From positions 496,001 through 560,000 of the forward strand of contig JAHQIY010000024.1 in NCBI GenBank assembly GCA_019054805.1: 64,000 nt of DNA, given 5' to 3'. Below are positions 1 to 64,000 of this stretch, in pieces. Numbering within the stretch: position 1 is the stretch's first letter; each line of letters begins with the position of its first letter. The DNA is from Brachionus manjavacas. Lineage: Eukaryota > Rotifera > Eurotatoria > Ploima > Brachionidae. Below the pieces are notes generated by a model. That model saw nothing but the letters and a program-made list of their open reading frames with translations, had not been told where the DNA came from and ran no database searches. A program made the translations under genes and the position numbers.

Positions 1-199
1 TGGATGTGCGATCATTAACTTTTTTTGTGGTGTCCAAAAGTTAAGTTAAGGATAATTTGATAGGAATGGATGTGTTACCGAAGTTTCTTTTCCTCAAAGA
101 ATCATTATGTCAATTAAAGCGAATAGTTGAAACCCTCTCATACAAAATGATTGCTTAAGTTAGTATCAAAACCAGATTGTTCAATAAAATAACTGTGGT

Positions 200-777
200 T
201 GACTTTCTCACTAGTTATTTTCAGATTTTAATGAGGCCTGAATTCAGGCAATTTACCGCATTCACATTTGAATAAGGCTTGTTTGAATATTTGGTCATTC
301 CAACGGGCTTTGGTTCACGTGCTCTCTAATTTTATCAATGCTGGTTTTGTAATGGTATATTTAGACGGCATCTTAATCCACTCTGAATCTCTAGTCGAAA
401 ACTTGTAACACATTGAATTGGTAGTGAATGAATTGAAAAGATTCGAATTAACGGTAAAATTAAGCAAATGCGGAGTCGCTCAACAAACTATAATGTTCTT
501 ACGTCAAGTAATTAATAATGGTAATAAAATGCCAGATACAAAAAAGTGTGAAGCCCTCCATCGATACAAAAATCCAACAAATTTAACACAATTACAAGAC
601 TTCCTTCAAATATAAAATTCACCACACTCGAGTGTCATAAGAACCTGATTTGGAATTATCAGATAATGATGGCCTTTTTGAATCCAATCAATACTTGCGT
701 GGTCAAGCCCAAGAGGCTAGAACTCAAATCTGTCGGAGTCAACGAGTTAGAAAACCATTTGACCGTTTAAAATACTA
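200..777 (+). pseudogene. Degenerate Ty3/gypsy pol relic (RT fragment joined to pol C-terminus)
   Basis: Translation in shifting frames gives gypsy RT pieces. A stretch around 240-300 reads like the RT palm (FRQFTAFTFE, then PTGFGSRA). Around 355-385 the catalytic box reads VYLDGILIHS, so the second catalytic Asp of YxDD is replaced by Gly. From 418 to 612 an open stretch encodes the RT connection region (KLSKCGVAQQTIMFLRQVI). After its stop codon at 613-615 the reading jumps to a pol C-terminal tail ending RVRKPFDRLKY-stop at 777, which resembles the tails of the two better preserved gypsy elements in this window. RNase H and integrase are therefore missing through an internal deletion. In-frame stops and the lost Asp make this a dead copy. 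The left LTR lies outside the window or is gone. Confidence 0.75.
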
Positions 778-849
778 ACCTTTGTTACCAAAATTGTAAA
801 TAATAAGTTTGAAATTAATTGTGTAAATTTTCAACCTACAATTATGTAA

Positions 850-1455
850 TACTAGATATAATAGGGTAGTACGACCACTCGCGGAGTTGCAACATAAAGA
901 GCTAGAACTCCAGCGTCAGCAAGCTTCAGCAGAGGAAGAGCTCAGTTGGTCTCCTAATTGTTGAAATCCAGAAGGTCTGCGACCGAGAGAGAGCAAAATC
1001 GCATGTCAATGAAGACCTAATCAACCAAATCCGGAACCAAATCGCTAATTTCCGTGACGAAAATGTTGCCCTCGGACTAAAGAACCAAGAAGTGAGAAGT
1101 ACACGAAAACGGTCAAAAATCGAAGGAGAACACTCAAATGAACCGTTGGGTACCACTCCCCGTACAGCGACCAGTTTTCCTCGTTCAACACTCAGACTAA
1201 CCCCGGTACACACACTACAAAAGCCACTTTCGGACTCAAATACTCCCTAAGATGAAGGAACCTGCGTAGTCTGTTTCGGAAGGCTTGCCGAAGCGGGTTC
1301 ACTCTCTAGTGTAAAGTGCGGCCATGTTTTCTGCAAGGTCTGCTTATACACATTTTAACAGCGTTGAAGCGAGATAGAAGACATGGGGACTTTGGCTTCA
1401 ATTCAAACGAATTTAATTATCCGAATTGTAGAATACCACACGACTCCAACTACTA
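850..1455 (+). pseudogene. Coiled-coil plus RING-finger relic downstream of gypsy pol
   Basis: From about 885 the plus strand encodes a charged heptad-rich stretch (ELQHKELELQRQQASAEEEL), a frameshift near 945, more coiled coil (residues such as VEIQKVCDRERAKSHVNEDL), a basic Ser/Thr/Pro-rich linker, one in-frame stop near 1248, then a RING-HC signature: C-x2-C (CVVC), 14 residues, C-G-H, x2, C-x2-C (CKVC) at about 1265-1355. The last pair of zinc ligands is degraded (YPNC where CPxC is expected, after another frame change). Base composition is richer in GC than the flanks. It sits directly after the gypsy pol tail, the same position in which two other elements in this window carry an extra ORF, so it is probably an accessory ORF of the dead element. 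It could instead be a host gene fragment. Confidence 0.6.
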
Positions 1456-1689
1456 TACTCGGCTCAAATTATGACGTCTTTGTTATGGTTGAAATAATGA
1501 TTAGTATTTTTTTGTTTTTTTTTATTTGATTTGTTATCCACCGCAACAGACCAATTTTGTATCGCTGCTGGGAGAACTTGTCTAAAAGGGGTAGGTGATT
1601 CATCACAATCAACTCGAGTCGAAGCGGGATCAGTTCAATCAGGCAAACTCAATACTCTTTGAAAGGATCTGCAAAGTAGAGATGTATTC

Positions 1690-2012
1690 ATCTGCAAACG
1701 GGAAGAAAATGTCGTCCGAATGAGAAAGTAAATATAACTCCAGGAGATAGACAGAAGAGTTGTTGAAAAAATTCAATACTCCAGTTCTATGAAGAAAAAA
1801 ACCATTTAGAGGAAAGCAAAGACCAAATTACAGGTAGAGAAAGAAAAATTAAAATTTCAGAAAGAACGATTAAGTCGAAGATCTTGCTCGAGTGGGAAAT
1901 GCACCACTTTAGTTTGCCCTATTTCCATCGATGCACCAAGACCGGAAGTCGGTATTCTAGCGATAATGTGTCGACATGTCTTGTGCTGTAAGCATTTCCT
2001 TAAAATAAGAAA
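1690..2012 (+). pseudogene. Second coiled-coil/RING-like relic
   Basis: A plus-strand frame from about 1755 encodes a Lys/Glu-rich helix with stops (KTKLQVEKEKLKFQKERL), then a RING-like half domain at about 1915-2005: CPIS, IDAPRPEVG, then MCRHVLCCKHFL. The pattern CP-I-x...C-x-H-V-x-C-C/x-x-x-F resembles RNF4-type RING domains, with one Cys of the first pair replaced by Ser. The domain is cut off by the 13-bp minisatellite that follows. Either a second, diverged copy of the RING relic just upstream or the remains of another element's accessory ORF. Confidence 0.45.
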
Positions 2013-2092
2013 CAGAATGCAGAAACAGAATGCAGAAACAGAATGCAGAAACAGAATGCAGAAACAGAATGCAGAAACAGAATGCAGAAACC
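2009..2092 (+). repeat. 13-bp minisatellite, about 6.4 copies
   Basis: Near-perfect tandem copies of GAAACAGAATGCA. It creates a spurious hydrophobic open frame on the minus strand (repeating FCFCILFLHSVSA-like residues), which is not a gene. Confidence 0.95.
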
Positions 2093-2826
2093 AAAAGATC
2101 AATAAATTTTTTGAGCTTCACTTTCATTAATCTACGGAGTTTTTTGGTTCCATTTTTTTAATTTTTTACTTATATCATAAAAAAATTAAAAAAAAATTTA
2201 TTTATAAAGTGGTATTAGTTATGTTTGAGTTGTTTTGAAGTTTGTCTTAAATCTAATTTTTTTCGTATGTTATTATTTATAATCAAGCAAACACTTATTT
2301 TCAGGTTGGGGAGGTGTGTTAAAGCTAGAAATGACACAGTCTTTATATTTTGTTTTTTATGTTACTTTTTGTTCAGTTCGTTTCTCAGGTTATTATTTAT
2401 TATAAGTCACTCTAATGTGCTTAATAAAAACAGATTCCGAATAAAAGTGTTCAACCAAAAAATCTCTAATTTTTTCTCTAACACTCTTTCATTCAAGTGA
2501 ACTAACTGCTAATGTATTTTAAAAAATTTTGATTCTCAAAATGACTCAAACATTAAAAAATAAATTCTTGGTTGAAAACGGTGAACATAAATGCCCATTG
2601 CCATAACGTACTAATTGTGATAGGACATATTAACACAGTAGTTTGAAATTAAAATAGTTTTTGATAAAGTAAAGATCGGCATGATTGCGGTTCCATAAAC
2701 GATAATAGATAAAGATTTGTTGATTTTTTTTAGCACATTTTTTTAGCAAATCTAAAAACTTACTTGACAATCACCTTGTGGAAGAACACTGAATTAGATA
2801 GACCATTTCGTCGTAAAAGAGGCAAA

Positions 2827-2936
2827 CTGGGAGCGAATATTAAATGATTTAAATGCATTTAGAAGTGCAAACGCCTTTTCAGATCACTTTATTGTTGTTG
2901 GATCATTACAGCTAAAATTGAATAAAAAGTAAGGAT
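2827..2936 (+). pseudogene. Non-LTR retrotransposon endonuclease C-terminal scrap
   Basis: The plus-strand frame ends with ANAFSDHFIVVGSLQLKLNKK and a stop. The SDH box followed by a V-x-(x)-L-K-L-K segment matches the end of the apurinic-like endonuclease of RTE-type LINEs. Nothing upstream keeps a long frame, so this is an isolated remnant. Confidence 0.5.
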
Positions 2937-5900
2937 AAACGAACAAACAGACAAGCAATGTTGCTGATGCCAAGCTTGCATATCAAAGAAGATCAGTGAA
3001 GCTTTCAATTAAAGAAATCATCTTTGCGGAAGACAAAATGCAACGCTGGTGAATAACAAAATAGGAACATACCTGACCTTCTGTACTATTAAAAAAATGA
3101 ATATGATGATTTAAAAAAAAATTTTTAAATCTTGAATAAATTATCTAAGGAAAATAAGATTGAAGTGGTATCATTTGCTGAATGCATCTGGTTTGGATTG
3201 AGAATCTCCAGGATCTTAATTTTGCGGTTAAGATTATTTTAATATCGTGAACCGAGAATCATATAAGAAAAAGATCGAAAATTTGATTAAATTCTAAAAC
3301 TAAAACACTAAAATAACATTTCATCATAACATTAATTCTTTCAAATCAACAAAGAACTTGATGCAACTATTTCTGTTGGAAACCAAAATCTTTACATGTC
3401 TGGAAAGCGTAGATAGCTAAAACGAAGGTTCTAAGACATCCCAAATAGAAAATCGAAAGACACAATTTTATTTTTTATTTTTTTTTTCAATTTTAGATTG
3501 TCGATTTTTAATTATTCGAAACTAAGTCCTGTAATTTTTTTTCAATAATCGAATCTTATTGAAAAAAAATTACACATGCATTCATTTAACCATCAAGCTT
3601 CATGTTTTTTCAATTTTTACCAAATAAAGCTATTATTCAAGTCAAGACCCAAAATTAGAATTTAATTTTTTAGTCAAAAAAATTTAAATGAAAGTTAATA
3701 CCCCGGTCATTGCCATTTGGGTATAAGTTATAATTTTTGCCTTTCTTTTTTTATTTAAAAAAATAATTTTAAAATGTAAATATAAAACTTCAGATTTTCA
3801 GCTTTATTATTCAGTCTTTTATTTAAACTTTAACAAACGAATTATGAGATTTTCCCAAAATTATTATTAGTATACTATTATTAAAAAAAATCGTTTTCCA
3901 TTGAATTTTTTTTTATCTTTTTAATCGTTTTCTATCGTACCCACTTATTTCGTTAGTATTTTTATAATTAATCATAATAATTAAAATCTTTCTATTACAT
4001 TTTTTACATTTACAGTAAAAGATTTTGAATTATGATTTTTGATTATTCCAAATAACTCATAAAAAATAAGTGCTATTTTTCAAATTTTTTCGAAAATAAT
4101 TTTTATGTGAAGCAAAATTGAAATAAAATGTAGAATTTTACCAAATTAAATTATACTTTTTCTGGGCAAAGTTAAAAAGATTTTTCAAAATCCTTCAAGA
4201 AAAGATCGAAGAGGAGTTTCTTGTTCTGAACAAAAAATTCATTCGCATGAATACAGGCTTTTAATTTTATTTAGATATTTTTAATAGTTAAATGATTAAT
4301 CAATCTGTTTATAGATAAAAGTTTTAGATAAAACTGGTACAATACTTCCTTTTAAATATTTGCATGCTATCAAAGCTTTAAACCGAATAATATTTAGAGC
4401 TGTAATTAAATTAAGCTTTTATTTGGAAAATTTTTTTTTCGAATTTTTTATTTAGACTGAGATACTTTGTCAAAACTGATCTCAAATCATTTATTTTACT
4501 AGAATATTGAGTTTTTTGAAAGATTATAAGCTTAAAACTGTCAAAAAAATATGCTCTTATTCATTAATAATTAGTTAAAATGATAATTGTGTTAATATGC
4601 CTTTATAACAGTGAAATATTATTTTTAAAATTCTCTAAAATTATAATTTGATGAAAAAATCCTCTTTTGTTAAGATATTTGAGATAAATTAAAAGAAAAA
4701 TGAATCACAAATAAATACTAAAATAATGACAATAATTTTTTTTATTGAAATAATGTATAGTTGATAAATTTTCAAATTCTGAGTTATTTAAATAATTAAA
4801 TTTGATAAATTAAATCTATAATTATGACAAGACCTAAATATGACAAAAAAAATCTTGTTTGCTTAAATTAAAATTCAACTAAATAATCCCAATGTATTGC
4901 AATACATTTAAATGTACTTATCTCGAGAAAAAAATGTATCAAAACTGATTGAATTAATTTTTTTTAGAATATAGACTTTTAATTAAAATTGAAATATTCA
5001 AAAACTTATTTTTTATATTAATATTTAATCTTAAAATCTATTTTAACAGTAAATTTGAAGGTATTCAGACAAATAAGATATTTTTTTTTCTAAAATTTGC
5101 ATAAATTGTGTCGAATTTGTTTTCTCTTTTTCCTAAATTCGAAAATTGAGCTTGAACAAAAATGAAAAAATGAAAAATTAGAGCAATCAAGAATAAAATC
5201 CTTTTTGAAATTTAAACGATAATAAGATAAATACACACGCTAAAGAATACATTTATTTGATTCAGTGGCACAAAAGAAAAAACATGGAAAAGAAAAAATA
5301 CAATTAAATTTTAGCAATTTTAAAATTTAAATATTTTTTATTTGCTAAAATAAAGACTTGCTAAAAAGAGTATTAAAAGTAACTAAGTCTTTGATATATC
5401 CTCTATTTTCTTTTCCCTCAAGTTTCTTTTTATTCTCGTTCTCTTCTATTTTTATTTACTCATAAAATATTTGGAAAAAATTTTAAATCAATTTGTATTC
5501 ATTATGATTAGATTTTAATTTGAAAGAAAAAACTATTTTCAGTTCATTTTTTTCAAGTTTCTCGTAGTTTCAAAACTGGTAATGTATTTAGTTTTTTTTT
5601 CTTTTATTTTATTTATTAAATATTTGTAATTAAAGTTTCAATATGTTATATTATTTTCAGTTTTACATTGAATTCATCAGAAGCTTTCTTTTTTTACCTG
5701 GTATATTTAAAGGATTCTTTTTTTGTTTCTTTCAAACGAACTTGCTGAGAGATTCAAGTGCTGATTTGGCTTCTAAATTTTTAATAACATTCTCGCATTA
5801 AGAAACTTTAAATTAACTATTTATCAATTTATTAGAAAATATTTTTTTTTAAATAAAATAGAAGCAAAAATTCAACGAGTTAGCAAAATTCAATTGCATT

Positions 5901-7397
5901 GTAAAAATTACAATCGAACCATTCATGCTAATTATTAATTTTGAGTTAAGAAAGTCATATTTATTAAGCTATAAAGTTTTTGTTGGTTTCATGAAAATTG
6001 TAATGTTAAGGTCTCTAAGTGAAACACTAAGCATTTTAAAGAGAATTTTTGAAATATAAAAAAAAAGCCAAACTATTGAAACCAACATATATAAAATTTC
6101 TATTTAAACAAATAAAAGAAAAATTAGATTTAAAAAAGAGTTTAAATAGTTAAACAAAGATCATATCAAAATTTTTTTTCTTTCTATGAAGGGATACCTT
6201 TCAACGAAATTGTTTCATTTTGTTTTCTACTTATTAGCTTCAATATGGAAATTCTCAATATATTTTAGAAGAAAAAAAAACGGGACAGAATCCTAGCATT
6301 TAATTTAATAGAGTTTGCAGTCGTATTTCTTGAGCATGCTTTTGTGTGAGACGTAAAAATTTGATAATTTATTCTATTTCTAATATAAAGCAATTTATGT
6401 GGCCTCCAGATTTCAACTAAACCGAATAGAAGCATACAAATCTTAATATTCTCTCTCAAGTCATAATTGACTAAATTTATTATACAAAATTGTCAAGATT
6501 AAACATTTTCTACACACACACTCACACACACACATACATTCAAAGCTTATGCTTCTTTTTTTTTTTCACGTCAAACAAAATATTTTTTGCCTTTGAATGT
6601 TTAATAATGTCTAAAATAATTGTGTTTGCATCCGATTGTGTGCAGCAAAGTTTGATTTGTGTCTAGTCAAGAGATAAGTTTATCTAACAGTTATAGCTTC
6701 CTTATTTAACGAAACCTGTGCTAACTTTAAACTTGGAAAGTAGCTGGACTTTTAAAGCTGAGTCGTATGTAAACGTTAAGTTGCTACAATTTCTCGGTTG
6801 TTTATTTTGTCTGCTTTGTTGTTTGTTCTATCACACTTGATGTAGATCAAATAGGACTTAAATTAAGTGAATATAACAATTAAAATTCATACCTATTTGG
6901 CTTGAAGAATAAGCGAGGAAGATATTTCTCGGATTTTTCTCGGATTTTTTTATTTTTTAGGATTTTTCAAGCACACAAATAGTGCTAAATAGACTAATTG
7001 AAATTTGTAAGAATTAAGCTGGAACATGATTGAAATGACATGATCTTTTGTACATGTGCACAAAATTAAAACTTTCAAAAATTAGGTTTATTGATTTTTA
7101 ATTACTAATAATTCTAATTTAAATTTGACTAATTTTTTGGCAAATACTTGAAATCGATAGATTAACACTGTTAAATGTAAAATGTCTCTTTTTTTTTGTT
7201 ACTTTTTTTTTTTCATCAAGATTTTAACATCTTCATCTAGTTGTAAATTGGTTTAGCTTAATTCCATTTGGTTCACTTTTTTTATTATTGTTGTGTATGC
7301 TTAGACTGTAGACACGTGCAAATGTGTCGCGGACTTGATTGTGGCTTTATGTTGGCTTGATTTTGGTTGCTTAGCACAAAAGCCGTAGATTAAGCCT

Positions 7398-7436
7398 TGA
7401 AGAGAGAGAGAGAGAAAGCGAGAGAGAGAGAGAGAA

Positions 7437-7474
<38 letters not shown>

Positions 7475-7482
7475 AGAAAAGG
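7398..7482. repeat. (GA)n microsatellite
   Basis: Interrupted GA dinucleotide run with occasional AAAGCG interruptions. On the minus strand it gives a meaningless Leu-Ser repeat frame. Confidence 0.95.
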
Positions 7483-7685
7483 ATCTAGACAAAGTAAGAG
7501 TGGTTCTTGTTAATTGTGCTTTCAAATTGTCTTATCTATTTTTATTTTGTTGTTCATGGTCATTTTGTTTATTGGCTAGCATTATTTGTTTTACTTTTAT
7601 CTGTGCGTATTTTTATATTTAGTGCTTTGAAAAAGAAAAGCCGAAATTAGTTGTGTTTTATTTTTGAAAATGAATTTTCAATTCC

Positions 7686-7738
7686 CTATCTATCTATCTA
7701 GCTATCTATTCAGCTATCTTCTATCTATCTAGTGATCT
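7686..7738. repeat. (TCTA)n microsatellite
   Basis: Imperfect TCTA tetranucleotide run interrupted by AGCTATC and TTC. Confidence 0.9.
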
Positions 7739-8148
7739 ATTTTTGTTTTTCTTGATAACAACTTGAAAATGATTATTTGAGTGCTTGGAAATTTTTGTTT
7801 TAGAACATACAAGTAGAATTCATTTGGCTACTTGTATTGTTCGTTGTATTGTTGATGGTATTGACTGTATTTGCAAGTACGTCGCACGTGAGCACTTAAT
7901 TCGATTGCTAAGCTAGGCTCAACCGACCGACAGTCCGACTGACCGGGTCCAAATTAATAGCGGTTCTAACTTTTGAAATTTGTTCAATATTTGCATTGAG
8001 GAAACAAAAAGACAAAGTACAAGATAGGATTAGAAAGGTGAAATAAAAGATTCTTAATCAAATTCTCAACAAAAGTGGCTAAATATTTTAAATGAAAAAA
8101 ATAAAATAATAATAAAAACTTGCCAATCGCAATAAATGCCGACTAAAG

Positions 8149-8172
8149 ACAACAACAACAACAACAACAAAA
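8149..8172. repeat. (AAC)n microsatellite
   Basis: Tandem CAA/AAC triplets. Confidence 0.85.
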
Positions 8173-8698
8173 GACAATATCTACGCATCACTTTGTACGA
8201 CATTGTGCGCGACCACTTTATTCTTAAGATGATATATCTACTTGACTCGAATTTTTTTTCATCTATTTCTATCTATTTCATTTGGTTGATTGAGAATTGT
8301 GCTAGGTTCCATTACTCAATCAAAAGCTCTCTTTGCTGGTGTTCAAAAGAGAAAGAGAAAAAAAACTTGAATTTTTACATGAGCTATGATGAAATTCGCT
8401 CAATTTTTTTATATTCTTATAAATCAAGCACTTAATTTTCTAAATTAATTTTGCACCAATTAAATCAAAGCTGTTTGTTTCTTTTCGTTAATTCATTTTT
8501 CTATTGGACGCTTTTTGGAGAAAATAAAATAATAATCAAATTATCTAACAAACATGAGAATAATTTAGCAAAAAATAAAGTTTTAATTAAATTCCACTTT
8601 CATTTTATTGAGTCGTTCATTCATTCTAGCATTAAATTTTTGATTAAATGCTGCTCGTTATTTTAAGCTTGTTTATCAGTAAAAAGTAAATTTTTTTT

Positions 8699-8722
8699 CA
8701 TATATATATATATATATATATT
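8699..8722. repeat. (TA)n microsatellite
   Basis: About eleven TA dinucleotides in a row. Confidence 0.9.
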
Positions 8723-9506
8723 ATCAATAAAATTGTGAGAAAATTTCTAACTGCTTGTAAACGCACACGTTTAAACTCTTTAAAATTGGGTCTTTAAAAT
8801 TTAGACTTAGAACTTGGTACTTTTTTTTTTCTATGTTAGTCATCAAAATTTAGATAAGAGTTGAACAAGAGTGAAAAAATGAAAAAAAAATAATAATAAT
8901 AACTAGCGCATAAGATTGCTACCGATAATATAAATGTGGTTCAAATTTAGCATTAAACGACCACAAATATTATCTTAGAGGAACTTTCTTGTTCTAATCT
9001 AGAAACAAATTTTTAATGTAACAAGAAAAAGAAAGGGAAAAAGAGTAAAAAAAAAACAAGATTTATCATCGATTAGCACCAGGAGTATTGAATTTTGTAA
9101 GTTCGACCCATTAATTGCTTATGTTAGGGCGTTTTCCTTCCACTTTTATCTCCAAAGTTAATCATATTAAAAATAAACGCCAAAAATTGCGATCAGTCTA
9201 ATAAAGTATCTTTATTTACTAAATGGCTCGTTCATTTGTTAGATTTCTATTTAGTTATTTGCTGCCAATGAACATCTAGAGCACAATGATGCTAGAGATT
9301 ACTATCTAGCATTATTGTTCTTAATATTGTTCTTAATATTGTTCTTATTAGTGTTATTTTTATTATTATTCTTATCATTATTATTGTGATTGGTAAGAAC
9401 AAGTTGCTCAAATTTGACCACAAGTAATGTAGCCTGCCTGCCTGATGCATCGCTTCAACACTTCAATGTCGAATTTGATGCCAATTATTTGCATTGTTGT
9501 TTTGTA

Positions 9507-9537
9507 GTTGTTTTGTTGTTGTTGTTGTTGTTGTTTA
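9507..9537. repeat. (TTG)n microsatellite
   Basis: Run of TTG triplets. Confidence 0.85.
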
Positions 9538-10205
9538 AATGTTAATTCAATTTTTGACAGACTTACTCACTTGTCGGCATAATATGTTTCATCAAGATTA
9601 TTTTTTTATTTTATTTTTGTTTCAATAAGAAATAGATTTAAAAAGAAGAACATATCCTAAGTGAAAAGTTCACTAATATTTTTAGCAAATAATACAGGAC
9701 TAAAGTGGTGCTCATGCTAAGTTCTAGTTGTGTTTACTGAAAAAACAACCAATTTTAATTGCTCAAGATATATGCAAGATTTAGATTAAGATAATAGTTT
9801 TTTTTTTCTTCTTTTTGTAGTTTCGTCAGATTTTGTTGTTACTTTGATTTTGCTTGCAGATACCGCGCGCCTTCTCCATGTTTTCTTTATTCTCCATACC
9901 ACTAACTCATATATTCTATTCAAATATTTTCTCTCTTTTTATTTCATAGACTTTCGTATTCATTTGTTCGCCTATTTTAATTAGCTGCTAATTATCTCAG
10001 GTTGTTTTATTTTATTTTATTTTTTTTGGTTGTTAGATTTTACTTTTAACTTTAATATAAGATAAGGCTAATAAAAAGCAGATTTATTTCTTAAGTATTA
10101 ATATTAATATTTTTCTACTTATAAATTCAGATTGATTTTGGATATTTGAAATTGTTGTTGGCTTTTCATTTTGCTATTTGCTGTTGTACGACAAGTTTAA
10201 GCACT

Positions 10206-10263
10206 TCTCTCTCTCTCTCTCTACGTCTCTCTCTCTATGTCTCTCTCTCTCTCTATGTCTCTT
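10206..10263. repeat. (CT)n microsatellite
   Basis: Interrupted CT run with TACGTCT/TATGTCT interruptions, about 440 bp upstream of the CSL start codon. Confidence 0.9.
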
Positions 10264-10698
10264 ATCTTGACTTGTATTTATTTTTCATTCTTAATTCTTT
10301 AATTCACTTATTCATTCCTTCACTCCTTCATTTATATAATCTTGCCAAAGTCTTACTATTTTGTTCTCATTTAGCCTACGTCGTCGAAAGCTCTTGCGTT
10401 TCGCTTGTCGTCTTTTTTTGCTTTATGGTAATCTTAGACTCGAAAAAAAGAAATTGACTAATTTAATTTTCATCATGAGCTTGTCTTTATTTTTTTTAAG
10501 TTTCTATTTTGCCAACACGAGTCAACTTTTCCGAATATTTCAGTTTTAAATTTGATTGTTCACTTCACATAAATCAAACATTGTTTGCAAATGTATAATT
10601 AATTTATTAATTAGAATATGATTTAGAAAAAAATTGGAAAGTATTTAGAAAAAAGAAAAATAAAGAAAAGAGAAAAGAGGAGACAACACAAAAAATAA

Positions 10699-13357
<2,659 letters not shown>

Positions 13358-13508
13358 TTTTTATTTTTAAAACGTAATACAATATAATTGTAAATTTAAA
13401 TATGAATTTCATTTAAAATTTGTCAATTGAATATTTTATTTTTTTTCCGTTTTTCTTTTAATAAAATGATTTTATAGATTTTGAAGCTTTTTTTTCGTGT
13501 TAGTTAGT

Positions 13509-13725
13509 TTAAACTGCGGTATAGACAAGTCTATACCAAGGCATTTAAGCGTTTAGCCTTTTTAAGGCTTTGGCAGTAATTGCTTGGTGACATTCCATAC
13601 ACTTCTTCATCAATGAAACCCTTGAAACTATTTCTCGATGTCGCTGACACTGCATATTCAGATAAATCGTTCCAAACTGAAGTTACTCGATTTGATAGAA
13701 AATTGTAGAAATGGTATGACCTTTT
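13509..13725 (-). mobile_element. Non-LTR retrotransposon (LINE) 3' end fragment
   Basis: The minus strand encodes the typical tail of LINE ORF2 proteins: NFLSNRVTSVWNDLSEYAV, then SFKGFIDEEVYGMS, matching the conserved pattern FxxRVVxxWNxLPxxVVxAxSxxxFKxxLD. It lies between the convergent 3' ends of CSL and the EFCAB7 homologue. Only the last ~60 codons remain, as expected from 5' truncation. Confidence 0.7.
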
Positions 13726-13906
13726 TTTTATTGATACAATAATTTTCTAACTATTTCGAAAATCTTAAGAGATAAACTTTTAAAATACGAATATAATGAA
13801 TTTGAGATGTTAGTAAAAAAATTTATTTGATAAATTTATTCTTATGTTTTTTGTCTGAAAAAAATGATAGAATTTTCAGAAATAAAAAAAATTCTAAAAA
13901 AAGTTT

Positions 13907-16900
13907 TTAATTAATAATTGCTGATTTGCATCGAATTTTTAACTCCTTTTTTGGATTAAATTTGGTGAGAAACATTGCAATTTTGGTTTTATTTGGTTTG
14001 ATTTGAATTATTCTAATTAAATCGCTTGTATTTGATATACAATTTTCACTTTTAGAACAATTTATTTCAAGTTTGTAATGCTCTTTTGAATTGTTTTGTA
14101 CAAGAATTGCTGACCAAAAATCATTGTGATAAATTAATAGACTCACATTTGATGCATATTTTATTGAATGTGATATGCTCTTATAAAAATAAAAATTTGT
14201 ATCTTTAAATTCAAATCATTAAGAAAAGTACTTTTGATGCTAAGATTTGCTTTAAAAATGCTTCAGATGTTCTAATTTCGTATATTTCGCTTAATAATAT
14301 TTGAAAATCACTCGTCTCACTATAAATATTAATGACAAAAGGACAACTCTGTTAAAATAAATTGATTATATATTAAATTTCTTATTATAGCTAATTCTAA
14401 GAGAAAAAAATACTTGATCTATTGTCAACGATTTATTGAATCCTAGATTAGTTAAACGACTCATTATATCAGTCAAATCTTTGTCTTCACGATTAGCCTC
14501 AATTACATGTAATTCTATGAACGATTCTTTTGTTAACTCATTTTTTTTCAATCCTACCAATTCTAATAAATATTCATAAAAATGTGAAATTTTATACTTT
14601 TTTCCTTGATAATAAGTGTTCTACGAACTTTTAGAGGCAAATAAATATTGTTTATTTGTCAATACTCATTAGCAAGGTAATTTGATTATATCAAGAGTTT
14701 ATACCACCAAGAAATGCCCATTCCTTGTCTGGAATGTCCTCATTTGATGTGATAAAGCTGTATAGATTGAATTCATCTTGACTTAGCTTTCCATTTGAAT
14801 CTAAATCAACCAAATCAAAAACAACATCTAGTGCGTCTCTGATTTAAAAAAAAAAATTAATAAATATTCTAAAGTTCACTGGAGTGATTAAAATCTATTA
14901 TTATTGTTATTATAATTATTTAAAAAAATTGACAATTTAAAAACGATGTTAGTTTAATAAAAAAATGACAAAAATTAAAAAGAAAAAAATAAGAAAAAAA
15001 TAAATTATTTAATTTCAACACTTGTTTTTTTTTCATTAAAACATTTGTTACCTGAATTTTCTAGATAATGACGTTTTTCCTTTCAGATCTTGTTTAAACA
15101 ATTCAACTTTCGTTCGTGTGTAATCGCTTGAATGCTTTTTTAAATGACATCCGGTAGTAAATGGGAATATAAAATATCGACCCGAAGTTAATTCCACTTT
15201 TGCACAGCATTTCTGGGAAAAATAAATAATTTATGTTTAAATTAAATGAATGAACAAAGTATTAGTCAAAAAAGTTAATAATTTAAAAATTAAAAAAGAC
15301 TTATTTCGTCTAAAGAATGCTTAAAAATACAATATGAAAGATCTTGATGTAATCATATCGAATGCTAAATAGATATGATATTTTAATATCTTGGCAATAA
15401 AACAGTCTTCATCCTAAACCAAATAACTAAGAAAAATCTTATAATAGATATATAGTAACTAGTTTAATTAAAATAATTAAAGAACGTTCGTTATACTGAA
15501 ACAACATAATTAAATTAAAATGGACTGTTCAATTTTGAGGCCACCTTTTAAATAATTTACCATTTAAATTTTATTGAATTATTTTTAAAAAACATTTTTT
15601 TTTTTAAATCGGTTTGATTGAGTTGGTATACCAGCTAGAACATAAATGATAAGACTAGTGAAGAACATCAGATAAATAAAACAGTTTATTAAGATTTGAT
15701 AATAACTCTTCTATTATTTTCTATTCCTTTTATTAATATAAAGAAATAAAGAGATGGAACAAACAATGAACACCCTTTGCTTTTCCCATACGCCCTGATC
15801 ACATATCTAAAGAAAAAAAAATTAATCTCAAAATTTAAAGGGAAGAACATAATAATCAGAGAAAAAGTTTAAATTTTGAGGTTAAATTTTACTTCAGATT
15901 TAACTTTTCTTCAGTGGTTGATGAAATCAAAGAAAAGCTATAAATTAAAATTGAACTTAATAAGAATACTATTGCAAAAAAATATGATGTTTTTAGTAAA
16001 ACACAATAATAATAAGCTACATCAAGCAGGTTTGCAGAGACGAGTTACTAAGGAAGCGGTATATGGTAGCTGCTTTTAAGTGTGTAAAAAAAATAGTGTT
16101 TATAAAAAATAGGTCGGTGGTCGCTGAAGAAGAATTATCTCAATACACCGGTGCTCCGTGATTCCCAGGTCCATCAGTGTACTTTCATGCGTTAAGTCTG
16201 TTTTTGAACTGATTCACAGTCGAGGTAACGATTACTGTGATTAAAATTTGAATTCTTTTATACAAAAATTACAGTACAAAGAGGAAAAAAGTTATAATTA
16301 TTTCCCAATTGTACAAATATGGTTCAGCATTCAATAAAATATTGTAATTAGTCTCTATCAGATCGTCTGAAAAAACCAAAGGGTGTTTGTGGTTTATTAC
16401 AATATTTAATTAGTTACATTTAATGCGAAATTTTATCAATTCAGATCAATAATTAAAGAAAATAAAATAAATAAAATATAATTTAAATTCCTTTAATTAA
16501 GCTAAAATTTTCTTTAATTTTACATTTTCTATTTTTGTTTCAGTCAAGCTTTTCACTGATAGTACTTCATCATCTTTAATGACAAGTATTGATACGTCTA
16601 TATTATCTAAGTCATAATCTTAAAAAAAAAGTTTATTTTGATTATTTGAAAATTATAAAATTACCTCGACTCGCTATTAAAAAGATTTAATTCAATTTAG
16701 ATTCTTATAAAAATTTAAAAAATGAAAAAAATAAACATATATTAATTTAACTAAAAAAAAAATTATATTTAAGGACAAACAACTTTCCTAAATTTACTCT
16801 TAAATTATTTAAAAAAATAATAATATTTAAACATAAAAATTTCTGATTTTAGTATTTTTGTTTTTAAGTAGCAAAAGACTTAGTACAAAAGCGAGTCGAT

Positions 16901-18791
16901 TTTATTTTATTTAATTTTACTTGAATGTAATTCAGTTTTGAAAGATTCAATTGTAATAAATAAAGTTGATTTATGCTTTAAGTCGAGAGCAAATGAATTT
17001 GCAATTATTCCATTAATGTTTTCATTAAAATAGAAGCCTCCTTTTGTTGATTTCGAGAACCATTTTTTTATGTTTTTTGGAAATTGGAGTTTTGTTTCGT
17101 TAACTGAATTTTCTTTCATTCTGAATTCAAATTCGCTTTGGACTTTTGAATCTTTTAAAAATTTTAAAATTAAAATTATGTGTAATCTATTTTAATTTTT
17201 CTTTTATTTTTTATGTTCCGAAATTCACAATGCTTCAGATTATTTTTGATATAATATTAAATAAAATCTCTGACTTTTTTTCTGCTTGCGAGGATTTACT
17301 ATAATAACTTTTAGACTTTAATGTATTAAAAAAAATTTTAAATTTAATCTCGGATAAAAATTCTAAACTAAAATGATTATATTCGTCTAAATAAGATTAG
17401 TTCCTTATTTTTTGGAAAGATAATCTGCAAGAATTCACATCAATAAGAATTGTATTTTAGTTACAAGTTCAATTTTAAGTCAAGTCAAAAGACTTAAATT
17501 AAAAAAGTAAATTTTTGAATTTTATACAAGCCTCACAGGAACAAAATTTTAATCTTACTCTTCACTCCAGCGAAATCATCTTCGTAACTTTTTCTTTCAT
17601 TTGATTTAAACACTTTTTTCATTTTTTTTTGTTCTTTTTTTAATGCAATTTCATTTTCATAATCATCTAACAAAAGAGGCGATAAAAGACGTTCATCGCG
17701 AGCAAAAAATTTAGCATTTGATTCCTTTTCAGCTAAGTTGAAAGAATTAACATTTTTTTTTAGCAATTTTTGCTGGAATAAGGATTACTGATCATTTTCA
17801 TTTTTTTGTTAGCATATTTTTTTGCTTTTTCAATTGTATTCATTACTAACTCTACGAACTTTTTGATACGATTTTTTATATTATTTATGATATAAGCATT
17901 TTAAATACTACTTCTTTATAGTTTATTTCTTCATTTTTGTCAATATCAGCTTCTTTGAATAATTGTCTAATTTCATCTTTGTGTAATTCATCTCCTTCCT
18001 TTAAATTTTTAAATTAATTAATTCTAAATTAAAAATTCTACATTTAATTAATAATAATAGTGAGAAAAAAAGGTACATTGCCAAAAATGTTGATGAATTC
18101 TTTCAATCTTATTAAACCATCTGAGTCTGAATCAATCATTTTAAAAGCTGAAATTAAATCATCTTCAGTGGCGTTTTTTTCTCGGGCAGCAATTTTACAA
18201 AATTCGTCCATATCGATATCTAAAAAAGATTATTTTATGATCAAATTTTTAATGATCATGTCCAAAAATTATTATTTAAAAAAGGTTTTCGATTATATTT
18301 TTCAAGTTTAACACAGATTTATTTTTATGGTTAAGCAAGCCTTGCTTAACCATAAAAAAATCCTACCTAATTCTGCATTTAAATTTTTTTTGCAGAATTT
18401 TACAGCTCTTAAAAAAAATAAGTTAACCATTGAATGCAGACTATAATAATACGCTTTTAAATTAAATTTTTATGTAATTAAGAAATAATTAAAACCTTTT
18501 TTAAATAATAAATTTTTAACATAAACATCATTTTTCCTAAATATTAATCAATTAATTTTTTTACAGTTGGTTTGATTCCAATATTCTTCAACCATATTCA
18601 TATTTGGATTTCTTCCGCATTGTTGTAAGGCTTAAAAAATTTTATTGCTATAAATTATTCAAAATGGTCTCTTAAAAAATACCTCTTAAAAGTTCACTTG
18701 AAGATCTTAAAAATCCTTTTGATGATTCATTTACAGATATAAATGCAGCTTTGAAATCTTCTAAAGAGTCATAAGGATAATTTCTATTCAT
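13907..18791 (-). CDS. EFCAB7: EFCAB7 homologue (EF-hand calcium-binding domain protein 7), multi-exon
   Basis: In mammals EFCAB7 with IQCE anchors the EVC-EVC2 complex at the cilium base and promotes Hedgehog signalling. Minus-strand exons read in order: 18791-18683 (start), 18630-18565 (LQQCGRNPN, as in vertebrates), 18219-18077 (EF-hand loop DSDSDGLIRLKEF), 17998-17912 (loop DIDKNEEINYKE), pieces around 17880-17540, about 17150-16910 (STKGGFYFNENINGIIANSF), about 16620-16510, about 15215-15050 (GRYFIFPFTTGCHLKK), about 14845-14705 (loop DLDSNGKLSQDEF), about 14565-14375 (ANREDKDLTDIMSRLTNLGF), about 14318-14232, and 14179-13907 (stop). Block order matches vertebrate EFCAB7 (about 630 aa). 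Junctions near 17770-17880 were not resolved, and an intron of about 1.3 kb contains a LINE scrap. An extra 5' exon cannot be excluded. Confidence 0.85.
16085..16245 (-). mobile_element. LINE 3' end scrap inside an EFCAB7 intron
   Basis: The minus strand encodes TVNQFKNRLNA followed by a stop, like the SVNQFKNRLD end of LINE ORF2, and is close in wording to the end of the LINE fragment at 19.99-20.69 kb (SVNQFKNR). It lies in the long intron between the exons at about 15.2 and 16.5 kb, in the same orientation as the gene. Confidence 0.55.
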
Positions 18792-19741
18792 TCTTTATAA
18801 AAAAATTAGAAATTAATTAATTGTTTAAAAAAAGAGGCAATGAAATCTTAGGATAACGCTATTAAAACACGTATTTAGAAATTTTTTTAAGTTATTTAAT
18901 TTTTATTTTTTAAAATATTTCAAAAGACGATTTTTAGAGTTTTCAGGATTTAAAATTTAATCATTATATCTTAATATGTTATTTAAATTATCAAAACTAA
19001 TTAATATTTTATTTAAACAAAAATAAAGTAAATTAAAAAAATGGTTAAATTGAAATATACAAAAACTAATATAATATTAAATAATAAAAAATTGAAATCT
19101 AATAGGTCGTTTTTAATTTGGCTTTGTTAGTTGTTAATTAAGCCGAAATTATCTTCTAACAAGAATATTAAAACTACTGATTAAATTCCTTTGTGTAGCT
19201 GGCATCGTTTTTTAGAATTTCCTTCATATATAGTTATGAACGTACAAAAAAAATACTATTCACTTTTTGCAAATAGATAAGTTAAAAAAATCAAGTTCTG
19301 ATCTAAAAATACCTTTTAATTAATTTTACTTATAGAAAAAAAAATTAAAAAATTATTAAGAACTTTGATAGAAAATTGTTGCTAGGTAACAAAAGGTTAA
19401 ATAAAATATTTAAAAAAAAGTTAATACAGAAAAACAGAATGAATAATATTTATTCAAATAATTATTAGATTATTATTTAAATTTTCTGCTGTTTATTCTC
19501 AATTTTAGTCCAAAATTTTTAATTTTAATTTTATCCAACATTTTTTTTGAGAATTTACGGCATTTTTTTTAAATTGTGTAATTAATCTGAAAAATTAAAA
19601 GAAAAAGTATCCATTGCTAAAGTTACTTAACATTTGATACTATGTTTTTTTCATACTAAATAGAAAAGTTAAATTTTGATTTATTGGGTTAAAAAAAAAA
19701 ATAAAATGCTTTATAAAAAACTTGAATTGGCTTTCATTTTT

Positions 19742-19968
19742 TTAAAATTTATTGTAAGCCTGTTTTTCTTTAATATTGTGAAATTTTTCTCGCATATCTC
19801 TACGAATTTTTTCATATTTTTTACTTTTAATCCTAGTGGAATAAATAGGACTTAAATAATCCGTAAGACCTATTTTTCTCCAACTAAATACAGTTCTTCG
19901 ACCAAAGAAAACAAGTCGAGAGTCAGTCAGTTTGCTTTGTGATAGCAAAGTTTCGTTTAAGTTTCAAC
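19742..19968 (-). CDS. Unrecognised small minus-strand ORF, possibly a 3'-terminal exon
   Basis: An open minus-strand frame of about 70 codons with a basic C-terminal half (SWRKIGLTDYLSPIYSTRIK, then KKYEKIRRDMREKF) ends at 19742. Its 5' side meets a possible splice acceptor (TTTAATTAG) at about 19970, and just beyond lies a LINE fragment, so upstream exons may have been displaced or lost. The composition looks like real protein rather than AT-rich noise, but no family was recognised. It lies upstream of EFCAB7 in the same orientation. Confidence 0.35.
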
Positions 19969-19984
19969 TAATTAAAGGATCCCT

Positions 19985-20700
19985 TCTGTGCTGTCCTTGT
20001 TGCGACATCACACCTTCTGATCATCCTATACATCAACGATATGCCTTTTTGTAAAACTTTTTGCCGACGATAGCAAGCTAATCGCCACGATACGTGGCAA
20101 CAGTGACCTCGTCTTCCTTCAGCGCGACCTTGACGCCCTCTCCGAGTGGTTGAAAAAGTGCCGTATGCTTTTCAATGTGCTTTTCAAATGCAAGGTGATG
20201 GAATTCAGCAGGTCCGGCAAAAACCACTTCGCAGAGTCTGAGCTACTAATGGAGGATTTTTGCTCAAGGAGTGCACTTGACTTCATAGACACTGAGAAGG
20301 ATCTGGGAGTAACTTTCTCAAGTAATCTGAAGTTCACTTACCACATTCGATCACAAGCCAACAGAGCAACGAGTATCCTCGATCAGCTAAAACGAACATT
20401 CAGATACTGGACATCAACACATGCAGGACCCTCTACTGATTAGAGGAATCAGGAGACCATCCGGCCAAGCCACAACCAAATGTTCGCAAAGGGCTAACTC
20501 CTTTACGAACAGGGTTGTCAATCAGTGGAATCTCCTGCCCTCTTCGGTCACAATTTCTGACTCAGTCAATCAATTCAAGAATCGCTAAGTTGCTTTTAAA
20601 ACCGGCCACCAATTTTGTACCACATGATAATCCTATTTATATTTCTTTTTAATTTCTATATGTTGCTTGCCGTAGCTTATTATTATTACTTTTTTTATTA
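19985..20700 (+). mobile_element. 5'-truncated LINE with reverse transcriptase C-terminal region and (TTA)n tail
   Basis: The plus strand encodes, with frameshifts, LINE RT pieces: LIILYINDMPF, SKLIATIRGNSDLVFLQRDL, DALSEWLKK, then the longest open stretch 20150-20443 with DFIDTEKDLGVTFSSNLKF (the 'EKDLGV' block) and ANRATSILDQLKRTFRYW. After a stop it continues as TNRVVNQWNLLPSSVTISDS and VNQFKNR. About 100 bp further is GTAGCTTATTATTATTAC, a TTA-type 3' tail also seen at 39.63 kb. The catalytic FADD region is disrupted (FADDSKL can only be read across a frame change near 20055). Dead, 5'-truncated copy, CR1/jockey-like by wording. Confidence 0.8.
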
Positions 20701-20724
20701 TAATTATTAAATATTTGAATTTGG

Positions 20725-20875
20725 ATTTGACCACCATAAAATTGCATCAAAACCGGGTACATCATCAATTCTTGGTGAATTTAAATAAATAACAAGTTCG
20801 CTTGATGATCTCCTGTCAGAAACACAAGTTTTATTCACATACATTTTTTCTGCAATCGACAAAGGATTTCATTTT
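20725..20875 (-). pseudogene. hAT transposase C-terminal dimerisation domain scrap
   Basis: The minus strand encodes SSSELVIYLNSPRIDDVPGF, then DAILWWSNPNSN and a stop. The pattern E-x-x-x-YL-x-x-P-x-I-x-x-x-x-D-x-x-WW matches the dimerisation domain of hAT transposases. Only about 45 codons remain. Confidence 0.55.
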
Positions 20876-21225
20876 TAAAATAATAGAAAATAATAAAAAA
20901 CTGCTCAGATAATGTTTTAATTAACAACAAAACTCTTTCTGAATTTGATTTGATTCTTTTTCTGAGTCGTTTTCTTTTTCAAAGTCTGGATATTAATCCT
21001 TTTTTTATTAAAACAAACCTTCCAGCAGCTGGACACCTAATTTTTTATATGTTATATCACCTAATATCGAAGAATCGCTCAATAATACTGTAAATTTTGA
21101 TGGAAAATTAGAACAAAGAGAAAAGACAATAGATGAGACAAATAAAGACGGCCATGACAACTGTGATGCATACTGATTGATGACCAATGATAACTATGTT
21201 TCATTTATGAATCTTCGACTTAATG

Positions 21226-21229
21226 CGAA
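21226..21229. other. Target-site duplication CGAA (left) of LTR element A
   Basis: CGAA directly precedes the 5' LTR and recurs at 28348-28351 directly after the 3' LTR. A 4-bp duplication is usual for Ty3/gypsy integrases. Confidence 0.85.
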
Positions 21230-21565
21230 TGTTGTAGTTCTCTCAATAACTACAACACCGACTCTATTCAACTTACATGTCTATAGTTTCACAGTGCAAT
21301 ACTATGATCTCATGCGCTTAGCAAGTAATAGTATTTAACACTGTGTAAAATATTAGACATGTGCGATCAGAAGAGATCTCAATTATTATTTCTCTTTATT
21401 TGTTTTCTCTTTTCTCTTTTCTTTATAATTTGTAAAGGCTAGAAGCGGCCACAGTAATTAATAAAGTTTATAAAAGATATTATACTTTCATTTAATTGTC
21501 CCTTCCCTTAGGTCTTTATCCCAATCTGATTTAAAGACAAGTTAAGCCGTACTTGAACTTTAAAA
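21230..21565 (+). repeat. 5' LTR of element A
   Basis: 336 bp, starting TGTTGTAGTTCTC and ending CTTTAAAA. Matches 28012-28347 base for base by eye. It contains AATAAA near 21463 as a likely polyadenylation signal, and two CACWGTG motifs (21290 and 21339). Confidence 0.95.
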
Positions 21566-21566
21566 G

Positions 21567-21581
21567 TGGCGTCCCTAGGTG
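21567..21581 (+). promoter_or_regulatory. Primer-binding-site candidate of element A
   Basis: TGGCGTCCCTAGGTG starts 2 bp after the LTR. TGG at this spot matches the CCA end of a tRNA primer. The implied G discriminator base would fit a tRNA-Ser, but no tRNA sequence from this genome is available here. Confidence 0.5.
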
Positions 21582-21770
21582 TAAAATTTTTCTAAAATTT
21601 TCTTTTTCACCCCACAAAATCACGTGCTTTAAGTCACACTTTAATTTACATTGAAGTTTAAAAACGTGAAAAAATTAATTACATTACAGGATTATCTTAT
21701 CGATATATCCTATTTAATCATATCTTTCCTTATCAATTTTTGTAAAGTTCTTTTTCCTTTTCTTTCAAAA

Positions 21771-22523
21771 ATGGTAAATGGTCCTATCGATAGAATCACC
21801 GTGTTGGCAATGATGTTTTTTACGTCGATTGTCCCATCGAGCGTTTTGGCGATTCTTGGCCTCAATCAACAAACATTTACTGAGCGTGTTGTTTCAATTA
21901 TACACCGTTCAGTCATGTATCTTTTGTATTATGGTTATGCCGTTGTCGCTAGCATACCAAAAGAAACAGCCTGTTTGATTGGCATTATCACAGTGCTGAT
22001 ATTAGTGTTCAAATTATTCAAAAAAGGGAGGCACTCCACGCCGAACTCCAACTCCCACAACTTTAACGTTTATAATACCATGCAACTTGATTCATCACGG
22101 AACAATTCGACCGTGCAAGATACAAGTGGAAGCAACATGGTAAACAAATCAATCAAGGTTCCAGACATGTTCAGAGAAGGCATGGACCTTAACTCATGGT
22201 TGATACAACTAGAAATTTTTCTAAGATGTTTTGACAAGTCTGAATGGGTCGATATTGCAATTAGCTATATCGAGAGCAAAGTTCTTAGAAGAGTTCGTAA
22301 TTTAAACGATCTCATTCAAAAAAAAGTTTCATTTGATGAATTCAAATCGATTTTAGTCGAAGCTTTCACAGTGAAACAAAAAGAATCGGAGATGAATTTT
22401 GAGATGTTGACACATTGTAGACAATCGCCTAAAGAATCAATTGTATCATTTGGAGAGTCAGTTAGTCGAATAGTCAAAAAATCTTTCCAAATGTTAGTGA
22501 CTCGGAAGACATTGATAGGGTAA
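21771..22523 (+). CDS. Element A gag, N-terminal part with membrane segments (frame broken)
   Basis: The first ATG of this open frame is at 21771; the frame extends upstream without an ATG. It encodes about 250 residues. The N-terminus has two strongly hydrophobic stretches (about residues 9-30 and 52-83, the latter containing CLIGIITVLILVFKLF followed by KKGRH), which look like membrane anchors and are unusual in Ty3/gypsy Gag. A Ser/Asn-rich linker and a retrotransposon Gag-like helical domain follow (MFREGMDLNSWLIQLEIFLR). The frame ends at TAA 22521-22523, which overlaps the next ATG as TAATG. The Gag domain continues in the -1 frame, so the stop is a break inside gag at the A6 run 22476-22481, not the natural end. 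Confidence 0.75.
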   Translation: MVNGPIDRITVLAMMFFTSIVPSSVLAILGLNQQTFTERVVSIIHRSVMYLLYYGYAVVASIPKETACLIGIITVLILVFKLFKKGRHSTPNSNSHNFNVYNTMQLDSSRNNSTVQDTSGSNMVNKSIKVPDMFREGMDLNSWLIQLEIFLRCFDKSEWVDIAISYIESKVLRRVRNLNDLIQKKVSFDEFKSILVEAFTVKQKESEMNFEMLTHCRQSPKESIVSFGESVSRIVKKSFQMLVTRKTLIG

Positions 22524-24310
22524 TGCAAGAAAGATTCGCAGCTGGTCTTTTGAATCAAAGATTACGTGAAACCGTTCGTTCAAAGATGTTAAAAATGAGA
22601 AAAATTAAGAAGGACGAGTCATTCAAATTACACGATTTGATCGATTATGCCGAATGCAAAAATTCGAGCTATGAAACATCGAGTCAAAGTGATGGTCATT
22701 TTGTATCGAGTGAGAGTGACAATTTTGCTCAACCGAAGAAACTTCAGTTTCAAACACAAACGAACCAGAATTACAAACCGAATATGGGTTACAACAAAAA
22801 CTACGTTAAACCATCCAACAATGGTTTTCAACAAAACAATTTGAATACAAGTGTTCAACCAACTCCAAAGCAATCGCAACTACAGACACAACAACAAGAA
22901 AAAATTATGTCGGTTAAACGAGTGTTCGGAAGAATTTCTGAGCCAAATAAACCAATCGGAGGTCAAGCCTTATTTAATAATACACTCGTCAACTATATGT
23001 GCGATAGTGGCGCGGATTTGTCAATAATCGACGAAAAAACCTTTTTGTTGATAAAACGCCACGATCCAGACACTGTGTTAGAAAGAAGCGAGAACAAATT
23101 GACTTCTGTGAGTGGTGAAATCAAAGTTTTGGGAACATTGAGATTAAAACGATGTTTAATTGTACCAGAATTGGATTTGAGGAACACAAAGATATTGGTT
23201 ACGGAAAATGTCTCTGGTTATCAGTGTTTACTTGGTCGAGACATTATCAAGCGTATTCCAGCCCTAAAACAAAAGTTTGATGGAATCCACACGATACTAA
23301 AAGAATATTCTTCGGTCGTCATGAAGATATTCAAGAGTGAAATGGAAGAACGCAAATTTAGAGCCAATATTCGAAGAGCGAGTAACAAACTAAATATTCA
23401 CAGTGAAAAATCTGATGAATCGATAGAATTGTTGAATGTTAAACAAAACCAAACTGAAGATAAATCCTCAATTAATGTGGTTTCGTCCAATGTCGAAGTG
23501 GTACCGACAGTTTCACAGTGTACTGATGAAATCCAAATTAAAAATGCTTCAGCAGTCCAAGATGAAAAAGTGGTCGAAAAGAAGGTATCATTTATAAACG
23601 ACGATCCGATTCATATTAATTCAATTGAAATGGTGAATGAAGTTGAGATGGAATTTGAACAAGCCAAACAAGCTATCGAATCTGAATTTAAAAAAATTTC
23701 CGCTCATTCCGTTACCGATTTGAAGCCTGAAGTAAATTACGACTGTGCGTTCAAAATCGATTTTAAAGAGGCTAATCAACGACCGATCCGATGTAAAAGT
23801 CGTCCTCTACCATACAATCTAAAAGAAAAAGTTCGACTCGAGATTGATAAGCTCCTCAAAGCGGGAATCATCCGAGAGAGCAAGAGCGAATGGTGTTCAC
23901 CGATAAGAGTAGTCGACAAACCAGATGGTTCGATAAGGCTCACAGTAGACTACAAAGAGCTCAACAAGGTCATAAAAGATGACAATTATCCAATTCCTTC
24001 GATCAGTGACATGTATAATAAGATCAATGAATCCGATACATTTACAAAAGCCGATTTGAAGTCAGCATTCCATCAAATTCCAGTTCACAAAGACTCAATC
24101 GAATTCACATCTTTTATTTGTGAATATGGAGTGTTTGAATATGTTTCAATGCCAATGGGTATCAAAACAGCTCCAGCGTGTTTTCAACGTTTTATTGAGA
24201 AGACACTTAAAAAATTTATTGATAATGGAACACTTGGTGTTTTTTCGATGATACTATTATTCATTCGAATTCAAAAAAGAACGGTCTCAAATTTCACGTG
24301 GACACAGTGA
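22484..24310 (+). CDS. Element A gag C-terminus, protease and N-terminal reverse transcriptase
   Basis: Open frame to 24310 with an ATG at 22523; the Gag-like reading is already open in this frame from about 22484. Order: Gag end (RFAAGLLNQRLRETV), a Gln/Asn-rich stretch without any CCHC zinc knuckle, retroviral-type aspartic protease with active-site CDSGADLSIID near 23000 and the flap-side LLGRDII near 23230, an acidic linker, then RT with EWCSPIRVVDKPDGSIRLTV, TKADLKSAFHQIPV (first catalytic Asp) and YVSMPMGIKTAPACFQRF. The reading breaks at the T6 run 24240-24245 just before the catalytic DD. Gag and Pol appear to be one continuous frame in the parent element. Confidence 0.85.
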   Translation, partial: FPNVSDSEDIDRVMQERFAAGLLNQRLRETVRSKMLKMRKIKKDESFKLHDLIDYAECKNSSYETSSQSDGHFVSSESDNFAQPKKLQFQTQTNQNYKPNMGYNKNYVKPSNNGFQQNNLNTSVQPTPKQSQLQTQQQEKIMSVKRVFGRISEPNKPIGGQALFNNTLVNYMCDSGADLSIIDEKTFLLIKRHDPDTVLERSENKLTSVSGEIKVLGTLRLKRCLIVPELDLRNTKILVTENVSGYQCLLGRDIIKRIPALKQKFDGIHTILKEYSSVVMKIFKSEMEERKFRANIRRASNKLNIHSEKSDESIELLNVKQNQTEDKSSINVVSSNVEVVPTVSQCTDEIQIKNASAVQDEKVVEKKVSFINDDPIHINSIEMVNEVEMEFEQAKQAIESEFKKISAHSVTDLKPEVNYDCAFKIDFKEANQRPIRCKSRPLPYNLKEKVRLEIDKLLKAGIIRESKSEWCSPIRVVDKPDGSIRLTVDYKELNKVIKDDNYPIPSISDMYNKINESDTFTKADLKSAFHQIPVHKDSIEFTSFICEYGVFEYVSMPMGIKTAPACFQRFIEKTLKKFIDNGTLGVFSMILLFIRIQKRTVSNFTWTQ

Positions 24311-27033
24311 TGGATGTGTTGAATACTTTAGAAAACCGAAGACTAAAAATATCGTACGAAAAGAGTGTCACACTCTCGAACGAAATTAAATTATTAGGTC
24401 ACATGATTTCGGATCATCAAATTAAACCAGATCCAGACCGATCACAGTGTGTTGAACAAAGACCAAAACCGATCACAGTGAACGATTTACAATCATGGTT
24501 AGGCGCTTCAAATCAGTACAGGAAGTTTATTCCAATGTACGCAGAATTAGCGAAACCTCTTTACGATCTATTGTGTTTAAAAGACGTACCAAAAAATCTT
24601 CGTAAAAAGAATGGTGCAGTCAACGGTAAAAAAGTTTTACTAAATTGGAACCCTGAAGCTGAAGAGAGTTTTGTAAAACTAAAAGAAACGTTGTGTAGTG
24701 ACTTAGTTCTTGCTTTGCCAGATTTTAGTAAACCATTCATTCTTAGTACGGATGCTAGTGAAGATGGTTATGGAGCGGTATTGGAACAATTTATCGATGG
24801 GCAATTAAGACCAATCGCGTACTTTTCGAAAAACTACACACCAACTCAAAAGAAGTATAGTACATCCGAAAAAGAAATGTTGGCTTTGGTAATGGGAATA
24901 GAATACTTCCATCAATGTTTATATGGGATTTTATTCACTGTGAAAACGGATCATCTTCCGTTGACATGGCTCCCCAACAAGAAAAATATACAATCTCGTC
25001 TAGAACGATGGTTCCTTAGACTGTGTATTTATAATTTCGTTATTGAATACAAGCCGGGTAGAGAAAATGTCGTTCCAGATTGGTTGTCAAGACCACCAAC
25101 TGATCAAATCGATGAGAATGATTATTTGGATAACGTAGTCGCTGTTGTAAGTCAAATGTTTGACGAAGAAGAAACACAGGATGATGAAGATGAAATTGAA
25201 TCGAGCGCTTCAGACCAAGACGAAAACGCCATCACAATTGCCAACAATCCAAGTTCAGTCAATATAAACGAATTCCAAAGTTTAAACGAAGAACAGTTAA
25301 AAGACAAAGAAATTCAGTGGATCAAGAATTTAATTCAAACCCACGGTGAAACCAAACCAAAACTTTCGATATTCGAAAATGTAACTCGTCGAATACTCTT
25401 CAAACAATACGACAATTTAATGATCGTTGAAGGTATTTTATATAGAAATAGTGAAGATCGTAATGGATACAAAATCACTCAATTTGTTTTGCCAAAACAA
25501 ATCACTGTGATGATAATTAAACAAGTTCATTCATCGATTTACAATGGTCATTTGGGTAAGTCAAAGACAACTCACAAAATCATCGAGCGTTTTTATAGTC
25601 CGTTCTTAAAAGATGAAATTAAAAATTTCATTAAACATTGCGATGTTTGTCAAAAAACCAAGATCACACAACCAAAACGTCTCGCTGAATTGATGTACCT
25701 CACTCCAACAAATCCAAATGAGCTTATCACAACTGATCTTTCAGGTCCGTTTAAACTCACAATTCGAGGAAACAAACATATTCAGGTGATTGTCGATCAC
25801 TTTTCCAAGTTTGTCGCATTCTTTGCTCTCAAGAACATAAAAGCACCACCTGTTGCGAATAATGCAGTTAACGGTTGGTGTTGCAAATATGGTATTCCTG
25901 GAGCAATTCTGTCGGACGGAGGGAAGCAATATCAATCAAAGTTGTTGGAATTAGTGTATGATCATTTGGATATTAGAAAGTTAAAAACAACGCCATTTCA
26001 TCCTCAATGCGATGGTCAAAGTGAAAGAACAATCAGGACTCTAAAATCGATGATTAGAGCGTATGTTGATGCCGATCAAACTGATTGGGATTTAAATTTA
26101 GAAAAATTAGCATTTGCATATAACACTGCTGTTCACAGTGTTACGAAACAGACTCCTTTCGAAATGATGTTCGGCCGAAGACCAAGACTGCCAATCGACT
26201 TAGTAATTCCAACTCTCGACCAAGTGGATCGTACCCCTATTCTACAAGAATATCAGGTAATAAACGATTTAGGTGTAGTCACAGTGTTGGAAGACATAGA
26301 ACAAAAAATTGAACAAAATGTGCCAATTGTAGCTCACAATTATCTGAATGATTTAAAAACAAAGCTTGAGATTTGTTATGAAGCTGTAAGAACGAACCGA
26401 AATTGTCGAATGGACAAGGCGAAATTGGAGCACGACAGAAAAATTCGTAAATTTGAATACAAAGTAGGTGATTACGTTCTAACCGATCATCCAAAATTAA
26501 AAAAAGGACATTCTCATGGGTTAGCACACAAGTATTATGGACCGTTTGTTATTGTCGGTATCAACGAAAATAAAATTGATTATTTTATTCGCTTAGCTTC
26601 GAGTCCAAGGGCAAAAATTAAACAAATACACAAGAATCGTCTGAAATTTTATTTTCACACTGGTCCATCATTGGAAACGATTAAAGAAGAACATGAAGAT
26701 GAGCATGTTCAATCACACAAAAGAAAGTACAGAAAAGACCCCAATAATCCGCGTTGGACAAAATCCAGTACGAATCCTCGAATCACAGTGAATAGCTCTG
26801 ATGCTGAATCATGTAGCTCAACTGAATCAAGTTCCGCTAGTCTAACTGAGAACGAAGAGATACAAACAAATTCCAAGAGACTAAGCAATCACAGTGATTC
26901 TAGTTCAAATGGGTCTCAAATAAAAAGTACTAAAAAAAGAAAAGTCTTAAAAAAAAACCGCATCCTGAAATCTAACAGTGAACTAAGAAGGTCGACTCGT
27001 CAATCAAAGCCACCTGACCGACTAGTATTTTAA
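24246..27033 (+). CDS. Element A pol: RT end, RNase H, integrase
   Basis: The frame is open from the RT catalytic box (FFDDTIIHS, Tyr of YxDD replaced by Phe as read across the break) to 27033. Domains: RT thumb and connection (IKLLGHMISDHQIKP), RNase H (LSTDASEDGYGAVL, TSEKEMLALVMGIEYF, KTDHLPLTWL), integrase HHCC zinc finger (QVHSSIYNGHLG with HCDVCQKTK), the DDE core (TTDLSGPFK; AILSDGGKQYQSK; DGQSERTIRTLKS), then a basic Ser-rich tail ending QSKPPDRLVF. No chromodomain is seen. All catalytic residues outside the break are intact. Confidence 0.9.
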
Positions 27034-27040
27034 ACTTGTT

Positions 27041-27045
<5 letters not shown>

Positions 27046-27071
<26 letters not shown>

Positions 27072-27227
27072 TTTTTGAGGAGAGGAAACTCAGAAGAACC
27101 TCGTGGTAAGGAGGATATTTCCAGAAGAACCTTATTTAAAGTTTTAATTATCAGACAAAATGGTTGTCGATAATAACAAAGTTTAAAAATTTTAATTTAA
27201 ACATAAATTATAAAATTTTAAAATTCG

Positions 27228-27275
<48 letters not shown>

Positions 27276-27312
27276 TAATTTTAAAAATAAAAAAAAAAAA
27301 AAAAAAAAAAAA
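27046..27312 (+). other. Three long poly(A) tracts between pol and the extra ORF of element A
   Basis: A-tracts of about 26 nt (27046-27071), 39 nt (27233-27271) and 24 nt (27289-27312). The last runs almost into the ATG of the extra ORF, with an A at -3. They may be relics of retro-copied mRNA joints or an A-rich leader aiding internal initiation. Confidence 0.7.
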
Positions 27313-27323
27313 GAAAAACAAAA

Positions 27324-27923
27324 ATGGATAAAATTTTCGACATTTATATCCGGAACATTACAGTTCTTGGAGGGGACCGGAGAAAGACAGCGGAAACCTT
27401 GGAGGTTTTCATAAACAAGGAAGTCATCCGGCAGGGTTTGGACAACAGACTGGGACTCATCGATAATTTGAAAGTCCCAGAGATGTGCAGGGACCACGAC
27501 GGGACAACGTACATCGCGTTCTGTCGGATGGAGAGACCTGACCGACATGGTGAGGCTGTCGAAGTCATGAACAAGATGACATTCGAAGGCCGGAAGCTCC
27601 TGGCTAAGATGAACGATATAGAGTCAGGGGCTGCACAGTGGTCGAAGAAGACAGTTGTGGACCAAGATGGTAGGCCGATCTGGTACCATGCCGAGAAAGC
27701 TAAATACCTCGAGAGGACCAACCACACAATGGAAACGCAAGAACGCCTTATTGTCCACGTTGAGCGCCGATTCCGAGAGGAGCAGGAAGGCAGAAGGAAT
27801 GCCGAAGCTCGCCTAAGACAAGCAGAGGATGAGCTCAACAATGCTAAGGAGACCATCCGTCAACTGGAGGACACTGTGAAGAGCCTACAGGAAGTGTTAG
27901 AAGTCTATGAGCCATCCGGATAG
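27324..27923 (+). CDS. Element A accessory protein, RRM-like fold plus C-terminal coiled coil (199 aa)
   Basis: Complete ATG-to-TAG frame between pol and the 3' LTR, where env or accessory genes lie. Residues 1 to about 95 can be read as an RRM: a first strand IFDIYIRNIT (RNP2-like), a middle helix, then TTYIAFCRMERPDRHGEAVE (RNP1-like strand and helix 2) and FEGRKLLAKM. Residues about 130-195 are a clear coiled coil (RRFREEQEGRRNAEARLRQA, EDTVKSLQEVLEV). No signal peptide or membrane segment, so not an envelope. The codons are much richer in G and C than gag-pol, hinting at separate origin or selection. It contains two CACWGTG motifs (27634, 27872). The RRM call rests on pattern only; an antisense open frame over the same span is a shadow. 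Confidence 0.7.
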   Translation: MDKIFDIYIRNITVLGGDRRKTAETLEVFINKEVIRQGLDNRLGLIDNLKVPEMCRDHDGTTYIAFCRMERPDRHGEAVEVMNKMTFEGRKLLAKMNDIESGAAQWSKKTVVDQDGRPIWYHAEKAKYLERTNHTMETQERLIVHVERRFREEQEGRRNAEARLRQAEDELNNAKETIRQLEDTVKSLQEVLEVYEPSG

Positions 27924-27999
27924 AATTCTGTTTGTTATTTTTATTTTTAAAATTTTTTTGCTGTTATGTGTTTTTTGTTTTTGTTTATCTTTCTTCTTC

Positions 28000-28010
28000 T
28001 AGGGGAAGGT
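28000..28010 (+). promoter_or_regulatory. Polypurine tract of element A
   Basis: TAGGGGAAGGT ends one base before the 3' LTR (which begins TGTTGTAG after an A at 28011). A purine tract here primes plus-strand DNA synthesis in LTR elements. Confidence 0.7.
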
Positions 28011-28011
28011 A

Positions 28012-28347
28012 TGTTGTAGTTCTCTCAATAACTACAACACCGACTCTATTCAACTTACATGTCTATAGTTTCACAGTGCAATACTATGATCTCATGCGCT
28101 TAGCAAGTAATAGTATTTAACACTGTGTAAAATATTAGACATGTGCGATCAGAAGAGATCTCAATTATTATTTCTCTTTATTTGTTTTCTCTTTTCTCTT
28201 TTCTTTATAATTTGTAAAGGCTAGAAGCGGCCACAGTAATTAATAAAGTTTATAAAAGATATTATACTTTCATTTAATTGTCCCTTCCCTTAGGTCTTTA
28301 TCCCAATCTGATTTAAAGACAAGTTAAGCCGTACTTGAACTTTAAAA
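28012..28347 (+). repeat. 3' LTR of element A
   Basis: 336 bp, identical by eye to the 5' LTR; followed by CGAA at 28348-28351, the second copy of the target-site duplication. Confidence 0.95.
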
Positions 28348-28351
28348 CGAA

Positions 28352-28650
28352 GCTAGATGAACATTTGTAAGAGTCGAGTACAAAAACCAAACTGAAGACG
28401 CTAGAGTTCACAAATTATTGATCAAATATTGAAGAATATCCAAGAGACATTTAATATTGGTTAAATGAGCTTAAAAGAGTTATTCAACCAAAATATAATT
28501 AAAAAATGAAATATTGGTGGCTACATATTATTGTAGACAATTATTAAGATTATGAAAAATTAAAATTCAAACCACATGAAAAGTTTTCGGTGGGGACATT
28601 CAAATAATAGAGCCACCACAAAATCTACCAGTAATACTTTTAAAAATAGA
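28352..28650. other. Unassigned AT-rich stretch right of element A
   Basis: No gene recognised. A plus-strand reading contains IXYWLNELKRV-like and KYWWLHIIVDNY-like fragments between stops, so this could be more transposon debris, but no family is assigned. Confidence 0.3.
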
Positions 28651-28654
28651 TAAA

Positions 28655-28925
28655 GAATTGAAAATAGAATACAACGTAATGACTTAAAATTACTTCAAGA
28701 GACGTGGGCTAAAAATTTAAGTGAAATTGGCATGTCACTATATACCAAAGGTTATAATTATAAATTTTAACTAGCATTGAAACGAAATAACATAGGACTA
28801 GCCTCAGCTGGTATCACATTAGTTGCTAAAAAAAAACTTAAAAATCAAAAGCAACTGCTAAGTAACTGATAGAATAGGACTCATTAGACTTCTTATATTA
28901 ACGAAAATTAATGTGTATTTTAAAA
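28655..28925 (+). pseudogene. LINE endonuclease relic, N-terminal half
   Basis: The plus strand encodes NDLKLLQETWAKNLSEIGMS, a stop, then GLASAGITLVAKKKL. The LQETW box followed by a G-G/A-I-x-L-V-x-K segment is characteristic of the apurinic-like endonuclease of LINE elements. The matching C-terminal half appears at 31.64-32.11 kb, so this copy seems split by later insertions. Confidence 0.55.
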
Positions 28926-29156
28926 ACTATGATGGATCTAGTTCTCAAAATTAGAGTTTGAAGTTGTCAATGAAATCTTACAACAAATAGTATTTAGCAA
29001 AACCTGATTTTTTTATGCCATCAAATTCCTATAGGGTTTAAAAAAACCCTAATTATTTCTTATTTAAAACAATAAAAAAGGCATAATAATTTTGTTTTAG
29101 CACATTTATACAAATTTTTTAGATTTTTTTTTTTTCAAAATTTTACAAAAAATTAG

Positions 29157-29345
29157 TGACCGCCCGCCAAAAAAAGTTGGCCGGTTATTTGATCGCCCGT
29201 ATAATTTAGATCGTTTATTTTGGCGGTCAAAAACTTAGACCGTCTAGCTGACCAGCCAAATGACCGCCCGCTTAAAGTTGTGCGGACACGGTCACGGTTT
29301 CTGAAAATTTTGGCCGTTTAAGTATCCGCTTGTACGGATCCCAAC
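29157..29345 (+). repeat. Isolated copy of the 101-bp satellite monomer with a transposon-like end
   Basis: GACCGCCCGCCAAAA...GTTGGCCGGTTA, GATCGCCCGTATAA, ATCGTTTATTTTGGCGGTC and CAGCCAAATGACCGCCCGC follow the order of the satellite at 52.2-64 kb, covering about 1.2 monomers. After it comes unique sequence ending GGATCCCAACACTAA. The reverse complement, TTAGTGTTGGGATCC, resembles the CAGTGTTGGG ends of many hAT elements. So the satellite unit is also found in a dispersed, transposon-like context. Confidence 0.75.
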
Positions 29346-29704
29346 ACTAATAAAAAATATACAAAGAAATTGTACGATACAAATTACAGTGAATTCTCGA
29401 TTATCGAGACTCGTTTGGGAAACAAAAATATTAGTCTCGATAATTTTGTCTCTTTATTCGATATTCGAGACTTTTTCAATTTTAAACAAAAGTCTTTCCA
29501 TTAACATTTTGTCATTGATTATAATATCACTTTGAGCTTGATTGAACCAAATAAACAGACAGCGTTCTAGCTCAGGATGTTAACATTCTATTAAATTCTT
29601 AAATGAAGAATCAGCATCAATTGAAAATGAATACCAAAGAATAAAAGAAATAAAAATGGTGCTTTTAATTATCAATTTTTCGATATAATATAGAATATGT
29701 TATA

Positions 29705-31353
29705 CAGTATGTTGCAAAAGTTTAGAAATTGGTTATTTTATTTATCTTAAATTGTTTATTTGTTGTATTTTACGAAAAATTGAGTGCAAAAGAAAAAAAA
29801 TAAAAGCACTAATTTGTAGAATTTTTTTTCTCTACTATTTGATATATGACACTCGGAATAAAAATAAAATTAACTTTTAGATATTTGTAATGAAAAAACT
29901 TCCTCTAAAAAATAAAAAATAAAAGTCGGTGCAAAAGTTTAGAAATTCGGGTAATCCTAAAGTTTTAGCAACCATTGCTACCTTTTTTCATACCTTTATG
30001 ATTAATTCTTATATAGCTTCTAATTTGATTAAATTGTGCTCTTAAACTGCTTAATATAAATACTCTCCAACTACTTAGGTCCTTTCAAAATAACTTAACC
30101 AAAAAATCTTAATTTTGCCAAAAAATTACCAAAAAATGGGTAAAAAAACGTCTCTAGCCCACAAAAATGGCAGATCGCGGGTCTGCTAAAAAGTGGAGAT
30201 AAAAAGCAAAATGAGATAGCCAACATGTTAGGTGTATCTCCAAAATGTGTCTCTTCAACTAAAAAACGATATGAAGAGACTGGTACTGTGTCTGACCGAA
30301 GCCGTTCTGGTAGACCTCGGAAGTTGACTTTTAGGGATGAAAATTACATTTTTAGAGAGATAAGAAAAGATCCTACATCAAGCTATCAAAAACTCGCCAC
30401 TGATTTTAATTCTAAGACTCAGGAGGTTAGGATAAGTAAGTCTACTGTAATGAGATTTCTCAACAATAAAAAGTTTAGAGTCCCATACAGCGGTCAGAAA
30501 ACCCCTTTTAACTATAAAAGATATACAAAAAAGATATAAGTGGTGTAAACAGAGACTTAATTGGACAGTTAATAATTGGTCAAGAGTTATTTTCAGTGAC
30601 GAGTCCAATTTTGAGGTCTTCAATCGTTAGTCAAGAGTAATCGTAAAAAGGTTTAAAAATGAAAAGTTTCATCCGAAGTTCTGTACACCAAGGTTACAAA
30701 ACGGTGGAGGGTCAGCTGGTATCTGGGGATGCATTTCCTACAAAGGCACTGGTATAAGCAACATTTATACAGGACGAATTAATCAATTTGTCTACAAAGA
30801 CACCTTGGAAAACAACCTTTTACCATCTGTTGAACTGCTATTTGAGCCAGACTACCCTTGGAACTTTCAGCAAGATGGCGCTTCGGCACATACTGCCCAC
30901 TCAGTAAGGGACTGGTTGAAAGAACAGAACATTGAGGTTCTGGCATGGTGTGCCCGTTCACCAGATCTCAACCCAATCGAGAACTTATGGTCATACATGG
31001 ATGCCAAAATGGTAAACACAAAGGTAACCTCTATCGAGCATTTAAAAGAGGTTTTACACAAAGAGTGGTTAAAGATTCCGACTGAGTACGTACAAAAGTT
31101 GATTGAATCTATGCCAAAAAGAGTTTTGGCTTGTTATAAGGCCAAAACTTTTTTTTAATTTATTGTATCCATTTTTTCTTTTGTATTTTTTTTTTCACTT
31201 AATTTTTTTTTTTGATATTATGATCTTGGATTGATGGCAAATAAAAATTTGAAAAAAACACCGCTTTTTTTTTATTTTCCCGCCTATTATATACGCAAAA
31301 ACAATTCTTTTGTTAACGAAAAAAAAAAATTTCTAAACTTTTGCAGCATACTG
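29705..31353 (+). mobile_element. Tc1/mariner element nested in the MITE
   Basis: 1649 bp with 26-bp TIRs starting CAGTATGTTGCAAAAGTTTA (left) and CAGTATGCTGCAAAAGTTTA (right, inverted), one mismatch, flanked by TA. The inner part of the TIR recurs as a direct repeat at about 29933-29953 (GTGCAAAAGTTTAGAAATTC), reminiscent of IR/DR Tc1 elements. Encodes a broken DD34E transposase. Confidence 0.95.
30136..31158 (+). pseudogene. Tc1-type DD34E transposase, broken
   Basis: ATG at 30136 (MGKKTSL), a frame change near 30165, then HTH region (LLKSGDKKQNEIANMLGVSP), GRPRK-type basic hinge (SRSGRPRKLTF), a frameshift near 30530, first catalytic Asp in VIFSDESNF, a TAG near 30628, then a long open stretch with NFQQDGASAHTA (second Asp) and SPDLNPIENLW (Glu). 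Thirty-four residues separate the second Asp from the Glu, so DD34E. Catalytic residues survive, but at least two frameshifts and one stop inactivate it. Confidence 0.92.
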
Positions 31354-31639
31354 TATATAACATATGTTATATATAACATAGAAAATTGACATTTGAAAAA
31401 ATATTCAATAAGACATAATTTAGGTCTCGAAAATTAAGCAAACTTTACATTATTAGTTTTATTATAAAATATAGTCTCGATAATCAATTTTTTTTACGTG
31501 TAAAAGGATTTAAAAAATTCGGGAAACAAAAATTTACATAAAAAGTCTCGAGTCTCGATAATCGAGAATTCACTGTAGATTAATAGAGTAAGATTTAAAG
31601 TTTTTGCCCTTCATTAAAACATTTATGACAAAGAGCTTT

Positions 31640-32110
31640 TGTTAATTGCTCTTTATTGAAACGAAAATTGTTCAAGAAATATTAATTGTCGGACACTTAT
31701 ATACAGATATTACTCGTTTTGATACAAATTCGATAAAATTACGTTACTTTAAAAGGAAAAAATGATCCAAATAAAATTATATTCTGGAGGAGCAAGAAAT
31801 TTAATTTCCGTACTCAAGGAGAAATAAAGATGTTTTCAATAGGAGTTGGATAGATCATGTTGCAAGTCATATTAAAAGCAAAATGATTCGAACTGCTAAA
31901 GTTATCAAGATTACAAATAATTGCAGTGATCACAATGTAATTATTTAATTTGTCATTTTTTGTCATTGTTGATTACCAAAAACTAAACCGTATTGATCCT
32001 TTTAAAGAGCGAAAAAGTTATGATGCACCAAAAATCAAGCTCAATGAGCTGACTCTAAAACAAATTCGTAAATATTGGCCGAGTTCTTTGAAAAATCTTT
32101 CTTTGTTTTA
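31640..32110 (+). pseudogene. LINE endonuclease relic, C-terminal half
   Basis: Plus-strand frames with stops encode DPNKIIFWRSKKFNFRTQGE, then NRSWIDHVASHIKSKM and NNCSDHNVII. The S/W-x-IDH and SDH boxes close the LINE endonuclease domain. It continues the half at 28.66-28.92 kb; the satellite-like fragment and MITE/Tc1 lie between. Confidence 0.5.
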
Positions 32111-32119
32111 GAAAAAATT

Positions 32120-32640
32120 CTTAAAATTTAAAATTAGAGAAATTTTTTTTTTACAGATAACTTCCCTAAATAATTTCACAACATAAATTCTAAAATTTAA
32201 AAAAAAGAAAAAGATTCTAAATACTAATATTTTGAAACAAATAACGTAATTATTCGTGTTGAGTGACATGTCACTGTAGAATCTTTTACATGTTAAAACA
32301 GCTTGCCACTAAAAAGTAAAACTTTTAAAGACAAATCACGCCAAACTTATAATTACGTTAATTTATTTAAATAAGTTCAAAATCAAATTAGAACCCACTC
32401 TAGAAAATAATTTTTTCAAATTTTAATTCCGATTCGATTTTTTCTACTGAGAAAATATCACTTTTATTTTGTAAAATTAATGAAATATAAGACAAAATCT
32501 ATGACACTTTTTTGATCCAAAGTAATTTAAAAATTAAAGAGTATAATTTGAAACAAATTTAACTTTATAACAATCTCCTATTTTTGTTCAACATATTTGA
32601 AAAATTAACTAAATAAAATTAGAGTCACACTGCGCTTTAA
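32120..32640. promoter_or_regulatory. AT-rich region upstream of SF3B3
   Basis: About 500 bp with no coding signal between the LINE relic and the SF3B3 start codon. It presumably holds the promoter; no specific element is recognised. Confidence 0.3.
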
Positions 32641-35600
32641 ATGTATTTGTATAACTTGACTTTACAAAAGGCTACTGCAATACAACTTGCAATTCATGGA
32701 AATTTTTCTGGCACAAAACAACAAGAAATAGTAATTTCTCGTGGAAAAATTATTGAAGTTCTTCGCCATGATCCAAATACAGGAAAAGTATATACTCTTT
32801 TATCAGAAGAGGTTTTTGCGATTGTCCGTTGTCTACTTCCAATAAGATTAACTGGAGGAACAAAAGATTATATAATAATAGGCTCTGATTCGGGTCGTGT
32901 TGTTATTTTGGAGTATAATTCACAAAAAAATATCCTAGAAAAAGTAACTTATTATTAAGTGTAATATAAATCAAGTACTTTCTAAAATTTATATCTGCAG
33001 GTGCATCAGGAGACTATGGGAAAAACGGGCTGTCGACGCATAGTTCCTGGACAATATTTAGCCACTGATCCAAAAGGAAGAGCATTCATGATAGGTGCTG
33101 TGGAAAAACAAAAATTAGTGTACATTTTGAATAGGGATTCTCAAGCCCGTTTGACAATCTCATCGCCACTAGAAGCCCACAAATCAAATACGATTTGCTT
33201 CAATATTGTTGGCATAGATGTAGGTTTTGAAAATCCAATGTTTGGTTGTTTAGAAGTTGACTATGAAGAGGCTGATCAAGATCATACGGGCAATGCATAT
33301 TGTCAAACGAAACAATTATTGACATTTTATGAGCTTGATCTTGGTCTCAATCATGTTGTTAGAAAATTCTCAGAACCGCTTGATCAGTATGCCAATATGC
33401 TTATATCTGTGCCTGGTGGATCTGAAGGACCAAGTGGTGTTCTTGTTTGCTGTGAAAATTGTATAATTTATAAAAACTTTGGAGATCAATTAGACATTAA
33501 ATGTCCGATACCAAAAAGAAGGGTATTTATTTGGATTTTTTTCTTTTTTTTTTGTTTTTTTTGTTTAATTGTTTAAAATGAACTTAAGAATGATTTGGAT
33601 AACGTTAATCGAGGCATGATTTTTGTTAGTAGTGCAACACACAAAACAAAATCAATGTTTTTTTTTCTGGTACAATCCGAACAAGGTGACTTGTTCAAAA
33701 TTACATTAAAGACAGATGACGGCTTTGTGACTGAGATTCGAATAAAATATTTTGACACTGTTCCAGTGGCTACTGCAATGTGTGTCCTAAAGACTGGATT
33801 CTTGTTTGTGGCGAGTGAATTTGGAAACCAGTAAGTAAAATTATGATTAAGTCAAACTGATCCATTGATAAAAATTGTTTTAAAGTTATCTTTATCAAAT
33901 TGCTCATCTTGGTGATGATGATGAAGAGCCTGAATTCAGTTCAGCGATGCCTCTCGAAGAAGATGAGACGTTTTTTTTTGAAGCAAGAGCATTGAAAAAT
34001 TTAGTTTTAGTGGATGAATTGGATAGCTTGTCTCCCATTATAACATGTCAAATAGCCGATTTGGCAAACGAAGATACGCCGCAACTTTATGTTGCTTGTG
34101 GACGCGGACCACGATCAACATTAAGAGTTCTTAGACATGGCTTAGAAGTGTCAGAAATGGCTGTCAGCGAACTTCCAGGAAATCCAAATGCTGTGTGGAC
34201 AGTAAAAAAGAGAGCTGACGACGAATTCGACTCTTATATAATTGTCTCATTCTTAAACGCCACTCTAGTCTTGAGTATCGGCGAAACTGTTGAGGAAGTA
34301 ACTGACTCGGGATTTTTAGGAACAATGCCAACTATTTCTTGTTCACAATTGGGAGAAAACGCATTGATTCAAATTTATCTAGAAGGCATTAGGCATATTC
34401 GTGCAGACAAACGAGTTAATGAATGGAGAGCGCCTGCCAAAAAACAAATAGTTAAATGTGCCATTAATCAGCGCCAAGTGGTAATTGCTTTGACTGGTGG
34501 CGAATTAGTTTACTTCGAAATGGACATTACTGGCCAATTGAATGAATACACTGAAAGAAAAGACATGGGTACGGATGTTGTGTGCATGGCATTAGCTTCG
34601 GTTCCTAACGGAGAATTAAGAACAAGATTTTTAGCCGTTGGATTAAATGATGATACTGTTAGAATAATATCTCTAGATCCTAAGGATTGTCTAATGCCAT
34701 TAGCATCTCAAGGCTTGCCATCTCCTGCTGAGAGCCTTTGTATTGTGGAAATGAAAGGTCTTGATTACGAAAATTATGGTAATGTATCACTGGAACAACA
34801 CCAGCAATCAACACTTTTCCTAAATATCGGCCTTCAGAATGGTGCTCTATTGAGAACAGTGCTTGACTCAACTACAGGCGAACTCTTAGATACTAGAACT
34901 CGTTATTTAGGCTCTAGACAAGTTAAATTATTTAAAATAAATATTCAAGGCGCTGAGGCCGTATTGGCTCTATCTAGTCGAAGTTGGCTTAGCTATATGT
35001 ATCAAGGACGCTTTCATTTAACACCATTGTCCTATGAAACTTTGGAATATGCAAGTGGCTTTGCTAGTGAACAATGTCCTGAAGGCATCGTTGCAATTTC
35101 AGCAAATACGTTACGAATTTTGGCATTGGAAAAATTAGGTGCAGTTTTCAACCAAGAAATAAAGCAATTGAAATATACTCCTAGAAAATTTGCTGTCAAT
35201 TACGAAAATGGAATCATTTTTTCAATCGAAACAGACCATTTAAGCTACACAGACAAAACTAGACAAGAAAAAAAAGAACAAATGGCTCAACAAATGATTC
35301 AAGATGCTGATACCGACGAAAAAAGACTAGCTATTGAGATGGCAAATGCATTTATTTTGACTAAATTGCCTGAACAAACCTTTGGTGCACCAAAAGCAGC
35401 CACAGGTATGTGGGCCTCCGCTATTAGAATTTCAGACATAATAAGCAAAGATACCAAGGGTTTAATTGAATTAGAACAAAACGAAGCAGCTTTCAGTATA
35501 GCAATAGTTAAATTCTCTGCACGACCAACCAATCATACTTATCTTCTAATAGGCGTAGCACAAGACTTAAAATTGAATCCCAAATCTTGCACATGTGGAT

Positions 35601-36533
35601 ATATTTACACTTATCTATTGATTGACAATGGACAAAGATTAGAATTAGTTCATAAAACGCTAGTAGAAGATGTGCCTGGAGCGATTTGCGCTTTTCAAGG
35701 AAGAGTTCTTATTGGAGTTGGTCGATACTTGCGAATCTATGAAATCGGAAAGAGTAAATTGCTAAGAAAATGTGAAACCAAACAATTGTCAAATTTTGTT
35801 TGTCAAATTCAAACCATTGGACCAAGAATATATGTTTGCGATTCACAAGAGAGCTGTTTTTTTGTCAGACATAAACCTGACGAAAATCAATTTATCATTT
35901 TTGCTGACGATACTCTTCCCAGATTTGTGACCTCAATGGCTCTTCTCGATTTTAACACGGTGTCTATTGGCGATAAATTTGGAAACTTGTCAATTGTAAA
36001 AAAGTTGATTTGATCAAAAAACTTTTCTATAATTTCTCTTTAAGATTCGTTTACCTCCAGGAACTACTGACGAAGTAATGGTTGATCCGACTGGAGATAA
36101 GGGTCTTTGGGACAGAGGTCTTTTGAACGGCGCACCGCAAAAAGCAGATACGTTGTGTTCTTTTTTTATAGGTGAAACAATCACAAGTCTTCAAAAAACA
36201 AGCTTGATACCAGGAGGCAATGATGCATTGGTGTATACCACATTATCTGGATCTATTGGAATTTTAGTACCATTCAATTCAAACGAAGATAGAGATTTTT
36301 TTCAGCATTTAGAGATGCATATGCGAACCGAATGTCCAACTCTTTGTGGAAGAGATCACACTTCGTTTAGATCTTTTTATTATCCTGTTAAAAGTATTAT
36401 AGATGGAGATTTATGTGAGAAATTTTCAAATCTTGATATTGCCAAACAAAAAACAATTGCTGAAGAACTTGACCGTACTCCGAATGAAGTATCAAAAAGA
36501 CTAGAAGACATCCGCACTCGTTTTGCATTTTAG
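32641..36533 (+). CDS. SF3B3: SF3B3 (SAP130), splicing factor 3B subunit 3, 5 exons
   Basis: SF3B3 is a scaffold of the SF3b complex of the U2 snRNP, holding SF3B1, PHF5A and SF3B5 during branch-site recognition. Exons with GT..AG junctions: 32641-32943, 33001-33522, 33589-33830, 33886-35995, 36045-36533; introns 49-66 nt. The joined frame is 3666 nt, 1221 aa, against 1217 in human. Identity is high throughout: start [100 protein letters not shown], then the CPSF_A-type C-terminal propeller ending [20 protein letters not shown]. The fold is three WD40-like beta-propellers plus a helical C-terminus. Complete and apparently functional. AATAAA follows the stop within about 15 nt. Confidence 0.98.
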
Positions 36534-37355
36534 TTATTGAAAAATAAATAAAACAAGTGCTTGTAAATTTAAAAATCTAAATATCTCTGGTATATGATTT
36601 TTTTGTCATAAATAAATTTGATTAAGTATAAAAACAATCTTGATTTTTTTCTAAGGCTTTGTTCACTCACTTTACATATTCAAAATAATGAGTCATTAAT
36701 TATTTTATTTCAGTTTAAAATATTTTAGCCTTTTTAAAACAATCATAAATATTTCATTAATTATAAATGAAAAAGGTTATCATTAGGTTATCTAATTAAC
36801 CTAATGAAATTCAGTTTTAATAGAACTGTAAAAAATTGACATTTTAATTTGTCATTATTTCAGACAGAACGAATACACAGACAAAACTTTTATTTTAAAT
36901 TATCTATATAATTAATATTAATTTAAAATTAATTCTTTTTTGAAAAAATTTCAATCATAGTAAAATAAAATCTATTTTATAAGTAGCAAAGTTAAATTTT
37001 AATAATTCTTGTTTTTATTTAAAAATCAAATATATTAGTATATTAATATATTTTAATAAAATTTCAGATAAATCTAAAAACAATTTTTTTTAAATATTTT
37101 TAAATTTTTAAATTTTTGAAAGATCACATTGGCATATTAAAATTTATATCTAAAAGATCATGTTCAATTCCAAACTTTTGCAACAGAGCCATTCATTTAA
37201 ATGTTTTTAATCAAAAGTTAAATGGTGTCGTGAAAATTTTACTAAATCAACTCTTCAATTTGTCTTTATATTTTAAAGTTATAATCTTTTGAAAAAAAAA
37301 AAAAAAAAAAATGAAAATAATTTCTTTGATTTCTCATTTTAATTAATTGTAATTT
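36534..37355. other. Intergenic region between convergent genes
   Basis: AT-rich 3' flanks of SF3B3 (+) and the coiled-coil gene (-). Includes an A20 run near 37291. No gene seen. Confidence 0.6.
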
Positions 37356-40300
37356 TCAGTCTTTAGTTTCTTCAGTTTTTGATTGATTTAGTAGTTTACC
37401 TGCAGTTGAATTAATATATTCATTTATGTAATAGTCAGGTTCACCAGATTCGTAACGTTTACCCAGATCGTACAAGTTTATTACAGAGAGCTTTTTAACA
37501 AAAATTATTTAATTAATTTATTATTTTGTTATTACCGTTGGTCTGGAAGGCAGTGGGGGAAGCTGAAAAATTGATGGAGGTTGTGTTATTCTCACATCAG
37601 TGCCTGTTGCATGAAAATATTGTCTGGCTCGCGGATTATAAACATTATTATTCGACTTAAAAGGCATAAAAACAGCAGGAAGACAAAAGTCATCCAGTTG
37701 CTTTTCATTGTAATTGTTTCGATCAAGTCTATGCAGAACCGCCATCTGCTGTTCTAATATCGCTGCTTCTTGACTAACGTATTTTTCAATCATTTCCTTC
37801 TGATGTAAATAGCTTTTTTCATTAAACTGTCTTAGTCTTTCATAGAACTTAAACAATCAATTTAAAAAAATTATAAAATATGTATATTCAAATACTCCTT
37901 CTTGTAATTTTTCACTCCATAATGATTTTTTTTGTGAATCATGATCATTTTTCTTGGAAATCAAGTTATCGCTACCAATTTCATTATTTTCATTTGATTT
38001 TTGTCTAACAGAATATAAAATTAATTAAAAAAAATACCTAGATTATTTTTAATTTAGTTTACAAATAATTTTTTTTTTGAGCATGTTTTTGGGGATTCAT
38101 TTTTTTCTTGCTTTTTTCAATTATTTCAGTTGGTTTTAATTCATTAAGAGACTTTATTTTGGTAATTTCATTTTCAAGTCGATATATCACAAGTTTTAGT
38201 TCATCCATCTTCATTCTTAAAATTTAATTCTAAGACATATTTATTTGAAAAAAATACTAGCTTACTGATATTCTTCATGTATTTCATCTAATTTGTCACT
38301 TTGAATTAATGAAATTCTACTTTCGCTAGGTGAACTTGGTGCTTTTTTGAATGATGAAAACTCTCGTTCCATTTGAATAGGAGAACATGCTATATCTTGT
38401 AAATCTTTAGGTTTGGCTGACTCCTGAATTTCCTCTTTTGTTTGTTTTTCAATATCAAAGCCTGTTAAGTCTTCTATCAAATCTTTAATTGATTTTGTAT
38501 TGGTATTTTTATTACAATTCAATGTATTTGGTATTCGTACCCAGAAAAACATTAAAGGCAACATGCAAACGTTATCACCTGATTTTACCGTTTTAGTTTT
38601 GTACATTTCAAAAGAAAAAGGCGATCTTTTTGAGAGAATTTCATAATTGCCAAAAGATTCTTCAGTCAACTCGTTAGAATCCAATAGCTTTGATGCATCA
38701 CAATTCTTCAAATCTTCTTTTGGCTCTAAAATATGGTCAACTATTTCATCTTGTAAATTTTCTTTATGATATAATAATGGCAAGTCCAATGTGTGAATAT
38801 CATCTAATTGTACAAGTGAATATCCAGACAATTCTTCATTTTCATCGGCACTGGTCAGTTCAATACAGATTGAATCGTCGGTCGAAGTACAAAGGATATC
38901 TTTTTTTTCTGAATAGTCTTTTACTTGAAATACGAAATCTTCATATTTGTTTAGATCAATTTTTCGTTCTGATTCTTCTTTATTTTTTTCGATTTCAATT
39001 CCTTTAAAAAATTTGTAAAATACAATAAGATCTCTGAAATAAAAAAGTACTAGAATTTTTGGATTTGTTGTTTCTAAACTGAGCTTTATTGTCTACAATC
39101 ACTACTTTCTATCATATGATTTAATTAAAAACAATAAAAATGATTTTTTAATTATTAAAAATATAAGTTCTACTTTTATTATTTCAAAGCTTTTTGAGCA
39201 TAGAGATTTGTTTCCCAATGTAATTTTGAATTTTATTTTTTTATTGTATAATTCTGTTGGCTTAAACAATCGTATAATTAAGTAACGACTATAATTAGGC
39301 TCCCCAGTCCAAATACTTTTGTCAAACATTTCTGGTTCGGTTTGTATGTTAATATCAACCACTTGTTTCTAAAAACAAACAAATATTTAAAGTTACTAAC
39401 TCAAAATAAAGATTTTTATCAAACCGTTTCTTTTTCTTTTTTGCCATCTTCTGAACTTTCTTCTGAAAAAAAATCCTGAATGCTGTCAACTTCATTTATA
39501 TAATTCTAAAAATTTATCAAATAAAAATATATTCAAAAATATGCTAAAATAATAAATTAATAACTGGATTGCATATTTAATGATAATATAAACTACATTT
39601 AGTCTCGCTCCGCAGGTCGTCTGATGTAGCTTATTATTATTATTATTATTATTAATATTAATAGAATTAAGGTTCTGAATAAAAAAAAATTCTAACTATA
39701 TTTAATTTACCTCTTCAGTAGTTTTTTTTGTAGGATCCTCGCTGAAATTCGATTTGTGCATTTCTAGACTAAGATTACTTTTTTCAAATTTTTCATTTGA
39801 AATTTTCTTATCAGTATCAGCAAAAGGTTTTTCATTCGACTTGCTAAATTCTCTAATGTCTCGCTTTAAATTTTCCTCTAATTGATCATTTGATTCTCTT
39901 AGCACCCATTTAACTAGCTCTTCGTAGTTTAAATTAGATTTTTGTCTAAAATTGTCAATTTGAAATCTCCATCTTCGACCATGTCCTTTTGATTCACTTA
40001 ATTTAATAAACAATTTTTCCCAATTTAGAACTCTTTTTTCTCTGGCAAAAAGTTTGGTTTTTTTATCTACCATTGCCAATCTTTTAATAGCTAAATTTAA
40101 TAACTGTTTCTTGTTTTCATACAAATCATGGATCTTTTTTAGCACAATACTATTTTTTTCCCAAGAAGTGGAATAAATTTTAACAAGCCTAAGCATTTCG
40201 TTTACAGGAGTATTTAAGTCAGAAAAAGAGCGAAACACTTTTCCGAAAATCACAGTAAGCTTGAAAAGTAAAGGTGGAGGTAAAAAATGCATTAATAGCT

Positions 40301-40490
40301 CATCTTTTAGTTTAAGCATATCTTGTATTGCAACTTGCATTTCAGAGAAACTCGTTTGGCATGTTTCGATAAGAACCTCGAATTTGACGACATTTTCTAT
40401 TTCTCCTTTTAGTTTACTTGAATTTAACAATCGTGCTTCGTTCTCAAAGTCTTCTTTTAACGATTCCAAACCAATATCTTGAAATATTAA
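37356..40490 (-). CDS. Unrecognised coiled-coil-rich multi-exon gene
   Basis: Minus-strand exons with plausible GT..AG borders: 40490-39702 (about 255 codons, mostly helical, e.g. KVFRSFSDLNTPVNEMLRLV, KRVLNWEKLFIKLSESKGHG), about 39510-39425 (acidic), 39370-39180 (SIWTGEPNYSRYLIIRLF, beta-rich), about 39005-38262 (long acidic linker, GYSLVQLDDIHTLDL), about 38215-38060 (coiled coil LVIYRLENEITKIKSLNEL), about 37990-37905, 37847-37536 (YFHATGTDVRITQPPSIFQL, PPLPSRPT) and 37490-37356 (NLYDLGKRYESGEPDYYINE, stop). The Pro-rich block followed by the short Tyr-rich tail looks conserved. The first exon starts after a splice acceptor, so the 5' end is not resolved. Overall style suggests a ciliary or centrosomal scaffold, but no family is claimed. 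Confidence 0.6.
39598..39662 (+). mobile_element. LINE 3' tail scrap with (TTA)n in an intron
   Basis: TCTGATGTAGCTTATTATTATTATTATTATTATTA shares the GTAGCTTATTATTATT end with the LINE fragment at 20.66 kb. Lies in an intron of the coiled-coil gene in the opposite orientation. Confidence 0.55.
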
Positions 40491-40499
40491 ATGAATTAG

Positions 40500-41260
40500 T
40501 AAAAATATTTTTTTTAGGTTTTTAAACTAGAATTGGCGAACGGATGGCGGTGGCAGTGTAATTTATAAATTGGTTAAATGTATTTAATAAATTAAAAAAT
40601 GCCCACTAATCAAGTCCGAATTTAATTGTTTGTAAATTAACTTTGTAAATATTTGGTGAAATTAATTATATTCGTTTTTATTTTAAACGCTAAAAAAATG
40701 ACTTAAAAGCTGAAACTACCATTCCGTTTAAAAATTTTTTCAACGAAATTCTTTATTATTCTTTAATTTTTAAATATTCATTTTTTTCTATTAAAATAGA
40801 GACTTTTCGTTACAATAATTACAAAATTAGATTAAAAGATTTTACTTTTTTCCTCAGAATTCATCATTTTTTAAATATTTTGTTAAAATTTTTTTAATAA
40901 TTTCTTCAATTATTTCAAATCTCTATGGAAAATCATAAGTCAAAAATGCAAAATGAATTGGTTGCTAAGCTAAGCAGAAATTATTTTATTCTAAAAACTT
41001 TGTCAATTATTTTTTGACTTAAAGTAGTTAAAAAAAACTTAATATAAAGATAAGATGCATTTAAAATAATAAATTTATCCTTATATAATATAATATAATA
41101 ATTGTTCTTTTCTATCCTGGGAATAAGTTTTTTACTAGTCGTTTAACTTTGTCTCTATTCATATGATTTGAAGCAGTAATGGAACGTCAAGCCGATACAT
41201 TAAGTTGAACTTTACCAAAGTGTCTAAATTTGATTTAATTGATCCAAAAAAAATATGAAA
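40500..41260. other. AT-rich sequence upstream of the coiled-coil gene, no gene seen
   Basis: High stop density in all frames. It may contain the 5' exon or promoter of the minus-strand coiled-coil gene. Confidence 0.4.
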
Positions 41261-41264
41261 TAAT

Positions 41265-41577
41265 GGACAAACATGGAAATACAACAAATAAACGATCAAA
41301 GTTACTTGAAGAATGGTGGTACTTAAATTTCGAAAATGATTTTAAAAAATATTTTCTAAAATTTTATTTTTTTTTTTTTTTTGCCAAAAACATCAGTTTT
41401 TGAAAACGCCAAAATGGAAACTAGCTTTACCGCAACATACATATCAAATTGATTCTTCAAATTGTGGTGTTTTTGTTTGCAAAATTTTAAGCCTCCTGTA
41501 TTTCTGTATTTCAAACTTACATTTAAAAAATAATCTTCTCAATTATTTTAAGAATTATGCAAGCTTAAGCCATATAT
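41265..41577 (+). pseudogene. Ulp1-like (C48) cysteine protease relic
   Basis: After a low-complexity gap the plus strand encodes FLKTPKWKLALPQHTYQIDS followed directly by SNCGVFVCKIL. Q-x-D-S-x-N-CGVFV is the catalytic Cys box of Ulp1/SENP-type proteases. An upstream piece (SKLLEEWWYLNFENDFKKYF) may belong to the same frame. Several DNA transposon families carry Ulp1 domains, and the KDZ-like relic 2 kb away makes that source likely. Confidence 0.55.
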
Positions 41578-41924
41578 AATTAAATACATGGCTAAAAAAT
41601 AGAAAAGATTTAATATATGGGAAGACCATGATTCGTTTAATTTTTAAAACTTGAAAATATAACAAAATTATGGAATATTCCGAAGATAATTTCTGTTTAT
41701 GAATCCATAAGCAGCAGCACCTTTTTCAAAACAAGACTTAATTTTTAAATTTTAATTTTACTAATAAATTTCGTTTTACGTCATACTAAATGGTCCATAG
41801 CTTCGAGACTAAATTTTTTAATTCAATTAATTTTTTTTATGAAAATAACGCTTTTTAAAATATTCTACGATGAATATTTTTTTTTCATTAGTCGTAGAAT
41901 TATAAATGGAGAAACAATTTCATA

Positions 41925-43315
41925 ACTTTAATAAAAGAAGTGAAATTGGTTCTCATTAAAAAATATAAAGAAATGAGAAAAACTTTGGCTGGTTAAAGTA
42001 ACTAAAAAACAGGCATATGAGAAATTAAAAGAAACAATTTCAAAACGTGTAGCTTTTTAAAATATAAGATTAACAAAAATCAGGTATTTAAGCGAAACAT
42101 GAATAAACAATTGCAAAATCAGCAAATGAGAAGTGAAACGTTTTTCCATTTATAAATCAAAGCCTTGACAAGGGCTTTACTTGGTTCAAGTAACTTTAAA
42201 TCAGGCTTTTGGGTAAAACATGGAGTAAGATCAGCGAAACTTGCACGAGGGAACTGTAGATGGTTATCATTTATAATTAAAAGGCCTGATAAAACTATGG
42301 TAAATTGATGAACTTAAAATCAGGTGTTCAAGCAAAACATGAATAAACAATTGCATTTTCAGCAAAAGAGAAGTAAAATCGGTTTTAATTTATAATTTAA
42401 AGCCTTGATGAAGAATTTCGGTCAGATAACTTTAAATCAGGATTTTGGATGAAACATGGAGAAAGAACAGCAAAACTTGCAGGTGAGAATTGAAATTGGT
42501 TTTCTATTTAAAATTCAAAGTCTTGACAATGATTTTAATTGGTTCATTAACCTTTAAATCAGGCTTGTGAGTAAAACATGGATAAAGAATAGCTTAACTT
42601 CATAGAGAGAACTAAAAATCCTACCATTTAAAATTCAAAGGCCTGATAAAAACTATGTTTTTTTCATGAACTAAAAATCAGGTGTTTGAGCGATATATGA
42701 GTGAGCAATTGCAAAATTAGCATTAGAGAATTAAAATTTGCTTTTCAATTAATATTCAAAGCCTCGAAAAGGACTTTGATTGGTTTGAGTAACTTAAAAT
42801 CAGGCTTATGAGTAAAAATGGAGAAAGAACAGCAACACTTTAAAGTGAGAACTGAAATCGATTTCCCATTTATAATTCAAAGCCTTGACGAAGACTTTAG
42901 TTGGTTCAAAATTTTTAAATCAGACTATTGAGTAAAACTTGGAGTTAAAACAGCAAAACTTGCGCCAGAGAACTGAAAATATTACCATTAAAATTGAAAC
43001 GGACTGATAAAAATAATGGTTTGTTCAAGAACCCAAAATCCGGTGTTCGATCGAAACATGAAGTAGCAATTGCAAAATTACCATTATTGATTCAAAGCCT
43101 TTCAAATATTTTTGTTGGTTCGAATAACTTAAAATCAGGCTTATAAGGAGAACATGGAGAAAAAACAGCAAAACTTGATAGAGAGAACTGAAAATGGTAC
43201 CATTTATAATTAAAAGGATTGATAAAAAATTTTGGTTTGTTAAAACTTAAATCATGTTCGAGCTTAAATGAAGAACCAATTGCAAAATTGGCATGAGAGG
43301 AGCAATATCGAGGTA
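41925..43315. repeat. Degenerate tandem repeat, ~120-bp units, about 11 copies
   Basis: Units recur at roughly 42.07, 42.20, 42.32, 42.43, 42.55, 42.67, 42.80, 42.92, 43.03, 43.14 and 43.25 kb. Each has AAATCAGG..., (A)AAACATG(G)A and CAATTGCAAAAT or AACAGCAAAACTTG. Two types tend to alternate: one with 'ATGAATAAACAATTGC' and one with 'ATGGAGAAAGAACAGC'. Copies are 70-85 percent alike by eye, with many indels. Confidence 0.85.
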
Positions 43316-43384
43316 TGGACAATATTTTTTTAAATACAATTATTCAACAATTCATTTTTATTAAATTCACCTAAATTTTATACG

Positions 43385-43508
43385 TTTCTACTTTAGGATT
43401 AATCGATTTTCAACTCTTAGATTATTCGATTATTTAACTTTAGAATTATTCGATTATTCGATTATTCAATTATTCAACTCTAGGTTTATTCGATTATTCG
43501 AATATTAA
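43385..43508. repeat. Low-complexity ATTCGATTATT repeat
   Basis: Imperfect tandem copies of ATTCGATTATT/ATTCAACTCTAG. Confidence 0.8.
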
Positions 43509-43654
43509 TCAAAATACATTTCTTTAGTCTATTTTAAAAAAAAATTTAATACTTCTTCTAATATTTTTTTTTTTTTTAAATATTTAATAAGTTAATATTT
43601 TATTTTCTGAATTTTTTTTCCTTAAATAGTTTTTGCAAAAATTAAATAAAATAC

Positions 43655-44365
43655 TCAAAAATAAAATGATTGTTTTCCCATGTGTTTGGTTGAATGCTTA
43701 TATCTTAAAATACTACTAAAAATTTGCTCACAAATCTCAGTAAAGTATGAAGATAAATCTGGATAATTTTTGGCAATATTTTTTTATGACACACACTTCG
43801 AGTATGATTCCCAATGTGAAAATTGTCAATTATGAAATTAGTATCTTGTAACAAATTATTTTGAATTCCATTATCAGTATTAACATTATTTCTAATATAT
43901 TCGAATAATTGACAAGCATTATCATAAATACAATATTTAAATGATTTTTTTCGAAAACAACATATTTTTGAATAGAAAATTTAAAACTAAAGAAAGTGAT
44001 TCAGATTTTAATCATTTCATCAAAACTTAAAATCAATCCACATGAAGTTGCTCCGACTATTATTCCACTAATACGACGTTTGTTCATGCTAAAATCTTTA
44101 TCAATCAAACGTTTATCAAGATTAGACATTTTGTTATTTATAAATTTTATATAATCTCCATGAACTATTGTCCTTTCAACAGTTTCTTGATCAAATACTC
44201 TCTTATTAGGTCGTTTGTCAAATAAAACCGTGAATTGCGTACCATTTTTTGTTTTTTTACGAGAAAGAATTTTTAAAAAATTGTCTACAAAAATTATTTA
44301 AATTCAACCAAATTAAAATTCTAAATTAATACCTGGCGGGAAATCGGCTACACCAATATTTTGAC
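43655..44365 (-). pseudogene. KDZ-like / uncharacterised DDE-type transposase relic
   Basis: Minus-strand frames with breaks encode, in order, SQNIGVADFPPG, a short intron or gap, RVFDQETVERTIVHGDYIKF, SMNKRRISGIIVGATSCGLI, FKYCIYDNACQLFEYIRNN, NFIIDNFHIGNHTRSVC, then after a frameshift FTEICEQIFSSILRYKHSTK. The YDNACQL, D-x-FH-x-x-x-HT and (N)TE-x-(C/N)EQ-x-F order is typical of KDZ-type (Kyakuja/Dileera/Zisupton) and related large transposases. Several frameshifts show it is dead. The family name rests on motif memory only. Confidence 0.55.
44281..44365. repeat. 85-bp direct repeat, left copy
   Basis: TTGTCTACAAAAATTATTTAAATTC... ACCTGGCGGGAAATCGGCTACACCAATATTTTGA matches 45253-45340 with about 8 differences. 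The two copies flank the GC-rich gag fragment. Confidence 0.9.
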
Positions 44366-44379
44366 TCATCAGCGTGTAA

Positions 44380-45088
44380 TTGCTGGCATACTTTTACCGG
44401 AGGAATTCGGCAAACTCCTCTTACTCCGAATGTATCTGCGGATGTCCGGCTTTTGGCTTGCCTCGACGTCCTGCGCGGCAGGCTGCTGCAAAGTGGTTCT
44501 CGATTCCACAATTCGAACAAAGCTTACCACGAGCCGGGCATACGCTAAATGCGTGCGGCGAGCCGTTGCAGTTCCGGCACTTGTCCGAGCCTTGGCTCTC
44601 CTGCGCTGCCGAGAATGGTGCCTTCTGACGCTGGTTTCCTCCTGCGCTCCTGTCGGGCTTCTCGTTGCGGGTTGGTTGGTCGCGGTCCGTGCGGAACAGG
44701 GCTTGTCCGCGCCCTTCGAGCTCTCTCGGGGTCTACGTTCTTTGCGTGCTCCGTCCATTTCGATCTCTTCTCCCGAAAATAATTGGACATGAGCGCGTAG
44801 CACTCGGGCAGCGTGTCCTTGTCGGTTATGTCCTGCTTGGTGTCTGTCGGGGTTGAGGTCGGATCCGGCTTCATCTTGCCCTCGGGCTTCGTAAATGTGT
44901 GGAAAATTTTCCTCGCCTGCTCGCCCATCTGGAGCTTGAAGAGCACTTTGCCCTTGCCGTCGTTAATCTCGTTGGCTCCCAGATAGAGCTTGAAGCCCTC
45001 CAGTTACGTCTCCCAGCGCGGTCCTAGCGTGCTTGCGCCCCCCGCCGCGTACTTGAAGGTCTCAAGTTGACCGTATGTCGCTGACATT
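44380..45088 (-). pseudogene. GC-rich Ty3/gypsy gag fragment
   Basis: The minus strand starts MSATYGQLETFKYAAGG, has one stop after PRWET, then LEGFKLYLGANEI and FKLQMGEQARKIFHTF (a K02A2.6-like Gag core). After a frame change two zinc knuckles follow: CRNCNGSPHAFSVC and CSNCGIENHFAAAC, then RAGRRGKPKAGHP. Pol is absent. GC content is far above the surroundings, which also makes long spurious frames on both strands. It is a truncated copy of a different retrotransposon family from elements A and B. Confidence 0.8.
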
Positions 45089-45200
45089 TTCCTCGTCGCC
45101 AGATAAAGTAAAGTAGACTATTTTATTCAAGTTGTAAAAACTTTATTGAACTAAAAATAAAACCGGTCCCGGTTGTCGTCGTATACTGAACACTGGGCGG
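45089..45200 (-). mobile_element. 5' LTR end and primer-binding site of the GC-rich gag fragment
   Basis: Read on the minus strand: a sequence with TTCAATAAAGTTTTTACAAC, then TACTTTACTTTA, then TCTGGCGACGAGG about 10 bp before the gag ATG. TGGCGACG is a common primer-binding-site start in Ty3/gypsy elements, so the upstream part is probably the end of its 5' LTR. Confidence 0.55.
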
Positions 45201-45252
45201 AAATATTAATCGCATTATATAAGAAATATGAAGAAAAATGAAATAAATAAAA

Positions 45253-45340
45253 ATTGTCCACAAAAATTATTTAAGTTCTTCCAAATTAAAATTCTGAATT
45301 AATACCTGGCGTGAAATCGGCTACAGCAATATTTTGATTT
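45253..45340. repeat. 85-bp direct repeat, right copy
   Basis: Diverged second copy of 44281-44365. On the minus strand it reads CKNQNIAVADFTPG up to a GT donor-like site, preceded by an ATG at about 45367 (MAPNSYYCKNQ), so this may be the original 5' exon of the KDZ-like gene and the left copy the duplicate. Confidence 0.75.
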
Positions 45341-45377
45341 TTACAATAGTAGCTATTAGGCGCCATATTTATTAACC

Positions 45378-45619
45378 TGTTAAATGCAAAAGTTTAGTTA
45401 CTTTTAGTTTATTTCTTTTTGTTTATAAGTTTGTTTGTTTTAGCCATGAGGATTATTTTTTTTAGTTTTTGAACTTAGTTATGTTTTTGATTTAAATAAA
45501 GTTATTATTATAATTTCAAATTTGTTTAATTATTTATTAACACAACACCATCCACTACAGACGTCCATCCATCAAGGACAAAGTTAAATTAAAGTTAACA
45601 AAAAAATAAGAATTTAACA
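45378..45619 (+). repeat. 5' LTR of element B
   Basis: 242 bp with 8-bp inverted ends TGTTAAAT/ATTTAACA. Contains AATAAAG near 45496 and one GACGTC (45560). AACC precedes it. Confidence 0.9.
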
Positions 45620-45620
45620 T

Positions 45621-45636
45621 TGGTGCCCAATTATTG
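45621..45636 (+). promoter_or_regulatory. Primer-binding-site candidate of element B
   Basis: TGGTGCCCAATTATTG starts 2 bp after the LTR. TGGTGCCC is a plausible tRNA 3'-end complement. The site differs from that of element A, so the families likely use different primers. Confidence 0.5.
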
Positions 45637-46000
45637 AACAAGCTTTAGACAAGTTGTTCGGACGAACTCACGCGTATTAATAGGATTTTTTTTTCGATCA
45701 CGGTCAGTAGGAAGACTGGAGTGATTGAAGGTTGTTTATAGGATTATTAATGGTCTGTATTGAGTCAGCGGTTGATGTCAATAAGCCCATTGGGATTTTT
45801 TTTTTGGGTTTTCATAATTCGATTATTACACGTGTTTGGTTGTGATTTGTACTGTGTCAAAGACGGCGTCAGCAAAATCACGTTGTTTGTTTTTTTTTTC
45901 AAGTCAACTTTTGGGTAAATTCATTTAATTAAATATATATCCCAATTAATCAATACATCCGACATATCAATCGTCAAATTTTTAAGACCACAACATTCAG

Positions 46001-47431
46001 GATGGATTATTTCAAAATATTTAAATTAGTTTTAGGATTAATTAATGAACCAGACGTCTTATCCCGAATACCAAAAACTAAAGCCCCCACCAATCAAACC
46101 ACGTGGTACAGATACATGGAGACAACACTCAGGAAGTTTGGTCGAACAACCAATCAATATTTATAATCGCTTCCTCATTCATTTTCTTAATAACGATGAT
46201 GATTTCAAATTTTCGACAGCAAAGAGCCTTAGAAAAACAAATACACGAGTCTATCAATCTTATTAAGCAAATTAGTAGCAACAACACGCCACAGTTTATA
46301 TGTTCAAACGTCAACGCAAACGAAACCTCAACAACAAACCGACCAACGAGTAATGCATGTGCAAAACTTCAAGCTACACCGACGACGACAACACCAACAA
46401 CGACCACATCAAGACCAAACACTCAGTTAACATCAATGACGACAGACGATGTCGACTACCCGTACGTGGACACATCTTTACGAATGAACAGCACACCAAA
46501 CACATATTCAGAGACAAGAAATCAATCCGATGCGATGAACCCATCTGCACCAAATGCATCAATAAGCAGTGAAGATTCAACTTTTCAAGCACAAAATAGA
46601 CGTGTTAGATTTGCAGACGAAAGACACCCGGAGTATGAAACAAACGTTACAATGTTTCCTTTTATATTTATCAAACCACCCGAAAAGTTCGATGCAAGAA
46701 GAACGGACGTCAGAACATGGATCAAAGAATTCGATTTATTCATCCAAGGCCACAACATCACCAACAACAAGATGAAAGTAGTGCTATCCTACTTAGACAA
46801 CGAAACACGACAAATCGTTGAAAATACACATTTTAGCTATGGCGACAACATTGCGTATCAAGAATTCAAGAATTTAATGATTCAGCTCTATTGCAGGAAA
46901 CAGAAATCAGAAACGGAGATGAAAAGAAAATTTTACGAACGCGTACAGCAATCATATGAAAATGCATACCTGTTTGGAACACAATTGCGTGTTTTGTCAA
47001 CACAATCACATCCGGAATTGTTGCCATTCCAATGTGAAAACGTCATCAAAGAACAATTCATCAAGGGTTTGAAAGATAGATCTTTAAGGACCAAGTTACA
47101 AATAGACAAGGATAGCAAGTCACTTAATGAAATTGTAGACGATGCAATGAGATACGAGAGAGCATACGCAGACGTCAACAATTTACCATCACACTCTTAT
47201 AACGAAAGAGAATATAACCCGCACAAAATCGACAAAGTGACGTCGATAAACACAAGACAAAACCAAAATCAATCATACCAGAGCAACCAACATTATCAAT
47301 CAAACAGCCAAAACTACAAACAACAAAATCAAAATAGACAACAAAGCCAGCTGTATAACAATGAAGAAATCAAATGTTACAACTGTAACAAGATAGGACA
47401 CTACAAACGCGATTGCCCAAGGACGCATTGA
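46001..47431 (+). pseudogene. Element B gag with hydrophobic segment and CCHC knuckle
   Basis: An ATG at 46001 opens a frame of about 55 codons (MDYFKIFKLVLGLINEPDVL) that ends by a stop near 46166. The main frame is open from 46103 to 47431 without an ATG at its start, so a frameshift lies between. Early in this frame is a hydrophobic run (IFIIASSFIFLITMMI) followed by basic NFRQQRALEKQ, recalling the membrane segments of element A gag. A Thr/Asn-rich linker, the Gag core (FIFIKPPEKFDARRTDVRTW, FIKGLKDRSLRTKLQID) and a C-terminal zinc knuckle CYNCNKIGHYKRDC follow. Confidence 0.8.
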
Positions 47432-48484
47432 AAAATATTAATCCACAGCCCACAGAGATGCATGGAATAGGTAAATTGAATGATATGTACGTTTTATTTC
47501 TAGTAGATACGGGTGAAAAACATTCTTGCAAGCAATAGAGTATGTGACGCGCTGGAATTGACACCAAACAAGATTTCAATGGAAGTATGCAACCCATTGG
47601 GAGAGGAGATGAAGACGTACGGGCGAGTGACGGTGAAATTCGAAGTGAATGGGAACGAAGTAGTGTTTGAGGCGCTCGTGATTCATAATTTATACAACGA
47701 AGTGATCCTAGGTTTAGATACACTAAAGAGATTTGAGACGTCTAGAGACGCATTGAATATTTTGAAAAATTGGACGTCGAGATCATACGATAGCAAGCAT
47801 ATGGAAGAGTTTTTGTCCGAAGGAACATTTGGTACACAATTGAAAAATTGTGAGGAAATGATGTTGAAGATTCCAAATGACTCACTTGGCCAAGCGAAGA
47901 TGATTTTAAGTTCAATTGACTCATCCAAGATCAACGACGAGTTAATTCGCCAAGACATCTATAGTGTGAATAACATTAACACCGGACAAACAGAAATAAA
48001 TGAAGAGACACTCGACGTATATAGATACCAAATCAACAGACAAATCGAAGAATTGTCGGCAAAAAGTTATAAAGATCTTACACCAACATCAAGAGCAACA
48101 CATAAGATCGAATTGTACGACAAAACTCCATTCAATGTTAAAACAAGGCCAATACCATTTTCCAAGAAAAAGGATTTTAAGAACATCATAGACGAGATGC
48201 TGGACTCAAAACTGATTCGACCTAGCAAGTCACCATATTCGTCACCAATACATTTAGTGAAAAAGGCCGATGGAGGCATACGTCTGACAATTGACTATCG
48301 GAAGTTAAACAAGTTGACGGTGAGGGATGCATACCCGTTACCAAGAATTGACGTCCTGCTGTTTAGTTTGAAAAGAGCCAAAATATTCTCAAAGTTTGAT
48401 TTACACTCAGGTTATTTTCAAAATCGTCGTCGAGGAAGAATGCAAGAAATACACCGCTTTTACCTGCGAGTTTGGCCATTTTGA
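47432..48484 (+). pseudogene. Element B protease and N-terminal reverse transcriptase (frameshifted)
   Basis: Directly after gag, in frame at about 47485-47510, is the protease active site LFLVDTGEKHS. A frame change near 47512 leads to the open stretch ending at 48484 with VILGLDTLKRF (protease flap side), RT fingers (HKIELYDKTPFNVKTRPIPF, SSPIHLVKKADGGIRLTIDY) and SKFDLHSGYF with the first catalytic Asp. A second frameshift near 48415 breaks RT. Confidence 0.85.
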
Positions 48485-49497
48485 GTTCAACGTCATGCCC
48501 ATGGGACAAACCAACTCAGGAGCAACATTCCAACGTTTCATGGACGAAATTTTTAAAAAGCTGATTGGTGTATGTTGCTGGGTGTATCTTGACGATATTA
48601 TAGTCTTCTCTGAAACCGTCGAAGATCATCTCAATCACTTGAACAAAATTTTCGAAATTTTATGAGAACATGGACAAAAAATCAAGCGTCAAAAATGCAA
48701 ATTTTTCCAAACTTCAATCACGTTTTTAGGCCGCATAGTAGAGAATGGTACGATCAAACCATCAGATGAAAAAATTGAAGCAGGAACAAAACACAAAAAG
48801 CCAGAAGACGTCGATCAAACCCTAGCTTTTGTTGGAATAACATCATACTATAGGAAATTTGTAAAAGATTTTGCTAGAATAGCATATCCGCTTCATGAAC
48901 TGTGCAAAAAAGATGTAAAGTTTGCATGGAACGACCAATGCCAAAACGCATTTGACACATTAAAAAACAAACTAGTCAATGAGCCTATTCTAACGCGTCC
49001 AGATTTTTCAAAGCGATTCTATTTAGAGGTAGACGCATGTAACATAGGCATAGGCGCAGTGCTATCTCAAAAAGATGAAAGGGGACGTCTCAAACCAATA
49101 GCTTACTACTCACGAAAACTCAGTAAAGTCGAACAAAAATATTCGACGTCGGAAAAAGAGATGCTAGCCATAGTAAATGCAATGGAGCACTTTAAAGAGT
49201 TTCTGTTCGGTGTGGTAGTTACAGTGGTTACAGATCACCAACCACTTAAATGGATCCTCACTGTAAAAAATCCAGCACCTAGATTGGCCCAATGTATAAT
49301 AAGGCTTGAAATGTTTGATTTCGACATTGAGTATCGACCTGGATCCAAAAACGGAAACGCCGACGGTCTATCTAGATGGCCAATAGACAAATACACCGAG
49401 ACGTCAATGGAAGAAGAAGAGTACATAATTAATAATTTAATGACTGAAAAGGACACTTTGAACGAATTGGAAATAATTCTGGAAGAAGAGGAGTGAA
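48405..49497 (+). pseudogene. Element B reverse transcriptase core and RNase H (stops)
   Basis: Continues RT after the frameshift: KYTAFTCEFGHFEFNVMPMG, catalytic WVYLDDIIVFS, then a TGA at 48663 shortly after NKIFEIL. The frame reopens with RT connection (FLGRIVENGTIKPSDEKIEA) and RNase H (LEVDACNIGIGAVLSQKDER, TSEKEMLAIVNAMEHF, VTDHQPLKWIL), ending in an acidic stretch at a TGA (49495-49497). YxDD and the RNase H acidic residues are intact. Confidence 0.88.
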
Positions 49498-51194
49498 GTG
49501 ATATCGAAGAAGAGTCAACGACTATAAATGTTTTGCTGTTTAAAGAAATAGACGGTAAGTGTAAACAAGCTGCGGACGAGAACATCGAATGGGCAAAGAA
49601 ACTTGTTAAAGGAGAAATAGATTATAAGAAAGTCAACGAGTCGACGTTAAACGACGAACAAGGTGCATACATGAAAGAAAAAGATAATTTAAAAATTGAT
49701 AATGACACCTTATGTCAAGTTTCAAATGAAAAAGAAAACAAGGTTATACAGTACGTAGTCCCAAAAACAGAAAGAACAAAAGTGATCGAGTCCCAACACA
49801 CGTCGATTACAAGTGGACACTTAAAGTTTGACAAAACCTTAAAAAGAATAAGAAATAGATTTTACTGGCCAAAGTATCATACAGATGTTAAAAAGTTCAT
49901 TCAAGAATGCCTAATGTGCCAAAGGACGTCTAATCCTCTACGAAACATCAAAGTGCCACGCAAACCAAAACTGTCAAACAAGCCATTGGAAATACTCACT
50001 ACCGATATTTTAGGCCCTCTTAAGGTTAGTAAAAATGGTTGTAAATACATACTCGTTATTATTGACCATTTTACAAAATGGCTTGAACTTTATGGTATGA
50101 AAAACATAGACGCCAAATCAACGGCCGGATGCCTTTTAGATTTTATTTGTAGATACGGGATACCGGAAGCCATTCTGTCAGACCAGGCAAAGAATTATCA
50201 ATCCAAGTTACTTGAAGAGCTTTGGGAACTTTTGGATATGAGACGTCTTCGAACAACACCATTTAACCCTAAATGTGATGGATTAAGTGAGAGAGTAAAC
50301 CGAGTGATGAAGAGAATGATAACGTGCTACGTAAATAAAACACACGATGACTGGGATGAGTTGTTGCCTTTACTCAAACTAGCGTATAACTCAGCGGTAC
50401 ATTCAACCACAAAATATACACCATACGAATTGATGTTCGGCCACAAGCCAAAAATGCCCATTGACCTCATTTACCAGACGCCGCAAATTAATTCAAAATT
50501 GGACACAGCCGGATATGCAGATAAAATAAAGAAGACCCTAAAGATAGCCCATGAAAGAGTACGGATTTACCGCGACATAAAAATGTTGAAAGCCAAGTTA
50601 ATATACGACAGACAAGTTATGGCAGCACCTCTCAAAAGGGGTGACGCGGTCTGGCTTAAAAATGACGAAACCAAGAAGGGTCAATGTAAGAAGTTTATTT
50701 ACAAATGGAAAGGCCCATATCTCGTCACCGAAAAGGTTAATGACGTCAATTATATTATTAAGCCGCTGTACAAGAAAGGACGCGGAATCACAGTAAACAG
50801 ATCAAGGTTAAAAAGACATTTCTATAAACTAGATGAGGGACATGAGTTGACCGAACCAACAGTCCAAAAGATCCCTAAAATTAAAGCCAATCCAAGAACA
50901 GTATACGCCAGAAAGTTGATAAAAAGGGCCAAAAAGGATAAAAGAGGAAGAGAAAAAAGGATTGGAGAGATACTACCAGGAACAAGCGTGGACGTCGAAA
51001 CGAACCGACCAAAACCAATCCAACTGGTCATGGCAACTACTTTAAATCCGGATCAAACTAAACCACCAGAAGACAACATCGATGACCTGAGTGACCCAAC
51101 CTTCAAAAAAAAAATTAATACAGATAAATATGTCCCAGATAGGCCGCGACGTCAACGTAAGCCTGCGGACAGGTACGATCCGTCTCATAAATGA
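49498..51194 (+). CDS. Element B integrase region
   Basis: The frame continues after the TGA; the first in-frame ATG is at 49530. HHCC zinc finger (SQHTSITSGHLKFDKTLKRI, CLMCQRTS), DDE core (TTDILGPLK; AILSDQAKNYQSKLL; DGLSERVNRVMKR), C-terminal SH3-like part (LKRGDAVWLKNDETKKGQCK, YKWKGPYLVTEK), a basic tail ending RQRKPADRYDPSHK at 51194. This 553-codon stretch is undamaged. Its pol tail matches the end wording of the other two gypsy elements. Confidence 0.9.
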
Positions 51195-51404
51195 ATGAAG
51201 AAAAGTTAAACAATTGTAAATATGGTTTCGAGTAACAGTTTTAATTTTAATTTATTATACAACTATAAAAGACAAGTTTAATGAATCATCTAATTTATAT
51301 ACATAAGTGATCATCGTATAACTTAGTTTTCATATTAATCAAAAATAAAAGAAAAGTGTGACCAAATTATCATCCGATGTTTCCCACGACACTTCGACAG
51401 CTTT

Positions 51405-51920
51405 ATGTTGAACTGCTTTGTTGATGAGTTGAGAGGTCAAGTGGGCCCGGTCAGATATTTCAGGGTGATCGAGGACCATTTTAACAAGCGTCTGGACACG
51501 GTGGGGTTTTTGGGCTTTTACAATTCTCGGGACAACATCAGGTGTCTAACCTCTCGGTACCCGAGGATCGTGAACCCACAAGACCCAACACACTTCTTAC
51601 AATTCCGGAATAATAAGGAAAGGAAGGAGTGCGATTTTGACGAATTCCCACACACAGAGGTGAAGATAGTCAAATGGCTCCGTGACGGCCGAGAGGTCGT
51701 TAGAACGTGGACCCATAGGGACGAAAATTATGAACGTTATGAGTACACGAGTGAAGTAAGCACAGAACCCCAGAAAAAAAAAGAGTCGGAGTCAACACAA
51801 AAACAAGTGCTGCAACCAAGCGAGACGTCGAGTACAACCAAAATTAAGTGGGTCGTTTTTAACGAGACTGGCACTGACACTGAGGACAACGGTCTGGACG
51901 TCGAAGAGCAGAAGTATTGA
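51405..51920 (+). CDS. Element B accessory ORF after pol (171 aa, unknown)
   Basis: ATG-initiated frame between pol and the 3' LTR. The first ~105 residues look globular (VDELRGQVGPVRYFRVIEDH, FLGFYNSRDNIRCL, EVKIVKWLRDGREVVRTWTH); the rest is a charged, Gln/Ser/Thr-rich tail (SESTQKQVLQPSETSSTTK). No membrane segment or signal peptide, so not an envelope. It is richer in GC than pol. It contains two GACGTC sites (51824, 51897). No similarity to the element A accessory protein was seen. A shorter frame from an ATG at 51377 hits a stop at once, so an upstream frameshift is possible and the true N-terminus uncertain. Confidence 0.65.
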   Translation: MLNCFVDELRGQVGPVRYFRVIEDHFNKRLDTVGFLGFYNSRDNIRCLTSRYPRIVNPQDPTHFLQFRNNKERKECDFDEFPHTEVKIVKWLRDGREVVRTWTHRDENYERYEYTSEVSTEPQKKKESESTQKQVLQPSETSSTTKIKWVVFNETGTDTEDNGLDVEEQKY

Positions 51921-51944
51921 GACCGAGCCTCGGAGTTGCTCTCA

Positions 51945-51961
51945 AAAAAGGATGAGAGCAT
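51945..51961 (+). promoter_or_regulatory. Polypurine tract of element B
   Basis: AAAAAAGGATGAGAGCAT immediately precedes the 3' LTR. Confidence 0.6.
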
Positions 51962-52204
51962 TGTTAAATGCAAAAGTTTAGTTACTTTTAGTTTATTTCA
52001 TTTTGTTTATACGTTTGTTTGTTTAAGCCATGAGGATTATTTTTTTTTTAGTTTTTGAGTTTAGTTATGTTTTTGATTTAAATAAAGTTATTATTATAAT
52101 TTCAGTTTTGTTTAATTATTTATTAACACAACACCATCCACTACAGACGTCCATCCATCAAGGACAAAGTTAAATTAAAGTTGATTAAAAATAAGAATTT
52201 ATCA
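51962..52204 (+). repeat. 3' LTR of element B
   Basis: About 243 bp. Its last bases read ATTTATCA instead of ATTTAACA. It has one GACGTC (52146) and is followed by AACC (52205-52208). Confidence 0.9.
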
Positions 52205-52228
52205 AACCGGATTAAACTTGTCATGTAA

Positions 52229-55200
52229 ATTCTCGTAAATTTTAACCGCCAAGTTGACGGGCCAAATGACCGTCCGACAAAAAATTTGCCGGTATTTTGA
52301 CAACCCCTTTTTTTTTGGCGGTTCAAAATTTTTACAGCCAAAATAAACGGTCTAAAATAAACGGGCGGTCAAAAAAACCGGCAAACTTTTTGTCGGACGG
52401 TCATTTGGCCCGTCAGCCTGGCGGTATCAATTTTGAACCGCCAAAATAAACGGTCTAAAATAAACGGGCGGTCAAAAAAACCGGCAAACTTTTTTGCGGA
52501 CGGTCATTTGAGCCGTCAACCTGGCAGTAAAAATTTTGAACCGCCAAAATAAACGGTCTAAAATAAACGGGAGGTTGAAAAACCGGCAAACTTTTGGCGG
52601 AAGGTCATTAGACCCGTCAGCCTGGTTGTAAAAATTTTGAACCGCCAAAATAAACGGTCTAAAATAAACGGGAGGTTGAAAAACCGGCAAACTATTTGGC
52701 GGACGGTCATTTGGCCCGTCAACCTGGCAGGAAAATTTTGAACCGCCAAAATAAACGGTCTAAAATAAACGGGAGGCCAAAAAACCGGTATTTTTTAAGC
52801 GGACGGTCATTTGGCCGCCCGTTTATTTTAGACCGTTTATTTTGGCGGTCCAAAATTTTTACCGCCAGGCTGACCGGCCAAATGACCGTCCGCCAAAAGT
52901 TTGCCGGTTTTTCAACCTCCCGTTAATTTTAGACCGTTTATTTTGGCATTCCAAAATTTTTACCGCCAGGCTGACCGGCCAAATAACCGTCCGCTAAAAA
53001 GTTTGCCGGTTTTTTGACCGCATGTTAATTTTAGACAGTTTATTTTGGCGGTCCAAAATTTTTACAACCAGGCTGACGGGCCTAATGACCGTCCGCCAAA
53101 AGTTTGCCGGTTTTTCAACCTCCCGTTAATTCTAGACCGTTTATTTTGGCGGTTCAAAATTTTTACCGCCAGGTTGCCCGGCCAAATGACCGTCCGCCAA
53201 AAAGTTTGCCGGTTTTTTGACAACCCCTTTTTTTTTGGCGGTTAAAAATTTTTACCGCCAGGCTGACGGGCCAAATGACCGTCCGACAAAAAGTTTGCCG
53301 GTTTTTTGACCGCCCGTTTATTTTAGCGGTTCAAAATTGATACCGCCAGGCTGACCGGCCAAATGACCGTCCGCCAAAAAGTTTGCCGGTTTTCAACCTC
53401 CCGTTAATTTTAGACCGTTTATTTTGGCGGTTCAAAATTGATACCGCCAGTCTGACGGGCCAAATGACCGTCCGACAAAAGTTTGCCGGTTTTTCAACCT
53501 CCCGTTAATTTTAGACCGTTTAATTTGGCGGTCCAAAATTTTTACCGCCAGGCTGACCGGCCAAATGACCGTCCGCCAAAAAGTTTGCCGGTTTTTCAAC
53601 CTCCCGTTAATTTTAGACCGTTTTTTTGGCGGTCCAAAATTTTTACAGCCAGGCTGACCGGCCAAATGACCGTCCGCCAAATGTGTGCCGGTTTTTTGAC
53701 CGCTCGTTTATTTTAGACCGTTTATTTTGGCGGTTCAAAATTTTTACCGCCAGGTTGCCCGACCGATTGACCGTCCGCCAAATGTGTGCCGGTTTTTCGA
53801 CCGCATGTTAATTTTAGACAGTTTATTTTGGCGGTCCAAAATTTTTACTGCCAGGCTGACCGGCCAAATGACCGTCCGCCAAAAAGTTTGCCGGTTTTTC
53901 AACCTCCCGTTAATTTTAGACCGTTTTTTTGGCGGTCCAAAATTTTAACCGCCAGGCTGACCGGCCAAATGACCGTCCGCCAAAAAGTTTGCCGGTTTTT
54001 CAACCTCCCGTTAATTTTAGACCGTTTTTTTGGCGGTCCAAAATTTTAACCGCCAGGTTGACCGGCCAAATGACCGTCCGCCAAAAAGTTTGCCGGTTTT
54101 TCAACCTCCCGTTAATTTTAGACCGTTTAATTTGGCGGTTCAAAATTATTACCGCCAGGTTGACCGGCCAAATGACCGTCCGACAAAAAGTTTGCCGGTT
54201 TTTTTACCGCCCGTTAATTTTAGACCGTTTATTTTGGCGGTTCAAAATTTTAACCGCCAGGCTGACGGGCCAAATGACCGTCTGCCAAATGTGTGCCGGT
54301 TTTTCAACCTCCTGTTAATTTTAGACCTTTTATTTTGGCGGTCCAAAATTTTTACCGCCAGGCTGACCGGCCAAATGACCGTCCGCCAAATGTGTGCCGG
54401 TTTTTCAACCTCCTGTTAATTTTAGACCTTTTATTTTGGCGGTCCAAAATTTTTACCGCCAGGCTGACCGGCCAAATGACCGTCCGCCAAATGTGTGCCG
54501 GTTTTTCAACCTCCTGTTAATTTTAGACCGTTTATTTTGGCGGTTCAAAATTTTTACCGCCAGGTTGACGGGCCAAATGACCGTCCGCCATATGTGTGCC
54601 GGTTTTTTGACCGCCCGTTGATTTTAGACCGTTTATTTTGGCGGTTCAAAATTTTTACCGCCAGGCTGACCGGCCAAATGACCGTCCGCCAAAAGTTTGC
54701 CGGTTTTTCAACCTCCTGTTAATTTTGGACCGTTTATTTTGGCGGTTCAAAATTTTAACCGCCAGGCTGACGGGCCAAATGACTGTCCGACAAAAGTTTG
54801 CCGGTTTTTCAACCTCCCGTTAATTTAAGACCGTTTATTTTGACGGTTCAAAATTTTTACCGCCAGGTTGACCGGCCAAATGACCGTCCGCCAAATGTGT
54901 GCCGGTTTTTTGACCGCTCGTTTAATGTAAACCGTTTATTTTGGCGGTTCAAAATTAATACCGCCAGGCTGACGGGCCAAATGACCGTCCGACAAAATTT
55001 TGCCGGTTTTTCAACCTCCCGTTAATTTAAGACAGTTTATTTTGGCGGTTTAAAATTTTTACCGCCAGGTTGACCGGCCAAATGACCGTCCGCCAAAATG
55101 TTTGCCGGTTTTCAACCTCCCGTTAATTTTTGACCGATTATTTTGGCGGTTTAAAATTTTTACCGCCAGGTTGACCGGCCAAATGACCGTCCGCCAAAAT

Positions 55201-58200
55201 GTTTGCCGGTTTTCAACCTCCCGTTAATTTTTGACCGATTATTTTGGCGGTTCAAAATTTTTACCGCCAGGCTGACCGGCCAAATGACCGTCCGCCAAAA
55301 ATTTTGCCGGTTTTCAACCTCCCGTTAATTTTAGACCTTTTATTTTGACGGTTCAAAATTACCGCCAGGTTGACCGGCCAAATGACCGTCCGCCAAAATG
55401 TTTGCCGGTTTTTCAACCTCCCGTTAATTTAAGACAGTTTATTTTGGCGGTTTAAAATTTTTACCGCCAGGTTGACCGGCCAAATGACCGTCCGCCAAAA
55501 AGTTGGCCGGTTTTTTGACCGCCCGTTTATTTTAGACCGTTTATTTTGGCGGTTCAAAATTTTTACCGCAGGTTGGCCGGCCAAATGACCGTCCGACAAA
55601 AGTTTGCCGGTTTTTTGACAACCCCTTTTTTTTAGGCGGTTCAAAATTTTTACCGCCAGGCTGACGGGCCAAATGACCGTCCGACAAAATGTTTGCCGGT
55701 TTTTACCGCCCGTTTATTTTGGCGGTTCAAAATTTTTACCGCCAGGCTGACGGGCCAAATGACTGTCCGACAAAAGTTTGCCGGTTTTTCAACCTCCCGT
55801 TAATTTTAGACCGTTTATTTTGGCGGTTCAAAATTATTACCGCCAGGTTGACCGGCCAAATGACCGTCCGCCAAATGTGTGCCGGTTTTTTGACCGCTCG
55901 TTTATTTTCGACCGTTTATTTTGGCGGTTCAAAATTGATACCGCCAGGCTGATGGGCCAAATGACCGTCCGACAAAAGTTTGCCGGTTTTTCAACCTCCT
56001 GTTAATTTTAGACCGTTTATTTTGGCGGTTCAAAATTTTTACCGCCAGGCTGACGGGCCAAATGACCGTCCGACAAAAGTTTGCCGGTTTTTTGACAACC
56101 CCTTTTTTTTTGGCGGTTCAAAATTTTTACCGCCAGGCTGACGGGCCAAATGACCGTCCGACAAAATGTTTGCCGGTTTTTTTACCGCCCGTTTATTTTG
56201 GCGGTCCAAAATTTTTACCGCCAGGCTGACCGGCCAAATGACCGTCCGCTAAAAAGTTGGCCGGTTTTTTGACCGCCCGTTTATTTTAGACCGTTTATTT
56301 TGGCGGTTCAAAATTTTTCCCGCCAGGTTGACCGGCCAAATGACCGTCTGCCAAATGTGGGCCGGTTTTTTGACCGCCCGTTGATTTTAGACCGTTTATT
56401 TTGGCGGTTCAAAATTTTTACCGCCAGGCTGACGGGCCAAATGACCGTCCGACAAAAAGTTTGCCGGTTTTTTGACAACCCCTTTTTTTGGCGGTTCAAA
56501 ATTTTTACCGCCAGGCTGTTGGGCCAAATGACCGTCCGCCAAATGTGTGCCGGTTTTTTGACCGCCCGTTGATTTTAGACCGTTTATTTTGGCGGTTCAA
56601 AATTTTTACCGCCAGGCTGACGGGCCAAATGACCGTCCGACAAAAGTTTGCCGGTTTTTCAACCTCCCGTTAATTTTAGACCGTTTATTTTGGCGGTTCA
56701 AAATTATTACCGCCAGGTTGACCGGCCAAATGACCGTCCGCCAAATGTGTGCCGGTTTTTTGACCGCTCGTTTATTTTTGACCGTTTATTTTGGCGGTTC
56801 AAAATTGATACCGCCAGGCTGATGGGCCAAATGACCGTCCGACAAAAGTTTGCCGGTTTTTCAACCTCCTGTTAATTTTAGACCGTTTATTTTGGCGGTT
56901 CAAAATTTTTACCGCCAGGCTGACGGGCCAAATGACCGTCCGACAAAAGTTTGCCGGTTTTTTGACAACCCCTTTTTTTTTGGCGGTTCAAAATTTTTAC
57001 CGCCAGGCTGACGGGCCAAATGACCGTCCGACAAAATGTTTGCCGGTTTTTACCGCCCGTTTATTTTGGCGGTCCAAAATTTTTACCGCCAGGCTGACCG
57101 GCCAAATGACCGTCCGCTAAAAAGTTGGCCGGTTTTTTGACCGCCCGTTTATTTTAGACCGTTTATTTTGGCGGTTCAAAATTTTTACCGCCAGGTTGAC
57201 GGGCCAAATGACCGTCCGCCATATGTGTGCCGGTTTTTCAACCTCCCGTTAATTTTAGACCTTTTATTTTGGCGGTCCAAAATTTTTACCGTCAGGCTGA
57301 CCGGCCAAATGACCGTCCGCCAAATGTGTGCCGGTTTTTCAACCTCCTGTTAATTTTAGACCGTTTATTTTGGCGGTTCAAAATTTTTACCGCCAGGTTG
57401 ACGGGCCAAATGACCGTCCGCCATATGTGTGCCGGTTTTTTGACCGCCCGTTGATTTTAGACCGTTTATTTTGGCGGTTCAAAATTTTTACCGCCAGGCT
57501 GACCGGCCAAATGACCGTCCGCCAAAAAGTTTGCCGGTTTTTCAACCTCCTGTTAATTTTGGACCGTTTATTTTGGCGGTTCAAAATTTTAACCGCCAGG
57601 CTGACGGGCCAAATGACTGTCCGACAAAAGTTTGCCGGTTTTTCAACCTCCCGTTAATTTAAGACCGTTTATTTTGACGGTTCAAAATTTTTACCGCCAG
57701 GTTGACCGGCCAAATGACCGTCCGCCAAATGTGTGCCGGTTTTTTGACCGCTCGTTTAATGTAAACCGTTTATTTTGGCGGTTCAAAATTAATACCGCCA
57801 GGCTGACGGGCAAAATGACCGTCCGACAAAATTTTGCCGGTTTTTCAACCTCCCGTTAATTTAAGACAGTTTATTTTGGCGGTTTAAAATTTTTACCGCC
57901 AGGTTGACCGGCCAAATGACCGTCCGCCAAAATGTTTGCCGGTTTTCAACCTCCCGTTAATTTTTGACCGATTATTTTGGCGGTTTAAAATTTTTACCGC
58001 CAGGTTGACCGGCCAAATGACCGTCCGCCAAAATGTTTGCCGGTTTTCAACCTCCCGTTAATTTTTGACCGATTATTTTGGCGGTTCAAAATTTTTACCG
58101 CCAGGCTGACCGGCCAAATGACCGTCCGCCAAAAATTTTGCCGGTTTTCAACCTCCCGTTAATTTTAGACCTTTTATTTTGACGGTTCAAAATTACCGCC

Positions 58201-61200
58201 AGGTTGACCGGCCAAATGACCGTCCGCCAAAATGTTTGCCGGTTTTTCAACCTCCCGTTAATTTAAGACAGTTTATTTTGGCGGTTTAAAATTTTTACCG
58301 CCAGGTTGACCGGCCAAATGACCGTCCGCCAAAAAGTTGGCCGGTTTTTTGACCGCCCGTTTATTTTAGACCGTTTATTTTGGCGGTTCAAAATTTTTAC
58401 CGCAGGTTGGCCGGCCAAATGACCGTCCACCAAAAAGTTTGCCGGTTTTTCAACCTCCTGTTAATTTTAGACCGTTTATCTTGGCGGTTCAAAATTTTTA
58501 CCGCCAGGCTGACGGGCCAAATGACCGTCCGACAAAAAGTTTGCCGGTTTTATTACCGCCCGTTAATTTTAGACCGTTTATTTTGGCGGTTCAAAATTTT
58601 TACCGCCAGGTTGACGGGCCAAATGACCGTCCGACAAAAGTTTGCCGGTTTTTTGACAACCCCTTTTTTTTAGGCGGTTCAAAATTTTTACCGCCAGGCT
58701 GACGGGCCAAATGACCGTCCGACAAAATGTTTGCCGGTTTTTTTACCGCCCGTTTATTTTGGCGGTTCAAAATTTTTACCGCCAGGCTGACGGGCCAAAT
58801 GACTGTCCGACAAAAGTTTGCCGGTTTTTCAACCTCCCGTTAATTTTAGACCGTTTATTTTGGCGGTTCAAAATTATTACCGCCAGGTTGACCGGCCAAA
58901 TGACCGTCCGCCAAATGTGTGCCGGTTTTTTGACCGCTCGTTTATTTTCGACCGTTTATTTTGGCGGTTCAAAATTGATACCGCCAGGCTGATGGGCCAA
59001 ATGACCGTCCGACAAAAGTTTGCCGGTTTTTCAACCTCCTGTTAATTTTAGACCGTTTATTTTGGCGGTTCAAAATTTTTACCGCCAGGCTGACGGGCCA
59101 AATGACCGTCCGACAAAAGTTTGCCGGTTTTTTGACAACCCCTTTTTTTTTGGCGGTTCAAAATTTTTACCGCCAGGCTGACGGGCCAAATGACCGTCCG
59201 ACAAAATGTTTGCCGGTTTTTTTACCGCCCGTTTATTTTGGCGGTCCAAAATTTTTACCGCCAGGCTGACCGGCCAAATGACCGTCCGCTAAAAAGTTGG
59301 CCGGTTTTTTGACCGCCCGTTTATTTTAGACCGTTTATTTTGGCGGTTCAAAATTTTTCCCGCCAGGTTGACCGGCCAAATGACCGTCTGCCAAATGTGT
59401 GCCGGTTTTTTGACCGCCCGTTGATTTTAGACCGTTTATTTTGGCGGTTCAAAATTTTTACCGCCAGGCTGACGGGCCAAATGACCGTCCGACAAAAAGT
59501 TTGCCGGTTTTTTGACAACCCCTTTTTTTTTGGCGGTTCAAAATTTTTACCGCCAGGCTGTTGGGCCAAATGACCGTCCGCCAAATGTGTGCCGGTTTTT
59601 TGACCGCCCGTTGATTTTAGACCGTTTATTTTGGCGGTTCAAAATTTTTACCGCCAGGCTGACGGGCCAAATGACCGTCCGACAAAAGTTTGCCGGTTTT
59701 TCAACCTCCCGTTAATTTTAGACCGTTTATTTTGGCGGTTCAAAATTATTACCGCCAGGTTGACCGGCCAAATGACCGTCCGCCAAATGTTTGCCGGTTT
59801 TTTGACCGCTCGTTTATTTTTGACCGTTTATTTTGGCGGTTCAAAATTGATACCGCCAGGCTGATGGGCCAAATGACCGTCCGACAAAAGTTTGCCGGTT
59901 TTTCAACCTCCTGTTAATTTTAGACCGTTTATTTTGGCGGTTCAAAATTTTTACCGCCAGGCTGACGGGCCAAATGACCGTCCGACAAAAGTTTGCCGGT
60001 TTTTTGACAACCCCTTTTTTTTTGGCGGTTCAAAATTTTTACCGCCAGGCTGACGGGCCAAATGACCGTCCGACAAAATGTTTGCCGGTTTTTTTACCGC
60101 CCGTTTATTTTGGCGGTCCAAAATTTTTACCGCCAGGCTGACGGGCCAAATGACCGTCCGACAAAAAGTTTGCCGGTTTTATTACCGCCCGTTAATTTTA
60201 GACCGTTTATTTTGGCGGTTCAAAATTTTTACCGCCAGGTTGACGGGCCAAATGACCGTCCGCCAAATGTGTGCCGGTTTTTTGACCGCCCGTTGATTTT
60301 AGACCGTTTATTTTGGCGGTTCAAAATTTTTACCGCCAGGCTGACGGGCCAAATGACCGTCCGACAAAAAGTTTGCCGGTTTTTTGACAACCCCTTTTTT
60401 TTAGGCGGTTCAAAATTTTTACCGCCAGGCTGACGGGCCAAATGACCGTCCGACAAAATGTTTGCCGGTTTTTTTACCGCCCGTTGATTTTAGACCGTTT
60501 ATTTTGGCGGTTCAAAATTTTTACCGCCAGGCTGACGGGCCAAATGACCGTCCGACAAAATGTTTGCCGGTTTTTCAACCTCCCGTTAATTTTAGACCGT
60601 TTATTTTGGCGGTTCAAAATTATTACCGCCAGGTTGACCGGCCAAATGACCGTCCGCCAAATGTGTGCCGGTTTTTTGACCGCTCGTTTATTTTCGACCG
60701 TTTATTTTGGCGGTTCAAAATTTTTACCGCCAGGCTGACGGGCCAAATGACTGTCCGACAAAAGTTTGCCGGTTTTTCAACCTCCCGTTAATTTTAGACC
60801 GTTTATTTTGGCGGTTCAAAATTATTACCGCCAGGTTGACGGGCCAAATGACCGTCCGACAAAAAGTTTGCCGGTTTTTTTACCGCCCGTTTATTTTGGC
60901 GGTCCAAAATTTTTACCGCCAGGCTGACCGGCCAAATGACCGTCCGCCAAAAAGTTGGCCGGTTTTTTGACCGATCGTTTATTTTAGACCGTTTATTTTG
61001 GCGGTTCAAAATTTTTACCGCCAGGTTGACGGGCCAAATGACCGTCCGACAAAAGTTTGCCGGTTTTTTGACAACCCCTTTTTTTTTGGCGGTTAAAAAT
61101 TTTTACCGCCAGGCTGACGGGCCAAATGACCGTCCGACAAAATGTTTGCCGGTTTTTTTACCGCCCGTTTATTTTGGCGGTCCAAAATTTTTACCGCCAG

Positions 61201-64000
61201 GCTGACCGGCCAAATGACCGTCCGCTAAAAAGTTGGCCGGTTTTTTGACCGCCCGTTTATTTTAGACCGTTTATTTTGGCGGTTCAAAATTTTTCCCGCC
61301 AGGTTGACCGGCCAAATGACCGTCCGCCAAATGTGTGCCGGTTTTTTGACCGCCCGTTGATTTTAGACCGTTTATTTTGGCGGTTCAAAATTTTTACCGC
61401 CAGGTTGACCGGCCAAATGACCGTCCGCTAAATGTGTGCCGGTTTTTTTACCGCCCGTTTATTTTGGCGGTCCAAAATTTTTACCGCCAGGCTGACCGGC
61501 CAAATGACCGTCCGCTAAAAAGTTGGCCGGTTTTTTGACCGCCCGTTTATTTTAGACCGTTTATTTTGGCGGTTCAAAATTTTTACCGCCAGGTTGACCG
61601 GCCAAATGACCGTCCGCTAAATGTGTGCCGGTTTTTTTACCGCCCGTTTATTTTGGCGGTCCAAAATTTTTACCGCCAGGCTGACCGGCCAAATGACCGT
61701 CCGCTAAAAAGTTGGCCGGTTTTTTGACCGCCCGTTTATTTTAGACCGTTTATTTTGGCGGTTCAAAATTTTTACCGCCAGGTTGACGGGCCAAATGACC
61801 GTCCGACAAAAGTTTGCCGGTTTTTTGACAACCCCTTTTTTTTAGGCGGTTCAAAATTTTTACCGCCAGGCTGACGGGCCAAATGACCGTCCGACAAAAT
61901 GTTTGCCGGTTTTTTTACCGCCCGTTTATTTTGGCGGTCCAAAATTTTTACCGCCAGGCTGACGGGCCAAATGACCGTCCGACAAAATGTTTGCCGGTTT
62001 TTTGACAACCCCTTTTTTTGGCGGGTCAAAATTTTTACCGCCAGGCTGACGGGCCAAATGACCGTCCGACAAAATGTTTGCCGGTTTTTTGACCGCCCGT
62101 TTATTTTAGACCGTTTATTTTCGCGGTTCAAAATTTTTACCGCCAGGCTGACGGGCCAAATGACCGTCCGACAAAATGTTTGCCGGTTTTTTTACCGCCC
62201 GTTTATTTTGGCGGTCCAAAATTTTTACCGCCAGGCTGACCGGCCAAATGACCGTCCGCTAAAAGTTGGCCGGTTTTTTGACCGCCCGTTTATTTTAGAC
62301 CGTTTATTTTGGCGGTTCAAAATTTTTCCCGCCAGGTTGACCGGCCAAATGACCGTCCGCCAAATGTGTGCCGGTTTTTTGACCGCCCGTTGATTTTAGA
62401 CCGTTTATTTTGGCGGTTCAAAATTTTTACCGCCAGGCTGACGGGCCAAATGACCGTCCGACAAAAAGTTTGCCGGTTTTTTGACAACCCCTTTTTTTGG
62501 CGGTTCAAAATTTTTACCGCCAGGCTGTTGGGCCAAATGACCGTCCGCCAAAAAGTTGGCCGGTTTTTTGACCGCCCGTTTATTTTAGACCGTTTATTTT
62601 CGCGGTTCAAAATTTTTACCGCCAGGTTGACCGGCCAAATGACCGTCCGCAAAATGTGTTCCGGTTTTTGACCGCCCGTTTATTTTAGACCGTTTATTTT
62701 GGCGGTTCAAAATTTTTCCCGCCAGGTTGACCGGCCAAAATGACCGTCCGCCAAATGTGTGCCGGTTTTTTGACCGCCCGTTGATTTTAGACCGTTTATT
62801 TTGGCGGTTCAAAATTTTTACCGCCAGGCTGACGGGCCAAATGACCGTCCGACAAAATGTTTGCCGGTTTTTTTACCGCCCGTTTATTTTGGCGGTCCAA
62901 AATTTTTACCGCCAGGCTGACCGGCCAAATGACCGTCCGCTAAAAAGTTGGCCGGTTTTTTGACCGCCCGTTTATTTTAGACCGTTTATTTTGGCGGTTC
63001 AAAATTTTTCCCGCCAGGTTGACCGGCCAAATGACCGTCCGCCAAATGTGTGCCGGTTTTTTGACCGCCCGTTGATTTTAGACCGTTTATTTTGGCGGTT
63101 CAAAATTTTTACCGCCAGGCTGACGGGCCAAATGACCGTCCGACAAAAAGTTTGCCGGTTTTTTGACAACCCCTTTTTTTTTGGCGGTTCAAAATTTTTA
63201 CCGCCAGGCTGACGGGCCAAATGACCGTCCGCCAAAAAGTTGGCCGGTTTTTTGACCGCCCGTTTATTTTAGACCGTTTATTTTCGCGGTTCAAAATTTT
63301 TACCGCCAGGTTGACCGGCCAAATGACCGTCCGCTAAATGTGTGCCGGTTTTTTGACCGCCCGTTTATTTTAGACCGTTTATTTTGGCGGTTCAAAATTT
63401 TTCCCGCCAGGTTGACCGGCCAAATGACCGTCCGCCAAATGTGTGCCGGTTTTTTGACCGCCCGTTGATTTTAGACCGTTTATTTTGGCGGTTCAAAATT
63501 TTTACCGCCAGGCTGACGGGCCAAATGACCGTCCGACAAAATGTTTGCCGGTTTTTTTACCGCCCGTTTATTTTGGCGGTCCAAAATTTTTACCGCCAGG
63601 CTGACGGGCCAAATGACCGTCCGACAAAATGTTTGCCGGTTTTTTGACAACCCCTTTTTTTTTGGCGGTTCAAAATTTTTACCGCCAGGCTGACGGGCCA
63701 ATTGACCGTCCGACAAAATGTTTGCCGGTTTTTTGACCGCCCGTTTATTTTAGACCGTTTATTTTCGCGGTTCAAAATTTTTACCGCCAGGTTGACCGGC
63801 CAAATGACCGTCCGACAAAAGTTTGCCGGTTTTTCAACCTCCTGTTAATTTTAGACCGTTTATTTTGGCGGTCCAAAATTTTTACCGCCAGGCTGACCGG
63901 CCAAATGACCGTCCGACAAAAGTTTGCCGGTTTTTTGACAACCCCTTTTTTTTTAGCGGTTCAAAATTTTTACCGCCAGGCTGACGGGCCAAATGACCGT
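52229..64000. repeat. ~101-bp satellite DNA array with higher-order repeats, continues past window end
   Basis: About 11.8 kb (roughly 115 units). The conserved half reads TTTTTACCGCCAGGCTGACC, GGCCAAATGACCGTCCGCCA, AAAAGTTTGCCGGTTTTT. The following part has four subtypes: CAACCTCCCGTTAATTTTAG, GACCGCCCGTTTATTTTAG, GACAACCCCTTTTTTTT and TACCGCCCGTTTATTTTGGC. TGGCGGT and ACCGCCA in each unit form a 7-bp hairpin across about 11 nt. Orientation: first unit forward, about 52.34-52.81 kb inverted, the rest forward. Long runs recur: about 54.5-56.9 kb matches 57.3-59.9 kb (offset 2.83 kb, then 3.04 kb), and a marker unit recurs at 55778, 56648, 58818 and 59690. Open frames on both strands are by-products of a stop-poor repeat. 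Confidence 0.97.

Follow-up and report, generated by a model that had tools for sequence, protein, structure and literature searches.

Private short words in LTR retrotransposon families of Brachionus manjavacas and a candidate reader encoded by the same elements

The VANC proteins of the Arabidopsis VANDAL transposons act in sequence-specific anti-silencing (PMC5735166). VANDALs are DNA transposons, and their motifs are described as duplex-DNA motifs located mainly in non-coding tandem repeats. In RNA viruses, many degenerate copies of one recognition motif lie along the genome as dispersed packaging signals, described as stem-loops to which coat protein binds (PMC6281560). Among retroelements, ORF1 of the L1 type is described as having a coiled coil before the RRM, then a C-terminal domain, and as lying upstream of pol (PMC4120745). 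LTR elements of bdelloid rotifers carry an extra gene downstream of pol; the main text of the paper on this ORF3 does not contain the terms RRM, "RNA recognition" or Brachionus (PMC5408684).

It has long been asked how a retroelement picks its own RNA among close relatives. Here we describe LTR retrotransposons of the rotifer B. manjavacas, two of them in the window (the whole 64-kb stretch of DNA that was analysed), most of which are studded with short words private to their families and which carry a gene that could encode the reader.

Element A and its CACWGTG sites

Element A (21230-28347) is a Ty3/gypsy LTR retrotransposon. As in other Metaviridae, there are LTRs and a short target-site duplication, and the coding domains follow the order protease (weak match), reverse transcriptase (RT), RNase H, integrase. 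The direct repeat is identical over 337 bp, comprising the 336-bp LTR and 1 flanking base, and the flanks show a 4-bp duplication, CGAA, at 21226-21229 and 28348-28351. The parts of the element are as follows.

21230..21565, + strand, 5' LTR, 336 bp, TG start, identical direct repeat
21651..22523, + strand, gag ORF, 290 aa
22523..24310, + strand, pol part 1, aspartic protease (weak) and RT start
24298..27033, + strand, pol part 2, Pfam RT_RNaseH_2, Integrase_H2C2 and rve
27046..27312, + strand, A-rich stretch separating pol from ORF3, with runs of 26, 39 and 24 A
27324..27923, + strand, ORF3, 199 aa, predicted RRM at about 1-105 and long coiled coil at 122-195, candidate word reader
28012..28347, + strand, 3' LTR, identical to the 5' LTR

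The gag product matched no Pfam family at E 0.01, and a strict pattern for the CCHC zinc knuckle was not found in it. Pol part 1 matched RVT_1 (1.9e-19) and, below the curated cut-off of that family, gag-asp_proteas (9.7e-4); pol part 2 holds RNase H and the zinc-binding and core domains of integrase. In the window copy the frame changes within RT. Brachionus calyciflorus and B. plicatilis supply the nearest named protein relatives of pol and ORF3, as would suit a rotifer and probably a monogonont, and no relatives of this pol were found in IMG/VR.

An earlier note on this DNA had listed 20 copies of CACAGTG or CACTGTG in element A and none in the other 57 kb. All 20 were recovered to the base (14 CACAGTG, 6 CACTGTG), and 0 CACWGTG are found outside the element in the 64-kb window. 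Two sites of the LTR contribute four of the 20, as each occurs in both LTR copies.

21290..21296, + strand, CACAGTG, 5' LTR
21339..21345, - strand, CACTGTG, 5' LTR
21989..21995, + strand, CACAGTG, gag
22367..22373, + strand, CACAGTG, gag
23071..23077, - strand, CACTGTG, pol
23399..23405, + strand, CACAGTG, pol
23514..23520, + strand, CACAGTG, pol
24303..24309, + strand, CACAGTG, pol
24443..24449, + strand, CACAGTG, pol
24474..24480, + strand, CACAGTG, pol; words of families D, C6, C3b and B on homologous codons
24936..24942, - strand, CACTGTG, pol; homologous place in family D: TCACGGTGA
25503..25509, - strand, CACTGTG, pol
26134..26140, + strand, CACAGTG, pol; same word at the homologous place in family D
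26280..26286, + strand, CACAGTG, pol; homologous codons: TTACTGTG (C6), GTTACCGTG (C11), AGTAGTAG (C8)
26784..26790, + strand, CACAGTG, pol
26890..26896, + strand, CACAGTG, pol; homologous place in family D: TCACAGTGA
27634..27640, + strand, CACAGTG, ORF3
27872..27878, - strand, CACTGTG, ORF3
28072..28078, + strand, CACAGTG, 3' LTR
28121..28127, - strand, CACTGTG, 3' LTR

The host genome contains 4478 CACWGTG in 114.17 Mb (3913 for the reversed pattern, used as a control), that is 0.28 per 7.1 kb, and element A is enriched about 70-fold. T precedes 14 of the 20 copies. All 16 internal sites lie inside the gag, pol or ORF3 frames at irregular spacings of 31-789 bases. In the coding segments tested, 15 sites were observed against a mean of 1.86 and a maximum of 7 in 2000 rounds of codon-preserving shuffling, and these sites use all three codon phases (9, 3 and 3). 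The best 8-mer of the element, TCACAGTG, reached a log10 p of -18.7, and the best of 100 Markov sequences -6.1. Two other copies of the family keep the enrichment, retaining 15/16 and 16/16 internal sites, and the case against the motif named in the earlier note, family copies without it, does not arise among them. That the motif was selected as DNA or RNA and not as a peptide is well supported by the shuffles, the Markov nulls and the three phases, and a protein binding the word is a plausible candidate.

Private words of the sister families

Queries from element A matched 47 stretches of the genome with ORF3 and 75 with pol; the Copia RT profile (PF07727) gave three matches. The relatives compared are 66 partly overlapping loci of about 298 kb. 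CACWGTG studs family D, whose pol is about 60% identical to that of A, and is missing from all nine compared loci with a pol 55-59% identical. In a k-mer scan, words of their own appeared in most of the lineages that lack CACWGTG. One element per family is listed here with its word and the sense/antisense counts in that element.

A (window): TCACWGTG, 12/9
B (window): GACGTCNA, 13/6
D (locus L061): TCACNGTG, 12/15
C6 (L064): TTACNGTG, 15/0
C11 (L039): GTTACNGT, 11/0
C8 (L037): AGWAGYAG, 12/0
C28 (L054): AGCNGCTA, 9/6
C7 (L055): AACMACTA, 15/2
C3b (L059): AACAATTA, 15/0
chimera (L065): AYAGTGRA, 10/0
C54 (L050): no significant word

The words are about 6-9 nt long and occur in roughly 9 to 20 copies per element; the regions covered are gag, pol and ORF3 in the loci compared and the LTR in A, D and B. 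A table of 11 elements by 10 words is near-diagonal, with off-diagonal counts of 0-2 per strand. Higher counts occur where words overlap (A and D; C6 and C11; AYAGTGRA, 5-7 copies in each of A, D and C6). The other exception is the chimera, whose ORF3 is that of A and which contains TCACNGTG 3/3. In 35 kb of host DNA, taken from two stretches of the window, each family word occurs 0-4 times per strand.

The studding of a second LTR element in the window, element B, had been missed in the earlier note. Its own word is GACGTC, and 20 of the 22 copies in the window lie inside it.

45378..52201, + strand, element B, Ty3/gypsy, LTRs at 45378-45616 and 51962-52201, 94.6% identical
51405..51920, + strand, ORF3 (approximate start), RRM-like by eye only (RNP1-like GFLGFYN)
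GACGTC sites 1-10: 45560, 46053, 46706, 47171, 47239, 47737, 47773, 48350, 48807, 49084
GACGTC sites 11-20: 49145, 49400, 49925, 50242, 50742, 50991, 51148, 51824, 51897, 52146

The words were picked on the same sequences in which they were counted, hence the best 8-mer of each element was compared with the best of 100 Markov sequences. It clearly exceeded all 100 in 8 of the 11 elements (A, D, C6, C11, C28, C7, C3b, B); in C8 it did so by a hair and with another word (-6.8 vs -6.7), and in the chimera and C54 it fell within their range. With degenerate words and 60 nulls, applied to five elements, C8, B and C28 beat all 60, the chimera word is weak (1/60 as good), and in C54 2/60 were as good. 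Consequently, a significant private word is present in 9 of the 11 related elements. In 9 of 10 families (C54 being outside this set) the word count exceeded all of 1000 synonymous shuffles, and the chimera ties the maximum. EM motif fits ran up to their limit of 25 sites in every one of the 11 elements, were often about as good on the antisense strand, and are not counted as evidence.

We considered it extremely unlikely that the words are an artefact of codon usage, composition, tandem repeats or repeated peptides. The C8 word does lie mostly in one codon phase (9/11), and tandem arrays in the host parts of the window yield strong words by the same scan: three of five host stretches gave such words, originating from a 13-bp array (2008-2091), a stretch with a period of about 120 bp (42077-43132) and a 101-bp satellite from 52.3 kb on. 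The Markov-null comparison covered the other two, of 7 kb each (9-16 kb and 30-37 kb), where the best word stays within the null. Against an artefact stand the synonymous shuffles, the Markov nulls, the three phases in A and the dispersed spacing of its sites; composition or codon use is unsupported as the source for 9 of the 11 elements. The words and their privacy are solid, and the "family-specific tag" proposed in the earlier note is well supported by the word-by-element table and the Markov nulls.

Strand of the words and the candidate reader

Equally solid is the strand for four families. Their clearly non-palindromic words occur on the sense strand only, 42:0 in a both-strand scan of exact 8-mers (C6 10:0, C11 7:0, C7 10:0, C3b 15:0). 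With the degenerate word C7 gives 15:2, and a further copy of the C11 group (L049) gives 8:2. In A and D, counted as CACWGTG and CACNGTG, respectively, the central base on the sense strand is a purine at 29 of 37 sites (29:8, p = 7.5e-4), or at 30/39 if A's two other centres are added; in A alone the centre is A 12 times and T 4 times. C28 shows no such bias, and the words of C28 and B are near or full palindromes whose strand is hard to judge.

The earlier note had read the two orientations in element A as a sign of double-stranded DNA recognition. This did not hold up in view of the sense-only sister words and the purine bias; CACWGTG is nearly palindromic and for that reason appears to run both ways. 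Sense-only words and central purines point towards RNA and away from double-stranded DNA, and the strand data are most simply read as recognition of the word on the transcript. The reader might also act on cDNA, or the bias might stem from a DNA process that depends on orientation. The sites are neither unusually open nor structured, since the opening energy of 109 sites from 8 families equals that of a shuffled-flank control (p 0.52).

A double-stranded DNA tag on the integrated copy, bound by an element or host protein as in VANC-like anti-silencing, is distinctly unlikely in our judgement. It would suit the palindromic or near-palindromic words of A, D, C28 and B, and VANC motifs are likewise described as family-specific, dense and in one orientation (PMC5735166). 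Yet the four sense-only words come from unrelated contexts, the purine bias of A and D points the same way, ORF3 models as an RRM, and the internal sites of A lie irregularly spaced in reading frames, unlike the tandem repeats in which VANC motifs are mainly found.

An RRM-like ORF3 stretch was recognised by eye downstream of pol in all 11 elements, and the corresponding spacer between pol and ORF3 contains sense A-runs of at least 20 in 9 of them. Two ORF3 proteins, that of A and that of a C7-type relative (P0141), model with RRM and coiled coil, the predicted RRM showing the beta-alpha-beta-beta-alpha-beta fold and RNP-like strands. The ORF3 of element B had no RRM match in Pfam. Similarity of the words correlates with that of the RRMs at a rho of 0.53 and with that of pol at 0.35, and in the near clade at 0.46 (p 0.08) and -0.32 (p 0.25), respectively, the pairs not being independent; this correlation took in RRM and pol, most loci consisting of pol and ORF3 only. 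All 11 elements carry ORF3, so that the set holds no ORF3-free LTR family as a control.

We propose that the word is a sense-strand RNA tag, one per LTR family, which is read by the element's own ORF3 protein, and rate this as about an even chance. The ORF3 protein would multimerise via its coiled coil and bind the word sites on its own full-length RNA, coating or gathering it, so that each family would package (or export, or reverse-transcribe) its own genome and not a sister's. As the specificity of the RRM drifts, the sites would follow, some of them at the same codons. Since Gag has no strict CCHC zinc knuckle in A, D, C6 and the chimeras, ORF3 may do that share of the nucleocapsid's work there. 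Private words, sense-only non-palindromic words, purine bias, RRM models, the correlation of RRM and word, coincidences on homologous codons and the absence of strict CCHC from A, D, C6 and the chimeras speak for this model. The choice of ORF3 as the reader is the best of several readings, with an inferred purpose that may be packaging, export or cis-preference, and might equally well prove right or wrong.

In protein alignments one homologous place reads TCACAGTGA in A and D, TTACAGTGA in C6, ACAATTACA in C3b and GACGTCGAT in B; another reads TCACAGTGT in A, TTACTGTGC in C6, GTTACCGTG in C11 and AGTAGTAGT in C8. Among 35 pairs with dissimilar words, 12, 15 and 17 coincidences were counted at a tolerance of 2, 3 and 5 bases, where 3.6, 5.0 and 7.6 were expected (p 0.001, below 0.001 and 0.004); with one representative per group of similar words p weakens to 0.005-0.13 (eight variants). 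These modest statistics are suggestive of sites that switch letters on homologous codons. In DNA alignments between families, identical 8-mers were found at 3/9 aligned sites of A and D (0.6 expected) and 2/6 of C6 and C11 (0.5), and at 0/5 in both A-C6 and D-C6. Within families, nine pairs of A, D, C6, C8 and C11 copies retain sites at about background (e.g., 10/12 vs 10.3 expected), the copies being 98-100% identical, which leaves little power for such a comparison. Three chimera pairs keep all their sites (13, 9 and 11 vs 11.8, 8.1 and 9.5 expected).

The chimeras, found at seven loci, carry an A-like ORF3 (95-98% identical) on another gag-pol. Alignment of two copies located A's pol end, ORF3 and first 240 LTR bases (91-96% identical) on another U5-gag-pol. 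A's word persists in the ORF3 and the LTR of the chimeras, and their gag-pol has at best a weak ACAGTG-like word. This pattern fits a recent swap; Gag as the reader would fit it too. A sense-strand tag read by Gag (or pol), that is, dispersed packaging signals bound during assembly, would draw on the same sense-strand evidence, on the lack of A's dense word in the gag-pol of the chimeras and on the CCHC pattern present in element B and in the C7 element. We nevertheless regard it as unlikely, given that A, D, C6 and the chimeras gave no match to strict CCHC and that the near-clade words do not track pol.

A host reader, either an RNA-binding protein or small RNAs with matching seeds, acting in export, translation or germline restriction, appears very unlikely. 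Words of 7-9 nt would suit such readers, and the element-encoded reader is a candidate only. One shared word would be favoured by a host reader, however, and the related families in this one genome differ. TCACAGTGA is the start of miR-128/miR-27 and not its target; the sense form in A is mostly this non-target one, as its central bases indicate.

Several observations argue against ORF3 as the reader. The chimeras have spread with only a weak gag-pol word, and their presence at seven loci implies that dense sites are not needed for spread. C54 has an RRM-like ORF3 stretch yet no significant word, and the (near-)palindromic words of A, D, C28 and B would suit a DNA-binding dimer better than an RRM. 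The RRMs of C8 and C11 are 34% identical with wholly different words, whereas those of A and C6 are 31% identical with similar words. Moreover, element B has CCHC, there is no special RNA structure at the sites, and within families the sites are mostly no better kept than background. Weighing both sides, we tentatively extend the ORF3 reading to a self-identity code, which seems to us possible, if not quite probable: each family would write its own word on its RNA and carry an RRM-coiled-coil reader by which sister genomes are kept apart; words and readers would co-evolve, with sites switching letters in place, and recombination could swap the reader module (ORF3 plus U3-R).

Significance and comparison with known systems

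The answer to how a retroelement picks its own RNA may lie in the sequence itself, with nine words and a candidate reader gene in the same element, in one animal genome. Each word-reader pair consists of a short RNA and a small protein, which makes specificity directly testable, all against all. If the proposal is true, the families form a natural series for the change of RRM specificity, and they are a case in which a dispersed recognition code constrains protein-coding DNA. Even with Gag or a host protein as the reader, it would still have to be explained why the words are private and strand-specific. The PMC literature, which most subscription journals lie outside, yielded no description of such words and none of an ORF3 with an RRM in LTR elements. 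The ORF3 types in the study of bdelloid LTR elements are reportedly env-like, esterase and DEDDy exonuclease; the extra gene downstream of pol is common to those elements and ours (PMC5408684).

Like L1 ORF1p and other LINE ORF1 proteins, the rotifer ORF3 would be a retroelement-encoded protein with RRM and coiled coil, expected to bind its own RNA (PMC4120745). Unlike in the L1 type, the RRM comes first and the coiled coil last, and the gene lies downstream of pol in an LTR element. No such word is known for L1 ORF1p.

In function the words resemble VANC tags and packaging signals, with one tested defining feature of each missing. With VANDAL/VANC they share short motifs at high density, private to a family and different in related ones, and the presence of a protein encoded by the element (PMC5735166). 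In contrast to that system, the rotifer elements are LTR retrotransposons with words in coding sequence, sense-only in four families, and a candidate RRM reader; in element A the motifs are not mainly in non-coding tandem repeats. Stem-loop presentation, as described for viral packaging signals, is not seen at the 109 sites, where the words have no structural context, and the protein proposed to read them is a distinct RRM protein instead of a coat protein (PMC6281560). As in those viruses, 9 of the 11 elements have many degenerate copies of a motif throughout their genomic RNA, which, if the model holds, is read by a self-encoded protein.

The pol frame and the spacer preceding ORF3

In the window copy of element A, a Ty3/gypsy LTR element, the pol frame is shifted within RT (window 24298-24310); at the same place L062, another copy of the element, has a single open frame of 1215 codons. 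Breaks at other places vary from copy to copy.

Pol is separated from ORF3 by the following spacer in element A:

Window 27046-27312: A-rich stretch between pol and ORF3

Runs of at least 20 A on the sense strand were found between pol and ORF3 in nine of the 11 related elements of this genome (one per family). The exceptions are C6 and B, whose spacers contain no such run, the longest comprising 13 and 10 nt, respectively. The A-rich stretch is perhaps a leader for the internal translation of ORF3.

Neighbours of the elements

Directly adjoining element B on its right side, a satellite array (101-bp unit, at least about 115 copies) occupies window 52325-64000, the right end. Host exons encode a LAG1/CSL DNA-binding domain (window 10699-11865; 4.9e-23) and an RSE1/DDB1/CPSF1-family protein (window 33947-36013).

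ORF3 of the C7 family and chimeric elements

L055:4453-5343: ORF3 of the C7 family, in its representative locus

This ORF3 consists of an RRM, a coiled coil and an extra C-terminal RING finger, and is perhaps a ubiquitin ligase aboard an LTR element. Eleven relatives were found, and every named source is Brachionus plicatilis. P0149, from B. plicatilis, bears the name 'katanin p60 ATPase-containing subunit A1-like'; this label may be wrong, as the protein matches the C7 ORF3 at 96% identity across 27% of the latter.

A family A-like ORF3 is joined to a different gag-pol in L065, the chimera representative (also L042), L066 (also L041), L047, L052 and L056; among these chimeric loci, the end-to-end alignment with A covered L065 and L066 only. 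Such a make-up is the product expected from a template switch between co-packaged RNAs.
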